A stretch of 58,301 nucleotides of DNA from a virus. The position numbers and the translations under genes are program-made. The notes beneath the pieces are model-generated. The model was not told where the DNA came from. It saw only the letters and a list, made by a program, of their open reading frames with translations, and made no database searches. Positions 1 to 58,301 of this stretch are shown in pieces. Each line of letters starts with the position of its first letter. Within the stretch, counting starts at the first letter, position 1. The DNA lies in the IMG/VR virus record IMGVR_UViG_3300025889_000138, positions 1 to 58,301 of that record; one strand, 5' to 3'.

Positions 1-1434
1 ACTTCAGGCTCATCAGGAACATCAGGTTCATCTGGATCAAGTGGCACTTCAGGTTCATCAGGTTCATCTGGAACCTCAGGTTCTAGTGGTACTTCTGGCT
101 CATCAGGAACCTCAGGTTCAAGTGGAAGTTCAGGAACATCTGGTTCATCTGGATCAAGTGGCACTTCAGGTAGCTCAGGTTCAAGTGGTTCTTCAGGTTC
201 ATCTGGAACTAGTGGCTCAAGTGGAACTAGTGGTTCATCAGGAACAAGTGGATCTTCAGGTTCAAGTGGGACAAGTGGCTCATCCGGTTCTTCAGGTACT
301 TCTGGAAGTTCAGGAACATCTGGTTCAAGTGGTTCATCAGGTACTTCAGGTTCATCAGGTAGCTCAGGTTCATCTGGAACTTCAGGCTCATCAGGTACTT
401 CAGGTTCTTCAGGAACTAGTGGTTCATCTGGTTCAAGTGGTACCTCAGGTAGCTCAGGTTCATCAGGAACCTCAGGTTCATCTGGAACAAGTGGTTCAAG
501 TGGAACTTCAGGCTCATCAGGCTCATCAGGTACAAGCGGCTCAAGTGGTAGCTCAGGTACTTCAGGTATATCAGGTGTAAATGGAACAAGCGGTTCATCA
601 GGAACTAGTGGAAGTTCAGGTACATCTGGTTCATCAGGTTCTTCAGGTACAAGTGGTTCATCAGGTTCATCAGGAACTAGTGGCTCATCTGGTACTTCAG
701 GTTCATCAGGAACTAGCGGTAGTTCAGGAACATCAGGTTCTTCAGGTTCAAGTGGTACTTCAGGTAGCTCAGGCTCAAGCGGAACTAGTGGTTCCTCTGG
801 TTCAAGTGGTACCTCAGGTTCTTCTGGATCTAGTGGAACTAGTGGTTCAAGTGGTTCATCAGGAACAAGCGGTTCTTCAGGTTCTAGCGGCACATCAGGT
901 TCAAGTGGTTCCTCTGGAACAAGCGGTTCATCAGGTTCAAGCGGAACCTCCGGCTCATCTGGAACTTCAGGTTCATCAGGTACTTCTGGTTCAAGTGGTA
1001 CTTCAGGCTCATCAGGCTCATCGGGTACTTCAGGTAGTTCAGGATCAAGTGGAACCAGTGGCTCTTCAGGAACTAGTGGTAGCTCAGGCTCTTCAGGAAC
1101 TTCAGGTAGCTCAGGTTCATCTGGAACTTCAGGCTCATCTGGAACTTCAGGATCAAGTGGAACTTCAGGTTCATCTGGTTCATCAGGTACAAGTGGTTCA
1201 AGTGGTTCATCAGGAACGTCAGGTTCATCTGGTTCTTCTGGAACTTCTGGATCAAGCGGAACATCAGGCTCATCCGGTACAAGCGGCTCAAGTGGTAGCT
1301 CAGGTACTTCAGGTATAAGTGGAGTTAATGGAACATCAGGTTCTTCAGGAACTAGTGGTTCTAGTGGAACTTCAGGTTCAAGTGGTTCATCAGGAACTAG
1401 CGGTTCATCAGGTTCAAGTGGAACAAGTGGTACA
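1..1434. repeat. Degenerate 9-bp TSG/SSG coding repeat
   Basis: About 478 consecutive Gly-X-Y codon triplets encode Gly-Thr-Ser or Gly-Ser-Ser. The protein pattern is nearly perfect while codons vary freely (tca, agt, tct, agc; aca, act, acc). A distinctive GISGVNGTSG unit occurs twice, at about 565 and 1312, 747 nt apart. Confidence 0.9.
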
Positions 1435-2268
1435 ACTACTATAACTAATAACATAGATGATCGTGTATTAACAGCTACAGGTACAGCTACTATTAATGGT
1501 GAATCTAATCTAACATTTGATGGTAGTACATTAGGAGTAATAGGCACAGTCGGAATCGGTACAGATAGTCCACTGTATCAACTCCATGTATCAAGTAGTA
1601 CTGCTGCTTTAGGAGTATATGAAAGAGCAGGAGGAGCTGCCTTATATTTAGAAGGTCAGTTAACTCGAGGTGTATTAGGTACTGTAAGTACACATCCATT
1701 ACTAATTGCATACAATAGTGTTGAAGTAGCAAGATTTACAGGAACATCATTTGATGTAACTGGATCTTTAAATGTAGGAACTGGAACTGATATAAACTTA
1801 ATTGGAGGAGGAAATTTAGAAACCAACGGAGGAAATGTAAATACAACTGGAGGAAGTATTAACATCGGAGGAGGAGCTGTAAACGGTACAACCCCAGGAT
1901 CTTCAGTCAATGTTGATGTTATTAATGCCAATATTAAAAACTTTGATATTACTCATCCATCTAAAGGCGAACCTCATAGATTAAGATACTCAGTACTTGA
2001 AGGTCCAGAAATTGGTGTATATGTTAGAGGTAGATTAACTAATAACAATATAATTGAATTACCATATTATTGGGTTGACTTAGTACATGAAGATTCTATA
2101 ACAGTAACTTTAACACCAATTGGTAAACATCAAAACCTATATGTAATATCTGCAAACCCAGAAAAAGTGGTAGTAGGAATTGAAGAAGGAACAATTGATT
2201 GTTACTATGTAATATATGGAGAAAGAAAAGATGTAGACAAATTAACAATTGAATACATTAAAGAATAA
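1..2268 (+). CDS. Giant Ser/Thr-Gly repeat tail fibre protein (5' truncated)
   Basis: Open from base 1 in frame 1 to a TAA at 2266-2268, so the start lies upstream of the window. Residues 1 to about 478 are uninterrupted Gly-X-Y triplets made almost only of TSG and SSG, with no proline. The remaining 278 residues are a fibre tip. They contain a VGIGTDSPLYQLHV-type segment common in phage fibres, Gly-rich beta repeats, and a C-terminal block with HPSKGEPHRLRYSVLEGPE followed by VYVRGR, a pattern I associate with tail fibre tips of T4-like marine phages. It is probably a receptor-binding or fibre-shaft protein of the virion. The Ser/Thr density makes it a plausible O-glycosylation substrate for the enzymes at 5955-15280. 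The fibre role is confident; the receptor is unknown. Confidence 0.85.
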   Translation, partial: TSGSSGTSGSSGSSGTSGSSGSSGTSGSSGTSGSSGTSGSSGSSGTSGSSGSSGTSGSSGSSGSSGSSGTSGSSGTSGSSGTSGSSGSSGTSGSSGSSGTSGSSGTSGSSGSSGTSGSSGSSGSSGTSGSSGTSGSSGTSGSSGSSGTSGSSGSSGTSGSSGTSGSSGTSGSSGSSGTSGSSGSSGTSGISGVNGTSGSSGTSGSSGTSGSSGSSGTSGSSGSSGTSGSSGTSGSSGTSGSSGTSGSSGSSGTSGSSGSSGTSGSSGSSGTSGSSGSSGTSGSSGSSGTSGSSGSSGTSGSSGSSGTSGSSGSSGTSGSSGTSGSSGTSGSSGTSGSSGSSGTSGSSGSSGTSGSSGTSGSSGSSGTSGSSGSSGTSGSSGTSGSSGTSGSSGSSGTSGSSGSSGTSGSSGSSGTSGSSGTSGSSGTSGSSGSSGTSGISGVNGTSGSSGTSGSSGTSGSSGSSGTSGSSGSSGTSGTTTITNNIDDRVLTATGTATINGESNLTFDGSTLGVIGTVGIGTDSPLYQLHVSSSTAALGVYERAGGAALYLEGQLTRGVLGTVSTHPLLIAYNSVEVARFTGTSFDVTGSLNVGTGTDINLIGGGNLETNGGNVNTTGGSINIGGGAVNGTTPGSSVNVDVINANIKNFDITHPSKGEPHRLRYSVLEGPEIGVYVRGRLTNNNIIELPYYWVDLVHEDSITVTLTPIGKHQNLYVISANPEKVVVGIEEGTIDCYYVIYGERKDVDKLTIEYIKE

Positions 2269-2275
2269 TATTTAT
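2267..2275 (+). promoter_or_regulatory. Late-type promoter motif AATATTTAT
   Basis: It overlaps the stop codon of the preceding fibre gene and lies exactly 5 nt before the ATG at 2281. It shares the invariant ATATTTAT core with other late-gene upstream regions in this window. No TTTG box lies at the upstream -33 position. Confidence 0.6.
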
Positions 2276-2280
2276 TATAA

Positions 2281-5019
2281 ATGGCTAAAAACGTCCAAAT
2301 AATACCAGCATCAGGAACTGTAGATTTTCAAGATGGAACTCAATCAGTTATCCTGACAATGAAAAAATCAGGAGCTGTAGCTACAGGTATTGATATTTCT
2401 GTAAATGGTAGTGCTCCTGTGAGTATTCAAGGTACTCAAGGCACTACAGGTACTCAAGGTACTACTGGTCCTCAAGGTACAACAGGTACACAAGGAACAA
2501 CAGGTACTCAAGGTATTCAAGGACGTCAAGGTGTAACAGGTCCACAAGGTACTACAGGTACCCAAGGTACTACAGGTACTCAAGGAGCAACCGGAACTCA
2601 AGGCACTACTGGTACTCAAGGCACTACTGGTACTCAAGGTACTACAGGCGCGCAAGGTATACAAGGTATAACAGGTAACACAGGTCCTACTGGTCCAACA
2701 GGCCCACAAGGTACAACAGGTGCTACAGGTTCACAAGGTACTACAGGCGCGCAAGGTATACAAGGTATAACAGGTAACACAGGTCCTACTGGTCCAACAG
2801 GCCCACAAGGTACAACAGGTACACAAGGTACTTTAGGTCCTGTAGGTCCACAAGGAGCAATAGGTGCTCAAGGTATTCAAGGTGTTATAGGTCCTGTAGG
2901 AGCAACAGGTCCACAAGGAACAACCGGGGGAACAGGTCCAACAGGTCCTCAAGGCACTACTGGTACTCAAGGAACTATAGGTGCTCAAGGTATCCAAGGA
3001 CGTCAAGGTATAACAGGTAACACTGGAGGAACAGGTCCAACAGGTCCTCAAGGTACAACCGGGGGAACAGGTCCAACAGGTCCTCAAGGCACTACTGGTA
3101 CTCAAGGAACTATAGGTGCTCAAGGTATACAAGGTAGACAAGGTATAACAGGTAATACAGGCCCAATAGGACCAGATGGTCCTACAGGTCCTACAGGTTC
3201 ACAAGGTACTACAGGCGCACAAGGTATACAAGGTATAACAGGTAACACAGGCGGAACAGGCCCAACTGGTCCAACAGGTCCAACTGGTCCAACTGGTCCA
3301 CAAGGTACAACAGGTGCTCAAGGTATACAAGGTAGACAAGGTATAACAGGTAACACAGGCGGAACAGGTCCAACAGGTCCTCAAGGTACTTTAGGTCCTA
3401 TAGGTCCTCAAGGAGCTATTGGTGCTCAAGGTATTCAAGGTATTATAGGTCCTGTAGGAGCTACTGGACCACAAGGAACAACAGGTGGAACAGGTCCAAC
3501 AGGTCCTCAAGGCACTACTGGTACTCAAGGAACTACAGGTGCTCAAGGTATACAAGGACGTCAAGGTATAACAGGTAACACTGGAGGAACAGGTCCAACA
3601 GGTCCTCAAGGTACGACCGGGGGAACAGGTCCAACAGGTCCAACAGGTCCTCAAGGTACAACAGGTACCCAAGGAGCTATTGGTGCTCAAGGTATACAAG
3701 GTCGTCAAGGAATAACAGGTAATATAGGCCCAATAGGACCAGACGGTCCTACAGGCCCTACAGGCCCAACAGGCCCACAAGGAACAACTGGTGGAACAGG
3801 TGCTCAAGGTATACAAGGTAGACAAGGTATAACAGGTAACACTGGAGGAACAGGCCCAACAGGTCCTCAAGGAACAACTGGAGGTACTGGAGGAACAGGT
3901 CCAACAGGTGCTCAAGGTATACAAGGTATAACAGGTAACACTGGAGGAACAGGTCCAACAGGTCCTCAAGGAACAACTGGAGGTACTGGAGGAACAGGTC
4001 CAACAGGTGCTCAAGGTATACAAGGTATAACAGGTAACACTGGAGGAACAGGTCCAACAGGTCCTCAAGGAACAACTGGAGGTACTGGAGGAACAGGTCC
4101 AACAGGCCCACAAGGAACAACTGGAGGTACTGGAGGAACAGGCCCAACAGGTGCTCAAGGTATACAAGGTATAACAGGTAACACTGGAGGAACAGGACCA
4201 ACTGGTCCACAAGGAACAACAGGTGGAACAGGAGGTACAGGACCAACTGGTCCACAAGGTACTATCGGAGCACAAGGTATTCAAGGACGTCAAGGTATAA
4301 CAGGAGACCAAGGAAACCCAGGTGTCCCTGGAACTCAAGGTACTACTGGAGCAACAGGTACTCAAGGAACTACCGGTGCTCAAGGTATCCAAGGACGTCA
4401 AGGTATAACTGGTGGAACAGGAGGAACAGGTCCACAAGGCACAGCGGGTAGTAATGGAAGCACAGGTCCAACAGGTCCACAAGGTACAACAGGCGGAACA
4501 GGAGGAACAGGTCCAACAGGCCCACAAGGAACAACTGGTGGAACAGGAGGAACAGGTCCACAAGGTGCAGCAGGTAGTAATGGAAGCACAGGTCCAACAG
4601 GCCCACAAGGTACAACTGGTGGGTTTACTACAAACTCAAACGCTCAAATTAACTCATTAGGTGTTAATACAACTGCTCCAGGTATTGCTGGAGAAATTAG
4701 AGCAACAGGTAACATTATAGCATTCTACTCAGATGCTAGATTAAAAACTAATGTTGAAAAAATTGAATCAGCTTTAGAATTAATTTCTAAACTTAGAGGT
4801 GTAAGATACAATTGGACTGAAGAAGCTGAAGCAATGGCCCCTTCAAGAGCTGGTAAAACAGAAATTGGAGTTATTGCTCAAGAAGTTGAAAAAGTACTTC
4901 CTGAAATAGTAGTTGATTGGGATGAATATAAGACAGTAGTTTATGATAGATTAACAGCATTGTTGATTGAAGCTGTTAAAGAATTAATAGATGAAGTAAA
5001 CCAATTAAAAAATAAATAA
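2281..5019 (+). CDS. Collagen-like tail fibre with C-terminal S74 intramolecular chaperone
   Basis: 912 residues. Residues 1-50 form a non-repetitive N-terminal domain, presumably the virion anchor. Residues 51-781 are continuous Gly-X-Y triplets ([34 protein letters not shown]). Residues 782-912 carry a tip and the S74 (endosialidase-type) chaperone: [12 protein letters not shown] near 816, then [22 protein letters not shown] and a terminal coiled coil. In this family the domain drives trimerisation and then cleaves itself off, using the Ser and Lys of the SDxRxK motif, both present here. Proline occurs only in the X position (GPT, GPQ). A late-type motif directly precedes the ATG. A trimeric host-recognition fibre is the natural reading. 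Confidence 0.92.
2431..4623. repeat. Collagen-like Gly-X-Y coding repeat
   Basis: About 731 residues of Gly-X-Y in larger modules, such as a GAQGIQG(RQ)[15 protein letters not shown] unit repeated many times. Near-identical DNA blocks recur (for example 3840-4180), so slippage and recombination should change fibre length readily. Confidence 0.9.
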
Positions 5020-5712
5020 ATGGCAATACCTAGTACTAATGTTTATTTAGAAAATATTTATTGGGAAGCTCAATTTGGAGGAGGAAGTGGTAATCCTGGT
5101 AGTGGAATTAGTTTTGGAGACTTAGCAGGATATTCTTATTTTGATGGTTCTAATGGTAGTGGTACTATATCCTACAACGCCTGGGGCCAAAATTCAGCAG
5201 GAGGTGTAAATAGAATATATGGCTTACCTATAGCTGCTAACCCCGGACCTTATGAATTTAATGATTATAAAAGTTTAGTTTATTTTTATGATCAAAGTAG
5301 TTATCAAGTTACTTTAACTGTAATAAATAACCTAGCTCCACCTCCACCTCCACCTCCTCCTATTAATAACGATGTACAAGACTGCAATTTATCCTTTTAT
5401 GACAATTCAGGAACTTATCTTTATTTAGCAGGTAACTCAGGAGGAGTACCAACATTTAGTAGTTTTGGCCCTACAGACATATCACAAAATAATACCCCTA
5501 TTATAGCCCAAGGTTATTGGTATATAGATTTAAGTATGGATCCTGGTTTTGGAGGAGGTTCTTGTGACATAAGCATAAATGGAACAGGATATGTTACAGG
5601 AGCAGGAATAGGTGGAGGTAGTAACCTTTTTGATTGGAATACATATGGAGCGGCGGCTATAGCTAATGCTGGATCTTTTATTGGATTAGATGTGGTAGTA
5701 ACTGTTTATTAA
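5020..5712 (+). CDS. Virion-associated protein with polyproline linker
   Basis: 230 residues beginning immediately after the preceding stop codon (TAAATG). It has two Gly/Tyr/Asn-rich halves joined by an eight-proline run near residue 107 and followed by a Cys-containing beta-rich half. The composition fits a fibre tip or fibre-attached adhesin. I recognise no family. It has no promoter of its own and is expected to be co-transcribed with the collagen-like fibre. Confidence 0.75.
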   Translation: MAIPSTNVYLENIYWEAQFGGGSGNPGSGISFGDLAGYSYFDGSNGSGTISYNAWGQNSAGGVNRIYGLPIAANPGPYEFNDYKSLVYFYDQSSYQVTLTVINNLAPPPPPPPPINNDVQDCNLSFYDNSGTYLYLAGNSGGVPTFSSFGPTDISQNNTPIIAQGYWYIDLSMDPGFGGGSCDISINGTGYVTGAGIGGGSNLFDWNTYGAAAIANAGSFIGLDVVVTVY

Positions 5713-5714
5713 TT

Positions 5715-5912
5715 ATGCCTACTTATACTTTTATATCAACAAGACAATTTTTAGGTTATATACCTTCATCTACTTTAGAAGAAACCATTTTTAATAAATG
5801 TAAAGAAGTAAAATCTTTATATAGAATTAGCGGAGTTAACCCTAGATATTATTTTTACCTTACAACTTTTTTACAAGAATATTTTCAAGATAAAGTAGGA
5901 AATCCGGAATAA
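5715..5912 (+). CDS. Small hypothetical protein
   Basis: 65 residues, rich in Tyr/Phe, starting 3 nt after the previous stop codon in an AATTATG context. No recognisable domain. It is the last gene of the fibre block, and the next promoter follows it directly. Confidence 0.6.
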   Translation: MPTYTFISTRQFLGYIPSSTLEETIFNKCKEVKSLYRISGVNPRYYFYLTTFLQEYFQDKVGNPE

Positions 5913-5914
5913 AA

Positions 5915-5944
5915 TTTGGTTTTTTAAAATAAATTTGTTATATT
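5915..5944 (+). promoter_or_regulatory. Host-type promoter for the fibre-decoration operon
   Basis: TTTGG at 5915-5919, 18 nt, then TTATATT at 5938-5944, ending 10 nt before the ATG at 5955. It has the same geometry as eight other sites in the window. The predicted leader is only a few nucleotides. Confidence 0.75.
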
Positions 5945-5954
5945 ATAATTAATT

Positions 5955-6536
5955 ATGTACTCTAGACCTATATTTGATCCTAATTTAGAAATTGATCAAA
6001 CAAACTACTACTGGTTCGAAAATGGATTCTCTTCAGATGAAGCAGATGAAATCTTAAAACTTACAAAAGACTATGAATTTGAACAAGCTACTATTATATC
6101 TGGCAATACATCAGATATAAGAAATAGTAATATCAAATGGATAGCACCAAGTGAAAATTCTTCTTGGATTTATGACCGTTTAATGGGTTGTATTAAAGAA
6201 GCTAATAGTGTTTGGAAATTTAATCTTTATTCTGTTTTAGATGATATTCAATATACAGAATATAGAGGCGGTGGTGGACATTATAACTGGCATATAGATA
6301 TCGGCCCAGGTTCAATTTCCCATCGTAAAGTATCAGTTATTGTACAACTTTCTGATCCTTCAGAATATACTGGAGGTGTTTTAGAAATTAGTTCAGGCAG
6401 TAACACCCAAAAAGTTTCAAATAAAAAAGGAGCAGTTATTGTTTTCCCTTCATTTTTACAACACAGAATAACCCCTGTAGCCTCAGGTTTAAGAAAAAGC
6501 TTAGTATTATGGGCTGGTGGAGAACACTATAAGTAA
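5955..6536 (+). CDS. 2-oxoglutarate/Fe(II) dioxygenase, prolyl-4-hydroxylase-like
   Basis: 193 residues with the double-stranded beta-helix signature of this superfamily. The iron ligands are H113 and D115 (YNWHIDIG) and H170 (FLQHRITPV), and the 2-oxoglutarate-binding basic residue is R180 or K181. The intervening VSVIVQLSDPSEYTGGVLE strand is typical of P4H and PKHD-type enzymes. It would hydroxylate a substrate using O2, 2-oxoglutarate and Fe(II). It is the first gene of the operon immediately after two collagen-like fibres, one of them rich in Gly-Pro-Thr, so fibre proline is an obvious candidate substrate. That is inference; a sugar or nucleotide-linked substrate is also possible. Confidence 0.85.
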   Translation: MYSRPIFDPNLEIDQTNYYWFENGFSSDEADEILKLTKDYEFEQATIISGNTSDIRNSNIKWIAPSENSSWIYDRLMGCIKEANSVWKFNLYSVLDDIQYTEYRGGGGHYNWHIDIGPGSISHRKVSVIVQLSDPSEYTGGVLEISSGSNTQKVSNKKGAVIVFPSFLQHRITPVASGLRKSLVLWAGGEHYK

Positions 6537-6537
6537 T

Positions 6538-7527
6538 ATGATTGACAATTTAGTTAAATTAGTTTTAAATAAAGGAGGTTCTATATCTCATTTAAAGATT
6601 CCTTCAATTGATAGTAGAAATACAGGTTTATGTAATCCCTCTATTTTTGTTGATAATGATGGAACTATTTTACTTAATTTAAGAAATGTAGGTTATCTTT
6701 TTTACCATTGTGAAAATGAACAAAAGTTTCAAGGACGTTGGGGCCCATTAGCTTATCTTCATCCTGAAAATGATCCACATTTAAGAACAACTAACTTTTT
6801 ATGTATTTTAGATCCTAAAACTTTAGAAATAAAATCATACAAAGAAGTAAACACTTCAGAGTTAGACATTGAACCAGTTTGGGAATTTATTGGGTTAGAA
6901 GATGCTCGAGTAGTTCGTTGGGATGGTGTTTTATATATTACAGGTGTTAGAAGAGATACTAAACCAAATGGAGAAGGTAGAATGGAACTTTCTGAAATAG
7001 ATGATTATAGAACATCAAATGAAATCTCAAGAGTAAGAATAGAACCACCTAATGATCCTAATTCATATTGTGAAAAAAATTGGATGCCTATTAATGATAT
7101 GGATTATTGTTATGTCAAATGGGCTAACCCAGTAGAAATTGTAAAAGTTGATCCTATTAAAGGAACTAGTAAAACTATATTTTTAGGTAAATTTAAAGAA
7201 ATAAGTAAAAACCATGATTTAAGAGGTGGTTCATCTGTTGTGAAATGGAAAGATTATCGTTTATGTGTTGTTCATGAAGTAGATTTTTGGCAAAATGAAA
7301 ATAATAATAAAGATGGTATTTATAACCATAGAATAATTGTTTATGATAAAGATTGGAATATTGTAAAATATTCTGATGTATTTAAGTTTATGACTGGAAG
7401 AATTGAATTTGTTTGTGGAGCAGCGGTTGTGGAAAATGATTTAATTATCACTTATGGATTCCATGACAGCGCAGCTTTCGCTTTAAAAATCCCAGAAAAT
7501 GTTGTAGAGGAACTAATCAATGGATAA
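6538..7527 (+). CDS. GH130-like five-bladed beta-propeller glycosidase/phosphorylase
   Basis: 329 residues from the ATG at 6538. An in-frame GTG at 6517 lies inside the previous gene and is less likely. NPSIFVDNDG, EDARVVRWDGVLYITGVR, EKNWMPI and LRGGSSVVKW resemble the blade motifs of GH130 mannoside phosphorylases and related propellers. GH130 enzymes cleave or form beta-mannosidic bonds with phosphate, so this one may process a glycan or supply a sugar phosphate. The similarity was judged by eye, and another propeller family is possible. It overlaps the next gene by 8 nt, fitting a single operon. Confidence 0.6.
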   Translation: MIDNLVKLVLNKGGSISHLKIPSIDSRNTGLCNPSIFVDNDGTILLNLRNVGYLFYHCENEQKFQGRWGPLAYLHPENDPHLRTTNFLCILDPKTLEIKSYKEVNTSELDIEPVWEFIGLEDARVVRWDGVLYITGVRRDTKPNGEGRMELSEIDDYRTSNEISRVRIEPPNDPNSYCEKNWMPINDMDYCYVKWANPVEIVKVDPIKGTSKTIFLGKFKEISKNHDLRGGSSVVKWKDYRLCVVHEVDFWQNENNNKDGIYNHRIIVYDKDWNIVKYSDVFKFMTGRIEFVCGAAVVENDLIITYGFHDSAAFALKIPENVVEELING

Positions 7528-8749
7528 TATTTTAAAGAATTTTATAGATAATCCATATCATCCAGAAACAAATTTTGTATTTGGTGAACAATATTATCAA
7601 GAAGGACATAAAGCAGCCGCTTTGTCTTTATTTTTAAGAGCAGCAGAATATGGTTTTGATAAAGATTTAACATATGAAGCTTTAATTAAAGTAGCTTTAT
7701 GTTTAAAAGAAATAGAAGGACGTCCTCATTCAACTAGAGGAGCTATCTTAAATGCTATTACTTTTGATCGTGAACGTCCTGAAGCTTATTATCATTTAAG
7801 TTATGATTATCAAGTTAAAGGAGAATGGCAAGAATCATATTTAGCAGCTGTTCAAGGTTTAGATAAAATAAAAAATATCAAACCTACTTTAACTAGTATT
7901 GATTTTCCTGGTGAATATGCTTTAATATTCCAAAAAGCAGTAGCAGGATGGTGGATTGGATATTGTGATGAGTCAAGAAAATTATTTAATCACTTATTAC
8001 AGGAATATTCTATGCGTCCTGAATTTGTAGAAGCTTGCTATAATAATTTATCTACAATTCATGGGATTCAATATCCAACGTTAACTTATACTAAAGAAGA
8101 ACACTCAAAATTAAGATACAAATTTAAAAATTCTGAAAAAATTGAGAAAAATTATTCCCAAACTTACCAGGATTTGTTTGTATTAAGTATGTTAGATGGA
8201 AAAGAAAAAGGCACTTATGTTGAAATAGGAGCAGCTGATCCTTTCCATAATAGTAATACAGCTTTATTAGAAAAAGAATTTAACTGGACAGGGGTATCAT
8301 TAGAAATCAATGAAGAAGAAGTAAATAAATTTAACTCTCAACGTTCTAACGCGTGCCTTTTACAAGATGCTACAGTTGTCAACTATGAAGAGTTATTTGT
8401 TAATAACAACTTTAGTGAGGTTATAGATTACCTTCAAGTTGATTGTGAACCGGCTGAAATAACATTTAAAGTGTTACTTTCAATTCCTTTTGATAAATAT
8501 AAATTTAGAGTAATCACCTTTGAACATGATTATTATTTAAATCATTCTTTAGATTATAGAAATCTTTCTAGAAAATTCTTAGAAGCTCATGGTTATAAAA
8601 GAGTAGTAGGAGATATAGCTCCTGACTCAAATAGTACATTTGAAGACTGGTGGATACATCCTGAATTAGTAGATTCTGAAATTTTTACAGCAATGGTAGA
8701 TTATTCTGAAAAAATTAAAAGAGCAGATCATTATATATTAAATGGCTAA
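7520..8749 (+). CDS. TPR-like domain fused to FkbM-type methyltransferase
   Basis: 409 residues. Residues 1 to about 200 are helical repeats resembling TPRs (AALSLFLRAAEYGF, AYYHLSYDYQVKGEW), like the scaffolds of sugar and protein glycosylation enzymes. Residues about 215-380 form a Rossmann methyltransferase with GTYVEIGAADPF near 230 and the acidic LEINEEE strand after it. FkbM-family enzymes usually methylate sugar hydroxyls using S-adenosylmethionine. It overlaps neighbours by 8 nt at both ends. Confidence 0.75.
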   Translation: MDNILKNFIDNPYHPETNFVFGEQYYQEGHKAAALSLFLRAAEYGFDKDLTYEALIKVALCLKEIEGRPHSTRGAILNAITFDRERPEAYYHLSYDYQVKGEWQESYLAAVQGLDKIKNIKPTLTSIDFPGEYALIFQKAVAGWWIGYCDESRKLFNHLLQEYSMRPEFVEACYNNLSTIHGIQYPTLTYTKEEHSKLRYKFKNSEKIEKNYSQTYQDLFVLSMLDGKEKGTYVEIGAADPFHNSNTALLEKEFNWTGVSLEINEEEVNKFNSQRSNACLLQDATVVNYEELFVNNNFSEVIDYLQVDCEPAEITFKVLLSIPFDKYKFRVITFEHDYYLNHSLDYRNLSRKFLEAHGYKRVVGDIAPDSNSTFEDWWIHPELVDSEIFTAMVDYSEKIKRADHYILNG

Positions 8750-9587
8750 TCAAGATTGGAAAATAACACCCTATGCTACTATGGAGATTACAACTAATCT
8801 ACCTAAAAAAGGCTGTGTTGTTGATTGCATTTTTTGTCCTCAAAGAACTTTAGTTAAAAATTATAATGGAACCCGTCATTTATCTTTAGATGACTTTAAA
8901 AGAGCAATAGATAAAATCCCAACAGAAGTTAGAATTACTTTTGCTGGTTTTACTGAACCTTGGACTAATAGGCATTGTACTGATATGTTACTTTACGCTT
9001 ATGAAAAAGGACATAGAATAGCAGCATTTACTACAGCTGTAGGAATGACAGTAGATGATGTAGAAAGACTTAAAGATGTTTCCTATGATAATGGTCCTAA
9101 CGCTGGTTTTGTTTTACATTTACCTGACCAAGAAAGATTAGCAAAACATCCTATAACTCCTCGTTATATAGAAGTTATTGAAGCTTTCGGGCTCTATCAA
9201 GATTCTTTTAACACATTTCATTTAATGTCAATGGGTACTGTCCATGAATCTATTAATCATATTTTTAGTCATGCTAGCAATCCTGAAATGTGGTCTAGAG
9301 CAGGAAACTTAATAGGTGAAGCCATTCTAAAACCAGAACTGCTAAATGTTAAAGAATTATTCAGATCAGTATATCATGGTGAGTCACCTAAAACATGCGG
9401 CTGTATAGAAAATTTATACCATAACGTGATGCTTCCAAACGGAGATGTATCTTTATGTTGTATGGATTATTCTTTAAGTTATATTATAGGAAATATGTTT
9501 GAACAAGAATATGAAGATGTTATTCCAAAATTAAATTCTTGTTATGATATGTGTCGTTATTGTGAAAATGGAATTAACCCTAATTAA
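8742..9587 (+). CDS. Radical SAM protein with SPASM-like C-terminal Cys cluster
   Basis: 281 residues. C25-VVD-C29-IF-C32 is a canonical CX3CX2C site for the [4Fe-4S] cluster that cleaves S-adenosylmethionine. A second set of cysteines in the C-terminal third (CGC, LCC, CYDMC, C) with the NVMLPNGDVSLCC pattern matches SPASM-type auxiliary cluster domains. Such proteins modify peptides or sugars by radical chemistry. Its place among glycosyl- and methyltransferases beside the fibres suggests a role in decorating the virion, but the substrate cannot be read from sequence. Confidence 0.8.
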   Translation: MANQDWKITPYATMEITTNLPKKGCVVDCIFCPQRTLVKNYNGTRHLSLDDFKRAIDKIPTEVRITFAGFTEPWTNRHCTDMLLYAYEKGHRIAAFTTAVGMTVDDVERLKDVSYDNGPNAGFVLHLPDQERLAKHPITPRYIEVIEAFGLYQDSFNTFHLMSMGTVHESINHIFSHASNPEMWSRAGNLIGEAILKPELLNVKELFRSVYHGESPKTCGCIENLYHNVMLPNGDVSLCCMDYSLSYIIGNMFEQEYEDVIPKLNSCYDMCRYCENGINPN

Positions 9588-9590
9588 AAT

Positions 9591-10592
9591 ATGAAATCAA
9601 TAATTATAGTTTCTGCTTATTGCCCTGATGATGAAAGAAAAACAATGCTTGAAAATTGTATTAATTCTCTTCAACCTATTAGAAAAGATTTTGATATTTT
9701 AATTTCAAGCCATTCTTATATTCCTGAATATATTAGTAAAAAAGTAGATTTTACTTTTTATGATGCTAACAATGATTTAATATATGATTGGGATTTAATG
9801 AATCTTCCATGGTTTTCACCTTATGAAGGTTTACATATAGTTTCTTCATTAATATCTAATTTTAGTACTTATTCTGCTTGTAATAGAATAATAATGGGTG
9901 GTTTAGGTATAGCTAAAAATTTTGGATATGAAAAAGCCCATTATATAGATTATGATGCTATTATTAATGATTATTCTGAGTTTTATGAAAATAATGAATT
10001 ACTAAATAAGTATGTAACAATCCAATATAAAAAAGAATACAGAAATTTTGATTGGAATGTTGAAGGTGGTGTAGGTGTTTTCCAATCAATAAATTTAAAT
10101 AAAATAAATAAAATTTTTACAACATATGATGAAAAAGAGTTATTAAAAATTCTAAAAGAAGCCCCTAATAAAACAAATGAAATTATATATCAGGATTTAT
10201 ATAAATTAGATGGAGAGGAAATATTGTATAAAAACTGGGATGATTTACTAAATCAAGGAAACATATTTAATCAATCTATATCTACACAAAAAGATGATTT
10301 AAATGATTGGACTGTTCCTTTTTATGATACTAAAACAGGTAAATTAAATGTTATTGTTTGGAACTCTAAAAAAGATTATCCTATTAATACTAGTTTTATT
10401 ATAAATCAAGAAAAAATAATCACAATAAACAATATAAACAAATACCAATGGAGTATAAGAGAAGTAGATGATATCAATAATGTTAATGAAATATTAATTA
10501 TTGTTGATAACAAAATTAAAAACCACATCCTAATAAACACCCCAGAATTAAAAGAGAAATTTAAACGTAATAATCAAACACAATATAATTAA
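9591..10592 (+). CDS. GT-A-like glycosyltransferase (paralogue 1)
   Basis: 333 residues. The N-terminal IIIVSAYCPDDERKTMLENC start and the acidic DxD-like AHYIDYDAIINDY motif near residue 122 fit a metal-dependent GT-A fold. The last 100 residues are an Asn/Ile-rich beta region. The next protein has the same start, spacing and IDYD motif, so the two look like tandem duplicates. Donor and acceptor are unknown. Confidence 0.6.
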   Translation: MKSIIIVSAYCPDDERKTMLENCINSLQPIRKDFDILISSHSYIPEYISKKVDFTFYDANNDLIYDWDLMNLPWFSPYEGLHIVSSLISNFSTYSACNRIIMGGLGIAKNFGYEKAHYIDYDAIINDYSEFYENNELLNKYVTIQYKKEYRNFDWNVEGGVGVFQSINLNKINKIFTTYDEKELLKILKEAPNKTNEIIYQDLYKLDGEEILYKNWDDLLNQGNIFNQSISTQKDDLNDWTVPFYDTKTGKLNVIVWNSKKDYPINTSFIINQEKIITINNINKYQWSIREVDDINNVNEILIIVDNKIKNHILINTPELKEKFKRNNQTQYN

Positions 10593-11516
10593 ATGAAAAA
10601 AATAGCTTTAATAACTAGTTTTTGCAATAATAAGGAAAAAATTAATGTGTTAAAAAATAAATTAGAGACATTAAAAAATCTTAATATAGATACAATCCTT
10701 TATACAGCTATCCACCTCCCAGAAAAAATTTATAAAAAAGCAGACTATACTATAATTTCAAAAGAAAACCTAGTATTTGATTGGCCTATAAAAGCTTACT
10801 ATCAATGGACTGATATTATTATTGGAAACCTAAACATTAAAATGAGTCGCACATACCCAGATTATGGTTATGCTGTTTTAAATCAAATTAAAAAAATGGC
10901 TAATTTAGCTTTATCTATGGATTATGATCACTTTTTTATAATAGATTATGATACTCATATCACTGATGAAGTAAAAAATATTCTTTTAGACAGTAAACCA
11001 AATAGTTTTTTTCCATCAAAAAGAGAAACATCTGTTTGGCCTATAGGACTTCATTTAATATCTTTAAATAAAACTTATTTAAATAGGTTTAAAAATCTAA
11101 TAACCCCAGAATCTTATCTAACTGAAAAAAATGGAGATGCTTTTTCATGGACTCATAAAGCTATAAAATTTATTCCTGCTGTTATTGAAAATGTTGAACC
11201 TATAGAAGATTTAGTTTATAATTTTAATGAGTTTGATTTTTTTAATTATTCTACAACAAATGAGTATAAATTATTTATTCATAAAACAGACTTTGATAAT
11301 ATAAAACTTCTTTTTTATGAATTTGAAGGAGTTAAAAATATAAAAATTATAAGTGATAATTTTGAAAAAGAATTTAATTTAAAAACTTGGGAACATATTG
11401 AATTACCATTTAATACTTGTTCTTTATTAAAAATTTTATGTAATGATGAAGAAATTGATTATACAAAAAACATAATTTCTATTGGACAAAATATTTTAAC
11501 AATTAATAATATATGA
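10593..11516 (+). CDS. GT-A-like glycosyltransferase (paralogue 2)
   Basis: 307 residues beginning at the base after the preceding stop codon. MKKIALITSFCNN, a conserved FDWPIKAYYQW segment and FFIIDYDTHITDE (the DxD-like site) parallel the preceding protein. The C-terminal 90 residues form a beta-rich appendage also seen in its neighbours. It was probably formed by tandem duplication and now diverges strongly. Confidence 0.58.
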   Translation: MKKIALITSFCNNKEKINVLKNKLETLKNLNIDTILYTAIHLPEKIYKKADYTIISKENLVFDWPIKAYYQWTDIIIGNLNIKMSRTYPDYGYAVLNQIKKMANLALSMDYDHFFIIDYDTHITDEVKNILLDSKPNSFFPSKRETSVWPIGLHLISLNKTYLNRFKNLITPESYLTEKNGDAFSWTHKAIKFIPAVIENVEPIEDLVYNFNEFDFFNYSTTNEYKLFIHKTDFDNIKLLFYEFEGVKNIKIISDNFEKEFNLKTWEHIELPFNTCSLLKILCNDEEIDYTKNIISIGQNILTINNI

Positions 11517-12352
11517 TAAATGTAACTTATAATAGAGAAAATAATTCAACTTTAGTAGAATTAAATAATTTAACTTTAATTAAAGAACACCTTCCATTAA
11601 CTATCCAATTTAAAAATATTATTTCAAAAGAAATCCATTATGAAGTTAAATTAACAGACAATTGTTGGGCAGAATGGAAAGGTGGAGAATTTATTACTGA
11701 TGTTTTGATTTATTCTTCTAATGGGACTTTATTACATGAACATAAATGGGATGTCACTGTTAATGGAGATATTCATGAAAAAATGTTATGGTACTATTTA
11801 AAAGGTAGACAATTACAAGGATTAAAATCTAACGGTTTAGTTATTGGTGCTCATGATGGAAGAAACGGACATTGGATATACCCCGTTAAAGAAAATTTAA
11901 CAGAAGCTACTTTAATTGACGGTAGTGATAACCAGTTTAAAAAACTAGAAGAAAATTATTTTAATTATTTAAATACAAAATTTAAAAATATTATAGTTAC
12001 AACAGATGGATCTGATGTAGAATGGTATCAAGGCGGAGAAGGCTATACAGATACAGTAATACCATCAGTAATCAATGAATGGTTAGACTCTTCAGAAATA
12101 ACTAAAACGTATAGAAAAAGTATATCAATTAATGATTTAATAAAAGATCAAAATTATGATTGGTTACATTTAGATGTAGAAGGTTTAGATGGAGATTTAA
12201 TTTTAGCTTTGGAATCTAGACCTAATTTAATAATTTATGAAGATGAAAATTTAGATATAATTACTAAAGCTAAGCTTGATATTTGGTTTTTAGCAAATTC
12301 TTATAAAACAATTAAACACACTTGTAATACACTAGCTATTAAAAATGACTAA
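11513..12352 (+). CDS. FkbM-type methyltransferase with N-terminal beta domain
   Basis: 279 residues, starting in an ATGA overlap with the previous stop codon. Residues 1-95 form a beta-rich domain (WAEWKGGEFITDVLIY) resembling the barrel that precedes the heptosyltransferase in the next gene. Residues 105-279 contain GLVIGAHDGRNGHW (SAM loop) and LHLDVEGLDGDL, the FkbM signature. It is probably a sugar O-methyltransferase acting on the same glycan as its operon partners. Confidence 0.72.
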   Translation: MINVTYNRENNSTLVELNNLTLIKEHLPLTIQFKNIISKEIHYEVKLTDNCWAEWKGGEFITDVLIYSSNGTLLHEHKWDVTVNGDIHEKMLWYYLKGRQLQGLKSNGLVIGAHDGRNGHWIYPVKENLTEATLIDGSDNQFKKLEENYFNYLNTKFKNIIVTTDGSDVEWYQGGEGYTDTVIPSVINEWLDSSEITKTYRKSISINDLIKDQNYDWLHLDVEGLDGDLILALESRPNLIIYEDENLDIITKAKLDIWFLANSYKTIKHTCNTLAIKND

Positions 12353-14624
12353 ACCAAAAGTATATGTTCATGGTTCTTATATAGGAACTACAGGTTATAA
12401 CCAACATACAAGAGACTTTTTTAGAGAGTTATCTAAACATTTACAATTAAAAGTTAGGAATTTCACAATTGGTAAAACATGGGAAAGTTTTAATAATACC
12501 CCTCATAATAATGAACCTTATATTAATGAAATAGATAAATCTATTTTATATGAACAGATATTATGGAATGATAAGGGTGGGAGAGATAACTATAAAATAT
12601 ATTCTGACAAATCTAAAGAATTTCTACATGATTTAAATATTGTTTTATGTGAAACTAATCATCATTTATTTTATGATGGATACAATGGTCCAAAAATAGC
12701 TTATAATGTTTGGGAAACAACCCAACAACCAGAAGAATTTTTTAATAAATTAAAAGAATTCGATGAATTATGGGTTCCTTCAAAATGGCAGCGTGATGTA
12801 ACTATTAAACAAGGCTACCCAAAGGATAAAATTAAAGTTGTTCCTGAAGGAGTTGATATTCATACTTTTTACCCTGAAGAAACAACTCATGAGTTAACTT
12901 CAGATGGTAGATTTAAATTCTTTTTAGCAGGTAGATGGGATTATAGAAAATCAACTAAAGAAATTATTGAAACATTTTTAAATACATTTAATGAAAATGA
13001 TCCTGTTGACTTAATTGTTTCTATAGATAATCCTTTTTCAGGAGATGGTTTAGAAACAACAGAAAATAGATTAAAATATTATGGTTTAACAGATCCAAGA
13101 ATTAAAGTAGTTCATTTTCCATCTAGAGAAGATTATATTAAAATACTAAAATCATGTAATGTGTTTTTATCTTGTGCTCGTTCTGAGGGTTGGAATTTAC
13201 CTTTAATTGAGGCAATGGCCTGTGGTATACCCTCTATTTATTCAAACTGTTCAGGTCAACTTGAATTTGCTGAAAATAAAGGAATACCAATAAATATATT
13301 AGGTGAAAAATCAGCAAATGATTCATCATATAATCATTTTAATGATTACACAGGTAATTATTATGAACCTGATTTTAACCATTTACAACTAATGATGATG
13401 TATTCTTATAAAAAGTATGATGAATGTAAGAAAAATGCTTTAAAAGAATCAGAAGAAATTAAACATAATTTTAGTTGGGAAAAAGTAGGACAAATTGGTT
13501 ATAAAACTATAATAGAATTTTATGAAAGGAATAAACATAAAAATGCTCAATTAAAAAATGAAATAAAAATTAGTTATTTTGATGGTCCTAAAATAGAAAT
13601 TGTAGGAGATAAACTAGAACAATATCATATTGAATTTTTAGATGAAAATAATAATATTATTCATGAGGACACTATCACTAATAATATGTGGACAAAATGT
13701 TCTAGAACCTATTATACTAAATGGAAAATTAAAGTTAATGGAAATATAATTGAAGAACTTAACTTAAATAATAAACGAGTATTAATAGGATTAGAGTCAA
13801 AATCTATTGGTGATACAATTGCTTGGACACCCTATGCTGTTGATTTTGCTAAAAAACATAATTGTAAAGTAATTTTAAGCACATTTCATAACCATTGGTT
13901 TAAAGGATTAGAGACATATAAAGACATTGAATTTATAGAACCAGGACAATCAATAAACTGTGATGTTATATATCGAATAGGATGGTTTAGAGGAGAATCA
14001 GGTAAATGGGACAAATTTGAAATGTATCCTAATTATCCTCAAACTCAACCACTCCAAAAAACAGCATCAGATATTTTAGGTTTAGAATTTAAAGAATTAA
14101 ATTATGGGATAAATTTTGCCCCAAAATCAAAATCAATAAAAACAAATTATATTGTTATTGCCCCTGAATCAACTGCTGGTTGTAAAGAGTGGCCTTATGA
14201 CAGTTGGGTATCATTATCTAAAATGTTGCGTGAATTAGGATACACAGTAGTAACACTTACAAATAAACCCTATAATATAAAAGGTAATTTAAATATTCAC
14301 GGTAAAACATTAAATGAATCTATGGATATTCTTTATAATGCTAAATTTTTAATAGGATTAAGTTCAGGACTATCTTGGATAAATTGGGCTTTAGGAAAAC
14401 AAACAGTGATGATTAGTGGTTTTTCTCAAAAAGATCATGAATTTATATCTAATAATATAAGAATACAAAATGAACATGCTTGTAATTCATGTTGGAATAA
14501 TACTAACTTTATTTTTGACCCTGGAAATTGGGATTGGTGCCCAATATGGGAAGGAACAGATAAACAACATATTTGTGAAAAATCAATCTCACCATTAACT
14601 GTATTTAATTTATTACCTTTATGA
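12345..14624 (+). CDS. Bifunctional GT4 glycosyltransferase and TibC/Aah-type protein O-heptosyltransferase
   Basis: 759 residues. Residues 1 to about 395 are a GT4 enzyme: LWVPSKWQRD, VVPEGVDIHTFYPEE, the GRWDYRKS donor loop, and EGWNLPLIEAMACG, which is the E-x7-E motif. From about 405 a second enzyme follows: a small beta domain (YFDGPKIEIVGD, RTYYTKWKIKVNG), then KRVLIGLESKSIGDTIAWTPY and SSGLSWINWALGKQTVMISGF, and a Cys cluster CNSC-x15-C-x11-C near 711-746. This order matches bacterial autotransporter heptosyltransferases (TibC, Aah), which glycosylate serines in repeat proteins and carry a four-Cys metal finger. The combination suggests one enzyme that primes Ser/Thr on fibre repeats and then extends the sugar. 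Family membership is confident; the target is inferred. Confidence 0.85.
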   Translation: MTKPKVYVHGSYIGTTGYNQHTRDFFRELSKHLQLKVRNFTIGKTWESFNNTPHNNEPYINEIDKSILYEQILWNDKGGRDNYKIYSDKSKEFLHDLNIVLCETNHHLFYDGYNGPKIAYNVWETTQQPEEFFNKLKEFDELWVPSKWQRDVTIKQGYPKDKIKVVPEGVDIHTFYPEETTHELTSDGRFKFFLAGRWDYRKSTKEIIETFLNTFNENDPVDLIVSIDNPFSGDGLETTENRLKYYGLTDPRIKVVHFPSREDYIKILKSCNVFLSCARSEGWNLPLIEAMACGIPSIYSNCSGQLEFAENKGIPINILGEKSANDSSYNHFNDYTGNYYEPDFNHLQLMMMYSYKKYDECKKNALKESEEIKHNFSWEKVGQIGYKTIIEFYERNKHKNAQLKNEIKISYFDGPKIEIVGDKLEQYHIEFLDENNNIIHEDTITNNMWTKCSRTYYTKWKIKVNGNIIEELNLNNKRVLIGLESKSIGDTIAWTPYAVDFAKKHNCKVILSTFHNHWFKGLETYKDIEFIEPGQSINCDVIYRIGWFRGESGKWDKFEMYPNYPQTQPLQKTASDILGLEFKELNYGINFAPKSKSIKTNYIVIAPESTAGCKEWPYDSWVSLSKMLRELGYTVVTLTNKPYNIKGNLNIHGKTLNESMDILYNAKFLIGLSSGLSWINWALGKQTVMISGFSQKDHEFISNNIRIQNEHACNSCWNNTNFIFDPGNWDWCPIWEGTDKQHICEKSISPLTVFNLLPL

Positions 14625-15280
14625 TAAACTTAGAAAATTTTAATTGGGGCCCAACATCAGAATGGTATAAAGATCAACTTACTAGAGAAATGTTTGAAGA
14701 AAACATTTATGAAAAATATTTTCCTGTTGAAGAAGGAGATATAGTAGTTGACTTTGGAGCCTCTATAGGAGACTTTATCTGGTCTATTAAGGATAAAAAA
14801 CCAAAACATTGTTGGGTTGTTGAACCTTTAAATTCATATTTTGATATTTTACAAGAAAATTTATTAGGTTATTCTGTTTCTTTTATTAAAGCTTTTCTTA
14901 GTCAAGAAGAAACAACAGAAGTACAATGGGATGGGTTAGCTAGTGAATGTAGAAGTTTAACTTTTAAAAAATTTATAAAAGAAAATAATATTAAATATAT
15001 TGATTTTTTAAAAACAGATTGTGAAGGAGGTGAGTATAGCATCTTCACAGAAGAAAATATAGAGTATGTTTTAAACAACATTAGAAAAATATCAGGAGAA
15101 TGGCATTTAAGCACTCCTGAATTAAAAGAAAAATTTAGAAATTTTAGGGATAACTACTTAATTAAATTTAATAATTTTGAAGTTTATTCTGTAGACGGTG
15201 TTAATATCAAATGGGATTTATGGAATGAACATTTTATAGAGTATTATAATGAAGTTATAATTCATATAGATAATCGTTAA
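14621..15280 (+). CDS. FkbM-type methyltransferase
   Basis: 219 residues in an ATGA overlap with the glycosyltransferase fusion. VVDFGASIGDF is the SAM-binding loop, CWVVEPL the acidic strand, and YIDFLKTDCEGGEY the FkbM hallmark. It is the last gene of the decoration operon. It is the shortest of the three FkbM proteins here and lacks any extra domain. A glycan O-methyltransferase role is likely. Confidence 0.8.
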   Translation: MINLENFNWGPTSEWYKDQLTREMFEENIYEKYFPVEEGDIVVDFGASIGDFIWSIKDKKPKHCWVVEPLNSYFDILQENLLGYSVSFIKAFLSQEETTEVQWDGLASECRSLTFKKFIKENNIKYIDFLKTDCEGGEYSIFTEENIEYVLNNIRKISGEWHLSTPELKEKFRNFRDNYLIKFNNFEVYSVDGVNIKWDLWNEHFIEYYNEVIIHIDNR

Positions 15281-15296
15281 TTTCCTTAAAAATAAT

Positions 15297-15305
15297 AATA
15301 TTTAT
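15297..15305 (+). promoter_or_regulatory. Late-type promoter motif AATATTTAT
   Basis: It lies exactly 5 nt before the ATG at 15311 and opens the late tail block after the decoration operon. Confidence 0.6.
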
Positions 15306-15310
15306 CATAA

Positions 15311-16132
15311 ATGGCTTTAGAAACATTATCAAAAACAGGTATAGTTAACGGACAAACAGTCCAAGACTATCATGTTACTCAATCTATAGATGCTTTAACT
15401 GGAACTGTAGGATATGCTTTAACAGTTTCTGGTTCCTTTACTCTTGTTGGAACAACAGGTAGTGGTTACTTTGCTAGTTCTTTAACTACTGACCAAGTTA
15501 GACCTTCAAATGTAGTTAGTAATAAAGGATATTCAATTCCTTATTTAGCGGCCACATCTTCTACAGCCACTTTATATTATACTAAAGGTCAAGAATCAGG
15601 AGGTGAAACTTATTTAGAATACAATCCTGTAACTAATTATTTATTTACTACTTCTTCTTATGCTACTTCAGCTTCACAAGCTATATCTGCTTCTTATGCT
15701 CCATTAGGTACACCAACTTCATATAATCCAAATTATGTAAAAATTGATGATGTAGCTTATACTTCATCTACACCATATGTAATTAATGATTCTGTTCCTT
15801 CATTAATTTATATTTCCCAATCAGGTATTAATGCTCAAAGTAATAATAATGAGTTAGGATTAAGTTTTTCTCCATTAACTGGTAAAGATGGTAAAATAAT
15901 TACTTTTAATATTTTCTTTGAAAAAAGCGATTTAGAAACAAATTTTGTCTATGTTACTTCTTCAGGGGTTAGCATTTTTGGTTTAAATAATAATAGTATA
16001 GGAGCAGGTAATGATGACACATTACAAAATTTAACAGGTATTAATAATATGGCTAGTTTTGATTTCCAATGGTTAGACGGTGGAGGAGCTACAGGTATGG
16101 CTCAAGGTTGGTATTTTATTAGAAGATCTTAA
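15311..16132 (+). CDS. Virion structural protein, fibre/baseplate-associated
   Basis: 273 residues rich in Ser, Thr, Gly and Tyr with repetitive beta sequence (YATSASQAISASYAP). No catalytic motif. A late-type motif sits directly upstream and the following gene is a coiled-coil protein, then the tail sheath. It is probably a tail accessory or fibre-attachment protein. No named family is recognised. Confidence 0.7.
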   Translation: MALETLSKTGIVNGQTVQDYHVTQSIDALTGTVGYALTVSGSFTLVGTTGSGYFASSLTTDQVRPSNVVSNKGYSIPYLAATSSTATLYYTKGQESGGETYLEYNPVTNYLFTTSSYATSASQAISASYAPLGTPTSYNPNYVKIDDVAYTSSTPYVINDSVPSLIYISQSGINAQSNNNELGLSFSPLTGKDGKIITFNIFFEKSDLETNFVYVTSSGVSIFGLNNNSIGAGNDDTLQNLTGINNMASFDFQWLDGGGATGMAQGWYFIRRS

Positions 16133-16139
16133 TATTTAT
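16131..16139 (+). promoter_or_regulatory. Late-type promoter motif AATATTTAT
   Basis: It overlaps the preceding stop codon and ends 5 nt before the ATG at 16145. Confidence 0.58.
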
Positions 16140-16144
16140 AACAT

Positions 16145-16396
16145 ATGGAAAAAATAGTTTTAACACAAGAAGAGTTAACAGAACTCACCCAGTTACAACA
16201 ACAAAGACAAGATATTACTACTGATTTTGGAGTTGTAGAACTTAGAATTCAAGAGTTAGAGTTGCAAAAAGAACAAGTAATTGAAGCTTTGAGTAAATTA
16301 AAAACTCAAGAAATTCAATTTGGTCAAAAAATACAAGAAAAATACGGCGAAGGATCAATTAATATTAATACCGGAGAGTTTACAAAAGCAAATTAA
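16145..16396 (+). CDS. Small coiled-coil protein
   Basis: 83 residues, mostly one long charged helix with Leu/Gln heptads (QEELTELTQLQQQRQDI, ELELQKEQVIEALSKLKTQE). Its late-type motif and its position just before the tail sheath suggest a virion or assembly factor. No enzymatic signature. Confidence 0.7.
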   Translation: MEKIVLTQEELTELTQLQQQRQDITTDFGVVELRIQELELQKEQVIEALSKLKTQEIQFGQKIQEKYGEGSININTGEFTKAN

Positions 16397-16413
16397 TTTT
16401 TGACTCCTTTGCC

Positions 16414-16422
16414 AATATTTAT
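16414..16422 (+). promoter_or_regulatory. Late-type promoter motif AATATTTAT (tail sheath)
   Basis: The motif is followed by 23 nt of A-rich leader to the ATG at 16446. Confidence 0.6.
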
Positions 16423-16445
16423 TATCAAATAAACATTAATAAAAA

Positions 16446-18224
16446 ATGGCATCAACATTAATATCCCCTGGCGTACTCGCTATTGAAAACGATCAGTCGT
16501 TTCTCACCCAACAGCCAGTAACTGTAGGAGCTGCAATTATCGGCCCAACTGTGAAAGGTCCTGTTGAAATTCCTACTGTAGTAACTTCATACTCACAGTA
16601 TCAAAACTTATTCGGTACAACATTTACTAGCGCAAGTAGTGTTTACACTTACTTCACTTCAATTGCAGCTTATAACTATTTTGCAAATGGTGGTGAAAGT
16701 TTGTTAGTAGCTAGAGTAGTATCAGCTTCTGATTCTTGGGCTTCAGCAACAACAGATACTGGTTCTGTAACAGGAACTAATGGTGTTCAAGATGCTGTAG
16801 GTGCTCCAGTCTCAATTATGAACTCTGCTTCATTCTCACAATCATTTGCCTTAGAAACTATTTCTATGGGTGCGATTATGAATAGTGTTGGTACAACTGG
16901 ATCAAATGGAGTTTTAGATTCTGGTTCAACTGATAACTTAAGGTGGGTAATTTCAAATCCAGACACAGCTAACGGTACTTTCTCATTAATCATTAGACAA
17001 GCTAGTGACGATAATAATAACCAAAGTGTTTTAGAAACTTGGACTAACTTATCATTAGACCCTAAAGCTGATAATTATATTTCTAAAATTATTGGTGACC
17101 AGTCAGCTTCATTTAATGGAGAAGTTGCAAACCCACAAATAACAATTGGTGGTGAATATCCAAACGCTTCAAGATATGTAAGAGTTAAATCAGTTGATCA
17201 GAAAACACCAGATTACTTTAATAACTCAGGTACTGCAAAACCAGAATTTACTGGATCTATTCCAGCAGCAGGTAGTGGTTCATTTATTGCGGGTGTAGGT
17301 GTTAATGTACCTAATGGAGCTAATAAATATTATAACGAAATCACAGGTAACAACACTCAAGGTTTATCAGGTAGTGATTATACTAATATGATTGCTTTAT
17401 TATCAAACCAAGATGATTACCAATTTAACTTATTAGTAACTCCTGGTTTGTTCAATAACATCGGTACACATAACGGACAGATCACTAACATTATTAACAA
17501 CACCCAAAACAGAGGAGATAATATTTTTGTAGTTGACTTAGCTTACTACGGTACAGCTCAAGCTACAGTAATTACTCAAGCCGCTGCTAGAAACACTTCA
17601 TATGCTGCTGCTTACTGGCCTTGGTTACAAACCATTGATCCAGATACAGGAGCTAGAGTATGGGTTCCAGCTTCAACAATGATTCCAGGTGTTTATGCTT
17701 ATAATGATAGTGTAAGTGAGCCTTGGTTTGCACCAGCTGGTATTAACAGAGGTGGTTTAACGACTGTAATTAGAGCAGAACAAAAATTATCTCAAACTAA
17801 TAGAGATTCTTTATATGTAGGAAAAGTAAATCCAATCGCTACATTCCCAGGAACTGGAGTTGTAGTATACGGTCAGAAAACATTACAAACTAGAGCTTCT
17901 GCTTTAGATAGAGTAAATGTTAGAAGATTGTTAATTGCATTGAAATCATATATTTCTCAAGTAGCTAATAACTTAGTATTTGAACAAAATACAGCAGCTA
18001 CTAGAAACAGTTTCTTAGCTCAAGTTAACCCATATTTAACCTCAGTACAGCAGAAACAAGGTTTATATGCTTTCAGAGTAATTATGGATGACACAAACAA
18101 CACCGCTGATGTAATTGACAGAAACCAGTTAGTAGGTCAGATTTATATCCAACCAACTAAGACTGCTGAATTCATTTACTTGAACTTCAACATCTTACCA
18201 ACTGGAGTAGAATTCCCAGCATAA
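16446..18224 (+). CDS. gp18: Contractile tail sheath protein (T4 gp18-like)
   Basis: 592 residues. It starts with STLISPGVLAIENDQSF, the conserved sheath N-terminus, and ends with a C-terminal domain containing RNSFLAQVNPYLTSVQQKQG, DVIDRNQLVGQIYIQPTKTAE and LNFNILPTGVEF. These are hallmarks of phage sheath proteins, whose C-terminal arm links neighbouring subunits. T4 gp18 has 659 residues, so this version has a smaller protruding domain. The following gene is the tail tube, the usual order. It establishes the virus as a myovirus. Confidence 0.95.
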   Translation: MASTLISPGVLAIENDQSFLTQQPVTVGAAIIGPTVKGPVEIPTVVTSYSQYQNLFGTTFTSASSVYTYFTSIAAYNYFANGGESLLVARVVSASDSWASATTDTGSVTGTNGVQDAVGAPVSIMNSASFSQSFALETISMGAIMNSVGTTGSNGVLDSGSTDNLRWVISNPDTANGTFSLIIRQASDDNNNQSVLETWTNLSLDPKADNYISKIIGDQSASFNGEVANPQITIGGEYPNASRYVRVKSVDQKTPDYFNNSGTAKPEFTGSIPAAGSGSFIAGVGVNVPNGANKYYNEITGNNTQGLSGSDYTNMIALLSNQDDYQFNLLVTPGLFNNIGTHNGQITNIINNTQNRGDNIFVVDLAYYGTAQATVITQAAARNTSYAAAYWPWLQTIDPDTGARVWVPASTMIPGVYAYNDSVSEPWFAPAGINRGGLTTVIRAEQKLSQTNRDSLYVGKVNPIATFPGTGVVVYGQKTLQTRASALDRVNVRRLLIALKSYISQVANNLVFEQNTAATRNSFLAQVNPYLTSVQQKQGLYAFRVIMDDTNNTADVIDRNQLVGQIYIQPTKTAEFIYLNFNILPTGVEFPA

Positions 18225-18238
18225 TTTTTTAAAAGTAG

Positions 18239-18247
18239 AATATTTAT
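18239..18247 (+). promoter_or_regulatory. Late-type promoter motif AATATTTAT (tail tube)
   Basis: It lies 14 nt before the ATG at 18262, separating tube expression from sheath expression. Confidence 0.58.
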
Positions 18248-18261
18248 AACAAAATAATAAA

Positions 18262-18750
18262 ATGGCAGTATTAAATCCAAACGAAATATTTTTCACAGCG
18301 TTCGAACCTAAAACCCCTAATAGATTTATAATGTATCTAGAGGGTATACCATCGTATTTAATCAAGGGTGTTAACGCTGTTACATTAAGCCAACCTGAAA
18401 TTATGCTTAACCATATAAACGTTTATAGAAAGGTTAAAGGTAGAGCTACTTGGGGCGATATTCAGATGACATTATTCGACCCTATTACCCCATCAGGTGC
18501 TCAGGCAGTAATGGAATGGGTACGTTTACACCACGAATCAGTAACAGGTAGAGATGGTTACAGTGATTTCTATAAGAAAGACTTAACTATTGATATTTTA
18601 GGTCCTGTAGGTGATGTAGTATCAGAATGGGTAATTAAAGGAGCCTTTATTAAAGAAGCTAACTTCGGTGATTACAACTACGATACTGCTGATGCTGCTG
18701 TTAACATTACCTTAACAGTTGGTATGGATTACTGCGTATTGAACTTCTAA
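18262..18750 (+). CDS. gp19: Tail tube protein (T4 gp19-like)
   Basis: 162 residues, essentially the T4 gp19 length. NRFIMYLEGIPSYLIKGVN, the VKGRATWGDIQMTLFDPI strand and the C-terminal LTVGMDYCVLNF are characteristic of T4-type tube subunits. It forms the inner tube through which DNA passes. The gene is closed by an intrinsic terminator 22 nt downstream. Confidence 0.93.
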   Translation: MAVLNPNEIFFTAFEPKTPNRFIMYLEGIPSYLIKGVNAVTLSQPEIMLNHINVYRKVKGRATWGDIQMTLFDPITPSGAQAVMEWVRLHHESVTGRDGYSDFYKKDLTIDILGPVGDVVSEWVIKGAFIKEANFGDYNYDTADAAVNITLTVGMDYCVLNF

Positions 18751-18771
18751 AAAAAGAATATACTTTTTATT

Positions 18772-18804
18772 AAAGAGAGCTTGGCTATGTCAAGCTCTTT
18801 TTTT
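18772..18804 (+). terminator. Rho-independent terminator after the tail tube gene
   Basis: An 8-bp stem AGAGCTTG/CAAGCTCT (18776-18783 with 18791-18798) with a 7-nt loop and a following run of Ts. Flanking A and T tracts extend the helix. Confidence 0.85.
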
Positions 18805-18809
18805 ATCTT

Positions 18810-18818
18810 AATATTTAT
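18810..18818 (+). promoter_or_regulatory. Late-type promoter motif AATATTTAT
   Basis: It follows the T-run of the terminator and restarts transcription for the hub/chaperone genes. The ATG at 18848 is 29 nt downstream. Confidence 0.58.
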
Positions 18819-18847
18819 CATAGATAATAGTTATTAAAAAATAGATT

Positions 18848-19588
18848 ATGAGCGAATTTAATTTCCCAACTGAGGTTGTAGACTTACCTTCAAAAGGTCT
18901 TGTTTATCCAGAATCACATCCCCTTTCATCAGGTCAAGTTGAAATGAAATACATGACAGCTAAAGAAGAGGATATTTTAACCAACCAAGCATACATTTCT
19001 AAAGGAGTAGTTTTTGATAAATTGCTACAATCTTTGATTGTTGATAAAACAATTAAGGTAGATGATTTGATTGTAGGTGATAAAAATGCTCTTTTGATTG
19101 CTGCTCGTATTTTAGGTTATGGTTCTGAGTATAAATTTAGTTACTTAGGAGAAGAACATACTGTTGATTTGAGTGTTCTAGAAAATAAGGAAATTGATGA
19201 ATCTTTATTTACAAAAGGCCAAAACAAATTCACTTATCTACTTCCAGCCTCTAAAATTACTTTAACTTTTAAATTAATGACTGGTAAAGATGATAGAGCA
19301 GTTGATGCTGAATTAGAAGGATATAAGAAAATAAGTAAAGATGGGTTACCTGAATTAACAACTAGATTTAAACAAATGATTTTAGCTGTTGATGGAAATG
19401 AAGATAAAAAAATTATTCGTGATTTTGTAGACAATGCTTTCTTAGCTAGAGATTCTAGAGAATTTAGAAAATACATTACAACATTCCAACCAGACATTAA
19501 TACAAAAGTGACAATAACAGGTCTAGACGGTCTTGAGGAGGAGATCGATGTGCCTATTGGACTTAGCTTTTTTTGGCCTGAGTCTTGA
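18848..19588 (+). CDS. Baseplate hub/tail assembly protein (gp26-like of T4-type phages)
   Basis: 246 residues. FPTEVVDLPSKGLVYPESHPL and KYMTAKEEDILTNQAYISKGVVFDKLLQSLIVDK are highly characteristic of the protein annotated as gp26-like hub subunit in T4-like cyanophages. It lies between tube and tape measure, where other long-tailed phages keep tail assembly chaperones. It ends in an acidic EEEIDVPIGLSFFWPES tail that overlaps the next gene by 41 nt across a seven-T run. Confidence 0.8.
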   Translation: MSEFNFPTEVVDLPSKGLVYPESHPLSSGQVEMKYMTAKEEDILTNQAYISKGVVFDKLLQSLIVDKTIKVDDLIVGDKNALLIAARILGYGSEYKFSYLGEEHTVDLSVLENKEIDESLFTKGQNKFTYLLPASKITLTFKLMTGKDDRAVDAELEGYKKISKDGLPELTTRFKQMILAVDGNEDKKIIRDFVDNAFLARDSREFRKYITTFQPDINTKVTITGLDGLEEEIDVPIGLSFFWPES

Positions 19589-19871
19589 TAATGCTCCTGT
19601 TGTAAGAGCAGATTTGTTTTTACAAATACATGATATTTGTTTTTGGGGTCAAGGAGGTTATAACTTTGAAACTGTTTATAATTTGCCTATTTGGTTAAGA
19701 AAGTTTATTTTAAACCAACTTAAAAAGCATTACGATAAAGAAAACAACAGTGATGATGCTAACATGCAAACCACTTTGCAGAATTTAAAACAATTCCAAA
19801 ACCAAAAACAAGAAATACAACAACGACCTAACCAAAAATTACTTTATAAATCAGGGACATCTAAAAAATGA
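19548..19871 (+). CDS. Tail/hub assembly chaperone, gp51-like, overlapping the preceding gene
   Basis: 107 residues from the ATG at 19548. A TTG at 19533 would add five. This ATG has the only strong Shine-Dalgarno-like sequence I noticed (GAGGAGGAG at 19535-19543), although those bases also encode Glu residues of the upstream gene. The PIWLRKFILNQLKKHYDKEN segment resembles gp51-like assembly factors. The C-terminus is Gln/Lys-rich and probably disordered. The reading frame is +1 (or -2) relative to the upstream gene across the T7 tract at 19568-19574, so a frameshift fusion is possible in addition to independent initiation. Confidence 0.7.
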   Translation: MCLLDLAFFGLSLDNAPVVRADLFLQIHDICFWGQGGYNFETVYNLPIWLRKFILNQLKKHYDKENNSDDANMQTTLQNLKQFQNQKQEIQQRPNQKLLYKSGTSKK

Positions 19872-19877
19872 TGTCCC
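19854..19877 (+). other. Hairpin spanning the stop codon before the tape measure gene
   Basis: A 7-bp perfect stem GGGACAT/ATGTCCC with a 10-nt A-rich loop containing most of the TGA stop codon context. It is followed by TTAATATTT rather than a pure T-run, so it is a weak terminator at best and may insulate the next late promoter. Confidence 0.5.
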
Positions 19878-19879
19878 TT

Positions 19880-19888
19880 AATATTTAT
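19880..19888 (+). promoter_or_regulatory. Late-type promoter motif AATATTTAT (tape measure)
   Basis: It lies exactly 5 nt before the ATG at 19894, immediately after the hairpin. Confidence 0.6.
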
Positions 19889-19893
19889 AATAT

Positions 19894-22509
19894 ATGGCTG
19901 ATAACCTACAAGCTCTTTATAAACAAATACAACAACTCCAAAAAGAAGTACAATCTTTAGGAGGTGAAGGGTTTAAAGACATTAACGCTGCTATTAAAGC
20001 AATGGGTGGTGGTCTTGATGGATCTAGAAAGGTATTACAATCTTTGCAAAAAGACGCTGATGATTTAAAAAATATTTTTGGTGGTATATCTACAACATTA
20101 AAAAATGTAGTAAATGATTTAAAAGGAGTTAGAAACCTAAATAAAGAATCTCTTAGTTCCTTTGGTAAAATAGAAGGCTTAACCAGAAAAATATCAGAAC
20201 ATAAAAAAGGTGAAAATGTTTTAACAATTAAGCAATTAAAAGATACTTCTAGAAAAATAGCTTTAGAAGTTGAAAATCTTGGAATTCTTCAAAAAGAATT
20301 AGAAGCTAAAAAAAGAAGTGGTAAAGCTAGTGATGATGAAATATCGGCTCTTAATGAAATAAATGAATCTTTAAAGAAAAAAACAGGTTATTTATCTGAT
20401 ATTAATGAACAAACAGCAAAAGAAGTACAAGCTGAAAAAGACCTCCAAAAAACTATTGGTATTACTGGAAAAATATTTGATGGTATAGCTGGTTCTTTAA
20501 AAAAGATAGGTATTGAAAGTGAGCATTTTGATGATATTAAGAAAAACATAAGAGAAGCAGCTAAAGAAGGAGGTAAATGGAAAGCTTTAAGCGCTGGTAT
20601 GAGTGGTATATTCAAAGGAATAGGAGACTCATTATCAGATCCAGTTACTAAATTAGCTTTAGTCGGTAAAGCAGTTAAGAGCATATTTGGTTTTATTAAA
20701 AATGCTTTTCTTGATTTTGATAAAAAAGCGGTTGACATATCTAGAAACTTTGGTGCTACACCAAAAGCGGGTAGAGAATTAGCCCATGAGTTTAGACAAA
20801 TATCAGCTAGTTCAAATAATCTGTTATCAACAACCGGTAATTTATCCGAAGCATTTTCAGGACTAAACGCTGTAGCAGGTACATTTGCTAATTTTGGTCA
20901 AGCATCTGTTGAAACGTATAATAACTTAACTAAAGGATTACATTTAAGTGAAGGAGCTGCTCAAGGAATATATAAGTTTTCTGTCTTACAAGGTAAAGAA
21001 TTTGATAAATTTACAAACGAATTATCAGGTCAATTAGCTTTAAGAAGAGAACAATCAGGAGTAGCTTTAAGTGATAAAGCAATATATGAGTCTATAACTC
21101 AATTATCAGCTCAACAAAGATTAAACATTAAAGGAGGTACCCAAGGATTAATTGACTCAGTTATTGAGGCTAAAAAATTAGGTGCAGAGTTTAGTGATTT
21201 AAATTCAGCCGCTAACAGTTTATTACAATTTGAAAATTCAATTGGTGCTGAGTTAGAAGCTGAATTATTAACTGGTAGAAATTTAAATCTTGAAAGAGCA
21301 AGAACAGCTGCTTTAAATGGTGACCAAGTTACCTTAGCTAAAGAATTAAAAGCACAATTAGGTAGTGCTGAAGAATTTACTAAAATGAATGTTATCCAAC
21401 AGGAATCATTAGCAAAAGCTTTTGGTATGTCTGCTGACCAAGTAGCAGGTATGTTGGAAAAACAAGAAATGTTAAATGCTGCTAATAAAGCTGGTTTTAA
21501 AGATGTAGAAAGCATAGCCAAAGCGTATGGTGAAGCAGCAGATAAAGAAGCATTTTTAGCTCAAATAGGAGATGAAAGATTAAAAGCTCAAGCTTCAAAC
21601 TTAACATTCCAAGAAAAAATCAATGCTTTAACTGAAAAATTCAAAGATCTTTTTATCCAAAAACTTGAACCAATGTTCACAAAGTTTTTAGGTAAGTTTG
21701 ATGAATTTATTAAAGGTGGAGGTATTGAGAAAATAGTAGAAACTGCAAAAAACATTGGTAGTGTTTTTCTTTCTATAGGTAAAGTATTAACTGGACCAAT
21801 AGGAAAAGTCTTAGGTTTATTAGCTGGACTTGGAGCCCTTAAAATGTTAGTAGGAGGACTTCCTGTTAGAATTGTAGGACAAGGTCCAATGGGAGGTGCT
21901 GGTGGTGGAGGAGGATTAATGGGTTCTTTATTTAATCAAGGAACTGTAACTTCAAAATCAGGACAAACATATGCTGCTAACTCTCCTCAAGGAAGAATGA
22001 TTAGAAACATGTCTGGTCAAAAACCTGTAGGTAGAGGTCTTACAGGAATGGGAGCAGGAATGTTAGGTATGGGGGCAATGATGGCTGGTCAAGCTATTGG
22101 TGGACAAGCAGGAGGAGTATTATCTTCAGCAGGCTCAATGGCTGCTATGGGAGCTATAGCTGGTCCTATAGGAGCAGCAATTGGTGGTGTTGTTGGTTTA
22201 GCTATGGGTTTAAATGATATAAGTAAAGAAAAACAAAGACTAAAAAAAGAACAAGAATTTACCGAATCATTACAACCAAAAACAGCAGCCCAAAGAAGAG
22301 CAGCTAGAATATATGGTAATATGGCTGAAACAGACGCTGAAATGGCCCGTTATTCAGCTATTTCAGGAGCTGGTGGAAATGGAGGTGTAGAAGAAACAAA
22401 TTCATTACTAAAAACAATATCAGGACAACTTTCAGAACAACGTGAGATTGTAATGTCAGGAAATAAAGTAGGTACAGCTGTAGCTACAGGAAATTACCAA
22501 CAAGGTTAA
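19894..22509 (+). CDS. Tail tape measure protein
   Basis: 871 residues. The first 200 are coiled coil (LYKQIQQLQKEVQSLG, KELEAKKRSG). The middle is helical, and residues about 630-770 are Gly/Ala/Met-rich hydrophobic stretches (GMGAGMLGMGAMMAGQAIGG, AIAGPIGAAIGGVVGLAMGL) of the kind that insert in the host membrane at DNA ejection. Length and order (after tube and assembly factors, before hub) fit a tape measure, which sets tail length and occupies the tube lumen. T4 gp29 is shorter (590 residues), predicting a longer tail if scaling holds. Confidence 0.88.
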   Translation: MADNLQALYKQIQQLQKEVQSLGGEGFKDINAAIKAMGGGLDGSRKVLQSLQKDADDLKNIFGGISTTLKNVVNDLKGVRNLNKESLSSFGKIEGLTRKISEHKKGENVLTIKQLKDTSRKIALEVENLGILQKELEAKKRSGKASDDEISALNEINESLKKKTGYLSDINEQTAKEVQAEKDLQKTIGITGKIFDGIAGSLKKIGIESEHFDDIKKNIREAAKEGGKWKALSAGMSGIFKGIGDSLSDPVTKLALVGKAVKSIFGFIKNAFLDFDKKAVDISRNFGATPKAGRELAHEFRQISASSNNLLSTTGNLSEAFSGLNAVAGTFANFGQASVETYNNLTKGLHLSEGAAQGIYKFSVLQGKEFDKFTNELSGQLALRREQSGVALSDKAIYESITQLSAQQRLNIKGGTQGLIDSVIEAKKLGAEFSDLNSAANSLLQFENSIGAELEAELLTGRNLNLERARTAALNGDQVTLAKELKAQLGSAEEFTKMNVIQQESLAKAFGMSADQVAGMLEKQEMLNAANKAGFKDVESIAKAYGEAADKEAFLAQIGDERLKAQASNLTFQEKINALTEKFKDLFIQKLEPMFTKFLGKFDEFIKGGGIEKIVETAKNIGSVFLSIGKVLTGPIGKVLGLLAGLGALKMLVGGLPVRIVGQGPMGGAGGGGGLMGSLFNQGTVTSKSGQTYAANSPQGRMIRNMSGQKPVGRGLTGMGAGMLGMGAMMAGQAIGGQAGGVLSSAGSMAAMGAIAGPIGAAIGGVVGLAMGLNDISKEKQRLKKEQEFTESLQPKTAAQRRAARIYGNMAETDAEMARYSAISGAGGNGGVEETNSLLKTISGQLSEQREIVMSGNKVGTAVATGNYQQG

Positions 22510-22516
22510 TTTTTTT

Positions 22517-22525
22517 AATATTTAT
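22517..22525 (+). promoter_or_regulatory. Late-type promoter motif AATATTTAT
   Basis: Its extended form AATATTTATAATAA is the most common variant. It lies 17 nt before the ATG at 22543 and probably drives the baseplate genes to 29181. Confidence 0.6.
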
Positions 22526-22542
22526 AATAAAACAATAAAATT

Positions 22543-22824
22543 ATGGGAATTCTAGATTTATTAAAAACAAAAGGATCAGCATACTCAAGCTATAATGGTA
22601 CAACTCCATTACCAAACCCAGGTGCTACTAAATCTTCTAAATTACACGCTGATGGAGACCAACCTAGTTACTCAGTTAGTGGAGCTAACAAAAATGAAGT
22701 AAATTCTGCATATCAAGAATATTTAGATGGTACTAACAATCAATTACCTCAACCTTCTATCTTAGATAGAAACAACGGTAGTGTACCTGATAATAAAAAA
22801 TATCTAAATACTTTACCAGGATAA
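22543..22824 (+). CDS. Small tail/baseplate protein of unknown function
   Basis: 93 residues, Asn/Pro/Ser-rich, low complexity, without recognisable domain. Its start (MGILDLLKTKGSAYSSYNG) is similar in style to the next protein's start (MPLVDLLTDLGNFKYYSGG), hinting at a shared N-terminal docking peptide. It lies 3 nt before the next gene in the baseplate block. Confidence 0.65.
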   Translation: MGILDLLKTKGSAYSSYNGTTPLPNPGATKSSKLHADGDQPSYSVSGANKNEVNSAYQEYLDGTNNQLPQPSILDRNNGSVPDNKKYLNTLPG

Positions 22825-22827
22825 TAA

Positions 22828-24714
22828 ATGCCTTTAGTAGATTTACTAACAGATCTAGGTAACTTTAAATACTACTCAGGTGGTCGTGGGTATGTGTCAA
22901 CGCCTAATTCTTTTGGGCAAAAAAGCATACCTTATGGATATGACCGTCCTGGTGGAGGAAATAGTGGTCAACCTTTTGTAACTGTTAGTAAACAAAATAG
23001 TTTTGACTTATCTGTAGACCAATTAGGTAGCACTGGTTTAAATAATGATTTATTTATTAGAGGAGGAGTATCTGTTGCTAAACATGTTAAAGAAGATGAA
23101 ATAAGAATTGGAAAATTTTTAGCTTCATCACAAGGTTTACTTTGGATTGCTCAACAAAACTTATTAGAAAAAACATTTAAACCAAAATTACCAAATGATA
23201 TTTATCCAAGAGAAATTTATAGTCCTTTAAATACTCTAGCTCAATTAGCAGGTAATCCTATTGGTACCCATATAAATAAATCTGGTTTAAATCCATTTTA
23301 CTTTGATATACCTCATGGTCAAGGTGAAAACTCATATCTAGTTAAAACAGATAAACAATATAATACAGAAAATACTAACCGTTTAACTTTACTATACAAA
23401 TCTAAAATATCTCAACTTCCAGACTCACCAGACTTAAAAGTATCTAAAGGTTTTAGTATCAAGTTTAATGATAATGATTTTATTATAAATGATGCTTTAT
23501 CTAGTTATAGAAGAGTAACTGATACAACTCTTACTATACAAAAACTAGATAATACTTTTGAATCTAATTATTCATCTTGGACCAGTGAAAAACTAAGCAA
23601 TTCCGGACCTTTTAAATCAGATCCAATTTCTACTCCTTACCTTAATGATTTTAGAAGTAGAACTTATGATGGTGGTGCTGAAGCAGGAGGTGGATATAAA
23701 TTTAAAAGCTTTTTAGCTAAAGGAAATTATTCTGAAAACAACAGACAAGATACTTTTGGAATGTCTGACCCAGGAACTCGTTTTAAAGACGTTTCTGATA
23801 TAACTGCTTTATCTTCAAACCAGTCTACTGATAAAATCAATACTGTTTCTTTATATAGTTCAAACAAAGTAGATACAGATTATTCAGAATCAGATTTAAT
23901 ACCTTTTTATTTTCAAGTAGTTAATAATGATGACCCTTCAAATTATACTTTTGTTCATTTTAGAGCTTATATAGACAATTTTGGAGATAGTTTTACAGGA
24001 AATTGGCAATCATTTAAATATTCTGGTAGAGGTGAGAATTTTCATATTTATGATAGCTTTAATAGGTCAATTAGTTTAGGATTTACTATAGCTATTGAAT
24101 CAAGACTCGAACAACAACCTCAATATAAAAAAATAAGTTATTTAGCCTCATTAACTGCTCCTGATTATTCTAACTCAACCGGATTTATGAGAGGTAATTT
24201 TGTTAAATTAACTGTAGGAGATTATTTGACACAAACTCCTGGATTTATTAATAGTATAAATTACTCAGTAGCAAATAATGTCCCTTGGGATATAGCTAGA
24301 GACAATAATGGTAATCTTTTAGATAATGGAACTCAAATATTACCGATGGTGATTAATGTTAGTATGACCTTTACTCCTGTTCATAATTTTGTTCCTAAAA
24401 CAAATGGAAATTTTGTAGGTAATGAAGATAAATTTAACAAAGCAGCCTATATTGTTAATAGAGAAGCCGCTGAAAGGTTTGGATCTAAAGTTGATAATAT
24501 AAGTGGAACAACATTAAAATCTGCTCCAATACCAAAACCAACAAACCCTGGACAAATAAATATACCAAATAAACTCCAAAAACCATTTGTTTTAGAACCT
24601 ACTAGCCAAAGAAGAATTTCAGGACCATTAAATGCTTCAACTCCTACAGATGTTCGACTTAAAAATCAATCTTTATTTAGTAGAGCTATTCCTGATGGTT
24701 TACCTAATGCTTAA
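22828..24714 (+). CDS. Baseplate-associated structural protein
   Basis: 628 residues, Asn/Ser/Tyr-rich, no enzymatic motif. The C-terminal third contains LTVGDYLTQTPGFINSINYS and MVINVSMTFTPVHNFVP, which look like tube or baseplate-ring beta strands. Its position between tape measure and hub is that of T4 gp48/gp54 (tube initiator and baseplate-tube junction). I cannot assign it to either. The last 80 residues are Pro-rich and probably disordered. Confidence 0.65.
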   Translation: MPLVDLLTDLGNFKYYSGGRGYVSTPNSFGQKSIPYGYDRPGGGNSGQPFVTVSKQNSFDLSVDQLGSTGLNNDLFIRGGVSVAKHVKEDEIRIGKFLASSQGLLWIAQQNLLEKTFKPKLPNDIYPREIYSPLNTLAQLAGNPIGTHINKSGLNPFYFDIPHGQGENSYLVKTDKQYNTENTNRLTLLYKSKISQLPDSPDLKVSKGFSIKFNDNDFIINDALSSYRRVTDTTLTIQKLDNTFESNYSSWTSEKLSNSGPFKSDPISTPYLNDFRSRTYDGGAEAGGGYKFKSFLAKGNYSENNRQDTFGMSDPGTRFKDVSDITALSSNQSTDKINTVSLYSSNKVDTDYSESDLIPFYFQVVNNDDPSNYTFVHFRAYIDNFGDSFTGNWQSFKYSGRGENFHIYDSFNRSISLGFTIAIESRLEQQPQYKKISYLASLTAPDYSNSTGFMRGNFVKLTVGDYLTQTPGFINSINYSVANNVPWDIARDNNGNLLDNGTQILPMVINVSMTFTPVHNFVPKTNGNFVGNEDKFNKAAYIVNREAAERFGSKVDNISGTTLKSAPIPKPTNPGQINIPNKLQKPFVLEPTSQRRISGPLNASTPTDVRLKNQSLFSRAIPDGLPNA

Positions 24715-24719
24715 AAGTT

Positions 24720-25031
24720 ATGAATAGATATAGAAATACAATAGGACAAAACACAACAAATACTGAAGGAACAATTGTTTCTTTTGTTGGAGTTAAATAT
24801 CCTGACATTCCTTATACTTCTGGAGATATTTATGTTTATACAACAGCAGGAGACCGTTTAGATAATTTAGCTAAACAGTTTTATGGCTCATCAGAATATT
24901 ATTGGGTAATATCTGTAGCTAATCCTGACTTAGGTATGGGTTCTCTTTATGTACCTGAAGGTACTCAAATTAGAATTCCAGGAAATTTAAGTAATATTAT
25001 TTTAAATTTTCAGTTATTAAATAATCAGTGA
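24720..25031 (+). CDS. LysM-like baseplate protein (gp53 or gpX type)
   Basis: 103 residues. DIYVYTTAGDRLDNLAKQFYGSSEYYWVISVANPDLG followed by VPEGTQIRIPG is a LysM-like fold as found in T4 gp53 and P2 gpX. These proteins bridge baseplate parts or contact peptidoglycan. It starts in an AAAGTTATG context and is followed 1 nt later by the hub gene. Confidence 0.78.
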   Translation: MNRYRNTIGQNTTNTEGTIVSFVGVKYPDIPYTSGDIYVYTTAGDRLDNLAKQFYGSSEYYWVISVANPDLGMGSLYVPEGTQIRIPGNLSNIILNFQLLNNQ

Positions 25032-25032
25032 T

Positions 25033-28000
25033 ATGGCAAATATTATAGGTGAAGTTTTTGATAGATTTGTAACACAACAAGTAGAAGCTAGACAAACTCT
25101 TTTAGGTTATTCACAAGAGGGTAATACTATTAATGATAGTGTTAACCAATGGTTACATAACAATTCAGCTTGGACTAGAATGATATCTGGTATTGATATT
25201 AGAGGACCAAGAGCGGCTGAAAGATTAGTTTCATTAAATTTAGGAGCAGATTATGCAAGTGAAAACTTAGCTAAAAATTTTATTTTATATAATGGAGTAT
25301 CTTCAGTAACAGGTTCAGGAGATAGTTTATCTTTTAATCCTTCTACAAACAATCAAGATTATTTTGCTGCTAATAGTGATTTTTCTATAACTAATTCTTA
25401 TGGTTTTGCTGGATTAGATCAAGGACTAAGACCAATGCCTGGTATTGAATCTGTAAGAGTAAGTTATGTAAATAAAGGAGCTTTAGCTAATGCAGAAATC
25501 GATATAATTGCTTTTAATAAAGAACAACTAAATATAATTGATACTTTATTTTTACATCCTGGTTATAGTTTCTTATTAGAATGGGGATGGACAAGATATA
25601 TTGATAATGATACAGCGACTGTTATTCATAATGATCCAACTAGTTTAATAACTGATCCTTTTAAATCAATATTATCTAAAAAAAGCACTCAATATACTAT
25701 ATACAATGAAATAAAAAAAGAAAAACAAAAACAATCAGGCAATTATGATGCCTTATACTTAATTGTTAAAAATTTTAAGTTTACATTTCAACCTAATGGT
25801 ACTTATAAAATAACAGTATATGCTGTAACTCAAGGAGATTTACTTGAAAATTTAAAAATAAACACAGTATCTCCAGGAGAAGGGGCTTTAGGGGCTAAAC
25901 AACAGCTTTTAGACCAAGATCAAAGAAATAAAACAGTTGAAGACCTTAAAGCTGAGTTAGCTCTTAATGAAAGTAAAATAGCAGAAAAAGCTAAAGAACT
26001 ACAAGCTCTTGAAACAGCGTTTGAGGAATATAAACGAAAAAATGTACTACTTATAAATACACCTAAATATAAAGAAGTAGTTGCTGCTTCTGTACCTACT
26101 ATTGAAGAATTAAGAAAAGAAGTTAATGATTTAAAAGGTAGACCAACTGAAATAAGAAATGAAATTATAACTCTTACTGGAGAAGATATAGAAGCTACAA
26201 ATGTTGTAGATAGATTAGCTAATAAATCAAGGATACATTTAGAATTAAAACGTGTTAGAGATTATCTGCAAGGAAATACCGGGGGTGCTTCTCAAGATAT
26301 TTTATCTATGAAAGTAGAAAAAATAGAAAAAACAAAAACAGTAAATGAAGAAGGTTTAATAATTGAAACTACAGATACTGCTAATGATTTTCTATATTTT
26401 ATGAAGTTAGGTAATCTGCTAGATTTTATTCAAAATAATCTTTTATTATATAGTACTAGCAAAAGTAACCCTTATTTTAGAATAGATACAAATAATAACA
26501 ATTATTGTTTCCATTTTAGTAAACATATTTCAGCTGACCCTGAAATTTGTATGATTCCTGTAAGAGATGGAAAAATTGCTGTTCCTGAATCTTATAAAAA
26601 AGTTAGAGAAAGACCAGAAAAAATAGCTGAACTACAAAGAAAACTACAACAACAACAAAAGAATGTTGAACTTGCTCAGGATGTTCTTGAAATAAATCAA
26701 TCAATTGAAAATATAGGAACAATAGATTTTTCTCCTACTACTCCTGGTGAAAGAGTATTTAATCCTTTTGAAGTCACTAAACCAAATACAGAAACTACTG
26801 AACCCGCTGGTTTTCTTGATGTTATTAAAGAACCAACAGCCGCTGAACAAGCCCTCACAGCCGCTCAACAATATTTAAAAAGTATTTCTACTGACTTAAC
26901 ATCTGAAAATAAAGCAGCCTCTGGGTCAACAGATGCTTCTGGTCATCCTTTTTATGGAGGTTTACCTTCTACATTTCAATCAAATGCTGGTGGGGGAACA
27001 ACAAGTAGAGATGAAGTAATACAAGAAGAAAATCTTGGAAGAGTATTTGAAAATATACCAGTAGTATTCTCAGGCTCAGCTGGTTTTACAGGACCAGAAA
27101 CAATAACTATCAAAGGAGCACCAAAAGAAGTTGAGGCTTATACTATTAATTTTCCAAATTCCATTAGATATATAACTAGAAGTAGATACTTTCAGTTTGG
27201 AAAAAAAGATAATGAACCTACTAATTTAACAGAACAAGGTTCTTGGACTATTAAAGATGGAAAATTTAAAAGAATACCAGATAAAGATAAAAGTACAACT
27301 CCTAATTTAACTAAAACTAGAAATGCTGATGATATCGAATCGGGGTTAACATCACAAGATCTAAATACAGACTTTATTGTAAATAATTTTATTGGAAGGT
27401 TAATGGATATTCATGTTAATCTAGAATATATAGCAACAGTAGCTAATAATAATATAGATAAACAAGGTAATTTATCTTTAATTTCCTTTTTAAATCAATT
27501 ACTAACAGGTATAAACGCTGCTTTAGGTTATTGTCATGACTTTCAAGTAATTTATGATAGGGAAACTAATTATGTAAAAATATATGATTATAAAATTTTA
27601 AATTATGGGGGGTTAAAAGAAAAATCAAATGCTCCTGCATTTTTTAATCTTTTTGGTTTTAAACCTATAGGTAGGTTTAATTATGGTTCTTTTATATATG
27701 ATGTGAACTTCACTTCCCAATTAACTAATGACTTTGTTAATATGATAACTATCGCTGCCCAATCTGATACTAATGTATTAGGTATGGATTATACAGGATT
27801 ATCTAAATATAATGAAGGACTAGTTGATAGAATTATATCCCAAAAGAAATCAGCAGCAGAAATAGGATCAACATCTGGGGGTACAACAGTTAAAGACCTT
27901 AATAATCTTTATAATACCGCTAAAACTTTTGCTCAAGATATTTGGGGACAATTAAGTATAAACAGAGGTGAGGTAGATGCTTTTATGTCTGCTAATAGAG

Positions 28001-29181
28001 ACTTAGCCAACTACGAAATTAATAACTCTGTAAAAAACGGATTAATACCTAACCCTATAGTTATTCCTTATAACTTATCACTAACAATGATGGGCCTTTC
28101 AGGAATGAAAATATTTGAAACTTTTGAGGTTGATGATAAAATATTACCTCCAATGTATGATAATAGATCTTATAACTTTATTGCTAAAGCTATATCTCAT
28201 ACTATAACAAACAATAAATGGACTACAACTTTAGAAAGTCAAATAGTAAATAAATCTAAAAATAATGAGGTTATTCCTGTTTCTGAAAATGTTGAAAAAT
28301 ATATAAGAGTAGTTACTAATAATGGTGGTGGCGGTGGTGTAACCTTCCAAGGACTAGGAAGTTGCGACCCAGAAATTCTTAAAAAGGTAACACCTTTTAG
28401 TAATCTTTCTAGCGAAAAAAGAAAAAATGCTATTTATTTATATAAACTTCTTAAATCTTCTAAATTTAATTTTACAGAAAGTCAAGCCAGAGCAATTGTA
28501 TCTGTTAGTTCTAAAGAATCAAACTTTAAACCGGTAGATGAAATAAGTTATGTTAATGGTAATACTAAAATAAAAAGAATTATTGAAGTATGGCCAAAAG
28601 TACAAAACCCTCCTTTAAGAAATAAAGTATTAAAACTTTTAGCAGATGGTGCTAGTGACTATAGCTCAGGATGTTATGCTGATGGTTCTTGTCCTAAACA
28701 TATACAAGCTGATAAAGATTTTTGGGAGTTATTTTATGGTGGTTTATATGGAAATCCAAAAGGACAAGCGTGGAGATATATTGGTAGGGGATATAATGGT
28801 GTAACATTTTTAGGAAGTGAAAAAAGCGGTGATGGATATGCTGGTTATAATAGATTATATAGAGAACTTGGAAGCCCAGCAGGCCAAGTTGACCTAGTAA
28901 AAAATCCAGAGGATTTAAATAAAAAAGATTCAGATGGAATATACAAAATAGCGGCTTGGGTAGCTGGTTTATATTTCCAAAAAGCTATAAATAGACATAA
29001 AAGTACTTTTGAAGGAGTTAAAAATGATCCCGAAGCCACTATAAAATATATGATTAAAGCAAATGCAGGTTGGGGAAGTGCTGAAACAGGTAAGATCTTT
29101 GTAGAAGGATTATGTAAAGCAGTTAAATTTTATTCAACTCTCCCATCATCAATCCCAGTCAATGAAGTACCAAATGTATAA
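25033..29181 (+). CDS. Baseplate hub protein fused to a GH19-like cell-wall hydrolase
   Basis: 1382 residues. The N-terminal half has hub-type sequence (ALANAEIDIIAFNKEQL, HPGYSFLLEWGWTRYID, YKITVYAVTQGDL). A charged coiled coil at about 295-385 and a linker follow. Residues about 1115-1375 are lysozyme/chitinase-like: IVSVSSKESNFKPVDE with a likely catalytic Glu near 1161, then WRYIGRGYNGVTF, matching the GH19 RGRG.Q.T element, and GYNRLYRELG. It would combine the roles of T4 gp27 and gp5: anchoring the tube and cutting peptidoglycan during entry. The usual Gln in the RGRG-Y-x-Q-L-T motif is changed here. Confidence 0.82.
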   Translation: MANIIGEVFDRFVTQQVEARQTLLGYSQEGNTINDSVNQWLHNNSAWTRMISGIDIRGPRAAERLVSLNLGADYASENLAKNFILYNGVSSVTGSGDSLSFNPSTNNQDYFAANSDFSITNSYGFAGLDQGLRPMPGIESVRVSYVNKGALANAEIDIIAFNKEQLNIIDTLFLHPGYSFLLEWGWTRYIDNDTATVIHNDPTSLITDPFKSILSKKSTQYTIYNEIKKEKQKQSGNYDALYLIVKNFKFTFQPNGTYKITVYAVTQGDLLENLKINTVSPGEGALGAKQQLLDQDQRNKTVEDLKAELALNESKIAEKAKELQALETAFEEYKRKNVLLINTPKYKEVVAASVPTIEELRKEVNDLKGRPTEIRNEIITLTGEDIEATNVVDRLANKSRIHLELKRVRDYLQGNTGGASQDILSMKVEKIEKTKTVNEEGLIIETTDTANDFLYFMKLGNLLDFIQNNLLLYSTSKSNPYFRIDTNNNNYCFHFSKHISADPEICMIPVRDGKIAVPESYKKVRERPEKIAELQRKLQQQQKNVELAQDVLEINQSIENIGTIDFSPTTPGERVFNPFEVTKPNTETTEPAGFLDVIKEPTAAEQALTAAQQYLKSISTDLTSENKAASGSTDASGHPFYGGLPSTFQSNAGGGTTSRDEVIQEENLGRVFENIPVVFSGSAGFTGPETITIKGAPKEVEAYTINFPNSIRYITRSRYFQFGKKDNEPTNLTEQGSWTIKDGKFKRIPDKDKSTTPNLTKTRNADDIESGLTSQDLNTDFIVNNFIGRLMDIHVNLEYIATVANNNIDKQGNLSLISFLNQLLTGINAALGYCHDFQVIYDRETNYVKIYDYKILNYGGLKEKSNAPAFFNLFGFKPIGRFNYGSFIYDVNFTSQLTNDFVNMITIAAQSDTNVLGMDYTGLSKYNEGLVDRIISQKKSAAEIGSTSGGTTVKDLNNLYNTAKTFAQDIWGQLSINRGEVDAFMSANRDLANYEINNSVKNGLIPNPIVIPYNLSLTMMGLSGMKIFETFEVDDKILPPMYDNRSYNFIAKAISHTITNNKWTTTLESQIVNKSKNNEVIPVSENVEKYIRVVTNNGGGGGVTFQGLGSCDPEILKKVTPFSNLSSEKRKNAIYLYKLLKSSKFNFTESQARAIVSVSSKESNFKPVDEISYVNGNTKIKRIIEVWPKVQNPPLRNKVLKLLADGASDYSSGCYADGSCPKHIQADKDFWELFYGGLYGNPKGQAWRYIGRGYNGVTFLGSEKSGDGYAGYNRLYRELGSPAGQVDLVKNPEDLNKKDSDGIYKIAAWVAGLYFQKAINRHKSTFEGVKNDPEATIKYMIKANAGWGSAETGKIFVEGLCKAVKFYSTLPSSIPVNEVPNV

Positions 29182-29187
29182 TAAAAA

Positions 29188-29196
29188 TATATTTAT
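29188..29196 (+). promoter_or_regulatory. Late-type promoter motif TATATTTAT
   Basis: It ends 5 nt before the ATG at 29202, with the same phasing as five other late genes. Confidence 0.58.
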
Positions 29197-29201
29197 AATA
29201 A

Positions 29202-29804
29202 ATGTACTATCCTAAAAACAAAATAAAAACAGGTCTTTATACTAATGGAGGAGAATACATTTACGCTGATAATAAATCTTCTTTTACAGGATATTATTAT
29301 GCTTTATACAATGGAAAGTTTTATGAAGGTAAATCTCCAACTAAAGGAAATCGAGAAATAATAGAAATTTCTCTTCTTGATAGTGATCAATCAATTAAAA
29401 CAGATATTCGTTTAATAGATGATTTTGGCCCAAGTGGAAAAACAGAATCATATGCTACTATTATTTCAACTGGTCAAAAACAAAATGTACCAACCCCTGT
29501 TTTTAGGTCTCCACAACAAACAGATTATGGTATAGGACAATTTGTAAGATATTTTTGTAGAAAAGTTAATGAACCTGTTTTTATAGAAATTAATAATTCA
29601 ACATATACAGCTTTATATAATAAAAACCAAAATTGGGTTCAACTATATATTCCTTTTCAAATATATTGGTTAATAGCAGGTGACTATGAAAAAGTAGTAC
29701 AAACTAATAGAATCAATGTAACAAGAAAAGAACAATCCCTCCAACTTTATGGTTTAACTAAATATATAGAAGCACATGGGGGTTATGATAAATTCTATTT
29801 TTAA
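29202..29804 (+). CDS. Hypothetical protein, probably virion-associated
   Basis: 200 residues, Tyr-rich beta sequence (GLYTNGGEYIYADNKSSFTGYYYALYNGKFYEG), no known motif. It is the last gene of the late tail block, carries its own late-type motif, and is followed directly by a host-type promoter that opens the replication genes. A baseplate wedge or tail accessory role is a guess from position. Confidence 0.7.
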   Translation: MYYPKNKIKTGLYTNGGEYIYADNKSSFTGYYYALYNGKFYEGKSPTKGNREIIEISLLDSDQSIKTDIRLIDDFGPSGKTESYATIISTGQKQNVPTPVFRSPQQTDYGIGQFVRYFCRKVNEPVFIEINNSTYTALYNKNQNWVQLYIPFQIYWLIAGDYEKVVQTNRINVTRKEQSLQLYGLTKYIEAHGGYDKFYF

Positions 29805-29834
29805 TTTGTCTTTGTAAAATCTTGATACTATATT
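29805..29834 (+). promoter_or_regulatory. Host-type promoter for the DNA replication block
   Basis: TTTGT at 29805-29809, 18 nt, CTATATT at 29828-29834. It is the weakest match of the set (one change in each box), but the spacing is exact. The ATG lies 17 nt downstream. Confidence 0.65.
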
Positions 29835-29851
29835 AATAGCAAATCAAGGTT

Positions 29852-31135
29852 ATGTTTTGGTTAATAGAGACAGAGGAACAATTAGATTATTTAAAACAAC
29901 ATCCTATACAAGATGCATTTGTTGAAGTAATCCCATATCATGATAATGTTCATCCTGCTTTAAATGACATTTCATTAATTTATATTAGACCGTTTAATGA
30001 CACTAAAGGTTATATATTATGTATTGACCATAGTGAGACTTTTTCGCTTAATAAAACGGTTATAGACAGTGTACTACAAAGTATAGAACGTATATGGGTC
30101 CGAGATAAAAAACAAACACTATATTACTTACCAATCAAAAGCTTGTTTGACCTATCCATACTTAACCCTACGTATATACAAGAAGAGCAAGCAGTACATA
30201 CACACATTTACTCCCAAAATACGGATTATCTAAAACCAAACAAACTTATCCCAGTAGCTAAACTCTATGAGAAATACGAACATATTTATATACAAGTTCG
30301 TAGTACTATTCCTCAAGAGTTACCCCCATACTTTGACTTTTATAACAACAAAGTAGCATTGGCTTTCTTCGGAATTGAAAAGAATGGTATAAACATAAAC
30401 AAAAATGAATTTGATAAATACTATGAACCCACTAAAGAATTTTATTCAGTCAAAGACAACAGGGTATTTACCAGTTACAACTTATCTACAACAACTCGTA
30501 GACCAAGTAACTCTTTTAATGGCATTAATTTTGCCGCTTTAAATAAAGAAAATGGCTCAAGGAGAAGCTACATATCGAAGTATGGGTTTGTGGAGTTCGA
30601 TATTAGCGCATACCATCCTCATCTTGCTGCTCGTTTGGTTGCCATGGATTTCAATGGGCAAGACGTCCATCAAACGTTCGCAAACCTATACGGAGTCTCG
30701 TATAAAGAAGCAAAAGAGCTTACGTTCAAACAACTCTATGGTGGCGTATTTAAAGAGTACGCGCATTTGGAATTTTTTCAAAAAGTAAATAAGTTTATTG
30801 AAGAGAAGTGGCAAGAGTTTGAAGAGCAAGGCAAGGTAGAAGTTCCAATATCTGGATACTTTTTTTATAAAGACAAGTTGGAAAATATGAATCCACAAAA
30901 ATTGTTTAACTATATGTTACAAAATGTGGAAAGTGCTGTCAACACGTATATACTGATAGACATTCATAAATTATTGAGAGGGCGTAAAACTAAAATAGTT
31001 TTATATACTTATGACAGCTTTTTATTTGAGCTTGGAGAAGATGAAAAAGATATAGAAATTGAAATAAATAAAATATTTAAAAAATATAAGTTACAAACAA
31101 AAACTAGTTATGGAGACACATACGATTTTGCATAA
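29852..31135 (+). CDS. Reduced family A (Pol I-like) DNA polymerase
   Basis: 427 residues, about half a normal Pol I. The order of polymerase motifs is intact: TSYNLSTTTRRPSNSFNGIN (the T.x.TGRLSS..PN region), motif A EFDISAYHPHLAARL with the catalytic Asp, O-helix motif B KELTFKQLYG with the Lys, Phe and Tyr, then LFNYMLQNVESAVN and motif C LYTYDSFLFE with the second Asp. The N-terminal 200 residues look like a degenerate 3'-5' exonuclease without its DxE site. A gap-filling or specialised polymerase beside the family B enzyme at 48378 is likely. Motif A is unusual, with SAYHP replacing SQIEL. Confidence 0.75.
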   Translation: MFWLIETEEQLDYLKQHPIQDAFVEVIPYHDNVHPALNDISLIYIRPFNDTKGYILCIDHSETFSLNKTVIDSVLQSIERIWVRDKKQTLYYLPIKSLFDLSILNPTYIQEEQAVHTHIYSQNTDYLKPNKLIPVAKLYEKYEHIYIQVRSTIPQELPPYFDFYNNKVALAFFGIEKNGININKNEFDKYYEPTKEFYSVKDNRVFTSYNLSTTTRRPSNSFNGINFAALNKENGSRRSYISKYGFVEFDISAYHPHLAARLVAMDFNGQDVHQTFANLYGVSYKEAKELTFKQLYGGVFKEYAHLEFFQKVNKFIEEKWQEFEEQGKVEVPISGYFFYKDKLENMNPQKLFNYMLQNVESAVNTYILIDIHKLLRGRKTKIVLYTYDSFLFELGEDEKDIEIEINKIFKKYKLQTKTSYGDTYDFA

Positions 31136-31574
31136 ACCCGAATATATGTATACCGGATACGATTTTGATCCAATTAATATACGTGACGTGAATAATAAGT
31201 TATTTTGTACTTTTACTAGCTTGGAAAATTTAGATTCTCTAGTAAACGAAATTACAAGCGCATACTCCATAATGTACAAGAAAATGTTTGTTTTGTATGT
31301 AAAAAGTACAGACGAATATGTTGTTACATATAATGTTGAGCAAGGCAATGTTAGTGACATTCCTGAAAATACTATTTTAGTACATAGAAAAAAAGACACT
31401 AATACACTATATACTATTAATGCTTTAAATGAGCTTATAAAAAAACTAAATGGGGGAGTAGTTGACCCTAAGTATATGGTGAGTTGGCAACACTATAGAA
31501 ATTGTATTTTATTGACTAACCATAATGAGTTAAAACAATTAAATACAAAGATTTATAAGATTGTTGAGCTTTAA
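31110..31574 (+). CDS. Hypothetical protein overlapping the polymerase gene
   Basis: 154 residues starting at an ATG 26 nt inside the preceding gene, in the same TTATGG context as other genes here. Mixed alpha/beta, no recognised domain (NKLFCTFTSLENLDSLVNEI, MVSWQHYRNCILLTNHNEL). Tight overlap suggests translational coupling with the polymerase, so a replication accessory is possible but unproven. Confidence 0.65.
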   Translation: METHTILHKPEYMYTGYDFDPINIRDVNNKLFCTFTSLENLDSLVNEITSAYSIMYKKMFVLYVKSTDEYVVTYNVEQGNVSDIPENTILVHRKKDTNTLYTINALNELIKKLNGGVVDPKYMVSWQHYRNCILLTNHNELKQLNTKIYKIVEL

Positions 31575-31604
31575 TTTGGCTCATTAGTCCCGTTTTATTA
31601 AATT
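31575..31604 (+). promoter_or_regulatory. Host-type promoter for ssb/uvsX
   Basis: TTTGG at 31575-31579, 18 nt, TTAAATT at 31598-31604, with 23 nt to the ATG at 31628. Confidence 0.75.
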
Positions 31605-31627
31605 AAGTTATAAACAATGTATAAGTT

Positions 31628-32458
31628 ATGGATTTGAATGAAATCAAAAATCGATTAAACGCCATGCAGAGTAAATCTGCTTCAAAAGGCGGAGGTGACA
31701 AAAAGAACATTTTTTGGAAACCAAGTGTAGGTAAGCAGGTAGTACGAATTGTACCATCTAAGTTTAACAAAAATAACCCATTTTCAGAGGTTTATTTCCA
31801 TTATGACATTACTAACCGAGTAATGATCTCTCCAATCAACTGGGGTGAAAAAGATCCTATTGTTGAGTTTGTGAAGCAACTTCGTGGAACAAATGATAAG
31901 GAAAATTGGCGTTTGGCTAAAAAGTTAGATGCTAAAATGCGTATTTTCGCTCCTGTTATTGTTCGTGGTGAAGAAGCTGAAGGAGTTAAATTATGGCAAT
32001 TTGGTAAAGAGCTGTATATGGATTTCTTGAATTTGGCAGATAATGAGGATGTTGGTGACTTTACTGATATTACTACAGGTCGAGACATTAGTTTGACTAC
32101 TGTAGGTCCTGAAGTTACTGGAACTAGCTACAACAAAACAACCATTATGCCAAAGGTTAAAGAAACTCCTTTGAGTAGTGACGCTAGTGAGGTTCAAAGC
32201 TGGTTAGATAATCAACCAAATCCAGTTGATGTGTTTAAAAAATATTCTTATGATGAGATGAAAGAAGCACTTCAGAAATGGTTGACTCCTGACGAACCAG
32301 AAGAAGGAGATATTATTGATGATGAAGATGAACCAGAAACTGAACCAGTAGCTCCTACTAAAAACTACGCTCTTAAGACTCCAACTGCTCCTAAAGTGAG
32401 CAAGGCTGAAAAATTTGATTCTTTGTTTGACGAAGAAGAAAGTGATTTGCCATTTTAA
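31628..32458 (+). CDS. gp32: Single-stranded DNA-binding protein (T4 gp32-like)
   Basis: 276 residues. The basic N-terminus (IKNRLNAMQSKSASKGGGDKKNIFWKPSVGKQVVRIVPSK, read in parts) and the LWQFGKELYMDFLNLADNEDVGDFTDITTGRDI core match gp32-type OB-fold proteins. It coats single strands at the fork and in recombination. It contains no cysteine, so the zinc finger of T4 gp32 is absent. The acidic tail ends in ESDLPF, which resembles the protein-binding tip of bacterial SSB rather than T4 gp32. It is followed 11 nt later by uvsX, its functional partner. Confidence 0.88.
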   Translation: MDLNEIKNRLNAMQSKSASKGGGDKKNIFWKPSVGKQVVRIVPSKFNKNNPFSEVYFHYDITNRVMISPINWGEKDPIVEFVKQLRGTNDKENWRLAKKLDAKMRIFAPVIVRGEEAEGVKLWQFGKELYMDFLNLADNEDVGDFTDITTGRDISLTTVGPEVTGTSYNKTTIMPKVKETPLSSDASEVQSWLDNQPNPVDVFKKYSYDEMKEALQKWLTPDEPEEGDIIDDEDEPETEPVAPTKNYALKTPTAPKVSKAEKFDSLFDEEESDLPF

Positions 32459-32469
32459 TTTAAACATTT

Positions 32470-33552
32470 ATGCCTAGACCTAAGAAAAGTGAATCACTAA
32501 CGGCAGCAGTCTCTGCGGAGATTAAAGCCAATTTTAACCTTGATAAGTTCAAGGAGAAAAAAATGCTTAACAGTAATGTTAAGTTTAAAGAACAAAAATG
32601 GATTCCTCTTAGCCAGGCGTTTCAAGATGTTACATCAGTTCCTGGTATTCCTCAGGGACATATTGTACTTCTTCGAGGTCACAGTGATACAGGTAAAACT
32701 ACTGCCTTGATTGAAGCAGCTGTAGCTGCTCAAAAGATGGGTGTTTTGCCTGTATTCATTGTTACTGAGATGAAATGGAATTGGGAACATGCTATGCAAA
32801 TGGGTCTCCAAGTAGACATGGAGGTAGATGAAGAAACAGGTGAAGTATTAAATTACGGCGGTTTCTTCCTTTATGTTGACCGAGAAAGTTTGCATACTAT
32901 TGAAGATGTAGCAGCATTTATTTTAGATATGTTAGATGAACAGAAAAAAGGAAGTTTGCCTTATGATTTGTTGTTCCTTTGGGACTCAATAGGCTCTGTA
33001 CCTTGTGAAATGTCTGTTAAATCTAATAAAAATAACAATGAATGGAACGCTGGTGCAATGAGTACCCAATTTGGAAACAATGTAAACCAAAAAATCACAC
33101 TTTCCAGGAAAGAATCATCTCCTTACACAAACACTTTATTGTGTGTAAATAAGGTTTGGACAGCTAAAGCTGAAGTACCTATGGGTCAACCAAAACTTAT
33201 GAACAAAGGAGGTTTTGCAATGTGGTTTGATGCTACATTTGTAATTACTTTTGGTAACATTGCTAATGCTGGTACAAGTAAAATCAAAGCTATTAAAGAC
33301 GGAAAGCAAGTTGAATTTGCTAAACGTACTAATATTCAGATTGATAAAAACCACATTAATGGTGTTACAACCAGAGGTAAGATTATTATGACTCCTCATG
33401 GCTTTATTAATGACAATGATAAAGAAGTTAAAGCCTATAAGGATGCCCACGCCAATGAGTGGATGAAAGTTCTAGGAAGCATGGACTTCGACATTTTTGA
33501 AGAAGATGAAACTTTTGAAACTATGAATGTATTTGAGAATGAGCCAGATTAA
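32470..33552 (+). CDS. uvsX: RecA-like recombinase UvsX
   Basis: 360 residues. Walker A GHSDTGKTT at 70-78 and a hydrophobic Walker B strand ending in an Asp (LLFLWDSIGSVP) place it in the RecA family. The phage-type details (VTEMKWNWEHAMQMG, and MNKGGFAMWFDATFVITFG near the DNA-binding loops) match UvsX of T4-like viruses. It catalyses strand exchange for recombination-dependent replication with gp32. The acidic C-terminus (EEDETFETMNVFENEPD) is also usual in the family. Confidence 0.92.
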   Translation: MPRPKKSESLTAAVSAEIKANFNLDKFKEKKMLNSNVKFKEQKWIPLSQAFQDVTSVPGIPQGHIVLLRGHSDTGKTTALIEAAVAAQKMGVLPVFIVTEMKWNWEHAMQMGLQVDMEVDEETGEVLNYGGFFLYVDRESLHTIEDVAAFILDMLDEQKKGSLPYDLLFLWDSIGSVPCEMSVKSNKNNNEWNAGAMSTQFGNNVNQKITLSRKESSPYTNTLLCVNKVWTAKAEVPMGQPKLMNKGGFAMWFDATFVITFGNIANAGTSKIKAIKDGKQVEFAKRTNIQIDKNHINGVTTRGKIIMTPHGFINDNDKEVKAYKDAHANEWMKVLGSMDFDIFEEDETFETMNVFENEPD

Positions 33553-33554
33553 TA

Positions 33555-33584
33555 TTTGGCTATTAACAAAATCTTTGTTATATT
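33555..33584 (+). promoter_or_regulatory. Host-type promoter for the RNase H gene
   Basis: TTTGG at 33555-33559, 18 nt, TTATATT at 33578-33584. Only 7 nt separate it from the ATG at 33592, so the transcript would start at or next to the AUG. Confidence 0.78.
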
Positions 33585-33591
33585 CATAGTA

Positions 33592-34626
33592 ATGAACAGA
33601 AAAGAACTATTACAACTTCTTGAAACCATGGAACAAGAGACACCTGTCTCAAATAAACATGATAGAGTTCTATTGATAGATGGCTTAAATTTATTCTTTA
33701 GAAACTTTACAACTATTAAGTATGTTAATGAGGCAGGTGCTCACGTTGGTGGTTTAGGAGGTTTTATTCGCTCACTTAATTTCCTTATTAAACAAATTCA
33801 ACCCACATCATTATATGTTGTATTCGATGGGGTAGGTTCTTCCACTAACAGGAAGAATCTACTTCCGGAATACAAATCAGGTCGTAATTTGACTCGAGTT
33901 ACTAATTGGGATATTTTTGAGTCATTAGAAGATGAACATGACTCTAAAGTTGACCAGTTAGTTAGATTAATTCATTATCTAAAATGTCTACCTGTTAAAA
34001 CTGTTAGTATTGATAAAGCAGAAGCAGATGATATTATTGCTTACTTGAGTAAAAAGTTACCTGAAAAACATAACTCCCAAGTGTTTATTGTTTCTAATGA
34101 TAGAGACTTTATGCAACTGGTAAATGATAAAGTTATTCTTTATCGCCCAGCTGAAAAAGAATTCTTTGATAAAAAAGCTGTTAAGGAAAATTTTGGAGTA
34201 CTAGTTGAGAATTTTATCTTATACAAGACATTAATGGGTGATAATTCAGATAAAATTGAAGGTGTAAAAGGATTAGGTGAGAAAGGATTAAGAAAAAAGT
34301 TTCCTGAATTAGCTGAGCGTCCTATGTCTTTTAGTGATTTAATTAATTTATGTGCTTCAAAATATAAAGAGAATGTTACTTACTCTAAAATTGTTTTTGA
34401 GGCTGATAGATTAGAAAAAAACTATAAGATTATGGATTTAAGTAATCCTATTATAGGAGAAAATGATGAAGAATATTTGGATGAATTTATTGATGAACTA
34501 GCCCCTGAATTGAATTTAAAAGCATTTATGCGTTTATATAATGAAGATGGTTTAGGGAAAACAATTTTGAATACTGAATATGTGATAAATGAGTCTTTTA
34601 AAGTATTAAACAGTTATAGAAAATAA
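33592..34626 (+). CDS. rnh: 5'-3' exonuclease of the FEN/T4 RNase H family
   Basis: 344 residues from the ATG at 33592. A longer version from a TTG at 33556 would start inside the promoter's TTTGG box and is rejected. The acidic metal-binding residues of the FEN family are visible: VLLIDGLNLFFRNF, AEADDIIAYL and SNDRDFMQLV, then the helix-hairpin-helix segment KIEGVKGLGEKGLRKKF. It removes RNA primers from Okazaki fragments. T4 RNase H is 305 residues, so the size fits. Confidence 0.9.
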   Translation: MNRKELLQLLETMEQETPVSNKHDRVLLIDGLNLFFRNFTTIKYVNEAGAHVGGLGGFIRSLNFLIKQIQPTSLYVVFDGVGSSTNRKNLLPEYKSGRNLTRVTNWDIFESLEDEHDSKVDQLVRLIHYLKCLPVKTVSIDKAEADDIIAYLSKKLPEKHNSQVFIVSNDRDFMQLVNDKVILYRPAEKEFFDKKAVKENFGVLVENFILYKTLMGDNSDKIEGVKGLGEKGLRKKFPELAERPMSFSDLINLCASKYKENVTYSKIVFEADRLEKNYKIMDLSNPIIGENDEEYLDEFIDELAPELNLKAFMRLYNEDGLGKTILNTEYVINESFKVLNSYRK

Positions 34627-34631
34627 GTTAT

Positions 34632-35999
34632 ATGACATTAAATAATTTGTCCCAATACGGTATTGGGTTCCAGATCAAAGTATTATCTTCCTTGCTAACT
34701 CACAAGGAATTTTTACTCAACATTCAAGACGTTTTGAGTGAAGAATATTTTGATAATCAAGCACATAAATGGATTATTAAACATATCCTAGATTACTTCC
34801 AAAAATATCATGCTTGTCCTAGTATGGATGTTTTGAAAGTAGAGTTAAAAAAGATTGATAATGAAGTACTTCAGGTCTCAATTAAAGAACAACTTCGTGA
34901 AGCTTATAAAGCATCCGATGAAGATTTAAAGTATGTTGAAGAAGAATTTTCTAACTTTTGTAAAAACCAACAGCTTAAAAAAGCGTTGTTAACAAGTGTA
35001 GACTTTCTTAATGCCGGAGATTATGACTCTATAAGAATGATGATTGATAACGCCTTAAAAGCGGGTCAAGACAAAAATTTAGGCCATGAGTATAATAAAG
35101 ATACTGAGTCTAGATATAGAGAAGATCAAAGATTAGCTGTACCTACACCTTGGGAACCATTTAATGATTTACTAATGGGAGGTCTAGGAGGAGGCGATTT
35201 TGGTCTTATATTTGGTAATCCAGGTGGTGGTAAATCTTGGTCACTAGTTGCTTTAGGTGGCTATGCTGTTAAGTTAGGTTATAATGTTATCCACTATACT
35301 CTTGAGTTAGGTGCTGATTATGTAGGACGTCGTTATGACGCTTTCTTTACTAATATTCCTGTAAATAAAATTTTACAACATAAAACAAAAGTTGAAGAAT
35401 TAGTACCTCAATTAGAAGGACAGTTAATTATCAAAGAATATCCAACAGGTAAGGCATCTATTTCAACTATTGAAACACATATTAAAAAGTGTATTGATTT
35501 AGATTTTAAACCAGATTTAATTATTATTGACTATGTTGATCTTCTTCGTTCAAAAAGAAAGAATCGTGAGCGTAAGGATGAGATTGATGATATTTATATT
35601 AGCACTAAGGGACTTGCTAGAGAGTTAAATATTCCTATTTGGAGTGTATCTCAAGTTAATCGTGCTGGTGCAAAGGATGATATTATTGAAGGTGATAAAG
35701 CAGCCGGTTCTTATGACAAAATCATGATTACTGATGTTGCAATATCCTTATCAAGGAAACGTCAAGATAAAGTAAATGGGACAGGAAGATTTCACATTAT
35801 GAAAAACAGATACGGTATGGACGGCCTAACGTTCTCTGTGAAAGCAGATACTTCAACTGGTCATTTTGAAGTGTCGACCCATGTTATAGACGATGATGAG
35901 GAACCAACAAATCAATCCAACAGCACTAATTTTGGTGGAATTGACTCAGTAGACAAAGCCCTTATTAGAAACAAATTTTTCGAATTACAAACAGACTAA
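34632..35999 (+). CDS. gp41: Replicative DNA helicase (T4 gp41/DnaB family)
   Basis: 455 residues. The N-terminal helical domain resembles DnaB (FLLNIQDVLSEEYFDNQAHKWIIKHI, in parts). The RecA-like motor has Walker A GNPGGGKS at 195-202, HYTLELG, LIIIDYVDLL (Walker B) and the SQVNRAG motif, ending with the KNRYGMDG arginine-finger region. It unwinds the fork and is expected to form a hexamer. No primase partner (gp61) is seen in the window. Confidence 0.92.
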   Translation: MTLNNLSQYGIGFQIKVLSSLLTHKEFLLNIQDVLSEEYFDNQAHKWIIKHILDYFQKYHACPSMDVLKVELKKIDNEVLQVSIKEQLREAYKASDEDLKYVEEEFSNFCKNQQLKKALLTSVDFLNAGDYDSIRMMIDNALKAGQDKNLGHEYNKDTESRYREDQRLAVPTPWEPFNDLLMGGLGGGDFGLIFGNPGGGKSWSLVALGGYAVKLGYNVIHYTLELGADYVGRRYDAFFTNIPVNKILQHKTKVEELVPQLEGQLIIKEYPTGKASISTIETHIKKCIDLDFKPDLIIIDYVDLLRSKRKNRERKDEIDDIYISTKGLARELNIPIWSVSQVNRAGAKDDIIEGDKAAGSYDKIMITDVAISLSRKRQDKVNGTGRFHIMKNRYGMDGLTFSVKADTSTGHFEVSTHVIDDDEEPTNQSNSTNFGGIDSVDKALIRNKFFELQTD

Positions 36000-36013
36000 A
36001 TTATTATTAAAAA

Positions 36014-37870
36014 ATGTTAACAACAGAATCACAAATTTTGTCGGAAATTACTACCCATCTTAAGTATGCCAAATACGTGCCTGAAAAAAACAGACGCGAA
36101 ACTTGGGATGAGTTGGTTACCCGAAACAAGGAAATGCACATTGAAAAATTCCCTCATTTGGCTGAGGAAATTGAGTCCGCCTACAAGTACGTTTATGATA
36201 AAAAGGTACTACCATCAATGCGTTCAATGCAATTTGCTGGTAAGCCTATTGACATAAACAATGCTCGTATTTTTAACTGTTCCTATTTGCCTATTGATGA
36301 TTATAGAGCATTTTCGGAAATTATGTTCTTATTACTTTCAGGATGCGGAGTAGGTTATTCAGTACAAACCCACCATGTAGAAAATTTACCTGAAATTAGA
36401 AAACCACTTAAGTGGAAACGTTATCTAGTAGGTGATTCTATTGAGGGATGGGCTGATGCTGTTCGTATGTTAACTAAAGCTTATTTTGGTTATACTTCTA
36501 CTGGTCCTATTTTTGACTTTAGAGATATTCGTCCAAAAGGAGCTTCACTTATTACTGTTGGAGGTAAAGCACCTGGTCCTGAACCATTGAAAATTGCTTT
36601 AGTACAAGTACAAGCTATTTTAGACCGTAAACAAGATGGTGAAAGATTAACAACTTTAGAAGCACATGACATTATTTGTCACTTAGCGGATGCTGTTTTG
36701 TCTGGGGGGATTCGTAGAGCTGCTCTTATTGCTTTATTTAATTTACATGACAATGATATGTTAACTTGTAAATTTGGAAGTTGGTGGGAAAATAATCCAC
36801 AACGAGGTAGAGCAAATAACTCAGCAGTATTGCTTCGTAGCAAAATCGATAAAGAAACATTCTTGGATTTATGGAAGAAAATTGAAGCATCAAATAGCGG
36901 AGAACCAGGTTTCTTATTTACAAATGATAAAGATGCTGGGACTAACCCATGTGCCGAAATTAATTTGAAACCAAACCAATTCTGTAATTTGTGTGAGATC
37001 AATGCTTCAGATATTGAAACACAAGAAGAATATAATGCGAGAGCTAAAGCAGCAGCATTTATTGGTACATTACAAGCTAGTTATACTGACTTCCATTATT
37101 TAAGAGATGTTTGGAGAAAAACAACTGAAAAAGAAGCATTATTAGGTATCGGAATGACAGGTATCGCTTCAGGAGCTATCTTTAAATTAAATATGAAAGA
37201 AGCAGCTAAAGTAGCTTGTGATGAAAATGAAAGAGTAGCTGAAATTTTAGGTATTAGAAAAGCAGCTCGTGTTACCACAGTTAAACCATCAGGTACTACT
37301 TCATTAGTATTAGGTACAAGTTCAGGTATTCATGCTTGGCATGATGATTATTATATGCGTCGTATTCGTTTAGGTAAAAATGAAGCGTTGTATCAATATT
37401 TAGCTGTTTATCATCCTGAAATGTTGGAAGATGATTTCTTCAAACCAGAAATTCAAGCAGTAGTATCTGTACCACAACAATCTCCTGAAGGTGCTATTAC
37501 ACGTAAAGAATCAGCTATGGATTTGTTAGAGCGTATTAAAACAATTAATAAAAATTGGATTAAGCCAGGTCATAGAAAAGGTTCAAACATGCATAATGTA
37601 TCTGCTACAGTAACTATTAAACAAGATGAGTGGGATACAGTAGGTGAGTGGTTGTATGAAAATAAAGAATACTTTACTGCTTTATCTTTCTTACCTGAAG
37701 ATTTAGGTACTTATAAACAAGCTCCTTTTGAAACCATTACAAAAGAAGAGTTTGAAAAAGCTGTAGAATCATTACATGCTGTAGATTTATCTAAAGTTAT
37801 TGAAGTAACGGATAATACAGCATTAATGGATCAAGCAGCTTGCGCTGGTGGAGCTTGTGAAATAGTATAA
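36014..37870 (+). CDS. nrdJ: Adenosylcobalamin-dependent (class II) ribonucleotide reductase
   Basis: 618 residues. The N-terminus KYVPEKNRRETWDELVTRN matches the monomeric class II enzyme (Lactobacillus RTPR type). NCSYLPID supplies one redox Cys, GTNPCAEI the thiyl-radical Cys loop, and the C-terminus CAGGACEIV the shuttle Cys pair reduced by thioredoxin. It makes deoxyribonucleotides without oxygen or an NrdB partner but needs vitamin B12 coenzyme from the host. A thioredoxin with WCGPC is encoded at 43833. It is about 120 residues shorter than RTPR, as many phage versions are. Confidence 0.9.
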   Translation: MLTTESQILSEITTHLKYAKYVPEKNRRETWDELVTRNKEMHIEKFPHLAEEIESAYKYVYDKKVLPSMRSMQFAGKPIDINNARIFNCSYLPIDDYRAFSEIMFLLLSGCGVGYSVQTHHVENLPEIRKPLKWKRYLVGDSIEGWADAVRMLTKAYFGYTSTGPIFDFRDIRPKGASLITVGGKAPGPEPLKIALVQVQAILDRKQDGERLTTLEAHDIICHLADAVLSGGIRRAALIALFNLHDNDMLTCKFGSWWENNPQRGRANNSAVLLRSKIDKETFLDLWKKIEASNSGEPGFLFTNDKDAGTNPCAEINLKPNQFCNLCEINASDIETQEEYNARAKAAAFIGTLQASYTDFHYLRDVWRKTTEKEALLGIGMTGIASGAIFKLNMKEAAKVACDENERVAEILGIRKAARVTTVKPSGTTSLVLGTSSGIHAWHDDYYMRRIRLGKNEALYQYLAVYHPEMLEDDFFKPEIQAVVSVPQQSPEGAITRKESAMDLLERIKTINKNWIKPGHRKGSNMHNVSATVTIKQDEWDTVGEWLYENKEYFTALSFLPEDLGTYKQAPFETITKEEFEKAVESLHAVDLSKVIEVTDNTALMDQAACAGGACEIV

Positions 37871-37877
37871 TATTTAT
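37869..37877 (+). promoter_or_regulatory. Late-type promoter motif AATATTTAT
   Basis: It overlaps the nrdJ stop codon and ends exactly 5 nt before the ATG at 37883, so the membrane protein may be expressed late even though it sits among replication genes. Confidence 0.55.
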
Positions 37878-37882
37878 TAGAT

Positions 37883-39211
37883 ATGTGGAATAGTATAAGA
37901 GAAAGAATTTTCCCATTTATTATAGCACTTTCCGCATTATCTGTAAGTGCATCAGCGGCTTTTTATAGTGTTACTGGTCTTAGTTTATTATTTGCTGGGG
38001 CCAGTTTCGCTGTAATTATAATGGCTTCTTCTTTAGAGATAGCTAAATTAGTAACAGCATCTTTATTATATCAATATTGGGAAAAACTAAATAAAGTATT
38101 AAGAACATACCTCACAATAGCAGCGTTTATTCTTATTTTAATTACATCAGCAGGTATTTATGGTTTCTTATCTGCTGCTTATCAAGCTACTGCTAATAAA
38201 GCAGGTATAGTAGAGAACCAAATCAAATTATTAGAAACTAAAAAGACCTCATTTGAAAAAATCAAAGGACAATATGAGGTAGAAAAACAATCAATAACAC
38301 AAAATATAACTTCATTAAGAAATGCTCTTGGAAACAATAATCAGTCTTATGTGGATAATAATGGCAATGTCATTAGTTATTCTTCCTCAGCAAACAGAAA
38401 ATCTTTTGAGAAACAGCTGGAAGTGGCTATCCAAAAAGATGAACAACTTACAACAAAAGTACAAACGTACAACGACTCGATAATCAATTTAGAGACCCGA
38501 ATTGTTAAAACCCAAAATAATTCAGAAGTAGCAGCTGAATTAGGTCCTTTAAAATATTTAGCTAATTTAACAGGAGTTACTATGGATAGAATCATTAACT
38601 GGTTCTTATTAGTAATTATTTTTGTATTTGATCCTTTAGCTATTGCTTTAGTAGTAGCAGCAAACTTTGCCTTTGCTCAATTAAAGAAAAAAGATACACC
38701 TAAACCTTTAGAAAATGATGAAGAATTAGAAGAAGCTAGTTTAGTAGATCTTCAAATTCTAGAACAAGAAGAACAAGAAAAACCAATTCCTGTATTTATG
38801 GACCCTAAATCAGGTAAACTTTATTATGAAGAACCTGAAGAAGAAGGGGACGAGGATCATGCTCAAGATATGGTTTTAAATGCTATGGTTGAAGATATGA
38901 CAGATGAAGAAATTCAAGAAGTTATAGATACTGATGGTGATGGAAAAATAAGTGAGGAAGAATTAATAAACTATATCAATAATATAGATTCAGATAATAG
39001 CGGAGACATAGATTTAGAAGAAGCTAAAAAAGCAGGTATAGATCCTGAACTTATTGATCAAATAAATAGACTTAAGTCTTTATTAGGAAGTACCTTATTA
39101 TCTGATCCTGGTACTTTAGGTTTAAGAACAGAAATAGCATTTTTAAAACAGCAAATCTTAAGCCAATTAAATAAAAAAAAGGATGATGATGATACTATAA
39201 CTGTATTTTAA
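37883..39211 (+). CDS. Membrane protein with coiled coil and paired EF-hands
   Basis: 442 residues. Hydrophobic segments near 10-30, 33-55, 74-96 and 234-258 predict four membrane passes. Residues 110-225 form a long coiled coil between the third and fourth. The tail contains two canonical EF-hand loops, DTDGDGKISEEE near 350 and DSDNSGDIDLEE near 371, each with acidic residues at positions 1, 3 and 12. A short Leu-rich helix and DDDD end follow. The calcium-binding part would be cytoplasmic or periplasmic depending on topology. I know related coil-containing membrane proteins from T4-like phages but no function. Confidence 0.75.
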   Translation: MWNSIRERIFPFIIALSALSVSASAAFYSVTGLSLLFAGASFAVIIMASSLEIAKLVTASLLYQYWEKLNKVLRTYLTIAAFILILITSAGIYGFLSAAYQATANKAGIVENQIKLLETKKTSFEKIKGQYEVEKQSITQNITSLRNALGNNNQSYVDNNGNVISYSSSANRKSFEKQLEVAIQKDEQLTTKVQTYNDSIINLETRIVKTQNNSEVAAELGPLKYLANLTGVTMDRIINWFLLVIIFVFDPLAIALVVAANFAFAQLKKKDTPKPLENDEELEEASLVDLQILEQEEQEKPIPVFMDPKSGKLYYEEPEEEGDEDHAQDMVLNAMVEDMTDEEIQEVIDTDGDGKISEEELINYINNIDSDNSGDIDLEEAKKAGIDPELIDQINRLKSLLGSTLLSDPGTLGLRTEIAFLKQQILSQLNKKKDDDDTITVF

Positions 39212-39238
39212 AATCTTTTTGGAAAGGGTTACAAGGGG

Positions 39239-39268
39239 TTTGGCTCATCCGAACATATATGTTATATT
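39239..39268 (+). promoter_or_regulatory. Host-type promoter for the RadA-like ATPase gene
   Basis: TTTGG at 39239-39243, 18 nt, TTATATT at 39262-39268. The -7 box continues as TATATTTAT, also a late-type core, so the site could serve both programmes. The leader is about 33 nt. Confidence 0.75.
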
Positions 39269-39309
39269 TATATCATAATAAAGAAACAAGAAATAAAGGT
39301 TATGCAAAA
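39258..39309 (+). repeat. 52-bp direct repeat, copy 1 (promoter, leader, start codon)
   Basis: It is identical base for base to 40204-40255. It includes the -7 element, the entire 5' leader and the first codons (ATG CAA AA). The upstream TTTGGCT is shared too, but the spacer between differs. Confidence 0.92.
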
Positions 39310-40114
39310 CATCAAAGTAGTAAAAAGAGGTCGTCCAAGTAACAAAAACGTTCAAAACGCAACTTTCGTTCCCTCACTTATTGATTTTAGTAAAGTTACC
39401 AAATTAGACAATTTGGACATTGATCCCAAAATGATGTCCACTATGAAAACAGGTTTGGCTGTTGATAAATTGATTTCACATGAAGGTGGTATTCCGGCCG
39501 CAACTAACATTATGATGATTGGTGACCCAGGTGTTGGTAAAACCACTGTGTTGTTGGATGTTTTGAGTGCCGCTCAAAATAAAGGTAACAAATGTTTATT
39601 CATCTCAGGTGAGATGGGTAAAAAGCAAATGTTTAAATACACACAACGTTTTCCACAGTTTGGAAATATCGAAACATTGTTTATGCAAGATTTTTTAGAG
39701 TATAACACTAAAGATGTAATTGAACAAGTTTTGGACCGTGGTTATGATTTAGTTTTGGTTGACAGTGCTGCTGAAATTATTGATGGTGTACGTGATGATA
39801 ATAATTGGGATCGTAAAATGGCTGAAAGCTGGTTGGTTGATGTTTGTGTAAAGAACAACAAAGGTGAGAACAAAACCAAAAGTTTCACTTCGTTTATGTT
39901 GATTCAACAAGTTACCAAAGCAGGTGTATTCGCAGGTTCAAACAAATTGAAGCATTTAGTTGATGCAATGGGAGAGATGCGCCGCGAATCAGAGCGTGAT
40001 GGTGGTGGAACATTTATCAATTTTAACAAGAACCGTAACGGTTTGGTTGACGTTAAAATGTACTTTGAATTGTCAAACAGTGTTATCCGTTACGGAACCA
40101 CTGTTAAGGCTTAA
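39302..40114 (+). CDS. RadA/Sms-like RecA-fold ATPase
   Basis: 270 residues. Walker A GDPGVGKTT near 74-82, FISGEMGKKQMFKYTQRF (the Sms-type motif after the first strand), YDLVLVDSAAEII (Walker B) and FNKNRNG near 240, corresponding to the KNRFG motif of RadA. The zinc finger and Lon-like domain of bacterial RadA are both missing. RadA promotes branch migration. Here it may serve recombination with UvsX or act as a helicase loader. The N-terminus has an AT-hook-like KRGRPSNKN. Confidence 0.78.
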   Translation: MQNIKVVKRGRPSNKNVQNATFVPSLIDFSKVTKLDNLDIDPKMMSTMKTGLAVDKLISHEGGIPAATNIMMIGDPGVGKTTVLLDVLSAAQNKGNKCLFISGEMGKKQMFKYTQRFPQFGNIETLFMQDFLEYNTKDVIEQVLDRGYDLVLVDSAAEIIDGVRDDNNWDRKMAESWLVDVCVKNNKGENKTKSFTSFMLIQQVTKAGVFAGSNKLKHLVDAMGEMRRESERDGGGTFINFNKNRNGLVDVKMYFELSNSVIRYGTTVKA

Positions 40115-40115
40115 T

Positions 40116-40187
40116 AAGGTTGTCCAACCTTAAAATGGACTAGAGCTACGAAGGCAAACAAGGGTGAAGAAATTCACCTTCTTGTTT
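40116..40187 (+). terminator. Two tandem hairpins, probable terminator or attenuator
   Basis: The first hairpin is AAGGTT-gtcc-AACCTT at 40116-40131. The second pairs AAACAAG+GGTGAA (40156-40168) with TTCACC+CTTGTTT (40173-40187) around a GAAA tetraloop, with a two-T bulge. There is no long T-run. The right arm contains the TTT of the next promoter's TTTGG box. Confidence 0.65.
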
Positions 40188-40214
40188 GGCTTATTCAAAT
40201 ACCTATGTTATATT
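40185..40214 (+). promoter_or_regulatory. Host-type promoter for the 40248 operon
   Basis: TTTGG at 40185-40189, 18 nt, TTATATT at 40208-40214. It is followed by the same leader as at 39268-39301. It probably drives the deazaguanine cluster. Confidence 0.78.
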
Positions 40215-40255
40215 TATATCATAATAAAGAAACAAGAAATAAAGGTTATGCAAAA
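40204..40255 (+). repeat. 52-bp direct repeat, copy 2 (promoter, leader, start codon)
   Basis: It is identical to 39258-39309. Its start codon at 40248 fixes the start of the downstream small gene. Confidence 0.92.
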
Positions 40256-40523
40256 ACAATTTGAAACAGCAACAGAAGTATTTGAATTTACTGTTAATTT
40301 AGGTGGATTTAGAGGTAAAAAAGTATTTGAATTTTTCCCATCAGAGAATAAAAAATACGGTCCAGGTTCAGTTCGTGAATTAAGTTTGTTTGGCCAAAGC
40401 ATGAATGTCAGTTCAGCTACAAAGCAAGGATTGATGTTGTATTCATTTGATATTTTAGGTAAAAAAATAACCAACAAGATCAAATTTGAAGATATTGAAT
40501 TAGGGAATACATTAGATAAATAA
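40248..40523 (+). CDS. Small hypothetical protein
   Basis: 91 residues from the ATG inside the duplicated leader. A longer in-frame version from 40164 would read through the hairpin and promoter and is rejected. No domain recognised; the sequence looks beta-rich (FEFTVNLGGFRGKKVFEFFP). First gene of the operon leading to the DNA-modification genes. Confidence 0.7.
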   Translation: MQKQFETATEVFEFTVNLGGFRGKKVFEFFPSENKKYGPGSVRELSLFGQSMNVSSATKQGLMLYSFDILGKKITNKIKFEDIELGNTLDK

Positions 40524-40530
40524 GAAATTG

Positions 40531-41019
40531 ATGCATTCAAGAGAAACAGTTACTAAAAAACTCAAAAAACTTAAACCTCTTAAATACAGTCAGTTTCGAT
40601 GGTGGAGGACATATCAAGTTCCTCCATCTCTCCCTAAATCAGTTCATATTGAGAAAAGAATTCAGAATGGAGATTTTGAACCATCTCCTTATTTTTGGAT
40701 GGCTCAAGAAGCACTTTGGGAAAAACATGATCTAGACCAATTAAATCTTGAACCATTTCAAAGAGCAAAACGTGGTGGTTTACTTTTAGCTAAGTATGAA
40801 AGACTAATGCATGATTTTGAAGTTGATGATACTGAGAGATTAGATAGTTTTATTGATGCTATTTATGATTATTTTGAAATTAAAAAATCAGATGCAGAAG
40901 AGGAGATAAAAAAGTTTGGCAAGTCTGTATCTGCTTATTATAATTATGCTTGTAAAAAATATACAGTGCGTAGAGTAGCACCTAAAAAACGTGGACGCCC
41001 TAAAAAAATAGTTATATGA
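40531..41019 (+). CDS. Hypothetical protein with AT-hook-like C-terminus
   Basis: 162 residues from the ATG at 40531; a TTG one codon earlier is less likely. Basic N-terminus, a WWRTYQVPPSLP segment, a helical acidic middle, and a C-terminal KKRGRPKK that resembles a DNA minor-groove AT-hook. Function unknown, DNA binding plausible. It overlaps the DpdA-like gene by 4 nt (ATGA). Confidence 0.68.
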   Translation: MHSRETVTKKLKKLKPLKYSQFRWWRTYQVPPSLPKSVHIEKRIQNGDFEPSPYFWMAQEALWEKHDLDQLNLEPFQRAKRGGLLLAKYERLMHDFEVDDTERLDSFIDAIYDYFEIKKSDAEEEIKKFGKSVSAYYNYACKKYTVRRVAPKKRGRPKKIVI

Positions 41020-41804
41020 AAATATCACATGAAGTACCTTTATTCCTATTAGAAGATAGTCAAAAATTTAATGACTATGATTATGCTCTAGTTCATTTAC
41101 TAGATTCAGACCAAGACTATGCTAATTATTTTATTAAAGCTAAACAAGAAGGTCGCTATATTATTTTAGATAATTCACTTCATGAACTAGGAACAGCATA
41201 CAATGACTCAGGTTTATTACATTGGATTGATAAAATTCGTCCTAATGAATTTATTGTTCCTGATGTTTGGGAAGATTGCACTCAGTCTATAGTTAATGCT
41301 AGAAAATGGACTCAAATTGAATTACCTGATGAAGTTACTAAAGTAGCGGTTGTACAAGCTAAAAGTGTTAGAGAAGCAATTACCTGCTATCAGACGTATA
41401 GAGATTTAGGATATAAAAAGATTGCTTTCTCATATGGTGCTAATTATTATTTAGATCATTCGTCACATCCAAATAAAAATCTAGCTAAAGCATTAGGTCG
41501 AATTGAGATTGTAAGTCGTTTGTATAATTCTAATATTATTAATCATACAGATAGAGTACATTTGTTAGGTTGTCAAGTACCACAAGAGTTTAGTTGGTAT
41601 TTAGATATGCCTTTTATTGAAACTATTGATACATCAAATCCTATTATGGCTACTATTGATGATATGCCTTATAGTCCTATTGGTTTAACAGAAAAACCAA
41701 AAGCAAATATGAATGATCATTTTTATATGGCTGCTGAAGATATGGATTTTGATTTATTGATGTGGAATCTTGATAAATTTAGAGAATTATTAAAAAAATA
41801 TTAA
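41016..41804 (+). CDS. dpdA: DpdA-like DNA guanine transglycosylase (TGT superfamily)
   Basis: 262 residues. GRYIILDNSLHELG, the IRPNEFIVPDVWEDC strand and AFSYGAN-x-DRVHLLGC strands resemble the TIM-barrel tRNA-guanine transglycosylase superfamily in the short form found in phages (DpdA). In those systems the enzyme swaps guanine in DNA for a 7-deazaguanine base made by FolE, QueD, QueE and QueC, all of which are encoded here within 6 kb. The Asp residues in DN and PDVWED are candidate catalytic and base-recognition residues. The assignment rests on motif style plus context. Confidence 0.72.
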   Translation: MKISHEVPLFLLEDSQKFNDYDYALVHLLDSDQDYANYFIKAKQEGRYIILDNSLHELGTAYNDSGLLHWIDKIRPNEFIVPDVWEDCTQSIVNARKWTQIELPDEVTKVAVVQAKSVREAITCYQTYRDLGYKKIAFSYGANYYLDHSSHPNKNLAKALGRIEIVSRLYNSNIINHTDRVHLLGCQVPQEFSWYLDMPFIETIDTSNPIMATIDDMPYSPIGLTEKPKANMNDHFYMAAEDMDFDLLMWNLDKFRELLKKY

Positions 41805-42289
41805 TGCAAGTATTTTTACCATACCCAGACTTTAAAAAGTCATTAGAATCTTTAGACGATAAACGTCTAGGTAAGCAACGTGTTGAAACATATCAACTTA
41901 TTGCTGGTTTAGAAGGTCGACCAACATTGACTGGAAAACCTTATTCTAAAGGTCGAGTAAACCATCCTATAAGTAAGATGTTTAGAGATAATATACCAGC
42001 GTTAAAGCACTATTTAAATGTGTCTATAGACGTTTGGGTTGAAAGAGGCAAAAATAATACTATGAAAAAAGAAGAAATCAATGAGGAAATTACTATGCCT
42101 TTTTGGTTTGGAGATGAAGAATTTCATAAGTCACATAGAGCAAATTTGTTAAGAAAAGACGCTAATTATTATGGAGCCCATGGTTGGAATGATGATCCTG
42201 AATTACCTTACAGATGGTATGATATGGATAAAAAACAATGGTATGACCAAACAGTAGGAACAAAAGAAAGAATATATTTAAATAAATAA
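41804..42289 (+). CDS. Pyrimidine-dimer glycosylase-like protein (Pyr_excise family)
   Basis: 161 residues overlapping the previous stop codon by 1 nt. VFLPYPDFKKSLESLDDKRLGKQRVETYQL, RVNHPISKMFRDN and FHKSHRANLLRKD (read in parts) are signatures of the family that includes T4 DenV-related DNA repair proteins. It may excise damaged bases. Beside DpdA it could also act on modified or unmodified DNA, but repair is the family expectation. Confidence 0.72.
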   Translation: MQVFLPYPDFKKSLESLDDKRLGKQRVETYQLIAGLEGRPTLTGKPYSKGRVNHPISKMFRDNIPALKHYLNVSIDVWVERGKNNTMKKEEINEEITMPFWFGDEEFHKSHRANLLRKDANYYGAHGWNDDPELPYRWYDMDKKQWYDQTVGTKERIYLNK

Positions 42290-42292
42290 CCC

Positions 42293-42508
42293 ATGGAAAA
42301 AGAAATGTTATCACTTTATGATTACCTAGGACGAGCAGCTGGTCCTGACTTAGGTGAAGAAGTAGCTAAAGCAGCTACAGCTGAAAAAATTAAAATAAGC
42401 GCTAAGTATGTATCAAACCCTAAATACTCAGGAGAAATTTTAATGTATCCTAAAGAGTGGCTAGATAAATACTTTAAAGTTTCACAAGTAGATGAATTGC
42501 CCTTTTAA
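42293..42508 (+). CDS. Small protein with SSB-type DELPF tail
   Basis: 71 residues, no known domain, ending in QVDELPF. The D-x-LPF end mimics the C-terminal tip of bacterial single-stranded DNA-binding protein that recruits repair and replication enzymes. The phage's own gp32-like protein ends the same way. It could compete for or join the same partners; this is inference. Confidence 0.65.
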   Translation: MEKEMLSLYDYLGRAAGPDLGEEVAKAATAEKIKISAKYVSNPKYSGEILMYPKEWLDKYFKVSQVDELPF

Positions 42509-42509
42509 T

Positions 42510-42650
42510 ATGAGCAATGTAGATACAAACCCAGCATGGGAAAAGATGTTTAAAGAAGTTCTAGATGAAATTCTTAAAAATTGTGCTTTCCTTACCTTGG
42601 AAGATTACCAAGAGTTAGTTAAATTATCAAATAAAAAAGAAAATGAATAA
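42510..42650 (+). CDS. Very small acidic protein upstream of queC
   Basis: 46 residues (MSNVDTNPAWEKMFKEV start), one predicted helix pair with a single Cys. It starts 1 nt after the previous stop codon and ends 8 nt inside queC, the tight spacing seen between real genes here. No family recognised. Confidence 0.6.
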   Translation: MSNVDTNPAWEKMFKEVLDEILKNCAFLTLEDYQELVKLSNKKENE

Positions 42651-43494
42651 ACAAGCAGTATTGTCACTAAGTGGAGGTATGGACAGCTCCACATTGTTGC
42701 TTCATCTACTTGCCGAGGGCTATGAAGTGACAGCACTGTCTTTTGACTACGGTCAAAAACACTCTGTTGAATTAGAGCGAGCTAAGTCTTTAGTTGATTA
42801 CTTAAATCAAGAACTTAGACCACAAGGTTACTCTAAAATTAATTATCAAGTAATTAAATTAGATGGATTATCTCAATTACTAAACTCAGCACTTGTAACT
42901 GGTGGAGATGAAGTTCCTGAAGGTCACTATGCTGAAGAAAATATGAAAGCAACAGTTGTACCTAATCGAAACAAAATCTTTTCATCTATTATCCAATCAG
43001 TTGCTTTATCAATTGCTACTCAAAAAGATACAACTTGTGCAATAGCAATGGGGATACATAGTGGTGACCATGCAATTTATCCTGATTGTAGACAAGAATT
43101 TAGGGATATTGATTTTGAAGCATTTAAATCAGGTAACTGGGAATCAGAAAGAGTAGAAATGTATACTCCTTATTTAGATGGTGATAAGTTTACTATTTTA
43201 GAAGATGGTGAGAAATGTTGCAACCAGTTAAATATTGATTTTAATGCTGTTTATAAACGCACTAATACGTCATATAAACCAATTCAACATATTGTTTATG
43301 ACCAGTACGATAATCCATCTCCTGAGTGGTTTAGTGATTATAAGTCAGCATCATCTGTAGAACGAGTAGAAGCTTTTATTAAATTAGGTAAACCTGATCC
43401 TGTAAGTTATGCAGATGAATTTGGACCAGTAACTTGGGATTTTGTAAAAGAGTATGTATCTTCAGTATTAGATGATTACGCGAAGACAGTATAA
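42643..43494 (+). CDS. queC: QueC, 7-cyano-7-deazaguanine (preQ0) synthase, lacking zinc cysteines
   Basis: 283 residues. SGGMDSS at 10-16 is the ATP PP-loop, with LSFDYGQKHSVELERA and VPNRNKIFSSI also matching QueC. The enzyme converts 7-carboxy-7-deazaguanine to preQ0 via an amide using ATP and ammonia. The region normally carrying the zinc-binding CxxC pair reads SASSVERVEAF (235-245) where usual enzymes have cysteines, and the earlier Cys positions are also replaced. The product might therefore stop at the amide or the fold may be stabilised differently. The gene is about 50 residues longer than E. coli QueC. Confidence 0.9.
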   Translation: MNKQAVLSLSGGMDSSTLLLHLLAEGYEVTALSFDYGQKHSVELERAKSLVDYLNQELRPQGYSKINYQVIKLDGLSQLLNSALVTGGDEVPEGHYAEENMKATVVPNRNKIFSSIIQSVALSIATQKDTTCAIAMGIHSGDHAIYPDCRQEFRDIDFEAFKSGNWESERVEMYTPYLDGDKFTILEDGEKCCNQLNIDFNAVYKRTNTSYKPIQHIVYDQYDNPSPEWFSDYKSASSVERVEAFIKLGKPDPVSYADEFGPVTWDFVKEYVSSVLDDYAKTV

Positions 43495-43684
43495 AAAATC
43501 AAAACCATACCCATCAATGTATGTGGTAATTAATAAAGAAGGTGAAGTTTACACTGGTTTAATAAGAGGTAATATTAATTGGTCTTATAACTGGTCTGAA
43601 GCAAAACCTCTATTTAAAGAATCAACAACTTGGCTCCTGAAACATAACCCAGGAGCCGAGTTAATTAATGAAAAAGAATTATGA
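43472..43684 (+). CDS. Small hypothetical protein
   Basis: 70 residues, basic and aromatic (INWSYNWSEAKPLF), starting 23 nt inside queC. No domain recognised. Its last codons overlap the next ATG. Confidence 0.6.
   Translation: MITRRQYKKSKPYPSMYVVINKEGEVYTGLIRGNINWSYNWSEAKPLFKESTTWLLKHNPGAELINEKEL
43632..43657 (+). other. Perfect 8-bp hairpin inside a coding region
   Basis: GGCTCCTG (43632-43639) pairs with CAGGAGCC (43650-43657) around a 10-nt A-rich loop. It is GC-rich for this genome and lies just before the end of one gene and the start of the next, so it may modulate translation or RNA cleavage. It may also be chance. Confidence 0.4.
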
Positions 43685-43836
43685 AACACCCAGATCCAAA
43701 AAAACATCAAATTATTAGTTTTGTAAAATCAGCTATTAGAATAGTTGGTTATGGACTTATTCCATTTAGTTTGGTAACAGCAACTATTGTACTTATATTA
43801 AGTGAATTAATCGGAATTATAGAAGAATTAGTATGA
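43681..43836 (+). CDS. Small single-pass membrane protein
   Basis: 51 residues with one hydrophobic helix (GLIPFSLVTATIVLILSELI) after a basic N-terminus. ATGA overlaps at both ends support it as a real gene. Function unknown. Confidence 0.62.
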   Translation: MKHPDPKKHQIISFVKSAIRIVGYGLIPFSLVTATIVLILSELIGIIEELV

Positions 43837-44078
43837 AGAAATTATTTTATTTTACAGCTCCATGGTGTGGACCATGCAAAATGTTAAGTCCTACTATGGA
43901 AAGAGTAGCCCAAGATACACCAGTAGAAAAAATCAATATTGATTATGAAATTGATAGGGCTAAAGCAGCTAATGTTATGAGTGTTCCTACAGTAATATTA
44001 GTAGAAAATGGACAAGAAGTTCGTCGATTTGTAGGAAACAGAAGTTATCAAGACATAATGAATTTTATCAATGGGTAG
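43833..44078 (+). CDS. Thioredoxin
   Basis: 81 residues. FYFTAPWCGPCKML contains the canonical WCGPC redox site, and SVPTVILVENGQEVRRFVG has the cis-Pro. It is shorter than cellular thioredoxin, like T4 NrdC and other phage forms. It is the natural electron donor for the class II reductase encoded at 36014. Confidence 0.93.
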   Translation: MKKLFYFTAPWCGPCKMLSPTMERVAQDTPVEKINIDYEIDRAKAANVMSVPTVILVENGQEVRRFVGNRSYQDIMNFING

Positions 44079-44535
44079 TTTTAGATCAACAAAAGTATTT
44101 GATGGTTACTCTACAGTGTTTCGTCAATGGAAAGCTGAGGGAACACATTGTAGATTCTTACATGGTTATGGAGTAAGTTTAAAAGTATGGTTTGAAGGTG
44201 AACTTGATGAACGTAATTGGGTTTGGGACTTTGGAGGTATGAAACGTGCTAAAGGTACTATTGATGGTATGAATCCTAAAGCATGGTTAGATTATATGCT
44301 TGATCACACTACAATTGTAGCAGAGGATGATCCCTATCTCCCAGTATTTAAACAAATGGAAGCAGACAGTGTAATTCAATTACGAGTTATTCCAGCTACA
44401 GGAGCAGAACGTTTTGCTGAATATTTTTATAATAAGCTAAACGATTTTATACAAGCAGAAACTAATGGTCGTGTTAAAGTAGTTCAAGTTGAATTCCGTG
44501 AACATGAAAAAAATACAGCATTTTATAAAGGTTAA
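44071..44535 (+). CDS. queD: QueD-like 6-carboxytetrahydropterin synthase
   Basis: 154 residues overlapping thioredoxin by 8 nt. GTHCRFLHGYG at 24-34 corresponds to the Cys and zinc-His region of the PTPS/QueD fold. WVWDFGGMK is the substrate strand, LDHTT the catalytic His motif and ATGAERFAEYF the Glu motif. It converts dihydroneopterin triphosphate to 6-carboxytetrahydropterin. Two zinc ligands usual in E. coli QueD are altered: the first His is F17 and the HGH motif is HGY, so metal binding must differ (H26 is a candidate). Confidence 0.85.
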   Translation: MGSFRSTKVFDGYSTVFRQWKAEGTHCRFLHGYGVSLKVWFEGELDERNWVWDFGGMKRAKGTIDGMNPKAWLDYMLDHTTIVAEDDPYLPVFKQMEADSVIQLRVIPATGAERFAEYFYNKLNDFIQAETNGRVKVVQVEFREHEKNTAFYKG

Positions 44536-44537
44536 TT

Positions 44538-45350
44538 ATGGATAGTAAAGTAACAGAAAAACAATGGAACATTCAGGAACCAGGTCGTATCACAGATTAT
44601 GATAAAAGGATTCCTGTATTAGAAATTTACCCTTGTGTTCAATCAGAAGGTTCAAGACAAGGTAGACCTACAATAGCTGTTCGAGTAACAGGTTGTACTC
44701 ATAGATGTTGGTTTGGTGCTGGTGGTTGGTGTGACTCTTGGTACACAAGTATTCATCCTGAGAAAGGTGTTTATACATTTAATGATATTGTTAAAGCATA
44801 TGATGAAAATCCTCATATTAGAGAGATGATGTTAACAGGAGGTTCACCAACAATGCAACCTGCCTTAGTAAATGAATTAACTCATTTTGCTTATCAAAGA
44901 GGTATTTTTATTACAATTGAAACTGAAGGATCTCATTTTATTAAAACTGATTACCCAATTGGTTTGATTAGTTTATCACCTAAGTTTAGTAATTCAATTC
45001 CTAAAATCGATGTTAATACTCCTATGGGTAAATTAGTTGACCAAAAAATGATTGACCAACATAATAAATTCCGTTTGAATTATGATGCTATGAGAATGAT
45101 GTTAGATCAACATGGTGATTATCATTTCAAACCAGTATGGGATGGTACTGAAGAAAATTTAGCTGAAATTGAAGCATTTAGAGTTAAAATGGATATTCCA
45201 AAATGGAAAACTTGGTTAATGCCTGCTGGTGATACTAGAGAGACATTAATTGAAATGTATCCTATCTCAATTGAAAAATGTATGGAAGTAGGTTATAACT
45301 GGACTGGTAGGGATCATATTATCAGTTACGATACTAAACGAGCTGTTTAA
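44538..45350 (+). CDS. queE: QueE-like 7-carboxy-7-deazaguanine synthase (radical SAM)
   Basis: 270 residues. PCVQSEGSRQGRPTIAVRVTGC is the QueE N-terminus. C53-THR-C57 then seven residues to C65 (C-x3-C-x7-C) replaces the usual C-x3-C-x2-C for the [4Fe-4S] cluster. MLTGGSPTMQP corresponds to the TGGEP SAM motif, with Ser in place of Glu. ETEGS and SLSPK strands follow. It contracts the pterin ring to 7-carboxy-7-deazaguanine. The gene begins 2 nt after queD stops. Confidence 0.88.
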   Translation: MDSKVTEKQWNIQEPGRITDYDKRIPVLEIYPCVQSEGSRQGRPTIAVRVTGCTHRCWFGAGGWCDSWYTSIHPEKGVYTFNDIVKAYDENPHIREMMLTGGSPTMQPALVNELTHFAYQRGIFITIETEGSHFIKTDYPIGLISLSPKFSNSIPKIDVNTPMGKLVDQKMIDQHNKFRLNYDAMRMMLDQHGDYHFKPVWDGTEENLAEIEAFRVKMDIPKWKTWLMPAGDTRETLIEMYPISIEKCMEVGYNWTGRDHIISYDTKRAV

Positions 45351-45357
45351 TATTTAT
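45349..45357 (+). promoter_or_regulatory. Late-type promoter motif AATATTTAT
   Basis: It overlaps the queE stop codon. The extended form AATATTTATAATAA ends 1 nt before the ATG at 45364. Confidence 0.5.
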
Positions 45358-45363
45358 AATAAT

Positions 45364-45621
45364 ATGATGAGTTTAAAATTTAAGTATTTTTACAGTACAG
45401 GATGTGATGCTTGTAAACAGTTAAAACCTTTTATCTCTCAGTTTAAAGAAGAATTAAACATAGAGATGATAAATGGAGATGAAAATGATCTTTTAATGGA
45501 AAGTTATAAGATTGATTGGTATCCAACCTTAGTTATGGAACATGAAGGTAATACTTGGAAATTTGAAAGTCCAAAAGCAATAGAAGATTTTTTAACAAAA
45601 GCATCAAATGGTTCTCTTTAA
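45364..45621 (+). CDS. Thioredoxin/glutaredoxin-fold protein
   Basis: 85 residues. STGCDACKQLKPF carries a CxxC site in the thioredoxin position, and WYPTLVME holds the cis-Pro. The CDAC centre differs from the WCGPC thioredoxin at 43833, suggesting another substrate or redox potential. A second ATG lies one codon downstream. Confidence 0.8.
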   Translation: MMSLKFKYFYSTGCDACKQLKPFISQFKEELNIEMINGDENDLLMESYKIDWYPTLVMEHEGNTWKFESPKAIEDFLTKASNGSL

Positions 45622-46108
45622 CGAAACAGAAATTAAAAACAAAGTAGGTGAAATTGCCTACATGATTAAAAAAAGATATCACGAACAACCTCCTGTACTT
45701 ATTTGTGTTTTAAACGGCGCTTTTATGTTTTTCACAGATTTAGTGAAACATATGGATGACTGCTATATAGACTTTATACGTGCGAAATCCTACAATGATA
45801 CTACACAGGGCGAAATCTATATCACAAAACAAATCGAAATGGATATTACTGGAAAAGATGTTTACATTATTGACGACATTTATGATTCAGGTAATACTAT
45901 GAACCGCCTAGTTAAACATGTTAGTTATGGTAATCCAAAATCAATCACTCCAGTAACATTGTTTAAAAGACACACTGCTGAAAATGATGATTTAATTTAT
46001 GGGTTTAATTTAGAAAATGAATACTTTTTAGTAGGTTATGGTTTAGATGGAGTAGGTGATTTAAAACGCAATCAAAAATACATTACTGGATTAATGAGTG
46101 ATGATTAA
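45608..46108 (+). CDS. Hypoxanthine/guanine phosphoribosyltransferase-like protein
   Basis: 166 residues overlapping the previous gene by 14 nt. IDDIYDSGNTM is the PRPP-binding loop and FLVGYGLDG matches HPRT enzymes. PVLICVLNGAFMFFTDLV is the N-terminal strand. It would convert free guanine or hypoxanthine to the nucleotide. In this setting it could salvage guanine released by DNA transglycosylation or feed GTP to FolE; both are inference. Confidence 0.88.
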   Translation: MVLFNETEIKNKVGEIAYMIKKRYHEQPPVLICVLNGAFMFFTDLVKHMDDCYIDFIRAKSYNDTTQGEIYITKQIEMDITGKDVYIIDDIYDSGNTMNRLVKHVSYGNPKSITPVTLFKRHTAENDDLIYGFNLENEYFLVGYGLDGVGDLKRNQKYITGLMSDD

Positions 46109-46113
46109 TTTAA

Positions 46114-46143
46114 TTTGGTTCTTTTAAAATTAGTTATTATATT
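46114..46143 (+). promoter_or_regulatory. Host-type promoter for folE
   Basis: TTTGG at 46114-46118, 18 nt, TTATATT at 46137-46143, 12 nt before the ATG at 46156. Confidence 0.78.
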
Positions 46144-46155
46144 AAAGTATAAGTT

Positions 46156-46845
46156 ATGAATAATAAGACATTTAAACTAGATTTAGAAGTAGTAAAAACA
46201 GGTTATGCTAATGGTATAGCTCCTGGTTTTCCATTAACTGAAAAAGAAAAATGGTCAATGGTAGATGAAGCAGCTGAAGCATATGGTAAGTTTTTAGATG
46301 CTTTAGGATGTGATTGGAGAAATGATCCCAATAGCTCAGATACACCTCGTCGTGTAGCTAAAGCATATGTTTTTGATTTGTGGAAAGGTCGTTATGATGC
46401 TCCTACAGACATTACCTCATTTCCAAGTGATGGCTATGATGGTATTGTAATTGAACGAAACATTCCTCTTACCTCAATGTGTTCACATCACCACCAAACA
46501 ATTGGAGGAGTAGTTCATATTGGTTATGTAGTAGGTGAAAACGGTTCAGTAATTGGGTTGTCTAAATTGAATCGTATTGTAGAACATTTTGGCCGTCGTG
46601 GAGCTATTCAAGAACAACTTACTTCAGCTATTCATCAAGCTGTAGATAAAATTTGTGAAAACAATAAAGGTGTTATTGTTACTATAGTTGCTACTCACAA
46701 TTGTGTTTCATGTAGAGGTGTTAAACATCAAGGAGCTTCAATGGTAACTACTAAAGCATCAGGTGTGTTCTTAAATAATGAAAACCAAGCACGTAAGGAA
46801 TTCTTTGACAGCTTGAAAATCAATAACGGAGGTCATCAAATCTAA
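46156..46845 (+). CDS. folE: GTP cyclohydrolase I (FolE)
   Basis: 229 residues. The zinc ligands C109 (MCSHHHQ) and C186 (NCVSCRG), the H111-H113 cluster, the GLSKLNRIVEHFGRR segment and QEQLT helix are all canonical. It converts GTP to dihydroneopterin triphosphate, the first step of both folate and 7-deazaguanine synthesis. With queD, queE and queC nearby the latter is intended. It has its own promoter, separating pathway entry from the queC-queE operon. Confidence 0.95.
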   Translation: MNNKTFKLDLEVVKTGYANGIAPGFPLTEKEKWSMVDEAAEAYGKFLDALGCDWRNDPNSSDTPRRVAKAYVFDLWKGRYDAPTDITSFPSDGYDGIVIERNIPLTSMCSHHHQTIGGVVHIGYVVGENGSVIGLSKLNRIVEHFGRRGAIQEQLTSAIHQAVDKICENNKGVIVTIVATHNCVSCRGVKHQGASMVTTKASGVFLNNENQARKEFFDSLKINNGGHQI

Positions 46846-47015
46846 TGAAACTAGGTGGTTTTGTTGAATTGTTAATTAAAATAATTACCTTTGGACAAGG
46901 CCATCGAATTGCTTTATTCATAGCTAAAAAAATGGGCTATGATGATTGTGGTTGTAAAGCAAGAAAAGACAAACTAGACTTGTTTTGGGATAAAGTTTTA
47001 AATAAATTAAAATAA
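46845..47015 (+). CDS. Small protein with CxC motif
   Basis: 56 residues in a TAATG overlap with folE. A hydrophobic N-terminus, GHRIALFIAKKMGYDDCGCKARK and a basic C-terminus. The CGCKARKDKLD end resembles small phage proteins of unknown function. Confidence 0.62.
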   Translation: MKLGGFVELLIKIITFGQGHRIALFIAKKMGYDDCGCKARKDKLDLFWDKVLNKLK

Positions 47016-47016
47016 T

Positions 47017-47514
47017 ATGTTATTAAATTCAAATCAAATTTCAAATTATATCATTGAGTCAGATTTTTCAAAACGAGCTCAAATTGGTATTGACTTATCA
47101 GCAGCAAAAATTGAACGTATTGATGTAGGTTCTTCTGTTTACACAGATAAAACTCATATTGATCCTACAGGTTATGTAGAAATGCCTACTTGGAGTATTG
47201 ATGGTAAAGAATGTTGGCGCCTAGAAAAAGGTATTTACTCAGTTACTTTTAATGAAGGAATTAAAGTACCAGCTGATTGTGCTGCTAAAATTACTCACCG
47301 TTCTTCCTTATATCGTACAGGAACAATTATTGAATCACCTTGGTGGGACCCAGGTTTTCATTGCGAACAAATGAATACAACAATGATAGTAAACAGCATT
47401 ATTATCATTGAAAAAAATGCTCGAGTTGCTCAAATTGCTTTTTGGCGTGTTGAAGAAGTAGGTGAGCAGTATAATGGACAGTGGCAAGGTCTTAATACAG
47501 CTTATAAAAAATAA
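47017..47514 (+). CDS. dCTP deaminase/dUTPase-fold enzyme
   Basis: 165 residues. ITHRSSLYRTGTIIESPWWDPGF and IIIIEKNARVAQIAFWRVEE match the trimeric dCTP deaminase and dUTPase superfamily (RSSL motif, DPGF, and the AQ-F strand). It would lower dUTP or supply dUMP for thymidylate. Which of the two reactions it catalyses cannot be told by eye. Confidence 0.78.
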   Translation: MLLNSNQISNYIIESDFSKRAQIGIDLSAAKIERIDVGSSVYTDKTHIDPTGYVEMPTWSIDGKECWRLEKGIYSVTFNEGIKVPADCAAKITHRSSLYRTGTIIESPWWDPGFHCEQMNTTMIVNSIIIIEKNARVAQIAFWRVEEVGEQYNGQWQGLNTAYKK

Positions 47515-47690
47515 TGAAGTTTTGTATTAGTTGTAATACAGAAAAACCACTTCATGAATTTTATAGAAATGTTCTTAATAAAGATGGACGTACTGAAAAA
47601 TGCAAATACTGTTTAGATGGTGAAGCTATAGATAGGTATGTTTCTTTATTAGAAAAAGATCAAATTCGAAGAAAAAAAAGAAAAAAATAA
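47514..47690 (+). CDS. Small zinc-ribbon protein
   Basis: 58 residues sharing one base with the previous stop codon. C4-x2-C7 and C30-x2-C33 with KPLHEFYRNVLNKDGR between them form a zinc ribbon like that preceding phage HNH nucleases, but no HNH domain follows. The C-terminus is a Lys/Arg run (RRKKRKK). Nucleic-acid binding is plausible. Confidence 0.68.
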   Translation: MKFCISCNTEKPLHEFYRNVLNKDGRTEKCKYCLDGEAIDRYVSLLEKDQIRRKKRKK

Positions 47691-47720
47691 GTCCCTATAT
47701 TTTAGACTTAATCTATATAA

Positions 47721-47795
47721 GTTCCCCATTTTGGGTACATAAATAATATTATGTTCCCCATTTTGGGGAATCTTTAAAAAATTGGTTCCCCAAAG
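47721..47795 (+). promoter_or_regulatory. Operator-like TTCCCCA repeats upstream of the secreted-protein gene
   Basis: GTTCCCCATTTTGGG occurs at 47721-47735 and 47753-47767. The second copy extends to the perfect palindrome TTCCCCA-ttt-TGGGGAA (47754-47770), and a third half-site TTCCCCAAA lies at 47785-47793, abutting the next promoter's TTTGG. No gene lies in 47691-47861. Repressor sites or an RNA hairpin are both possible. Confidence 0.6.
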
Positions 47796-47825
47796 TTTGG
47801 CCCTTGTATATATTTTTATTATATT
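47796..47825 (+). promoter_or_regulatory. Host-type promoter for the secreted-protein gene
   Basis: TTTGG at 47796-47800, 18 nt, TTATATT at 47819-47825. The -7 box runs into a TATATTTAT late-type core. The leader is 36 nt. Confidence 0.75.
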
Positions 47826-47861
47826 TATTACCATCAAATCAATCAATTAATTAAACAAAAG

Positions 47862-48326
47862 ATGAAAAAATTATTATTTAGCTTGTTAGCAATCGGAATG
47901 ATTGGATCAAGTGTAGCTCAAATGGCAATCCCAGGTGCAGTATTTGCAGACAATGCAGTACGTTTTAACGGACGTAAAGTAACTCTTAAAAACGTTCAAG
48001 TTGATATGACATCTCAAATGTCTGTAGCAACAGGAGCAATAGCACCAGCTCCATTAAATGGTCCAGCAACAGCTTTAACTCCAGGAACAATTGGACCTGT
48101 AGGACCAGTAGCAGTTCAAGCACCTTGTCGTCCACCAAGAGGATTTTCTCAAGTGGATATCAAGTTCTTAGAGAAACCAGAATTTAAAGCTTGTTTCTTT
48201 ATGGCTGATGTAATGTTAAATGTTTTAAAGCGTGATGCTGGTGGACAGAGTGTAGATGCTCAAATTACTTTTAGAGGTGATGCACGTACTGGATACAATG
48301 TATCTTTTTATAAATTAGGTAAGTAA
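47862..48326 (+). CDS. Secreted/periplasmic protein with signal peptide
   Basis: 154 residues. KKLLFSLLAIGMIGSSVAQ is a type I signal peptide of Bacteroidota style, with cleavage expected near residue 20. The mature part has a Pro/Ala/Gly linker (about 60-85) and two Cys residues (PCRPP, ACFF) that could form a disulphide. The gene is monocistronic, with its own repeats, promoter and terminator. No family recognised. A function in the host envelope, such as blocking superinfection, is a hypothesis only. Confidence 0.8.
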   Translation: MKKLLFSLLAIGMIGSSVAQMAIPGAVFADNAVRFNGRKVTLKNVQVDMTSQMSVATGAIAPAPLNGPATALTPGTIGPVGPVAVQAPCRPPRGFSQVDIKFLEKPEFKACFFMADVMLNVLKRDAGGQSVDAQITFRGDARTGYNVSFYKLGK

Positions 48327-48350
48327 TTATTTTTAACTACAAATAAATTA

Positions 48351-48374
48351 GGCTTGGGCAACCAAGCCTTTTTT
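48351..48374 (+). terminator. Rho-independent terminator after the secreted-protein gene
   Basis: Stem GGCTTGG/CCAAGCC (48351-48357 with 48362-48368), GCAA tetraloop, six Ts. The next gene's ATG follows 3 nt later. Confidence 0.9.
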
Positions 48375-48377
48375 GTT

Positions 48378-50984
48378 ATGTTAACGCTAATGTATCAGGC
48401 TTTATACTACGATAAAGAAGAAAGACAATATTATCTGAGAGATGATAGAAGTAAAAACTTTAAAACACTTCAATATTGGCCTACTTTCTATCAACCGGAC
48501 CCAGATGGTGAATATGAAACATTAGAAGGTACTAGAGTTTCACCTACTAGAAAGATGCATGATTGGAAAGATCCTAAATATTTTGAAAAGGATGTAGATA
48601 AAATCACTCGTTTTTTAGTAGACCATTATTATGAATCAGATGAAACTCCTAAATATCATAACACAGTTTATTTAGATATTGAGTGTGAGGTAGCGGGAGC
48701 ATTAACACCTGAAAATATCAGTGATCCAAAAGGTAAAATAACAGCTGTTGCTTTATATGATGCTAACTCTAAAAAGTACTATTGTTTACTTTTAGATGAA
48801 AGCCAAACACTTAAAAGCATAACTGAAAAAGATAAAGAAGTTATTCCATTTGGTAGTGAAAAAGAATTATTACATGGTTTTCTAGATAAATGGTATGAAT
48901 TAGACCCAACTATTATTACAGGTTGGAATAGTGGTTTCTTTGATATACCTTATCTTTATCATAGAATTTCTAAAGTACTAGGAGAATCAGTCGCCCAAAC
49001 ATTATCTCCTATTGGTAAAGTAAAAATTACACCTCAATTTCCTGACCAACCTGTTAATTTAGGAGGTATTAATCACCTAGACTATATGCTTTTATTTAAA
49101 AAGTATATTATGAAACAGGAACCATCTTATCGTTTAGGTGACATAGGTAAAAAATATGCTAAACTAGAAAAGATTGAGTATGAAGGTTCACTTGATAAAT
49201 TATTTAAAGAAGACATTCAGAAGTTTATTGAATACAACTTACGAGATGTAGAGATTATTGTTGAACTAGAGAATAAACTTAAATTTATTGAGTTAACAGT
49301 CACCATTTGTCATTTATGTCATGTTGAATATGAAAACATTTATTTTTCAACTATGCTAAATGAAGGTGCTATTTTAACTTATTTGAAACGAAAAGGTATA
49401 GTTTCACCTAATAAACCTACTACTTATAATCCTTTACTAAGAACAATAGAGGAAGAATATGCTGGTGGTTATTTAAAAGATCCTGTACCTGGTTTGTATG
49501 AATGGGTTATTGATTTGGACTTTACTTCATTGTATCCCTCCATTATACGTTCTTTAAACATGGGTATTGAAACTTTGGTTGGACGTGTTGTTAATAGAGG
49601 AAAATTTGATAATCAATGGTCTTTGAGAGAACTCAAAGAAATGAATCAAGACCAAGTACTTAGAATTGAAAAAATTAAAAAAGACAGGTCAATATCCACC
49701 TCTGAAATTACTGTAGCTGATTTAATTTCTATTATTGAAGAAAATGATTTAATTATTTCAGCACCAGGAGTAATATTCAGAAAAGATAAATCAAGTGTTG
49801 TTTGTGAAATTTTAACTGACTGGTTTGCTAAAAGACAAGAGTATAAAAAACTCATGAAAAAAGCATATAAGGAAGATAATGACCCTGTTATGGGAGAATT
49901 TTATAATAAACGACAACATGCTTATAAAATTAAGCTGAATGATGTTTATGGTGTATTTGCTATTAATGGTTGGAGATACACTGATGGTAATAAATTTATT
50001 AGTAAAGCAATTACTTTAACAGGTCAGCGTTTGACTCAAGAAAGTATTAAGTTTGTTAATAAATGGATGAATGAACAACTAGGTACAGAAGATAAAGACT
50101 ATATTGTTACTTCAGATACTGACTCACTTTTTATTCAAGTAAAAGATCTAATTCTACAACGTAAACCAGAGTTAGAAGGTGCTGATAGAGAAACAATTGT
50201 AAAAGAAGTACTACAAGTAGCTACTGAGGTTCAAAGAGTAGCAAATGAAAACCTACATGTTCTAGTTCAAGAATTGTTTAATGTTAAATATCCTGACGAA
50301 CCTCATTATTTTGAGTTGAAACAAGAAGTTGTACTTGATAGAGGTTATTTTGCAGGTAAGAGGAGATACGCCCAACATATTGTTAATAAAGAAGGTGTAC
50401 CAACAGATGAGCTAGATGTTAAAGGATTAGATTTGATGAAATCAAACTTTCCACCTTTGTTTAGGAAGTTTGGAGAACATCTTATTAATGAAATTATGTT
50501 TGGTAAACCTAAAGTTGATATTGATAAACAAATATTAGACTTTAGAACTGAATTAAGAACTATTGATTGGAGGAAAATTCTTAAACCTACTGGTTTAAAG
50601 AAAATGAGTGAATATTTAGCTGCTCCTCCTCGTTCTGGGGAAATATTTTCTAAGTTAGGTTTAAAATGTCCTATCAATACTAAAGCAGCTATTATATATA
50701 ATGACATTTTAAGATTTAAAAAATTAGATAAAAAATACCCAACGTTTCAAATTGGTGATAAAATGTATATTGCTTATTTGAAAGCTAACCCTTACCGAGT
50801 TGATGTTATCGGATTTAATGGTTTTAATGATCCTCCTGAAATTATGGAATTAATTGAAAAATATATAGACAGAGATGGGTTATTTGATTCTGTATTAAAA
50901 AATAAACTAGAATCCTTATATTCAGATTTAGGATGGGGTGCAGTAGTACTTAATCAAAATATCAATAAATTCTTTAGTTTCTAG
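48378..50984 (+). CDS. gp43: Replicative DNA polymerase, family B (T4 gp43-like)
   Basis: 868 residues from the ATG at 48378. A TTG at 48354 lies inside the terminator stem and is rejected, and an ATG at 48390 is an alternative. The 3'-5' exonuclease motifs are YLDIECE (Exo I), GWNSGFFDIPYL (Exo II) and YNLRDVEI (Exo III). The polymerase motifs are DLDFTSLYPSIIRS (A) near 378, KLNDVYGVFA (B) near 518 and TSDTDSLF (C) near 579. It copies the phage genome with the clamp at 52058. No promoter lies between terminator and ATG, so expression may depend on read-through. Confidence 0.95.
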   Translation: MLTLMYQALYYDKEERQYYLRDDRSKNFKTLQYWPTFYQPDPDGEYETLEGTRVSPTRKMHDWKDPKYFEKDVDKITRFLVDHYYESDETPKYHNTVYLDIECEVAGALTPENISDPKGKITAVALYDANSKKYYCLLLDESQTLKSITEKDKEVIPFGSEKELLHGFLDKWYELDPTIITGWNSGFFDIPYLYHRISKVLGESVAQTLSPIGKVKITPQFPDQPVNLGGINHLDYMLLFKKYIMKQEPSYRLGDIGKKYAKLEKIEYEGSLDKLFKEDIQKFIEYNLRDVEIIVELENKLKFIELTVTICHLCHVEYENIYFSTMLNEGAILTYLKRKGIVSPNKPTTYNPLLRTIEEEYAGGYLKDPVPGLYEWVIDLDFTSLYPSIIRSLNMGIETLVGRVVNRGKFDNQWSLRELKEMNQDQVLRIEKIKKDRSISTSEITVADLISIIEENDLIISAPGVIFRKDKSSVVCEILTDWFAKRQEYKKLMKKAYKEDNDPVMGEFYNKRQHAYKIKLNDVYGVFAINGWRYTDGNKFISKAITLTGQRLTQESIKFVNKWMNEQLGTEDKDYIVTSDTDSLFIQVKDLILQRKPELEGADRETIVKEVLQVATEVQRVANENLHVLVQELFNVKYPDEPHYFELKQEVVLDRGYFAGKRRYAQHIVNKEGVPTDELDVKGLDLMKSNFPPLFRKFGEHLINEIMFGKPKVDIDKQILDFRTELRTIDWRKILKPTGLKKMSEYLAAPPRSGEIFSKLGLKCPINTKAAIIYNDILRFKKLDKKYPTFQIGDKMYIAYLKANPYRVDVIGFNGFNDPPEIMELIEKYIDRDGLFDSVLKNKLESLYSDLGWGAVVLNQNINKFFSF

Positions 50985-50993
50985 TTTTTTAAC

Positions 50994-51002
50994 CATATTT
51001 AT
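50994..51002 (+). promoter_or_regulatory. Late-type promoter motif CATATTTAT
   Basis: It ends 7 nt before the ATG at 51010. The core is intact, with one change in the first base of the motif. Confidence 0.5.
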
Positions 51003-51009
51003 TCATGAT

Positions 51010-51993
51010 ATGGCCCTCGTAGATCAAGAAAGTTTATTTACACCTTTCAAACCTAAAAAATACCAATCTGGAGATCCTTCAAAAGGATTAATCCAGGGTT
51101 ATCAATCAAGTACATTAACTGCTCCTCGTACTCCAAGTTCCTATGCTAACCCAGAAGCTAGAGGTGTAAATGAAGCAGCAGATGGAGGACTCCCAGCACC
51201 TGCTACTCCTTCATACTCTCCACCTTCAAATTTTGATCCAGATTATCAAGCTTTATTAAATTACGCTAACACTCAAGGTTATACACTCCCTACAGATGCT
51301 CAACAATTTGACCAAAATTATATGGTTCAGCAGTTAAAACAATTTGGTATCTGGAATAAATTAGATTTATTTTATGTATTTGCTACTGATGGAGATGAGG
51401 ATTTTGCTACATTAAACTGGAAAGCTCCATCAACCTTTAAATTAATTCCTACTAATAGCCCAACATTTACTTCCAATATTGGATTTACAGGCAATGGAAC
51501 AGACCAATATCTAGATTCAGAATGGGCAGCAACTTCAGGATCAAATTTCACAGCTAATAATGCTTCCCATGGTGTTTTCACAAATTCTCATCGAGGTGGA
51601 AATGCTACAGGTAATATAGGATATCATGGGCAAGGAGGAAGTGGTACTTATAATTTTATATCATATCAATTAAGTAATTTTACAAATTATAGCCAACTAA
51701 ACGGATTATCAGATTCAACTCAACAAAATAATTTTACCTCTTTTAGAGCTGTAACCTTTAACTCATCATTATTCAAAGTATGGCAAGGTTTTAAAGCATT
51801 TGTAACCTCCAAATCAGGTGGAAATATAAGTGATGATCCTATGAGAATTATGCAACGATCAGTTTCTGGTACTGAATATTATGCTCCTAGTAGTGTAGAA
51901 TTTAAAGCAGATTTTTGGGGTAGTTCTTTAAGTGACTATGAAATAACGAATATTATAACAACTGTAACTGGTTATATTGGTAAATTGTCTTAA
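51010..51993 (+). CDS. Late structural protein, possible adhesin
   Basis: 327 residues. The first 85 are Pro/Ser/Gly-rich (SSTLTAPRTPSSYANP) and probably disordered. Residues 100-327 form a Gly/Asn/Ser-rich beta domain resembling a concanavalin/LamG-type jelly roll (GNGTDQYLDSEW, FKVWQGFKAFVTSKSGG, FKADFWGSSLSDYEI). It stands alone between polymerase and clamp genes with its own late-type motif and terminator, so it looks like an inserted accessory virion gene. Receptor or sugar binding is a guess from fold style. Confidence 0.72.
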   Translation: MALVDQESLFTPFKPKKYQSGDPSKGLIQGYQSSTLTAPRTPSSYANPEARGVNEAADGGLPAPATPSYSPPSNFDPDYQALLNYANTQGYTLPTDAQQFDQNYMVQQLKQFGIWNKLDLFYVFATDGDEDFATLNWKAPSTFKLIPTNSPTFTSNIGFTGNGTDQYLDSEWAATSGSNFTANNASHGVFTNSHRGGNATGNIGYHGQGGSGTYNFISYQLSNFTNYSQLNGLSDSTQQNNFTSFRAVTFNSSLFKVWQGFKAFVTSKSGGNISDDPMRIMQRSVSGTEYYAPSSVEFKADFWGSSLSDYEITNIITTVTGYIGKLS

Positions 51994-52018
51994 AAATTAA
52001 TTTTTATATTTTTAAATT

Positions 52019-52043
52019 AAGCTTGGGAAACCAAGCTTTTTTT
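52019..52043 (+). terminator. Rho-independent terminator after the structural gene
   Basis: Stem AAGCTTGG/CCAAGCTT (52019-52026 with 52031-52038), GAAA tetraloop, T-run. Nearly the same core as the terminator at 48351. Confidence 0.9.
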
Positions 52044-52057
52044 ATTATGTTAATAAT

Positions 52058-52798
52058 GTGATAGAAAAATTAGACTTAGTATCAATCATCTCAAAATACT
52101 ACCTAAATGGTATGATTGAAGCCGTTAAATGGGAAATTAAAAATAACAAATTAACTATTAAGTTTACTGCTCCTGATAAAACAATGATTGGAGTTGTAAC
52201 TTGTGATGATTTTAATTTAGAAGATTCAGACATTGGTATTAGTAATACTACTCAATTAAATAAGTTACTTGCTATTACAAATGGTTATTTAACTTTAGAG
52301 TATCAAAAACAACATAAACTAATTACTAAACTTATTATAGCAGACAATCAATTTACTCTAAATTATGCTTTAGCTGATACTATGATTATTCCTAAAGCAG
52401 GAGAATATGTTGGTGATGGTAAATACAATATTGAAGCTTTGTTAGATAACGAAAGTATAAGCGCTATAGTACGAGCAAAATCAGCACTCGCAGATACTGA
52501 TACAGTTGTATTTAAGCCGTTTACTAACGATGATGGTGATTTACAGTTAGAAATGGAATTTGGAGGTAATATTGAATACTCAAATAAAGTATCATTTTAC
52601 ATACCAGACATTACAACTAATAATTTACCTGTTGATTTTAAAGTCAATTATAATTCTAATTTAATTAAAGAAATTATGTATTGTAATAAAGATGTTCCAA
52701 CAGGAACTATGGAAATCAATTTAGATGGAATTATGAAACTTTCATTTGATAATGATAAAGTTAAAAGTGAGTATTATATTGTTGCAAAGGAAATCTAA
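52058..52798 (+). CDS. gp45: Sliding clamp, DNA polymerase processivity factor (T4 gp45-like)
   Basis: 246 residues beginning with GTG at 52058. The nearby ATG triplets at 52047 and 52056 run into stop codons at once. KYYLNGMIEAVKWEIKNNKLTIKFTAPDKTMIG and the C-terminal VKSEYYIVAKEI match gp45 clamps of T4-like viruses, which form a trimeric ring. It tethers polymerase to DNA and in T4 also activates late transcription together with gp33 and gp55. That second role may matter for the late-type promoters here. Confidence 0.88.
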   Translation: MIEKLDLVSIISKYYLNGMIEAVKWEIKNNKLTIKFTAPDKTMIGVVTCDDFNLEDSDIGISNTTQLNKLLAITNGYLTLEYQKQHKLITKLIIADNQFTLNYALADTMIIPKAGEYVGDGKYNIEALLDNESISAIVRAKSALADTDTVVFKPFTNDDGDLQLEMEFGGNIEYSNKVSFYIPDITTNNLPVDFKVNYNSNLIKEIMYCNKDVPTGTMEINLDGIMKLSFDNDKVKSEYYIVAKEI

Positions 52799-52803
52799 TT
52801 ATG

Positions 52804-52812
52804 TATATTTAT
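52804..52812 (+). promoter_or_regulatory. Late-type promoter motif TATATTTAT (hsp20)
   Basis: The extended form is TATATTTATAACAA. The ATG at 52864 is 51 nt downstream, the longest leader among the late-type sites. Confidence 0.5.
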
Positions 52813-52818
52813 AACAAA

Positions 52819-53320
52819 GTGAAACCTTAGGGAACACTAAAATCATCTTAGGAGATTAAAATTATGACACATTTAAAAATTTTTGAAAATTCAATTACAC
52901 CGTTTGACATCCTATTTAAGGATTTCTTCAAATCAGAATTAAACTTCCAACCAGCCATTGAGGCTAAATTTCCCCATCCGGTAGACATTTATGAAAACAA
53001 GAATGGACTTCATTTTGAAGTTGCTTGTACTGGTCTAACTAAAGAAGATATTGACCTAAGTTTAGAAGGTGATGTCTTAAAAATTGCTTACGACAAAAAA
53101 GAAGAAGATAAATGTTGTGATGTTAATGATTGCAACTATATCAAAAAAGGTATTGCTCGTAGGTCCTTTAATTTAGGTTATAAAATCGTAAACAAGTTTG
53201 ATTTGTCAAAAGCTGAGGCTGAGATGAATAATGGCTTATTAAAAATTTCTATTCCATTTGCTGAAGAAGCAAAACCAAAAACATTAAAAATTAAGTAAAA
53301 CCGTTCTCCTAAGGTTTCAC
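52819..53320. repeat. 13-bp inverted repeat flanking hsp20
   Basis: GTGAAACCTTAGG at 52819-52831 and its exact reverse complement CCTAAGGTTTCAC at 53308-53320 bracket the hsp20 gene. Allowing one extra base the match extends to about 17 nt. Both arms lie in untranslated sequence. Confidence 0.85.
52864..53298 (+). CDS. Small heat-shock protein (Hsp20 family)
   Basis: 144 residues. PVDIYENKNGLHFEVACTGLTKEDIDLSLEGDVLKI is the alpha-crystallin domain, ending with LLKISIPF and a C-terminal LKI that can act as the I-x-I docking motif. It holds unfolding proteins in an ATP-independent way. T4-like phages often carry one. A weak Shine-Dalgarno-like TTAGGAGA lies 8 nt before the ATG. Two Cys and a CNY insert (CCDVNDCNY) in the loop are unusual. 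Confidence 0.9.
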   Translation: MTHLKIFENSITPFDILFKDFFKSELNFQPAIEAKFPHPVDIYENKNGLHFEVACTGLTKEDIDLSLEGDVLKIAYDKKEEDKCCDVNDCNYIKKGIARRSFNLGYKIVNKFDLSKAEAEMNNGLLKISIPFAEEAKPKTLKIK

Positions 53321-53326
53321 TAAGTT

Positions 53327-53524
53327 ATGAAAATGCATTTAATCAAAACTAATAATGATATTCTTTATCAGGTAATTCATCAAGAACCTGAAACAAAACA
53401 AATTGACACTGAAAAGATGAGAATTAAACATCATTGTACAGATGTATTTAGAAAAGATGGAATGTATTGGTTTGTTAGATTAATAGAAGAAGCTCAAATA
53501 ATTGAGGAAAGTTTGGACAATTAA
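53327..53524 (+). CDS. Small hypothetical protein
   Basis: 65 residues, charged, no domain recognised. Starts in an AAGTTATG context just after the right arm of the inverted repeat. Its last codons carry the TTTGG of the next promoter. Confidence 0.6.
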   Translation: MKMHLIKTNNDILYQVIHQEPETKQIDTEKMRIKHHCTDVFRKDGMYWFVRLIEEAQIIEESLDN

Positions 53525-53541
53525 AAAAATTATGTTAAATT
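53512..53541 (+). promoter_or_regulatory. Host-type promoter for the groES-groEL operon
   Basis: TTTGG at 53512-53516, 18 nt, TTAAATT at 53535-53541, only 6 nt before the ATG at 53548, so the mRNA would be nearly leaderless. Confidence 0.75.
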
Positions 53542-53547
53542 ATAGTT

Positions 53548-53841
53548 ATGGCTAAAGAAAAAGAATACACACGTACTATCACTGACCCTGAAATGGAACC
53601 TTATTTCCTTTCAGTTGATGACAACAATGTTACTGTTAATGTTAAAGTTACGCCTGATGCTCGTTACACTGACTCTACTACAGAGTATGTAAAAACTATA
53701 GGTCATTATAGTAGAGTAAGTACAGCTTTAAAAACAGTTATTAATGAAAAAGTAAATAGTCAATCATATGAGTCTTTAAGAGACTATATGGATGAGTATA
53801 ATACTGTTACTGAAAAACTAAATAAAATATTAAATTTTTAA
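53548..53841 (+). CDS. Hypothetical protein upstream of groES
   Basis: 97 residues, charged, with a beta-rich N-terminal half and helical C-terminal half (YESLRDYMDEYNTVTEKLNKIL). No family recognised. First gene of the chaperonin operon, 3 nt before groES. Confidence 0.62.
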   Translation: MAKEKEYTRTITDPEMEPYFLSVDDNNVTVNVKVTPDARYTDSTTEYVKTIGHYSRVSTALKTVINEKVNSQSYESLRDYMDEYNTVTEKLNKILNF

Positions 53842-53844
53842 AAT

Positions 53845-54132
53845 ATGTTAGAAGCAATTTATAATGCAGTTATTGTAAAACCTGTTGAGGAAGAAGAAAC
53901 CTCATATGGTGGAATTATTGTCCCTGACCTAGGGAATGAAAAAAATAAATTAGCAGAAGTAGTAGCAGTTGGACCTGGTTACTATTCAGCTAATGGTACT
54001 TTAGTTGAAACTGTACTTAAAGTAGGAGATACAGTAGTATTACCTACTATGGGTTTTAGTAAAATGGAGTATGAAGGTGAAGAGTATTGGTTGGGTCCTG
54101 AAAATCAAGTTTTAGCAAAAATAAATAAGTAA
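53845..54132 (+). CDS. groES: GroES-like co-chaperonin
   Basis: 95 residues, the standard GroES length. NAVIVKPVEEEETSYGGIIVPD includes the mobile loop whose IIV binds GroEL, followed by the KLAEVVAVGPG strand and a KVGDTVVLPTMGFSKMEYEGEEYWLG core. T4's gp31 replaces GroES functionally but is far more divergent. This one looks cellular. The groEL start is 1 nt downstream. Confidence 0.93.
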   Translation: MLEAIYNAVIVKPVEEEETSYGGIIVPDLGNEKNKLAEVVAVGPGYYSANGTLVETVLKVGDTVVLPTMGFSKMEYEGEEYWLGPENQVLAKINK

Positions 54133-54133
54133 T

Positions 54134-55747
54134 ATGAGTAAAATTATAGAATTTGGTCCCGATGCAAGGGAAAAAATGATTAATGGTATTGATAAACTAG
54201 CTAATGCTGTAACATCAACACTTGGTCCTAATGGACGAAATGTAGTTATTGCAAACGGAGGTATTCCACAATCAACTAAAGATGGTGTAACAGTAGCTAA
54301 ATCAATTACCTTAGAAGATCCAATTGAAGAATTGGGTGTACAATTAGTTAAACAAGCAGCTATTAAGACTGCTGATAATGCTGGTGATGGTACTACAACT
54401 TCAACTTTGTTGGCTCGTGAAATGGCTAAACAAGGTCTTAAGTATCTTAACCATGGAGAAAATGCTGTTGAAATTAAACGTAGTATTGATAAAGCAGTAA
54501 AAGAAGTAGTTGAACATCTACGTCATGAAATTAAAGAAGATATTTCAGATGAGGAACAACTTAAACAAATTGCAACAATTTCAGCTAATAATGATTCTGA
54601 AGTAGGAGAATTAATTGCTACAGCAATGCAAAAAGTAGGTCGTGAGGGAGTTGTATTCATTGAAGAGTCTAAAAATGGTGAAACATATCTTGAAACAGTA
54701 GAAGGTATGCAGTTTGACAGAGGTTATAAATCACCTTATTTTGTGACTGATAATAACTCAATGAGTACTACTTTAAATGATGCTTTGATTTTGATTGCCG
54801 ATAAGCGTTTTACTCAAGTAAAAGAGTTGTTGCCTATTTTAGAAGCTGTATCTAACCAAAATAAACCTTTAGTATTGATTGCTGAAGATATTGATGGTGA
54901 AGCATTAGCTACTTTAATTGTAAACAAAGCAAGAGGTATTTTAAAAGTTGTAGCAGTTAAAGCCCCTGACTTTGGTGACCGTCGTAAATTGATTCTTGAA
55001 GACATTGCTACCATGACAGGTGGCCAAGTATTCAGTACTGAAAAAGGTATGAAATTAGATAAATTTAGTTGGGATTGGTTTGGTCAAGCTCGAGTAGTTA
55101 CTGTAGGTAAAGATGAAACTACTATTGTAGATGGTAAAGGTGATGCTGATAAAATTGCTGAACGTATTGAAGAACTTCAAACACAAATTGATAAATCTGT
55201 TTCTCCATATGAAAAAGAAAAATTACAAGAACGTTTAGCTAAGTTTATTGGTGGTGTTGCTGTTGTTCATGTAGGTGGATTTACAGAAGCTGAAATGAAA
55301 GAAAAGAAAGACCGAGTAGATGATGCTTTACAAGCTACTAAAGCCGCTCTTGAAGAAGGTATTGTACCTGGTGGTGGAATGGCTTTGCTACACTCTCGAA
55401 ATGGTATTAGTGATTTTAATACTATTGGTGGTCGAATTGTTTATAATGCCTGTGCTGAACCATTTAAGAAAATTTTAGCCAATGCTGGTTATGAACAAGA
55501 AGATATATATAATGCCTTATCAGGAGCAACAGGAGGTGATTATTGGTATGGATTTAATTTGAATGATGAAGATTTCTGTGATATGAGAGAAATTGGAGTA
55601 ATTGATCCAGCTAAAGTAACTCGTACAGCTCTTGAGAACGCAGCTTCAGTAGCTGGTACTATCTTATTGACAGAAGCAGTTGTTGTTGACAAACCTGAGG
55701 ATAAAAAAGATGATGCTGGGTTTGGAGACATGATGGGAATGATGTAA
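54134..55747 (+). CDS. groEL: GroEL chaperonin
   Basis: 537 residues, close to the bacterial 548. ATPase residues are present: the Asp of [11 protein letters not shown], the [13 protein letters not shown] loop and the Asp of [20 protein letters not shown]. The apical domain and the C-terminal GFGDMMGMM tail are intact. With the phage GroES it should form a complete folding chamber. It is more than the GroES-only strategy of T4 and suggests that a capsid, fibre or modifying enzyme needs a dedicated or larger-capacity chaperonin. Confidence 0.95.
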
Positions 55748-55753
55748 TAAAGT

Positions 55754-55954
55754 ATGCAAGACGCAGTATCACTCATAGGAAAAAAATTAACAATAGGAGA
55801 AGAACTTTTTGAAATAAAAGGAGTACATTTTGTACCACAAGCTACTCACCCTAAACATAATATCTACTTTAGTCTTAAAACAACAGATAAAGGTATTATA
55901 AATTATTCTTATGATGTGATACTGCCTTACTTTAAAACACAAATTAAGTTATGA
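55754..55954 (+). CDS. Small hypothetical protein
   Basis: 66 residues, beta-rich (KLTIGEELFEIKGVHFVP), no domain recognised. It overlaps the next gene's ATG by 4 nt, in the chaperonin-to-clamp-loader operon. Confidence 0.6.
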   Translation: MQDAVSLIGKKLTIGEELFEIKGVHFVPQATHPKHNIYFSLKTTDKGIINYSYDVILPYFKTQIKL

Positions 55955-56214
55955 AAAAAGAAGTTATAGAAAACCTAATAGAGATTGCAGACCGAATGCC
56001 ACCAGGTGATAGATGGAAAGTAAAGGGGGTTGAAGCAATTCAACCCACCTTAACTGACGCTTTAGAAGCGTTTTATCAAGTGGCGAATAATAAACCTATT
56101 GCTTTTCGTTTAGATTTGGCTCAAGGAAAACTTTATGCTATCTTTACAGATGAAGTAGAAATTAAAGAACCTGAACCTAAAAAATATTCAATATATGGTG
56201 ACTACCAGCTCTAA
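55951..56214 (+). CDS. Small hypothetical protein
   Basis: 87 residues, mixed alpha/beta, no domain recognised (ALEAFYQVANNKPIAFRLDL). Starts in an AAGTTATG context and overlaps the clamp-loader gene by 20 nt, suggesting coupling. Confidence 0.62.
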   Translation: MKKEVIENLIEIADRMPPGDRWKVKGVEAIQPTLTDALEAFYQVANNKPIAFRLDLAQGKLYAIFTDEVEIKEPEPKKYSIYGDYQL

Positions 56215-57136
56215 ACAACATACCCTATGGGTTGAAAAGTATCGTTCTCAAGATCTTTCTACATATGTAGGAAACGAACAAATTAAAGGTACTATTTCTA
56301 AGTATCTAGAACAAAATGATATTCAAAATTTTATTTTCTACGGCACAGCCGGTACTGGTAAAACTACTCTTGCTAAACTTATTGTTAACAATCTTAATTG
56401 CGATTATCTCTATATTAATGCTTCCGATGAACGTGGTATTGATACTATTAGGGATAAGGTCCAGGGTTTCTCGTCTGTGGCGTCTTTTAAGCCGCTCAAA
56501 GTTGTCATCTTGGATGAGGCTGATTTCCTTACTATACAGGCTCAGGCGTCGTTAAGAAACATTATTGAGACATTTTCAAGAACAACTCGATTTATTTTAA
56601 CTTGTAATTATATTGAGCGTATTATTGATCCGCTCCAGTCTCGTTGTCAAGTTTTAAAAATTGTTCCTCCATCTAAATCAGAAGTAGCTTCACATGTTAG
56701 TGATATTCTTAAACAAGAAGAAGTTGAAATTGGTTTAGATGATTTAAAACTAGTAGTTAATCAATTTTATCCTGACATTCGTAAAATGTTAAATACATTA
56801 CAAATGAGTGTTAATAATGGTGAAATATCCATTGATAAAGACATATTAGTGTCTAGTAACTACAAAAATAAAGTCCTCATGGAATTATGTAAACCAAGTT
56901 CTAAGTCGTTTAATAACATTAGACAAATTATAGCTGACTCTGGAGTTAATGATTATGAGGACTTATTTAGATTTTTATTTGATAATATAGATAAATATGC
57001 TTCTACTAATGCTGGTGAAGTAATTATTTATATTGAAGAGTATCAATATCATTCTAATTTTAGAATTGATAAAGAGATAAATGTAATGGCTTTAATTTCT
57101 CGAATATTAGCTGTTATTGAAAAAAGAGTATTATGA
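56195..57136 (+). CDS. gp44: Clamp loader ATPase subunit (T4 gp44-like)
   Basis: 313 residues. LWVEKYRSQDLSTYVGNEQIK, Walker A GTAGTGKTT, Walker B VVILDEADFLT, and sensor 1 FILTCNYIERIIDPLQSRC with the SRC arginine finger are classic AAA+ clamp-loader signatures. It loads the gp45-type ring with the small subunit at 57552. T4 gp44 is 319 residues. Confidence 0.95.
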   Translation: MVTTSSKQHTLWVEKYRSQDLSTYVGNEQIKGTISKYLEQNDIQNFIFYGTAGTGKTTLAKLIVNNLNCDYLYINASDERGIDTIRDKVQGFSSVASFKPLKVVILDEADFLTIQAQASLRNIIETFSRTTRFILTCNYIERIIDPLQSRCQVLKIVPPSKSEVASHVSDILKQEEVEIGLDDLKLVVNQFYPDIRKMLNTLQMSVNNGEISIDKDILVSSNYKNKVLMELCKPSSKSFNNIRQIIADSGVNDYEDLFRFLFDNIDKYASTNAGEVIIYIEEYQYHSNFRIDKEINVMALISRILAVIEKRVL

Positions 57137-57348
57137 GACAATTCCTAAAGTTCCTATTAATTTGGATTAGTCAAAACTTAGCAATACCTTTCTGGATGGT
57201 AGGTCATGTTCATTTAATGACAACAATTTATCAAGATATACATGAAATTATTATGAGTATGGGTATGAACATTATAGTATTAATAGGATTTATTTTAGAT
57301 TATAAACAACAAAAACAAAATGAAAAATCAACAACAAATGAACATTAA
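57133..57348 (+). CDS. Small membrane protein
   Basis: 71 residues with two hydrophobic segments (LLIWISQNLAIPFWMV and GMNIIVLIGFILDY) and a basic C-terminus, joined to gp44 by an ATGA overlap. Function unknown; a membrane tether for the replisome is only a thought. Confidence 0.62.
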   Translation: MRQFLKFLLIWISQNLAIPFWMVGHVHLMTTIYQDIHEIIMSMGMNIIVLIGFILDYKQQKQNEKSTTNEH

Positions 57349-57565
57349 CATTGATTTGTCTAAGACAACATCAGTAGAAACTTCAACTGGTAAAAAAGTA
57401 TGGAGTCAAGGAATTATTATTCGTAAAGTATCTAAATTTATAGTAGGAGCTGAAGAAGATGCTTTAGTACCTATCCCAGTATTTTATGATGCTGAAACAG
57501 GAGAAATTTTGACTGAAACTTTACCTAAAGAATTAAGGGAAGAATATTCAAATGACAATCTTTGA
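57320..57565 (+). CDS. Small hypothetical protein
   Basis: 81 residues from 57320, or 75 from the ATG at 57338, which reduces overlap with the previous gene to 11 nt. No domain recognised (GIIIRKVSKFIVG, PIPVFYDAETGEI). It lies between the two clamp-loader genes. Confidence 0.6.
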   Translation: MKNQQQMNINIDLSKTTSVETSTGKKVWSQGIIIRKVSKFIVGAEEDALVPIPVFYDAETGEILTETLPKELREEYSNDNL

Positions 57566-57971
57566 TTGGTTAAAACAAATCACAACAGATAAAAAACCTT
57601 GGTCATCTTTTACAGAAGGCCAGCGAGAATCATTTAATTCTTACATGGTTCATAGATTTGTAAGTATGTATGAAGGATACACTGAGGTTGCAAATTACGG
57701 CCAAAGAATCCCTTATCCTGAAAAAGAAAAAACTTATAAATATTACTGTACTATGTTACCTAAAAAGAATGTGTTCCTAAAATATATTAAATCATCTAAG
57801 AAGAGACCTAATATTGATTTATTAAAATACATAGCTGATTATTATGTTGTTTCACTTGGAGAAGCTGAAGATTATATTTATCTTCTAAAACGAGAAGGGA
57901 TAGAACATGTTCTTGAAAAATCAGGAGTTAATGAAAAAGAAATTAAAAAGTTATTAAAAGAAATAAAATGA
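57552..57971 (+). CDS. gp62: Clamp loader small subunit (T4 gp62-like)
   Basis: 139 residues. IFDWLKQITTDKKPWSSFTEGQRESFNSYMVHRFVSM, YKYYCTMLPKKNVFLKYIK and a C-terminal helical EKSGVNEKEIKKLLKEIK tail follow the pattern of gp62 in T4-like phages. It completes the loader with gp44. It overlaps the preceding gene by 14 nt. Confidence 0.8.
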   Translation: MTIFDWLKQITTDKKPWSSFTEGQRESFNSYMVHRFVSMYEGYTEVANYGQRIPYPEKEKTYKYYCTMLPKKNVFLKYIKSSKKRPNIDLLKYIADYYVVSLGEAEDYIYLLKREGIEHVLEKSGVNEKEIKKLLKEIK

Positions 57972-58171
57972 GAGGAAAAATTATTGACGCTGTAAAATCA
58001 CATGCTCAAGGTCATGTTGACAAACATTTAGCCAATATTGAAGTCTATCTTTCTAACCCAGTTGGGGTAGGAGAACATCCAGACATTATTGAAGCTATTG
58101 AAATGGAATTAGAACAAGTAGCTAAATATCAAGATCAATTAGATATTATTAATAAGTATTTTCCAAGATAA
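57968..58171 (+). CDS. Conserved phage protein of unknown function
   Basis: 67 residues. HAQGHVDKHLANIEVYLSNP followed by VGVGEHPDIIEAIEMELEQV is a pattern I recognise as widespread in T4-like marine phages without known function. Helical, overlapping gp62 by 4 nt. Confidence 0.7.
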   Translation: MRGKIIDAVKSHAQGHVDKHLANIEVYLSNPVGVGEHPDIIEAIEMELEQVAKYQDQLDIINKYFPR

Positions 58172-58174
58172 GTT

Positions 58175-58301
58175 ATGACAAAAAATAGTGATATTTATGG
58201 AGTCACACATAGTGATTCATTAATTGAAGCTTTAGAGAAATCTAAACGACAATATGAAGAAGCAACTTTTACTCCTGACTCTATTGTCCAGTCTGTTATG
58301 A
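58175..58301 (+). CDS. Hypothetical protein (3' truncated by window end)
   Basis: 42 codons from an ATG in an ATAAGTTATG context and open to the window end. Helical, charged (DSLIEALEKSKRQYEEATF). No domain visible in the fragment. Confidence 0.5.
   Translation, partial: MTKNSDIYGVTHSDSLIEALEKSKRQYEEATFTPDSIVQSVM

Follow-up and report, generated by a model that had tools for sequence, protein, structure and literature searches.

A T4-like viral contig carries a modular enzyme locus that probably modifies the phage's own collagen-like fibres

Our study of a T4-like viral contig from an environmental sample (the window, i.e., the whole stretch of 58,301 nucleotides) argues that a locus preceding the tail sheath gene probably encodes enzymes that modify the collagen-like tail fibres of the phage itself. 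They are arranged as two modules plus a 2OG oxygenase, and each of these pairs with one type of fibre. Modification of the phage's own fibres is well supported but unproven. The locus occupies positions 1 to 15280 of the + strand and consists of two Gly-X-Y fibres and nine enzyme genes, the latter closely packed between 5955 and 15280 with gaps of -20 to +3 nt. The initial annotation had described two giant Gly-X-Y fibres followed by nine operonic enzymes, and all the genes that it listed are present on that strand. The ORF at 5020-5712 separates fibre 2 from the enzymes, and 15311-16132 separates the enzymes from the sheath block. Searches of the window for RNA families (gathering threshold) and tRNAs returned none. 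The features are as follows.

1-2268, + strand: fibre 1, running off the contig at its 5' end, Gly-X-Y triplets, C-terminal non-repeat domain
2281-5019, + strand: fibre 2, Gly-X-Y triplets, C-terminal Peptidase_S74 intramolecular chaperone
5020-5712, + strand: 230-aa protein without family match, probably structural
5955-6536, + strand: 2OG-Fe(II) oxygenase (Pfam), a free element, here adjoining module A
6517-7527, + strand: GH130/GT108-fold propeller protein (predicted fold), module A
7520-8749, + strand: FkbM-like methyltransferase (below cut-off) whose N-terminus is weakly TPR-like, module A
8742-9587, + strand: radical SAM/SPASM protein, CX3CX2C at residue 25, module A
9591-10592, + strand: GT-A-fold glycosyltransferase-like protein (predicted fold), module B
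10593-11516, + strand: further protein of the preceding GT-A-like family (sequence profile only), module B
11513-12352, + strand: FkbM-like methyltransferase (below the Pfam cut-off), module B
12345-14624, + strand: GT4-TibC (TIGR04414) fusion of 759 aa (above cut-off), module B
14621-15280, + strand: FkbM family methyltransferase (above cut-off), module B
16446-18224, + strand: tail sheath, used as the enzyme-independent anchor for the control set

Both fibres fall in the collagen-like class by their long Gly-X-Y runs (159 and 244 triplets), the triple helix being putative. Fibre 1 is Pro-free, and its 159 Gly triplets (GSS, 94; GTS, 60) carry Ser at position Y in 156 cases. The 244 triplets of fibre 2 (GTT, GPT, GGT, GPQ) have Pro at X in 69, Thr at Y in 129 and Gln at Y in 89, and this protein matches the Peptidase_S74 fibre chaperone with an E value of 6.7e-20. 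The window thus holds module A and module B, apparently one per fibre.

The 5955-6536 product, previously read as a prolyl-hydroxylase-like dioxygenase, indeed matches 2OG-FeII_Oxy_3 (PF13640) above the cut-off (56.3 versus 27 bits), with the HxD...H...R residues H113, D115, H170, and R180 invariant in 17 aligned rows. Its closest solved relatives are PKHD/PiuC hydroxylases; given the correlation of its presence with X-position Pro of the fibre, it is a candidate collagen prolyl hydroxylase. The 6517-7527 protein had been called a GH130-like propeller, and here the fold agrees but the sequence family does not. Its model (pLDDT 87.9) is a five-bladed propeller with a Foldseek match of 4.7e-9, and it aligns with 5ay9 (Z 23.0, rmsd 3.4, 276 aligned) and with the GT108 protein MPT-2 (Z 17.9). 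By sequence, no family was matched at the thresholds used, and a profile search against the PDB gave no GH130 up to E 1; a GH130 assignment by sequence is therefore unsupported and the fold alone carries the call. The protein contains an EDxR, a putative counterpart of the motif holding the catalytic Asp of GH130/GT108; E128, D129, and R131 are invariant in 34 rows.

The three genes initially annotated as FkbM methyltransferases are of unequal standing. The 14621-15280 product passes both cut-offs (TIGR01444 FkbM, 39.6 versus 37.7; PF05050, 34.9 versus 22.7), whereas 7520-8749 (16.4 bits) and 11513-12352 (14.4 bits) stay below the FkbM threshold of 22.7; of the 14 methyltransferases aligned, a set that takes in the three from the window, 9 give a match at E up to 0.01. 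In 8742-9587, read as radical SAM/SPASM, SPASM scores above its cut-off (22.1 versus 21.5 bits) and Radical_SAM just below (28.5 versus 29.5), the CX3CX2C motif being present. As for the two enzymes described as GT-A, 9591-10592 gained fold support (model pLDDT 89.0; best matches to nucleotide-diphospho-sugar transferases, E 2.7e-5, TM 0.38/0.53) and its sequence profile finds no GT-A enzyme in the PDB; 10593-11516 belongs with it by profile kinship only, and neither has sequence-family support.

The proposed GT4-TibC fusion was borne out, since 12345-14624 combines in one protein a GT4 domain and an Aah/TibC domain (TIGR04414, 214.1 versus 200 bits, residues 405-755) that retains the catalytic Asp and the iron finger CX2CX15CX11C. 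D110, K230, W305, and the four iron-finger Cys are conserved in 84/84 phage TibC domains. The sugar is another matter. In TibC, Arg-286 contacts the adenine of ADP-heptose, as described in the available text of PMC4358343; the window has Ser at this position, and 62/84 phage TibC domains have a residue other than Arg. Since the adenine-reading Arg is replaced, the sugar donor is uncertain, and the earlier label of O-heptosyltransferase, which specified heptose, was dropped. GT4 and TibC are fused in 47 of 86 TibC units and adjacent in 13, with no GT4 partner recognised in 22.

Comparison among relatives shows three separable parts in the cassette, the two modules and the free-standing 2OG oxygenase, any of which can be found elsewhere without the others. 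For this purpose, loci were merged into 201 units by exact 400-mers on both strands and by shared record, shared 60-mers having merged unrelated viruses via repeats; merging joined L229 with L300 (opposite strands), while L292/L134, L294/L151, and L296/L161 proved to be pieces of one record. Fibres of fewer than 20 triplets were left out of the counts. The methyltransferase partner (56/56 units) and the radical SAM protein (13/13) occur only with the GH130-fold gene, and GTA only with TibC (51/51). The initial annotation proposed that all the enzymes jointly build a glycan on the phage's own fibres: this clean separation speaks against a single joint glycan pathway and for two modules, although the link between fibres and enzymes is supported.

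That link goes beyond mere adjacency, as supported by a control set of loci chosen by tail sheath among the best 80 of the matches listed, those with more than 6 kb upstream being kept. Within it, a Gly-X-Y fibre was present in 15/20 loci with enzymes and in 0/14 without, and a full-record collagen search of 33 of the 34 sheath records (L164 omitted) gave 18/19 enzyme-bearing records versus 1/14 without. After 80% sheath dereplication, the proportions became 3/6 versus 0/6 (p 0.18). Exceptions aside, the presence of an enzyme predicts the repeat chemistry of the neighboring fibre. Module A goes with fibres having Thr/Gln at Y, and module B with Pro-free Gly-Thr/Ser-Ser fibres: a Y=Ser fraction of at least 0.3 was found in 40/48 TibC-only units versus 0/20 GH130-only units, and a Y=Thr+Gln fraction of at least 0.45 in 9/48 versus 20/20. 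Set against an X-Pro fraction of at least 0.15, presence of the 2OG oxygenase gave 51/60 versus 2/38 units (31/34 versus 2/38 with a core enzyme, and 32/36 versus 2/25 at 70% dereplication). Had the rule been strict, a Pro fibre would have accompanied the 2OG gene at all newly examined loci; it did so in 31/40 (32/41 before the merging of L300 and L229), and this prediction therefore failed. Phages with both 2OG and TibC can carry both fibre types (L139, L169, L265, L351, and L249). Two isolated relatives also bear the genes: Synechococcus phage DSL-LC02 has the GH130-fold, FkbM, and radical SAM genes with a GTT/GTQ fibre, and Microcystis phage Mel-JY01 has TibC with a GTS fibre.

Co-occurrence was also examined in the reverse direction, from contigs picked by fibre DNA alone among the matches listed (50/68 GPT and 50/91 GTS loci, i.e., 50 GPT and 49 GTS records, two GTS loci sharing one record), and placed TibC with GTS-type, not GPT-type, fibres. 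Among these listed matches, TibC was found in 20/49 GTS versus 0/50 GPT records (p 7e-8), and in 18/27 versus 0/15 of the records of at least 30 kb; it was absent from the record in 29/49 GTS cases. The 2OG oxygenase gave 11/50 GPT versus 4/49 GTS (p 0.09), with the direction reversed in records of at least 30 kb (1/15 versus 4/27), and the GH130-fold gene was uninformative (1/50 versus 0/49). From the other side, 12 TibC units had no Ser fibre in view: three gained one on more reading, four did not (sequence being left upstream), four end at a fibre, and one was not read further. Operons without any repeat fibre, which the initial annotation regarded as contrary to its reading, do occur in part for the GH130-fold gene, seen without a Gly-X-Y fibre in 10/20 units with 8 kb or more in view to either side. 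The tendency of enzymes to travel with particular fibre repeats suggests that such phages decorate their own fibres.

These patterns bear on a different view, which we consider unlikely, in which the enzymes remodel host surface glycans (LPS or capsule), excluding other phages or aiding release, and adjacency to the fibres reflects a shared hypervariable host-interaction region. Such is the reading given in the available text of PMC7029224 for the glycosyltransferases that pelagimyophages carry among their tail-fibre genes, and some cassettes include additional glycosyltransferases, a nucleotidyl transferase, and a protein of the amine-oxidase family. Yet remodeling of the host surface does not predict that enzyme type follows the amino acids of the fibre repeats, that 13/14 enzyme-less sheath-matched records (best 80 matches listed) have no collagen match, or that a TibC-type protein glycosyltransferase keeps an intact iron finger. 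Glycosyltransferases and 2OG oxygenases of some phages modify DNA, and a role of the cassette in modifying the phage genome was considered as well. Phage glycosyltransferases have been proposed to serve genome protection (available text of PMC10202952); with the nearest families being protein or sugar enzymes, the genes lying between fibre and sheath, and fibre composition being what co-varies, this appears very improbable.

Quite unlikely, too, is that shared ancestry only is at work, i.e., that a small number of phage clades inherited fibre and enzyme types together and exchange them by recombination as one block, the enzymes not acting on the fibres. Tree-independent pairs for 2OG and X-Pro were 8/8 and 5/5 in favor; on the 2OG tree, TibC and Y-Ser gave 8 higher, 3 ties, and 0 lower (p 0.11 counting ties against), and the GH130 pair test gave 3/4 in favor with 1 tie, not significant. 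Independent contrasts are thus few (8, 5, 11, and 4 pairs), the last two sets are not significant, and neither is the enzyme/fibre link after sheath dereplication, all of which suits common descent. Against it, no pair opposes the association in the four sets (8, 5, 8, and 3 in favor; 4 ties), and TibC and Ser are paired again in a Microcystis phage (L186), in an uncultured phage of 735 kb whose TibC gene has a GSS/GTS ORF close by on the other strand (L285), and, among the matches listed, in the 10 of 20 TibC-bearing GTS records without a window-type sheath, although records may be fragments.

We therefore retain own-fibre modification and propose the following model, in which modification would take place late in infection in the host cytoplasm, on fibre chains that have yet to assemble into trimers or are doing so: (i) the 2OG oxygenase would hydroxylate X-position Pro in the Gly-Pro-Y repeats of fibre 2; (ii) the GH130/GT108-fold enzyme and its methyltransferase partner, with the radical SAM protein, would synthesize or cap a sugar on fibre 2, with Y-position Thr as the likeliest site; and (iii) the TibC domain would place a nucleotide-activated sugar directly on Y-position Ser in the Pro-free Gly-Thr/Ser-Ser repeats of fibre 1, to be extended by the GT4 domain of the fusion and by the pair of GT-A enzymes and O-methylated by the FkbM methyltransferases. 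The decoration could stabilize triple helices lacking Pro and/or alter how the fibres adhere or resist proteases. Hydroxyproline, O-glycan, and methylation are the predicted chemistry. A general rule of modular phage collagen chemistry, pairing 2OG with X-Pro, TibC with Y-Ser, and the GH130-fold gene and methyltransferase with Y-Thr, two-fibre phages carrying two modules, is more tentative, and we give it slightly less than an even chance.

Among the titles listed in searches of the openly licensed literature, none describes such a phage fibre-decoration system, and the closest known systems each share a part of it. The window domain resembles the TibC/Aah heptosyltransferases (TIGR04414; PDB 4rap and 4rb4) in its above-cut-off family match, catalytic Asp, Lys-230, Trp-305, and four iron-finger Cys, and its alignment with TibC starts at TibC residue 40; a Ser acceptor would be in keeping with this, the known TibC substrate being modified on Ser, not Thr (available text of PMC4358343). 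Unlike the bacterial enzymes, it is phage-encoded, such domains are mostly fused to or beside GT4, it adjoins Ser-rich collagen-like fibres and not a beta-helical autotransporter, and its adenine-reading Arg is replaced. The Mimivirus L230 lysyl hydroxylase-glucosyltransferase is a viral enzyme acting on viral collagen (available text of PMC9614988). The likeness is a virus-encoded oxygenase and glycosyltransferase for an own collagen-like protein (here predicted), but L230 is a single bifunctional enzyme of a eukaryotic virus acting on Lys, while the phage cassette is multi-gene and apparently directed to Pro, Ser, and Thr. In BclA-type spore glycoproteins, which belong to the spore surface whereas virion fibres are concerned here, the glycans are on Thr and the sugars are methylated; we know of no TibC or GH130-fold partner in that system. 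Their collagen-like repeats are reported to be glycosylated, and a prolyl hydroxylase is reported from Bacillus (available text of PMC8968730; see also PMC7157674). The collagen-like fibres of E. coli prophages are, like those of the window, Gly-X-Y fibre-type proteins, trimeric in this case; the recombinant protein is reported in the available text without glycosylation, from a host without prolyl hydroxylase, with stability ascribed in part to X-Pro (PMC3368898). GH130/GT108 mannoside phosphorylases and mannosyltransferases share the five-bladed propeller with 6517-7527, which differs by lacking a sequence-family match, by its mainly viral-contig relatives, and by its constant methyltransferase partner.

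Collagen owes its stability to Pro and to modified residues; by ordinary rules, very long Pro-free Gly-Thr/Ser-Ser repeats such as those in these fibres would be expected to form a poor triple helix. If phage enzymes add sugars or hydroxyls, this would represent a prokaryotic virus route to modified collagen and a code linking enzyme to substrate that can be tested. It would also supply biotechnology with candidate protein glycosyltransferases and recast the "auxiliary" glycosyltransferases and 2OG oxygenases that aquatic phages carry next to their tail genes.

Two minor observations concern neighboring genes. The 7520-8749-type methyltransferase is sometimes fused to the GH130-fold gene, and homologues of the 5020-5712 product were found in 16/187 loci, mostly soon after a fibre gene.

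The fibre-enzyme locus is real, and it consists of two modules and a free oxygenase, apparently serving two fibres. The initial annotation, which inferred that nine enzymes jointly build and methylate a glycan on the phage's own fibres, was right about the fibres and the nine-gene set beside them, but a single joint pathway is not supported, the arrangement being more structured than it could see. The nine enzyme genes lie downstream of the fibres, with mutual spacings of -20 to +3 nt:

1 to 2268, + strand: fibre 1 (5'-open at contig end), Gly-(Ser/Thr)-Ser, 159 triplets, Y = Ser in 156, without Pro
2281 to 5019, + strand: fibre 2, 244 triplets, X = Pro in 69, Y = Thr or Gln in 218, S74 chaperone at the C-terminal end
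5955 to 6536, + strand: 2OG oxygenase
6517 to 9587, + strand: GH130/GT108-fold propeller, FkbM-like methyltransferase partner, radical SAM
9591 to 11516, + strand: two GT-A-like proteins
11513 to 12352, + strand: FkbM-like methyltransferase
12345 to 14624, + strand: GT4-TibC fusion
14621 to 15280, + strand: FkbM methyltransferase

Modification of the phage's own fibres is the best explanation of this locus, and we consider it quite probable. Among 201 units of related loci (merged if an exact 400-mer was common on either strand, or if from the same known record), the methyltransferase partner was present in 56 and radical SAM in 13, every one with a GH130-fold gene, and GT-A in 51, every one with TibC; since units were partly chosen through GH130 and TibC, those with neither are under-sampled. 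Both cores occurred together in five units, including the window, while the 74 units with 2OG had GH130 only (11), TibC only (24), both (5), or neither in view (34). In 86 units, GT4 and TibC were fused (47), separate adjoining genes (13), without recognised partner (22) or at a contig edge (4), and the fusion argues that they act in sequence. The GH130-fold protein is also fused to the methyltransferase partner in several viruses (L023, L035, L038, and L042), supporting sequential action of these two. Other cassettes carry a nucleotidyl transferase, an amine-oxidase-family protein, GT2, and GT4/GT25 proteins, so that cassette content is highly modular:

L081, 14041-15879
L086, 2220-3455
L139, 1461-4296
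L166, 1379-3739

A related cassette (L009, 6031-7512) encodes a tryptophan-halogenase family protein (E 2.1e-111), hinting at halogenation as an additional fibre chemistry.

Fibre composition followed enzyme type in the 98 units whose fibre has 20 or more triplets (Table).

Table. Units reaching each composition threshold, before and after 70% dereplication
Y=Ser >=0.3, TibC-only vs GH130-only: 40/48 vs 0/20; 17/21 vs 0/12
Y=Thr+Gln >=0.45, TibC-only vs GH130-only: 9/48 vs 20/20; 6/21 vs 12/12
X-Pro >=0.15, with vs without 2OG: 51/60 vs 2/38; 32/36 vs 2/25

Over all units with a fibre, Y=Ser of at least 0.3 was reached in 42/52 with TibC versus 2/46 without. In tree-independent pairs, the 2OG member was richer in X-Pro on both the TibC tree (8/8, p 0.004) and the GH130 tree (5/5, p 0.03). 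TibC members on the 2OG tree were higher in Y-Ser in 8 of 11 pairs, with three ties and none lower (p 0.11, ties counted against), and GH130 versus Y-Thr (3/4 plus one tie) was not significant.

In the reverse direction, viral contigs were chosen solely for a Gly-X-Y ORF whose coding sequence includes GPTGPTGP or GTSGTSGT. Among the matches listed, TibC was found in 20/49 GTS versus 0/50 GPT records (p 7e-8); GTS records are longer on average, and at >=30 kb the counts were 18/27 versus 0/15. For 2OG, 4/49 GTS versus 11/50 GPT records (p 0.09) were positive, the direction being reversed at >=30 kb, and for the GH130 fold 0/49 versus 1/50, again among the matches listed. These counts independently confirmed the TibC/Ser pairing, weakly confirmed 2OG/Pro, and gave GH130/Thr no confirmation at all. 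A prediction set beforehand, a Pro fibre at every new 2OG locus, failed as stated (31/40, or 32/41 counting the duplicate L300), several of the missing loci falling at 0.10 to 0.15. Further reading revealed a second, Ser-type fibre in the 2OG+TibC phages L139 and L169, an expectation framed only afterwards; predicted for 12 further units, it was present in L265, L351, and L249 and not found on further reading of L009, L308, L337, and L100, while four records stop at the fibre and L275 was not read further.

Adjacency was controlled with loci chosen by tail sheath alone (best 80 among the matches listed, >6 kb upstream required), where a Gly-X-Y fibre accompanied 15/20 loci with enzymes versus 0/14 without (Fisher 1e-5). 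This held at 90% dereplication (9/12 versus 0/12, p 3e-4) and was not significant at 80% (3/6 versus 0/6, p 0.18). A Pfam collagen search of 33 of the 34 full records was positive in 18/19 with enzymes versus 1/14 without, the latter being L123 with one match at 6.9e-4. Where the enzyme was flanked by 8 kb or more on each side, Gly-X-Y fibres were in view for 23/24 2OG, 18/22 TibC, and 10/20 GH130 units; in several viruses, therefore, the substrate of the GH130/methyltransferase pair is a different one or the fibre is of a different type. Glycosyltransferases next to pelagimyophage fibres have been interpreted as modifiers of the host surface (PMC7029224).

The window's TibC domain scores above the TIGR04414 cut-off and matches PDB TibC (E 1.5e-35); 84/84 phage domains retain the iron-finger cysteines together with the catalytic Asp, Lys-230, and Trp-305. 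On these sequence grounds it is a TibC-type protein glycosyltransferase, a solid family call that does not imply a heptose donor. Arg-286, the residue recognising adenine in ADP-heptose (PMC4358343), is replaced by Ser in the window and is non-Arg in 62/84 phage domains; heptose is thus an unlikely sugar. The same paper reports that TibC modifies Ser, not Thr, of its autotransporter substrate, matching the Ser-type fibres, and TibC is predicted, with good likelihood, to act on Ser of fibre 1. The 2OG protein retains the expected metal- and 2OG-binding residues, and we lean toward its acting on Pro of fibre 2. The propeller has a clear GH130/GT108 fold (Z 23.0) and no sequence-family match. Its relatives numbered 8 among 56 stretches matched in a pattern scan of genome contigs, versus 68 loci in viral contigs; all eight (L188-L195) are on draft or metagenome-derived contigs, which may be viral themselves. 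That this enzyme and its methyltransferase act on Thr of fibre 2 is a tentative prediction, rated less likely than not and slightly lowered because of a recount of GH130 loci without fibre. The GT-A call is provisional, resting on a fold match for one of two proteins with modest TM-scores, and two of the three FkbM calls score below cut-off.

Among the papers listed in searches of the openly licensed literature, none described this phage fibre-enzyme arrangement. Modification is described as mostly absent from bacterial collagen-like proteins, with known exceptions (PMC8968730); a prophage collagen-like fibre was made without glycosylation, its stability being put down partly to X-Pro, with Thr glycosylation cited as a further stabiliser (PMC3368898); and the collagen-like protein encoded by a eukaryotic giant virus is modified by that virus (PMC9614988). 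Single Gly-X-Y ORFs of ~2,400 to 4,700 residues, very long for phage fibre proteins, occur in L290, L287, L294, L375, L378, and record G011.

The window, a virus record of 58,301 bases, has a tail sheath and tube of T4-like type. By coverage, the nearest sheath among named phages is that of Flavobacterium phage immuto (~53% identity across 93%), whose 18 kb upstream of the sheath hold annotated tail fibre and structural genes and numerous hypothetical proteins, without any gene annotated as a sugar enzyme; Microcystis phage Mel-JY01 has the nearest DNA polymerase, likewise by coverage (34% identity). Putative QueC, QueD, QueE, FolE, and GroES/GroEL genes were recognised by eye at 42643-46845 and 53845-55747. 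The window also contains 10 copies of TAATATTTAT versus 1.48 expected:

2266, 15296, 16130, 18809, 19879, 22516, 37868, 45348, + strand
17323, 57736, - strand

Among the eight + strand copies, the distance to the next ORF's ATG is exactly 15 nt in five and 16 nt in one, which suggests a conserved leader or initiation element.
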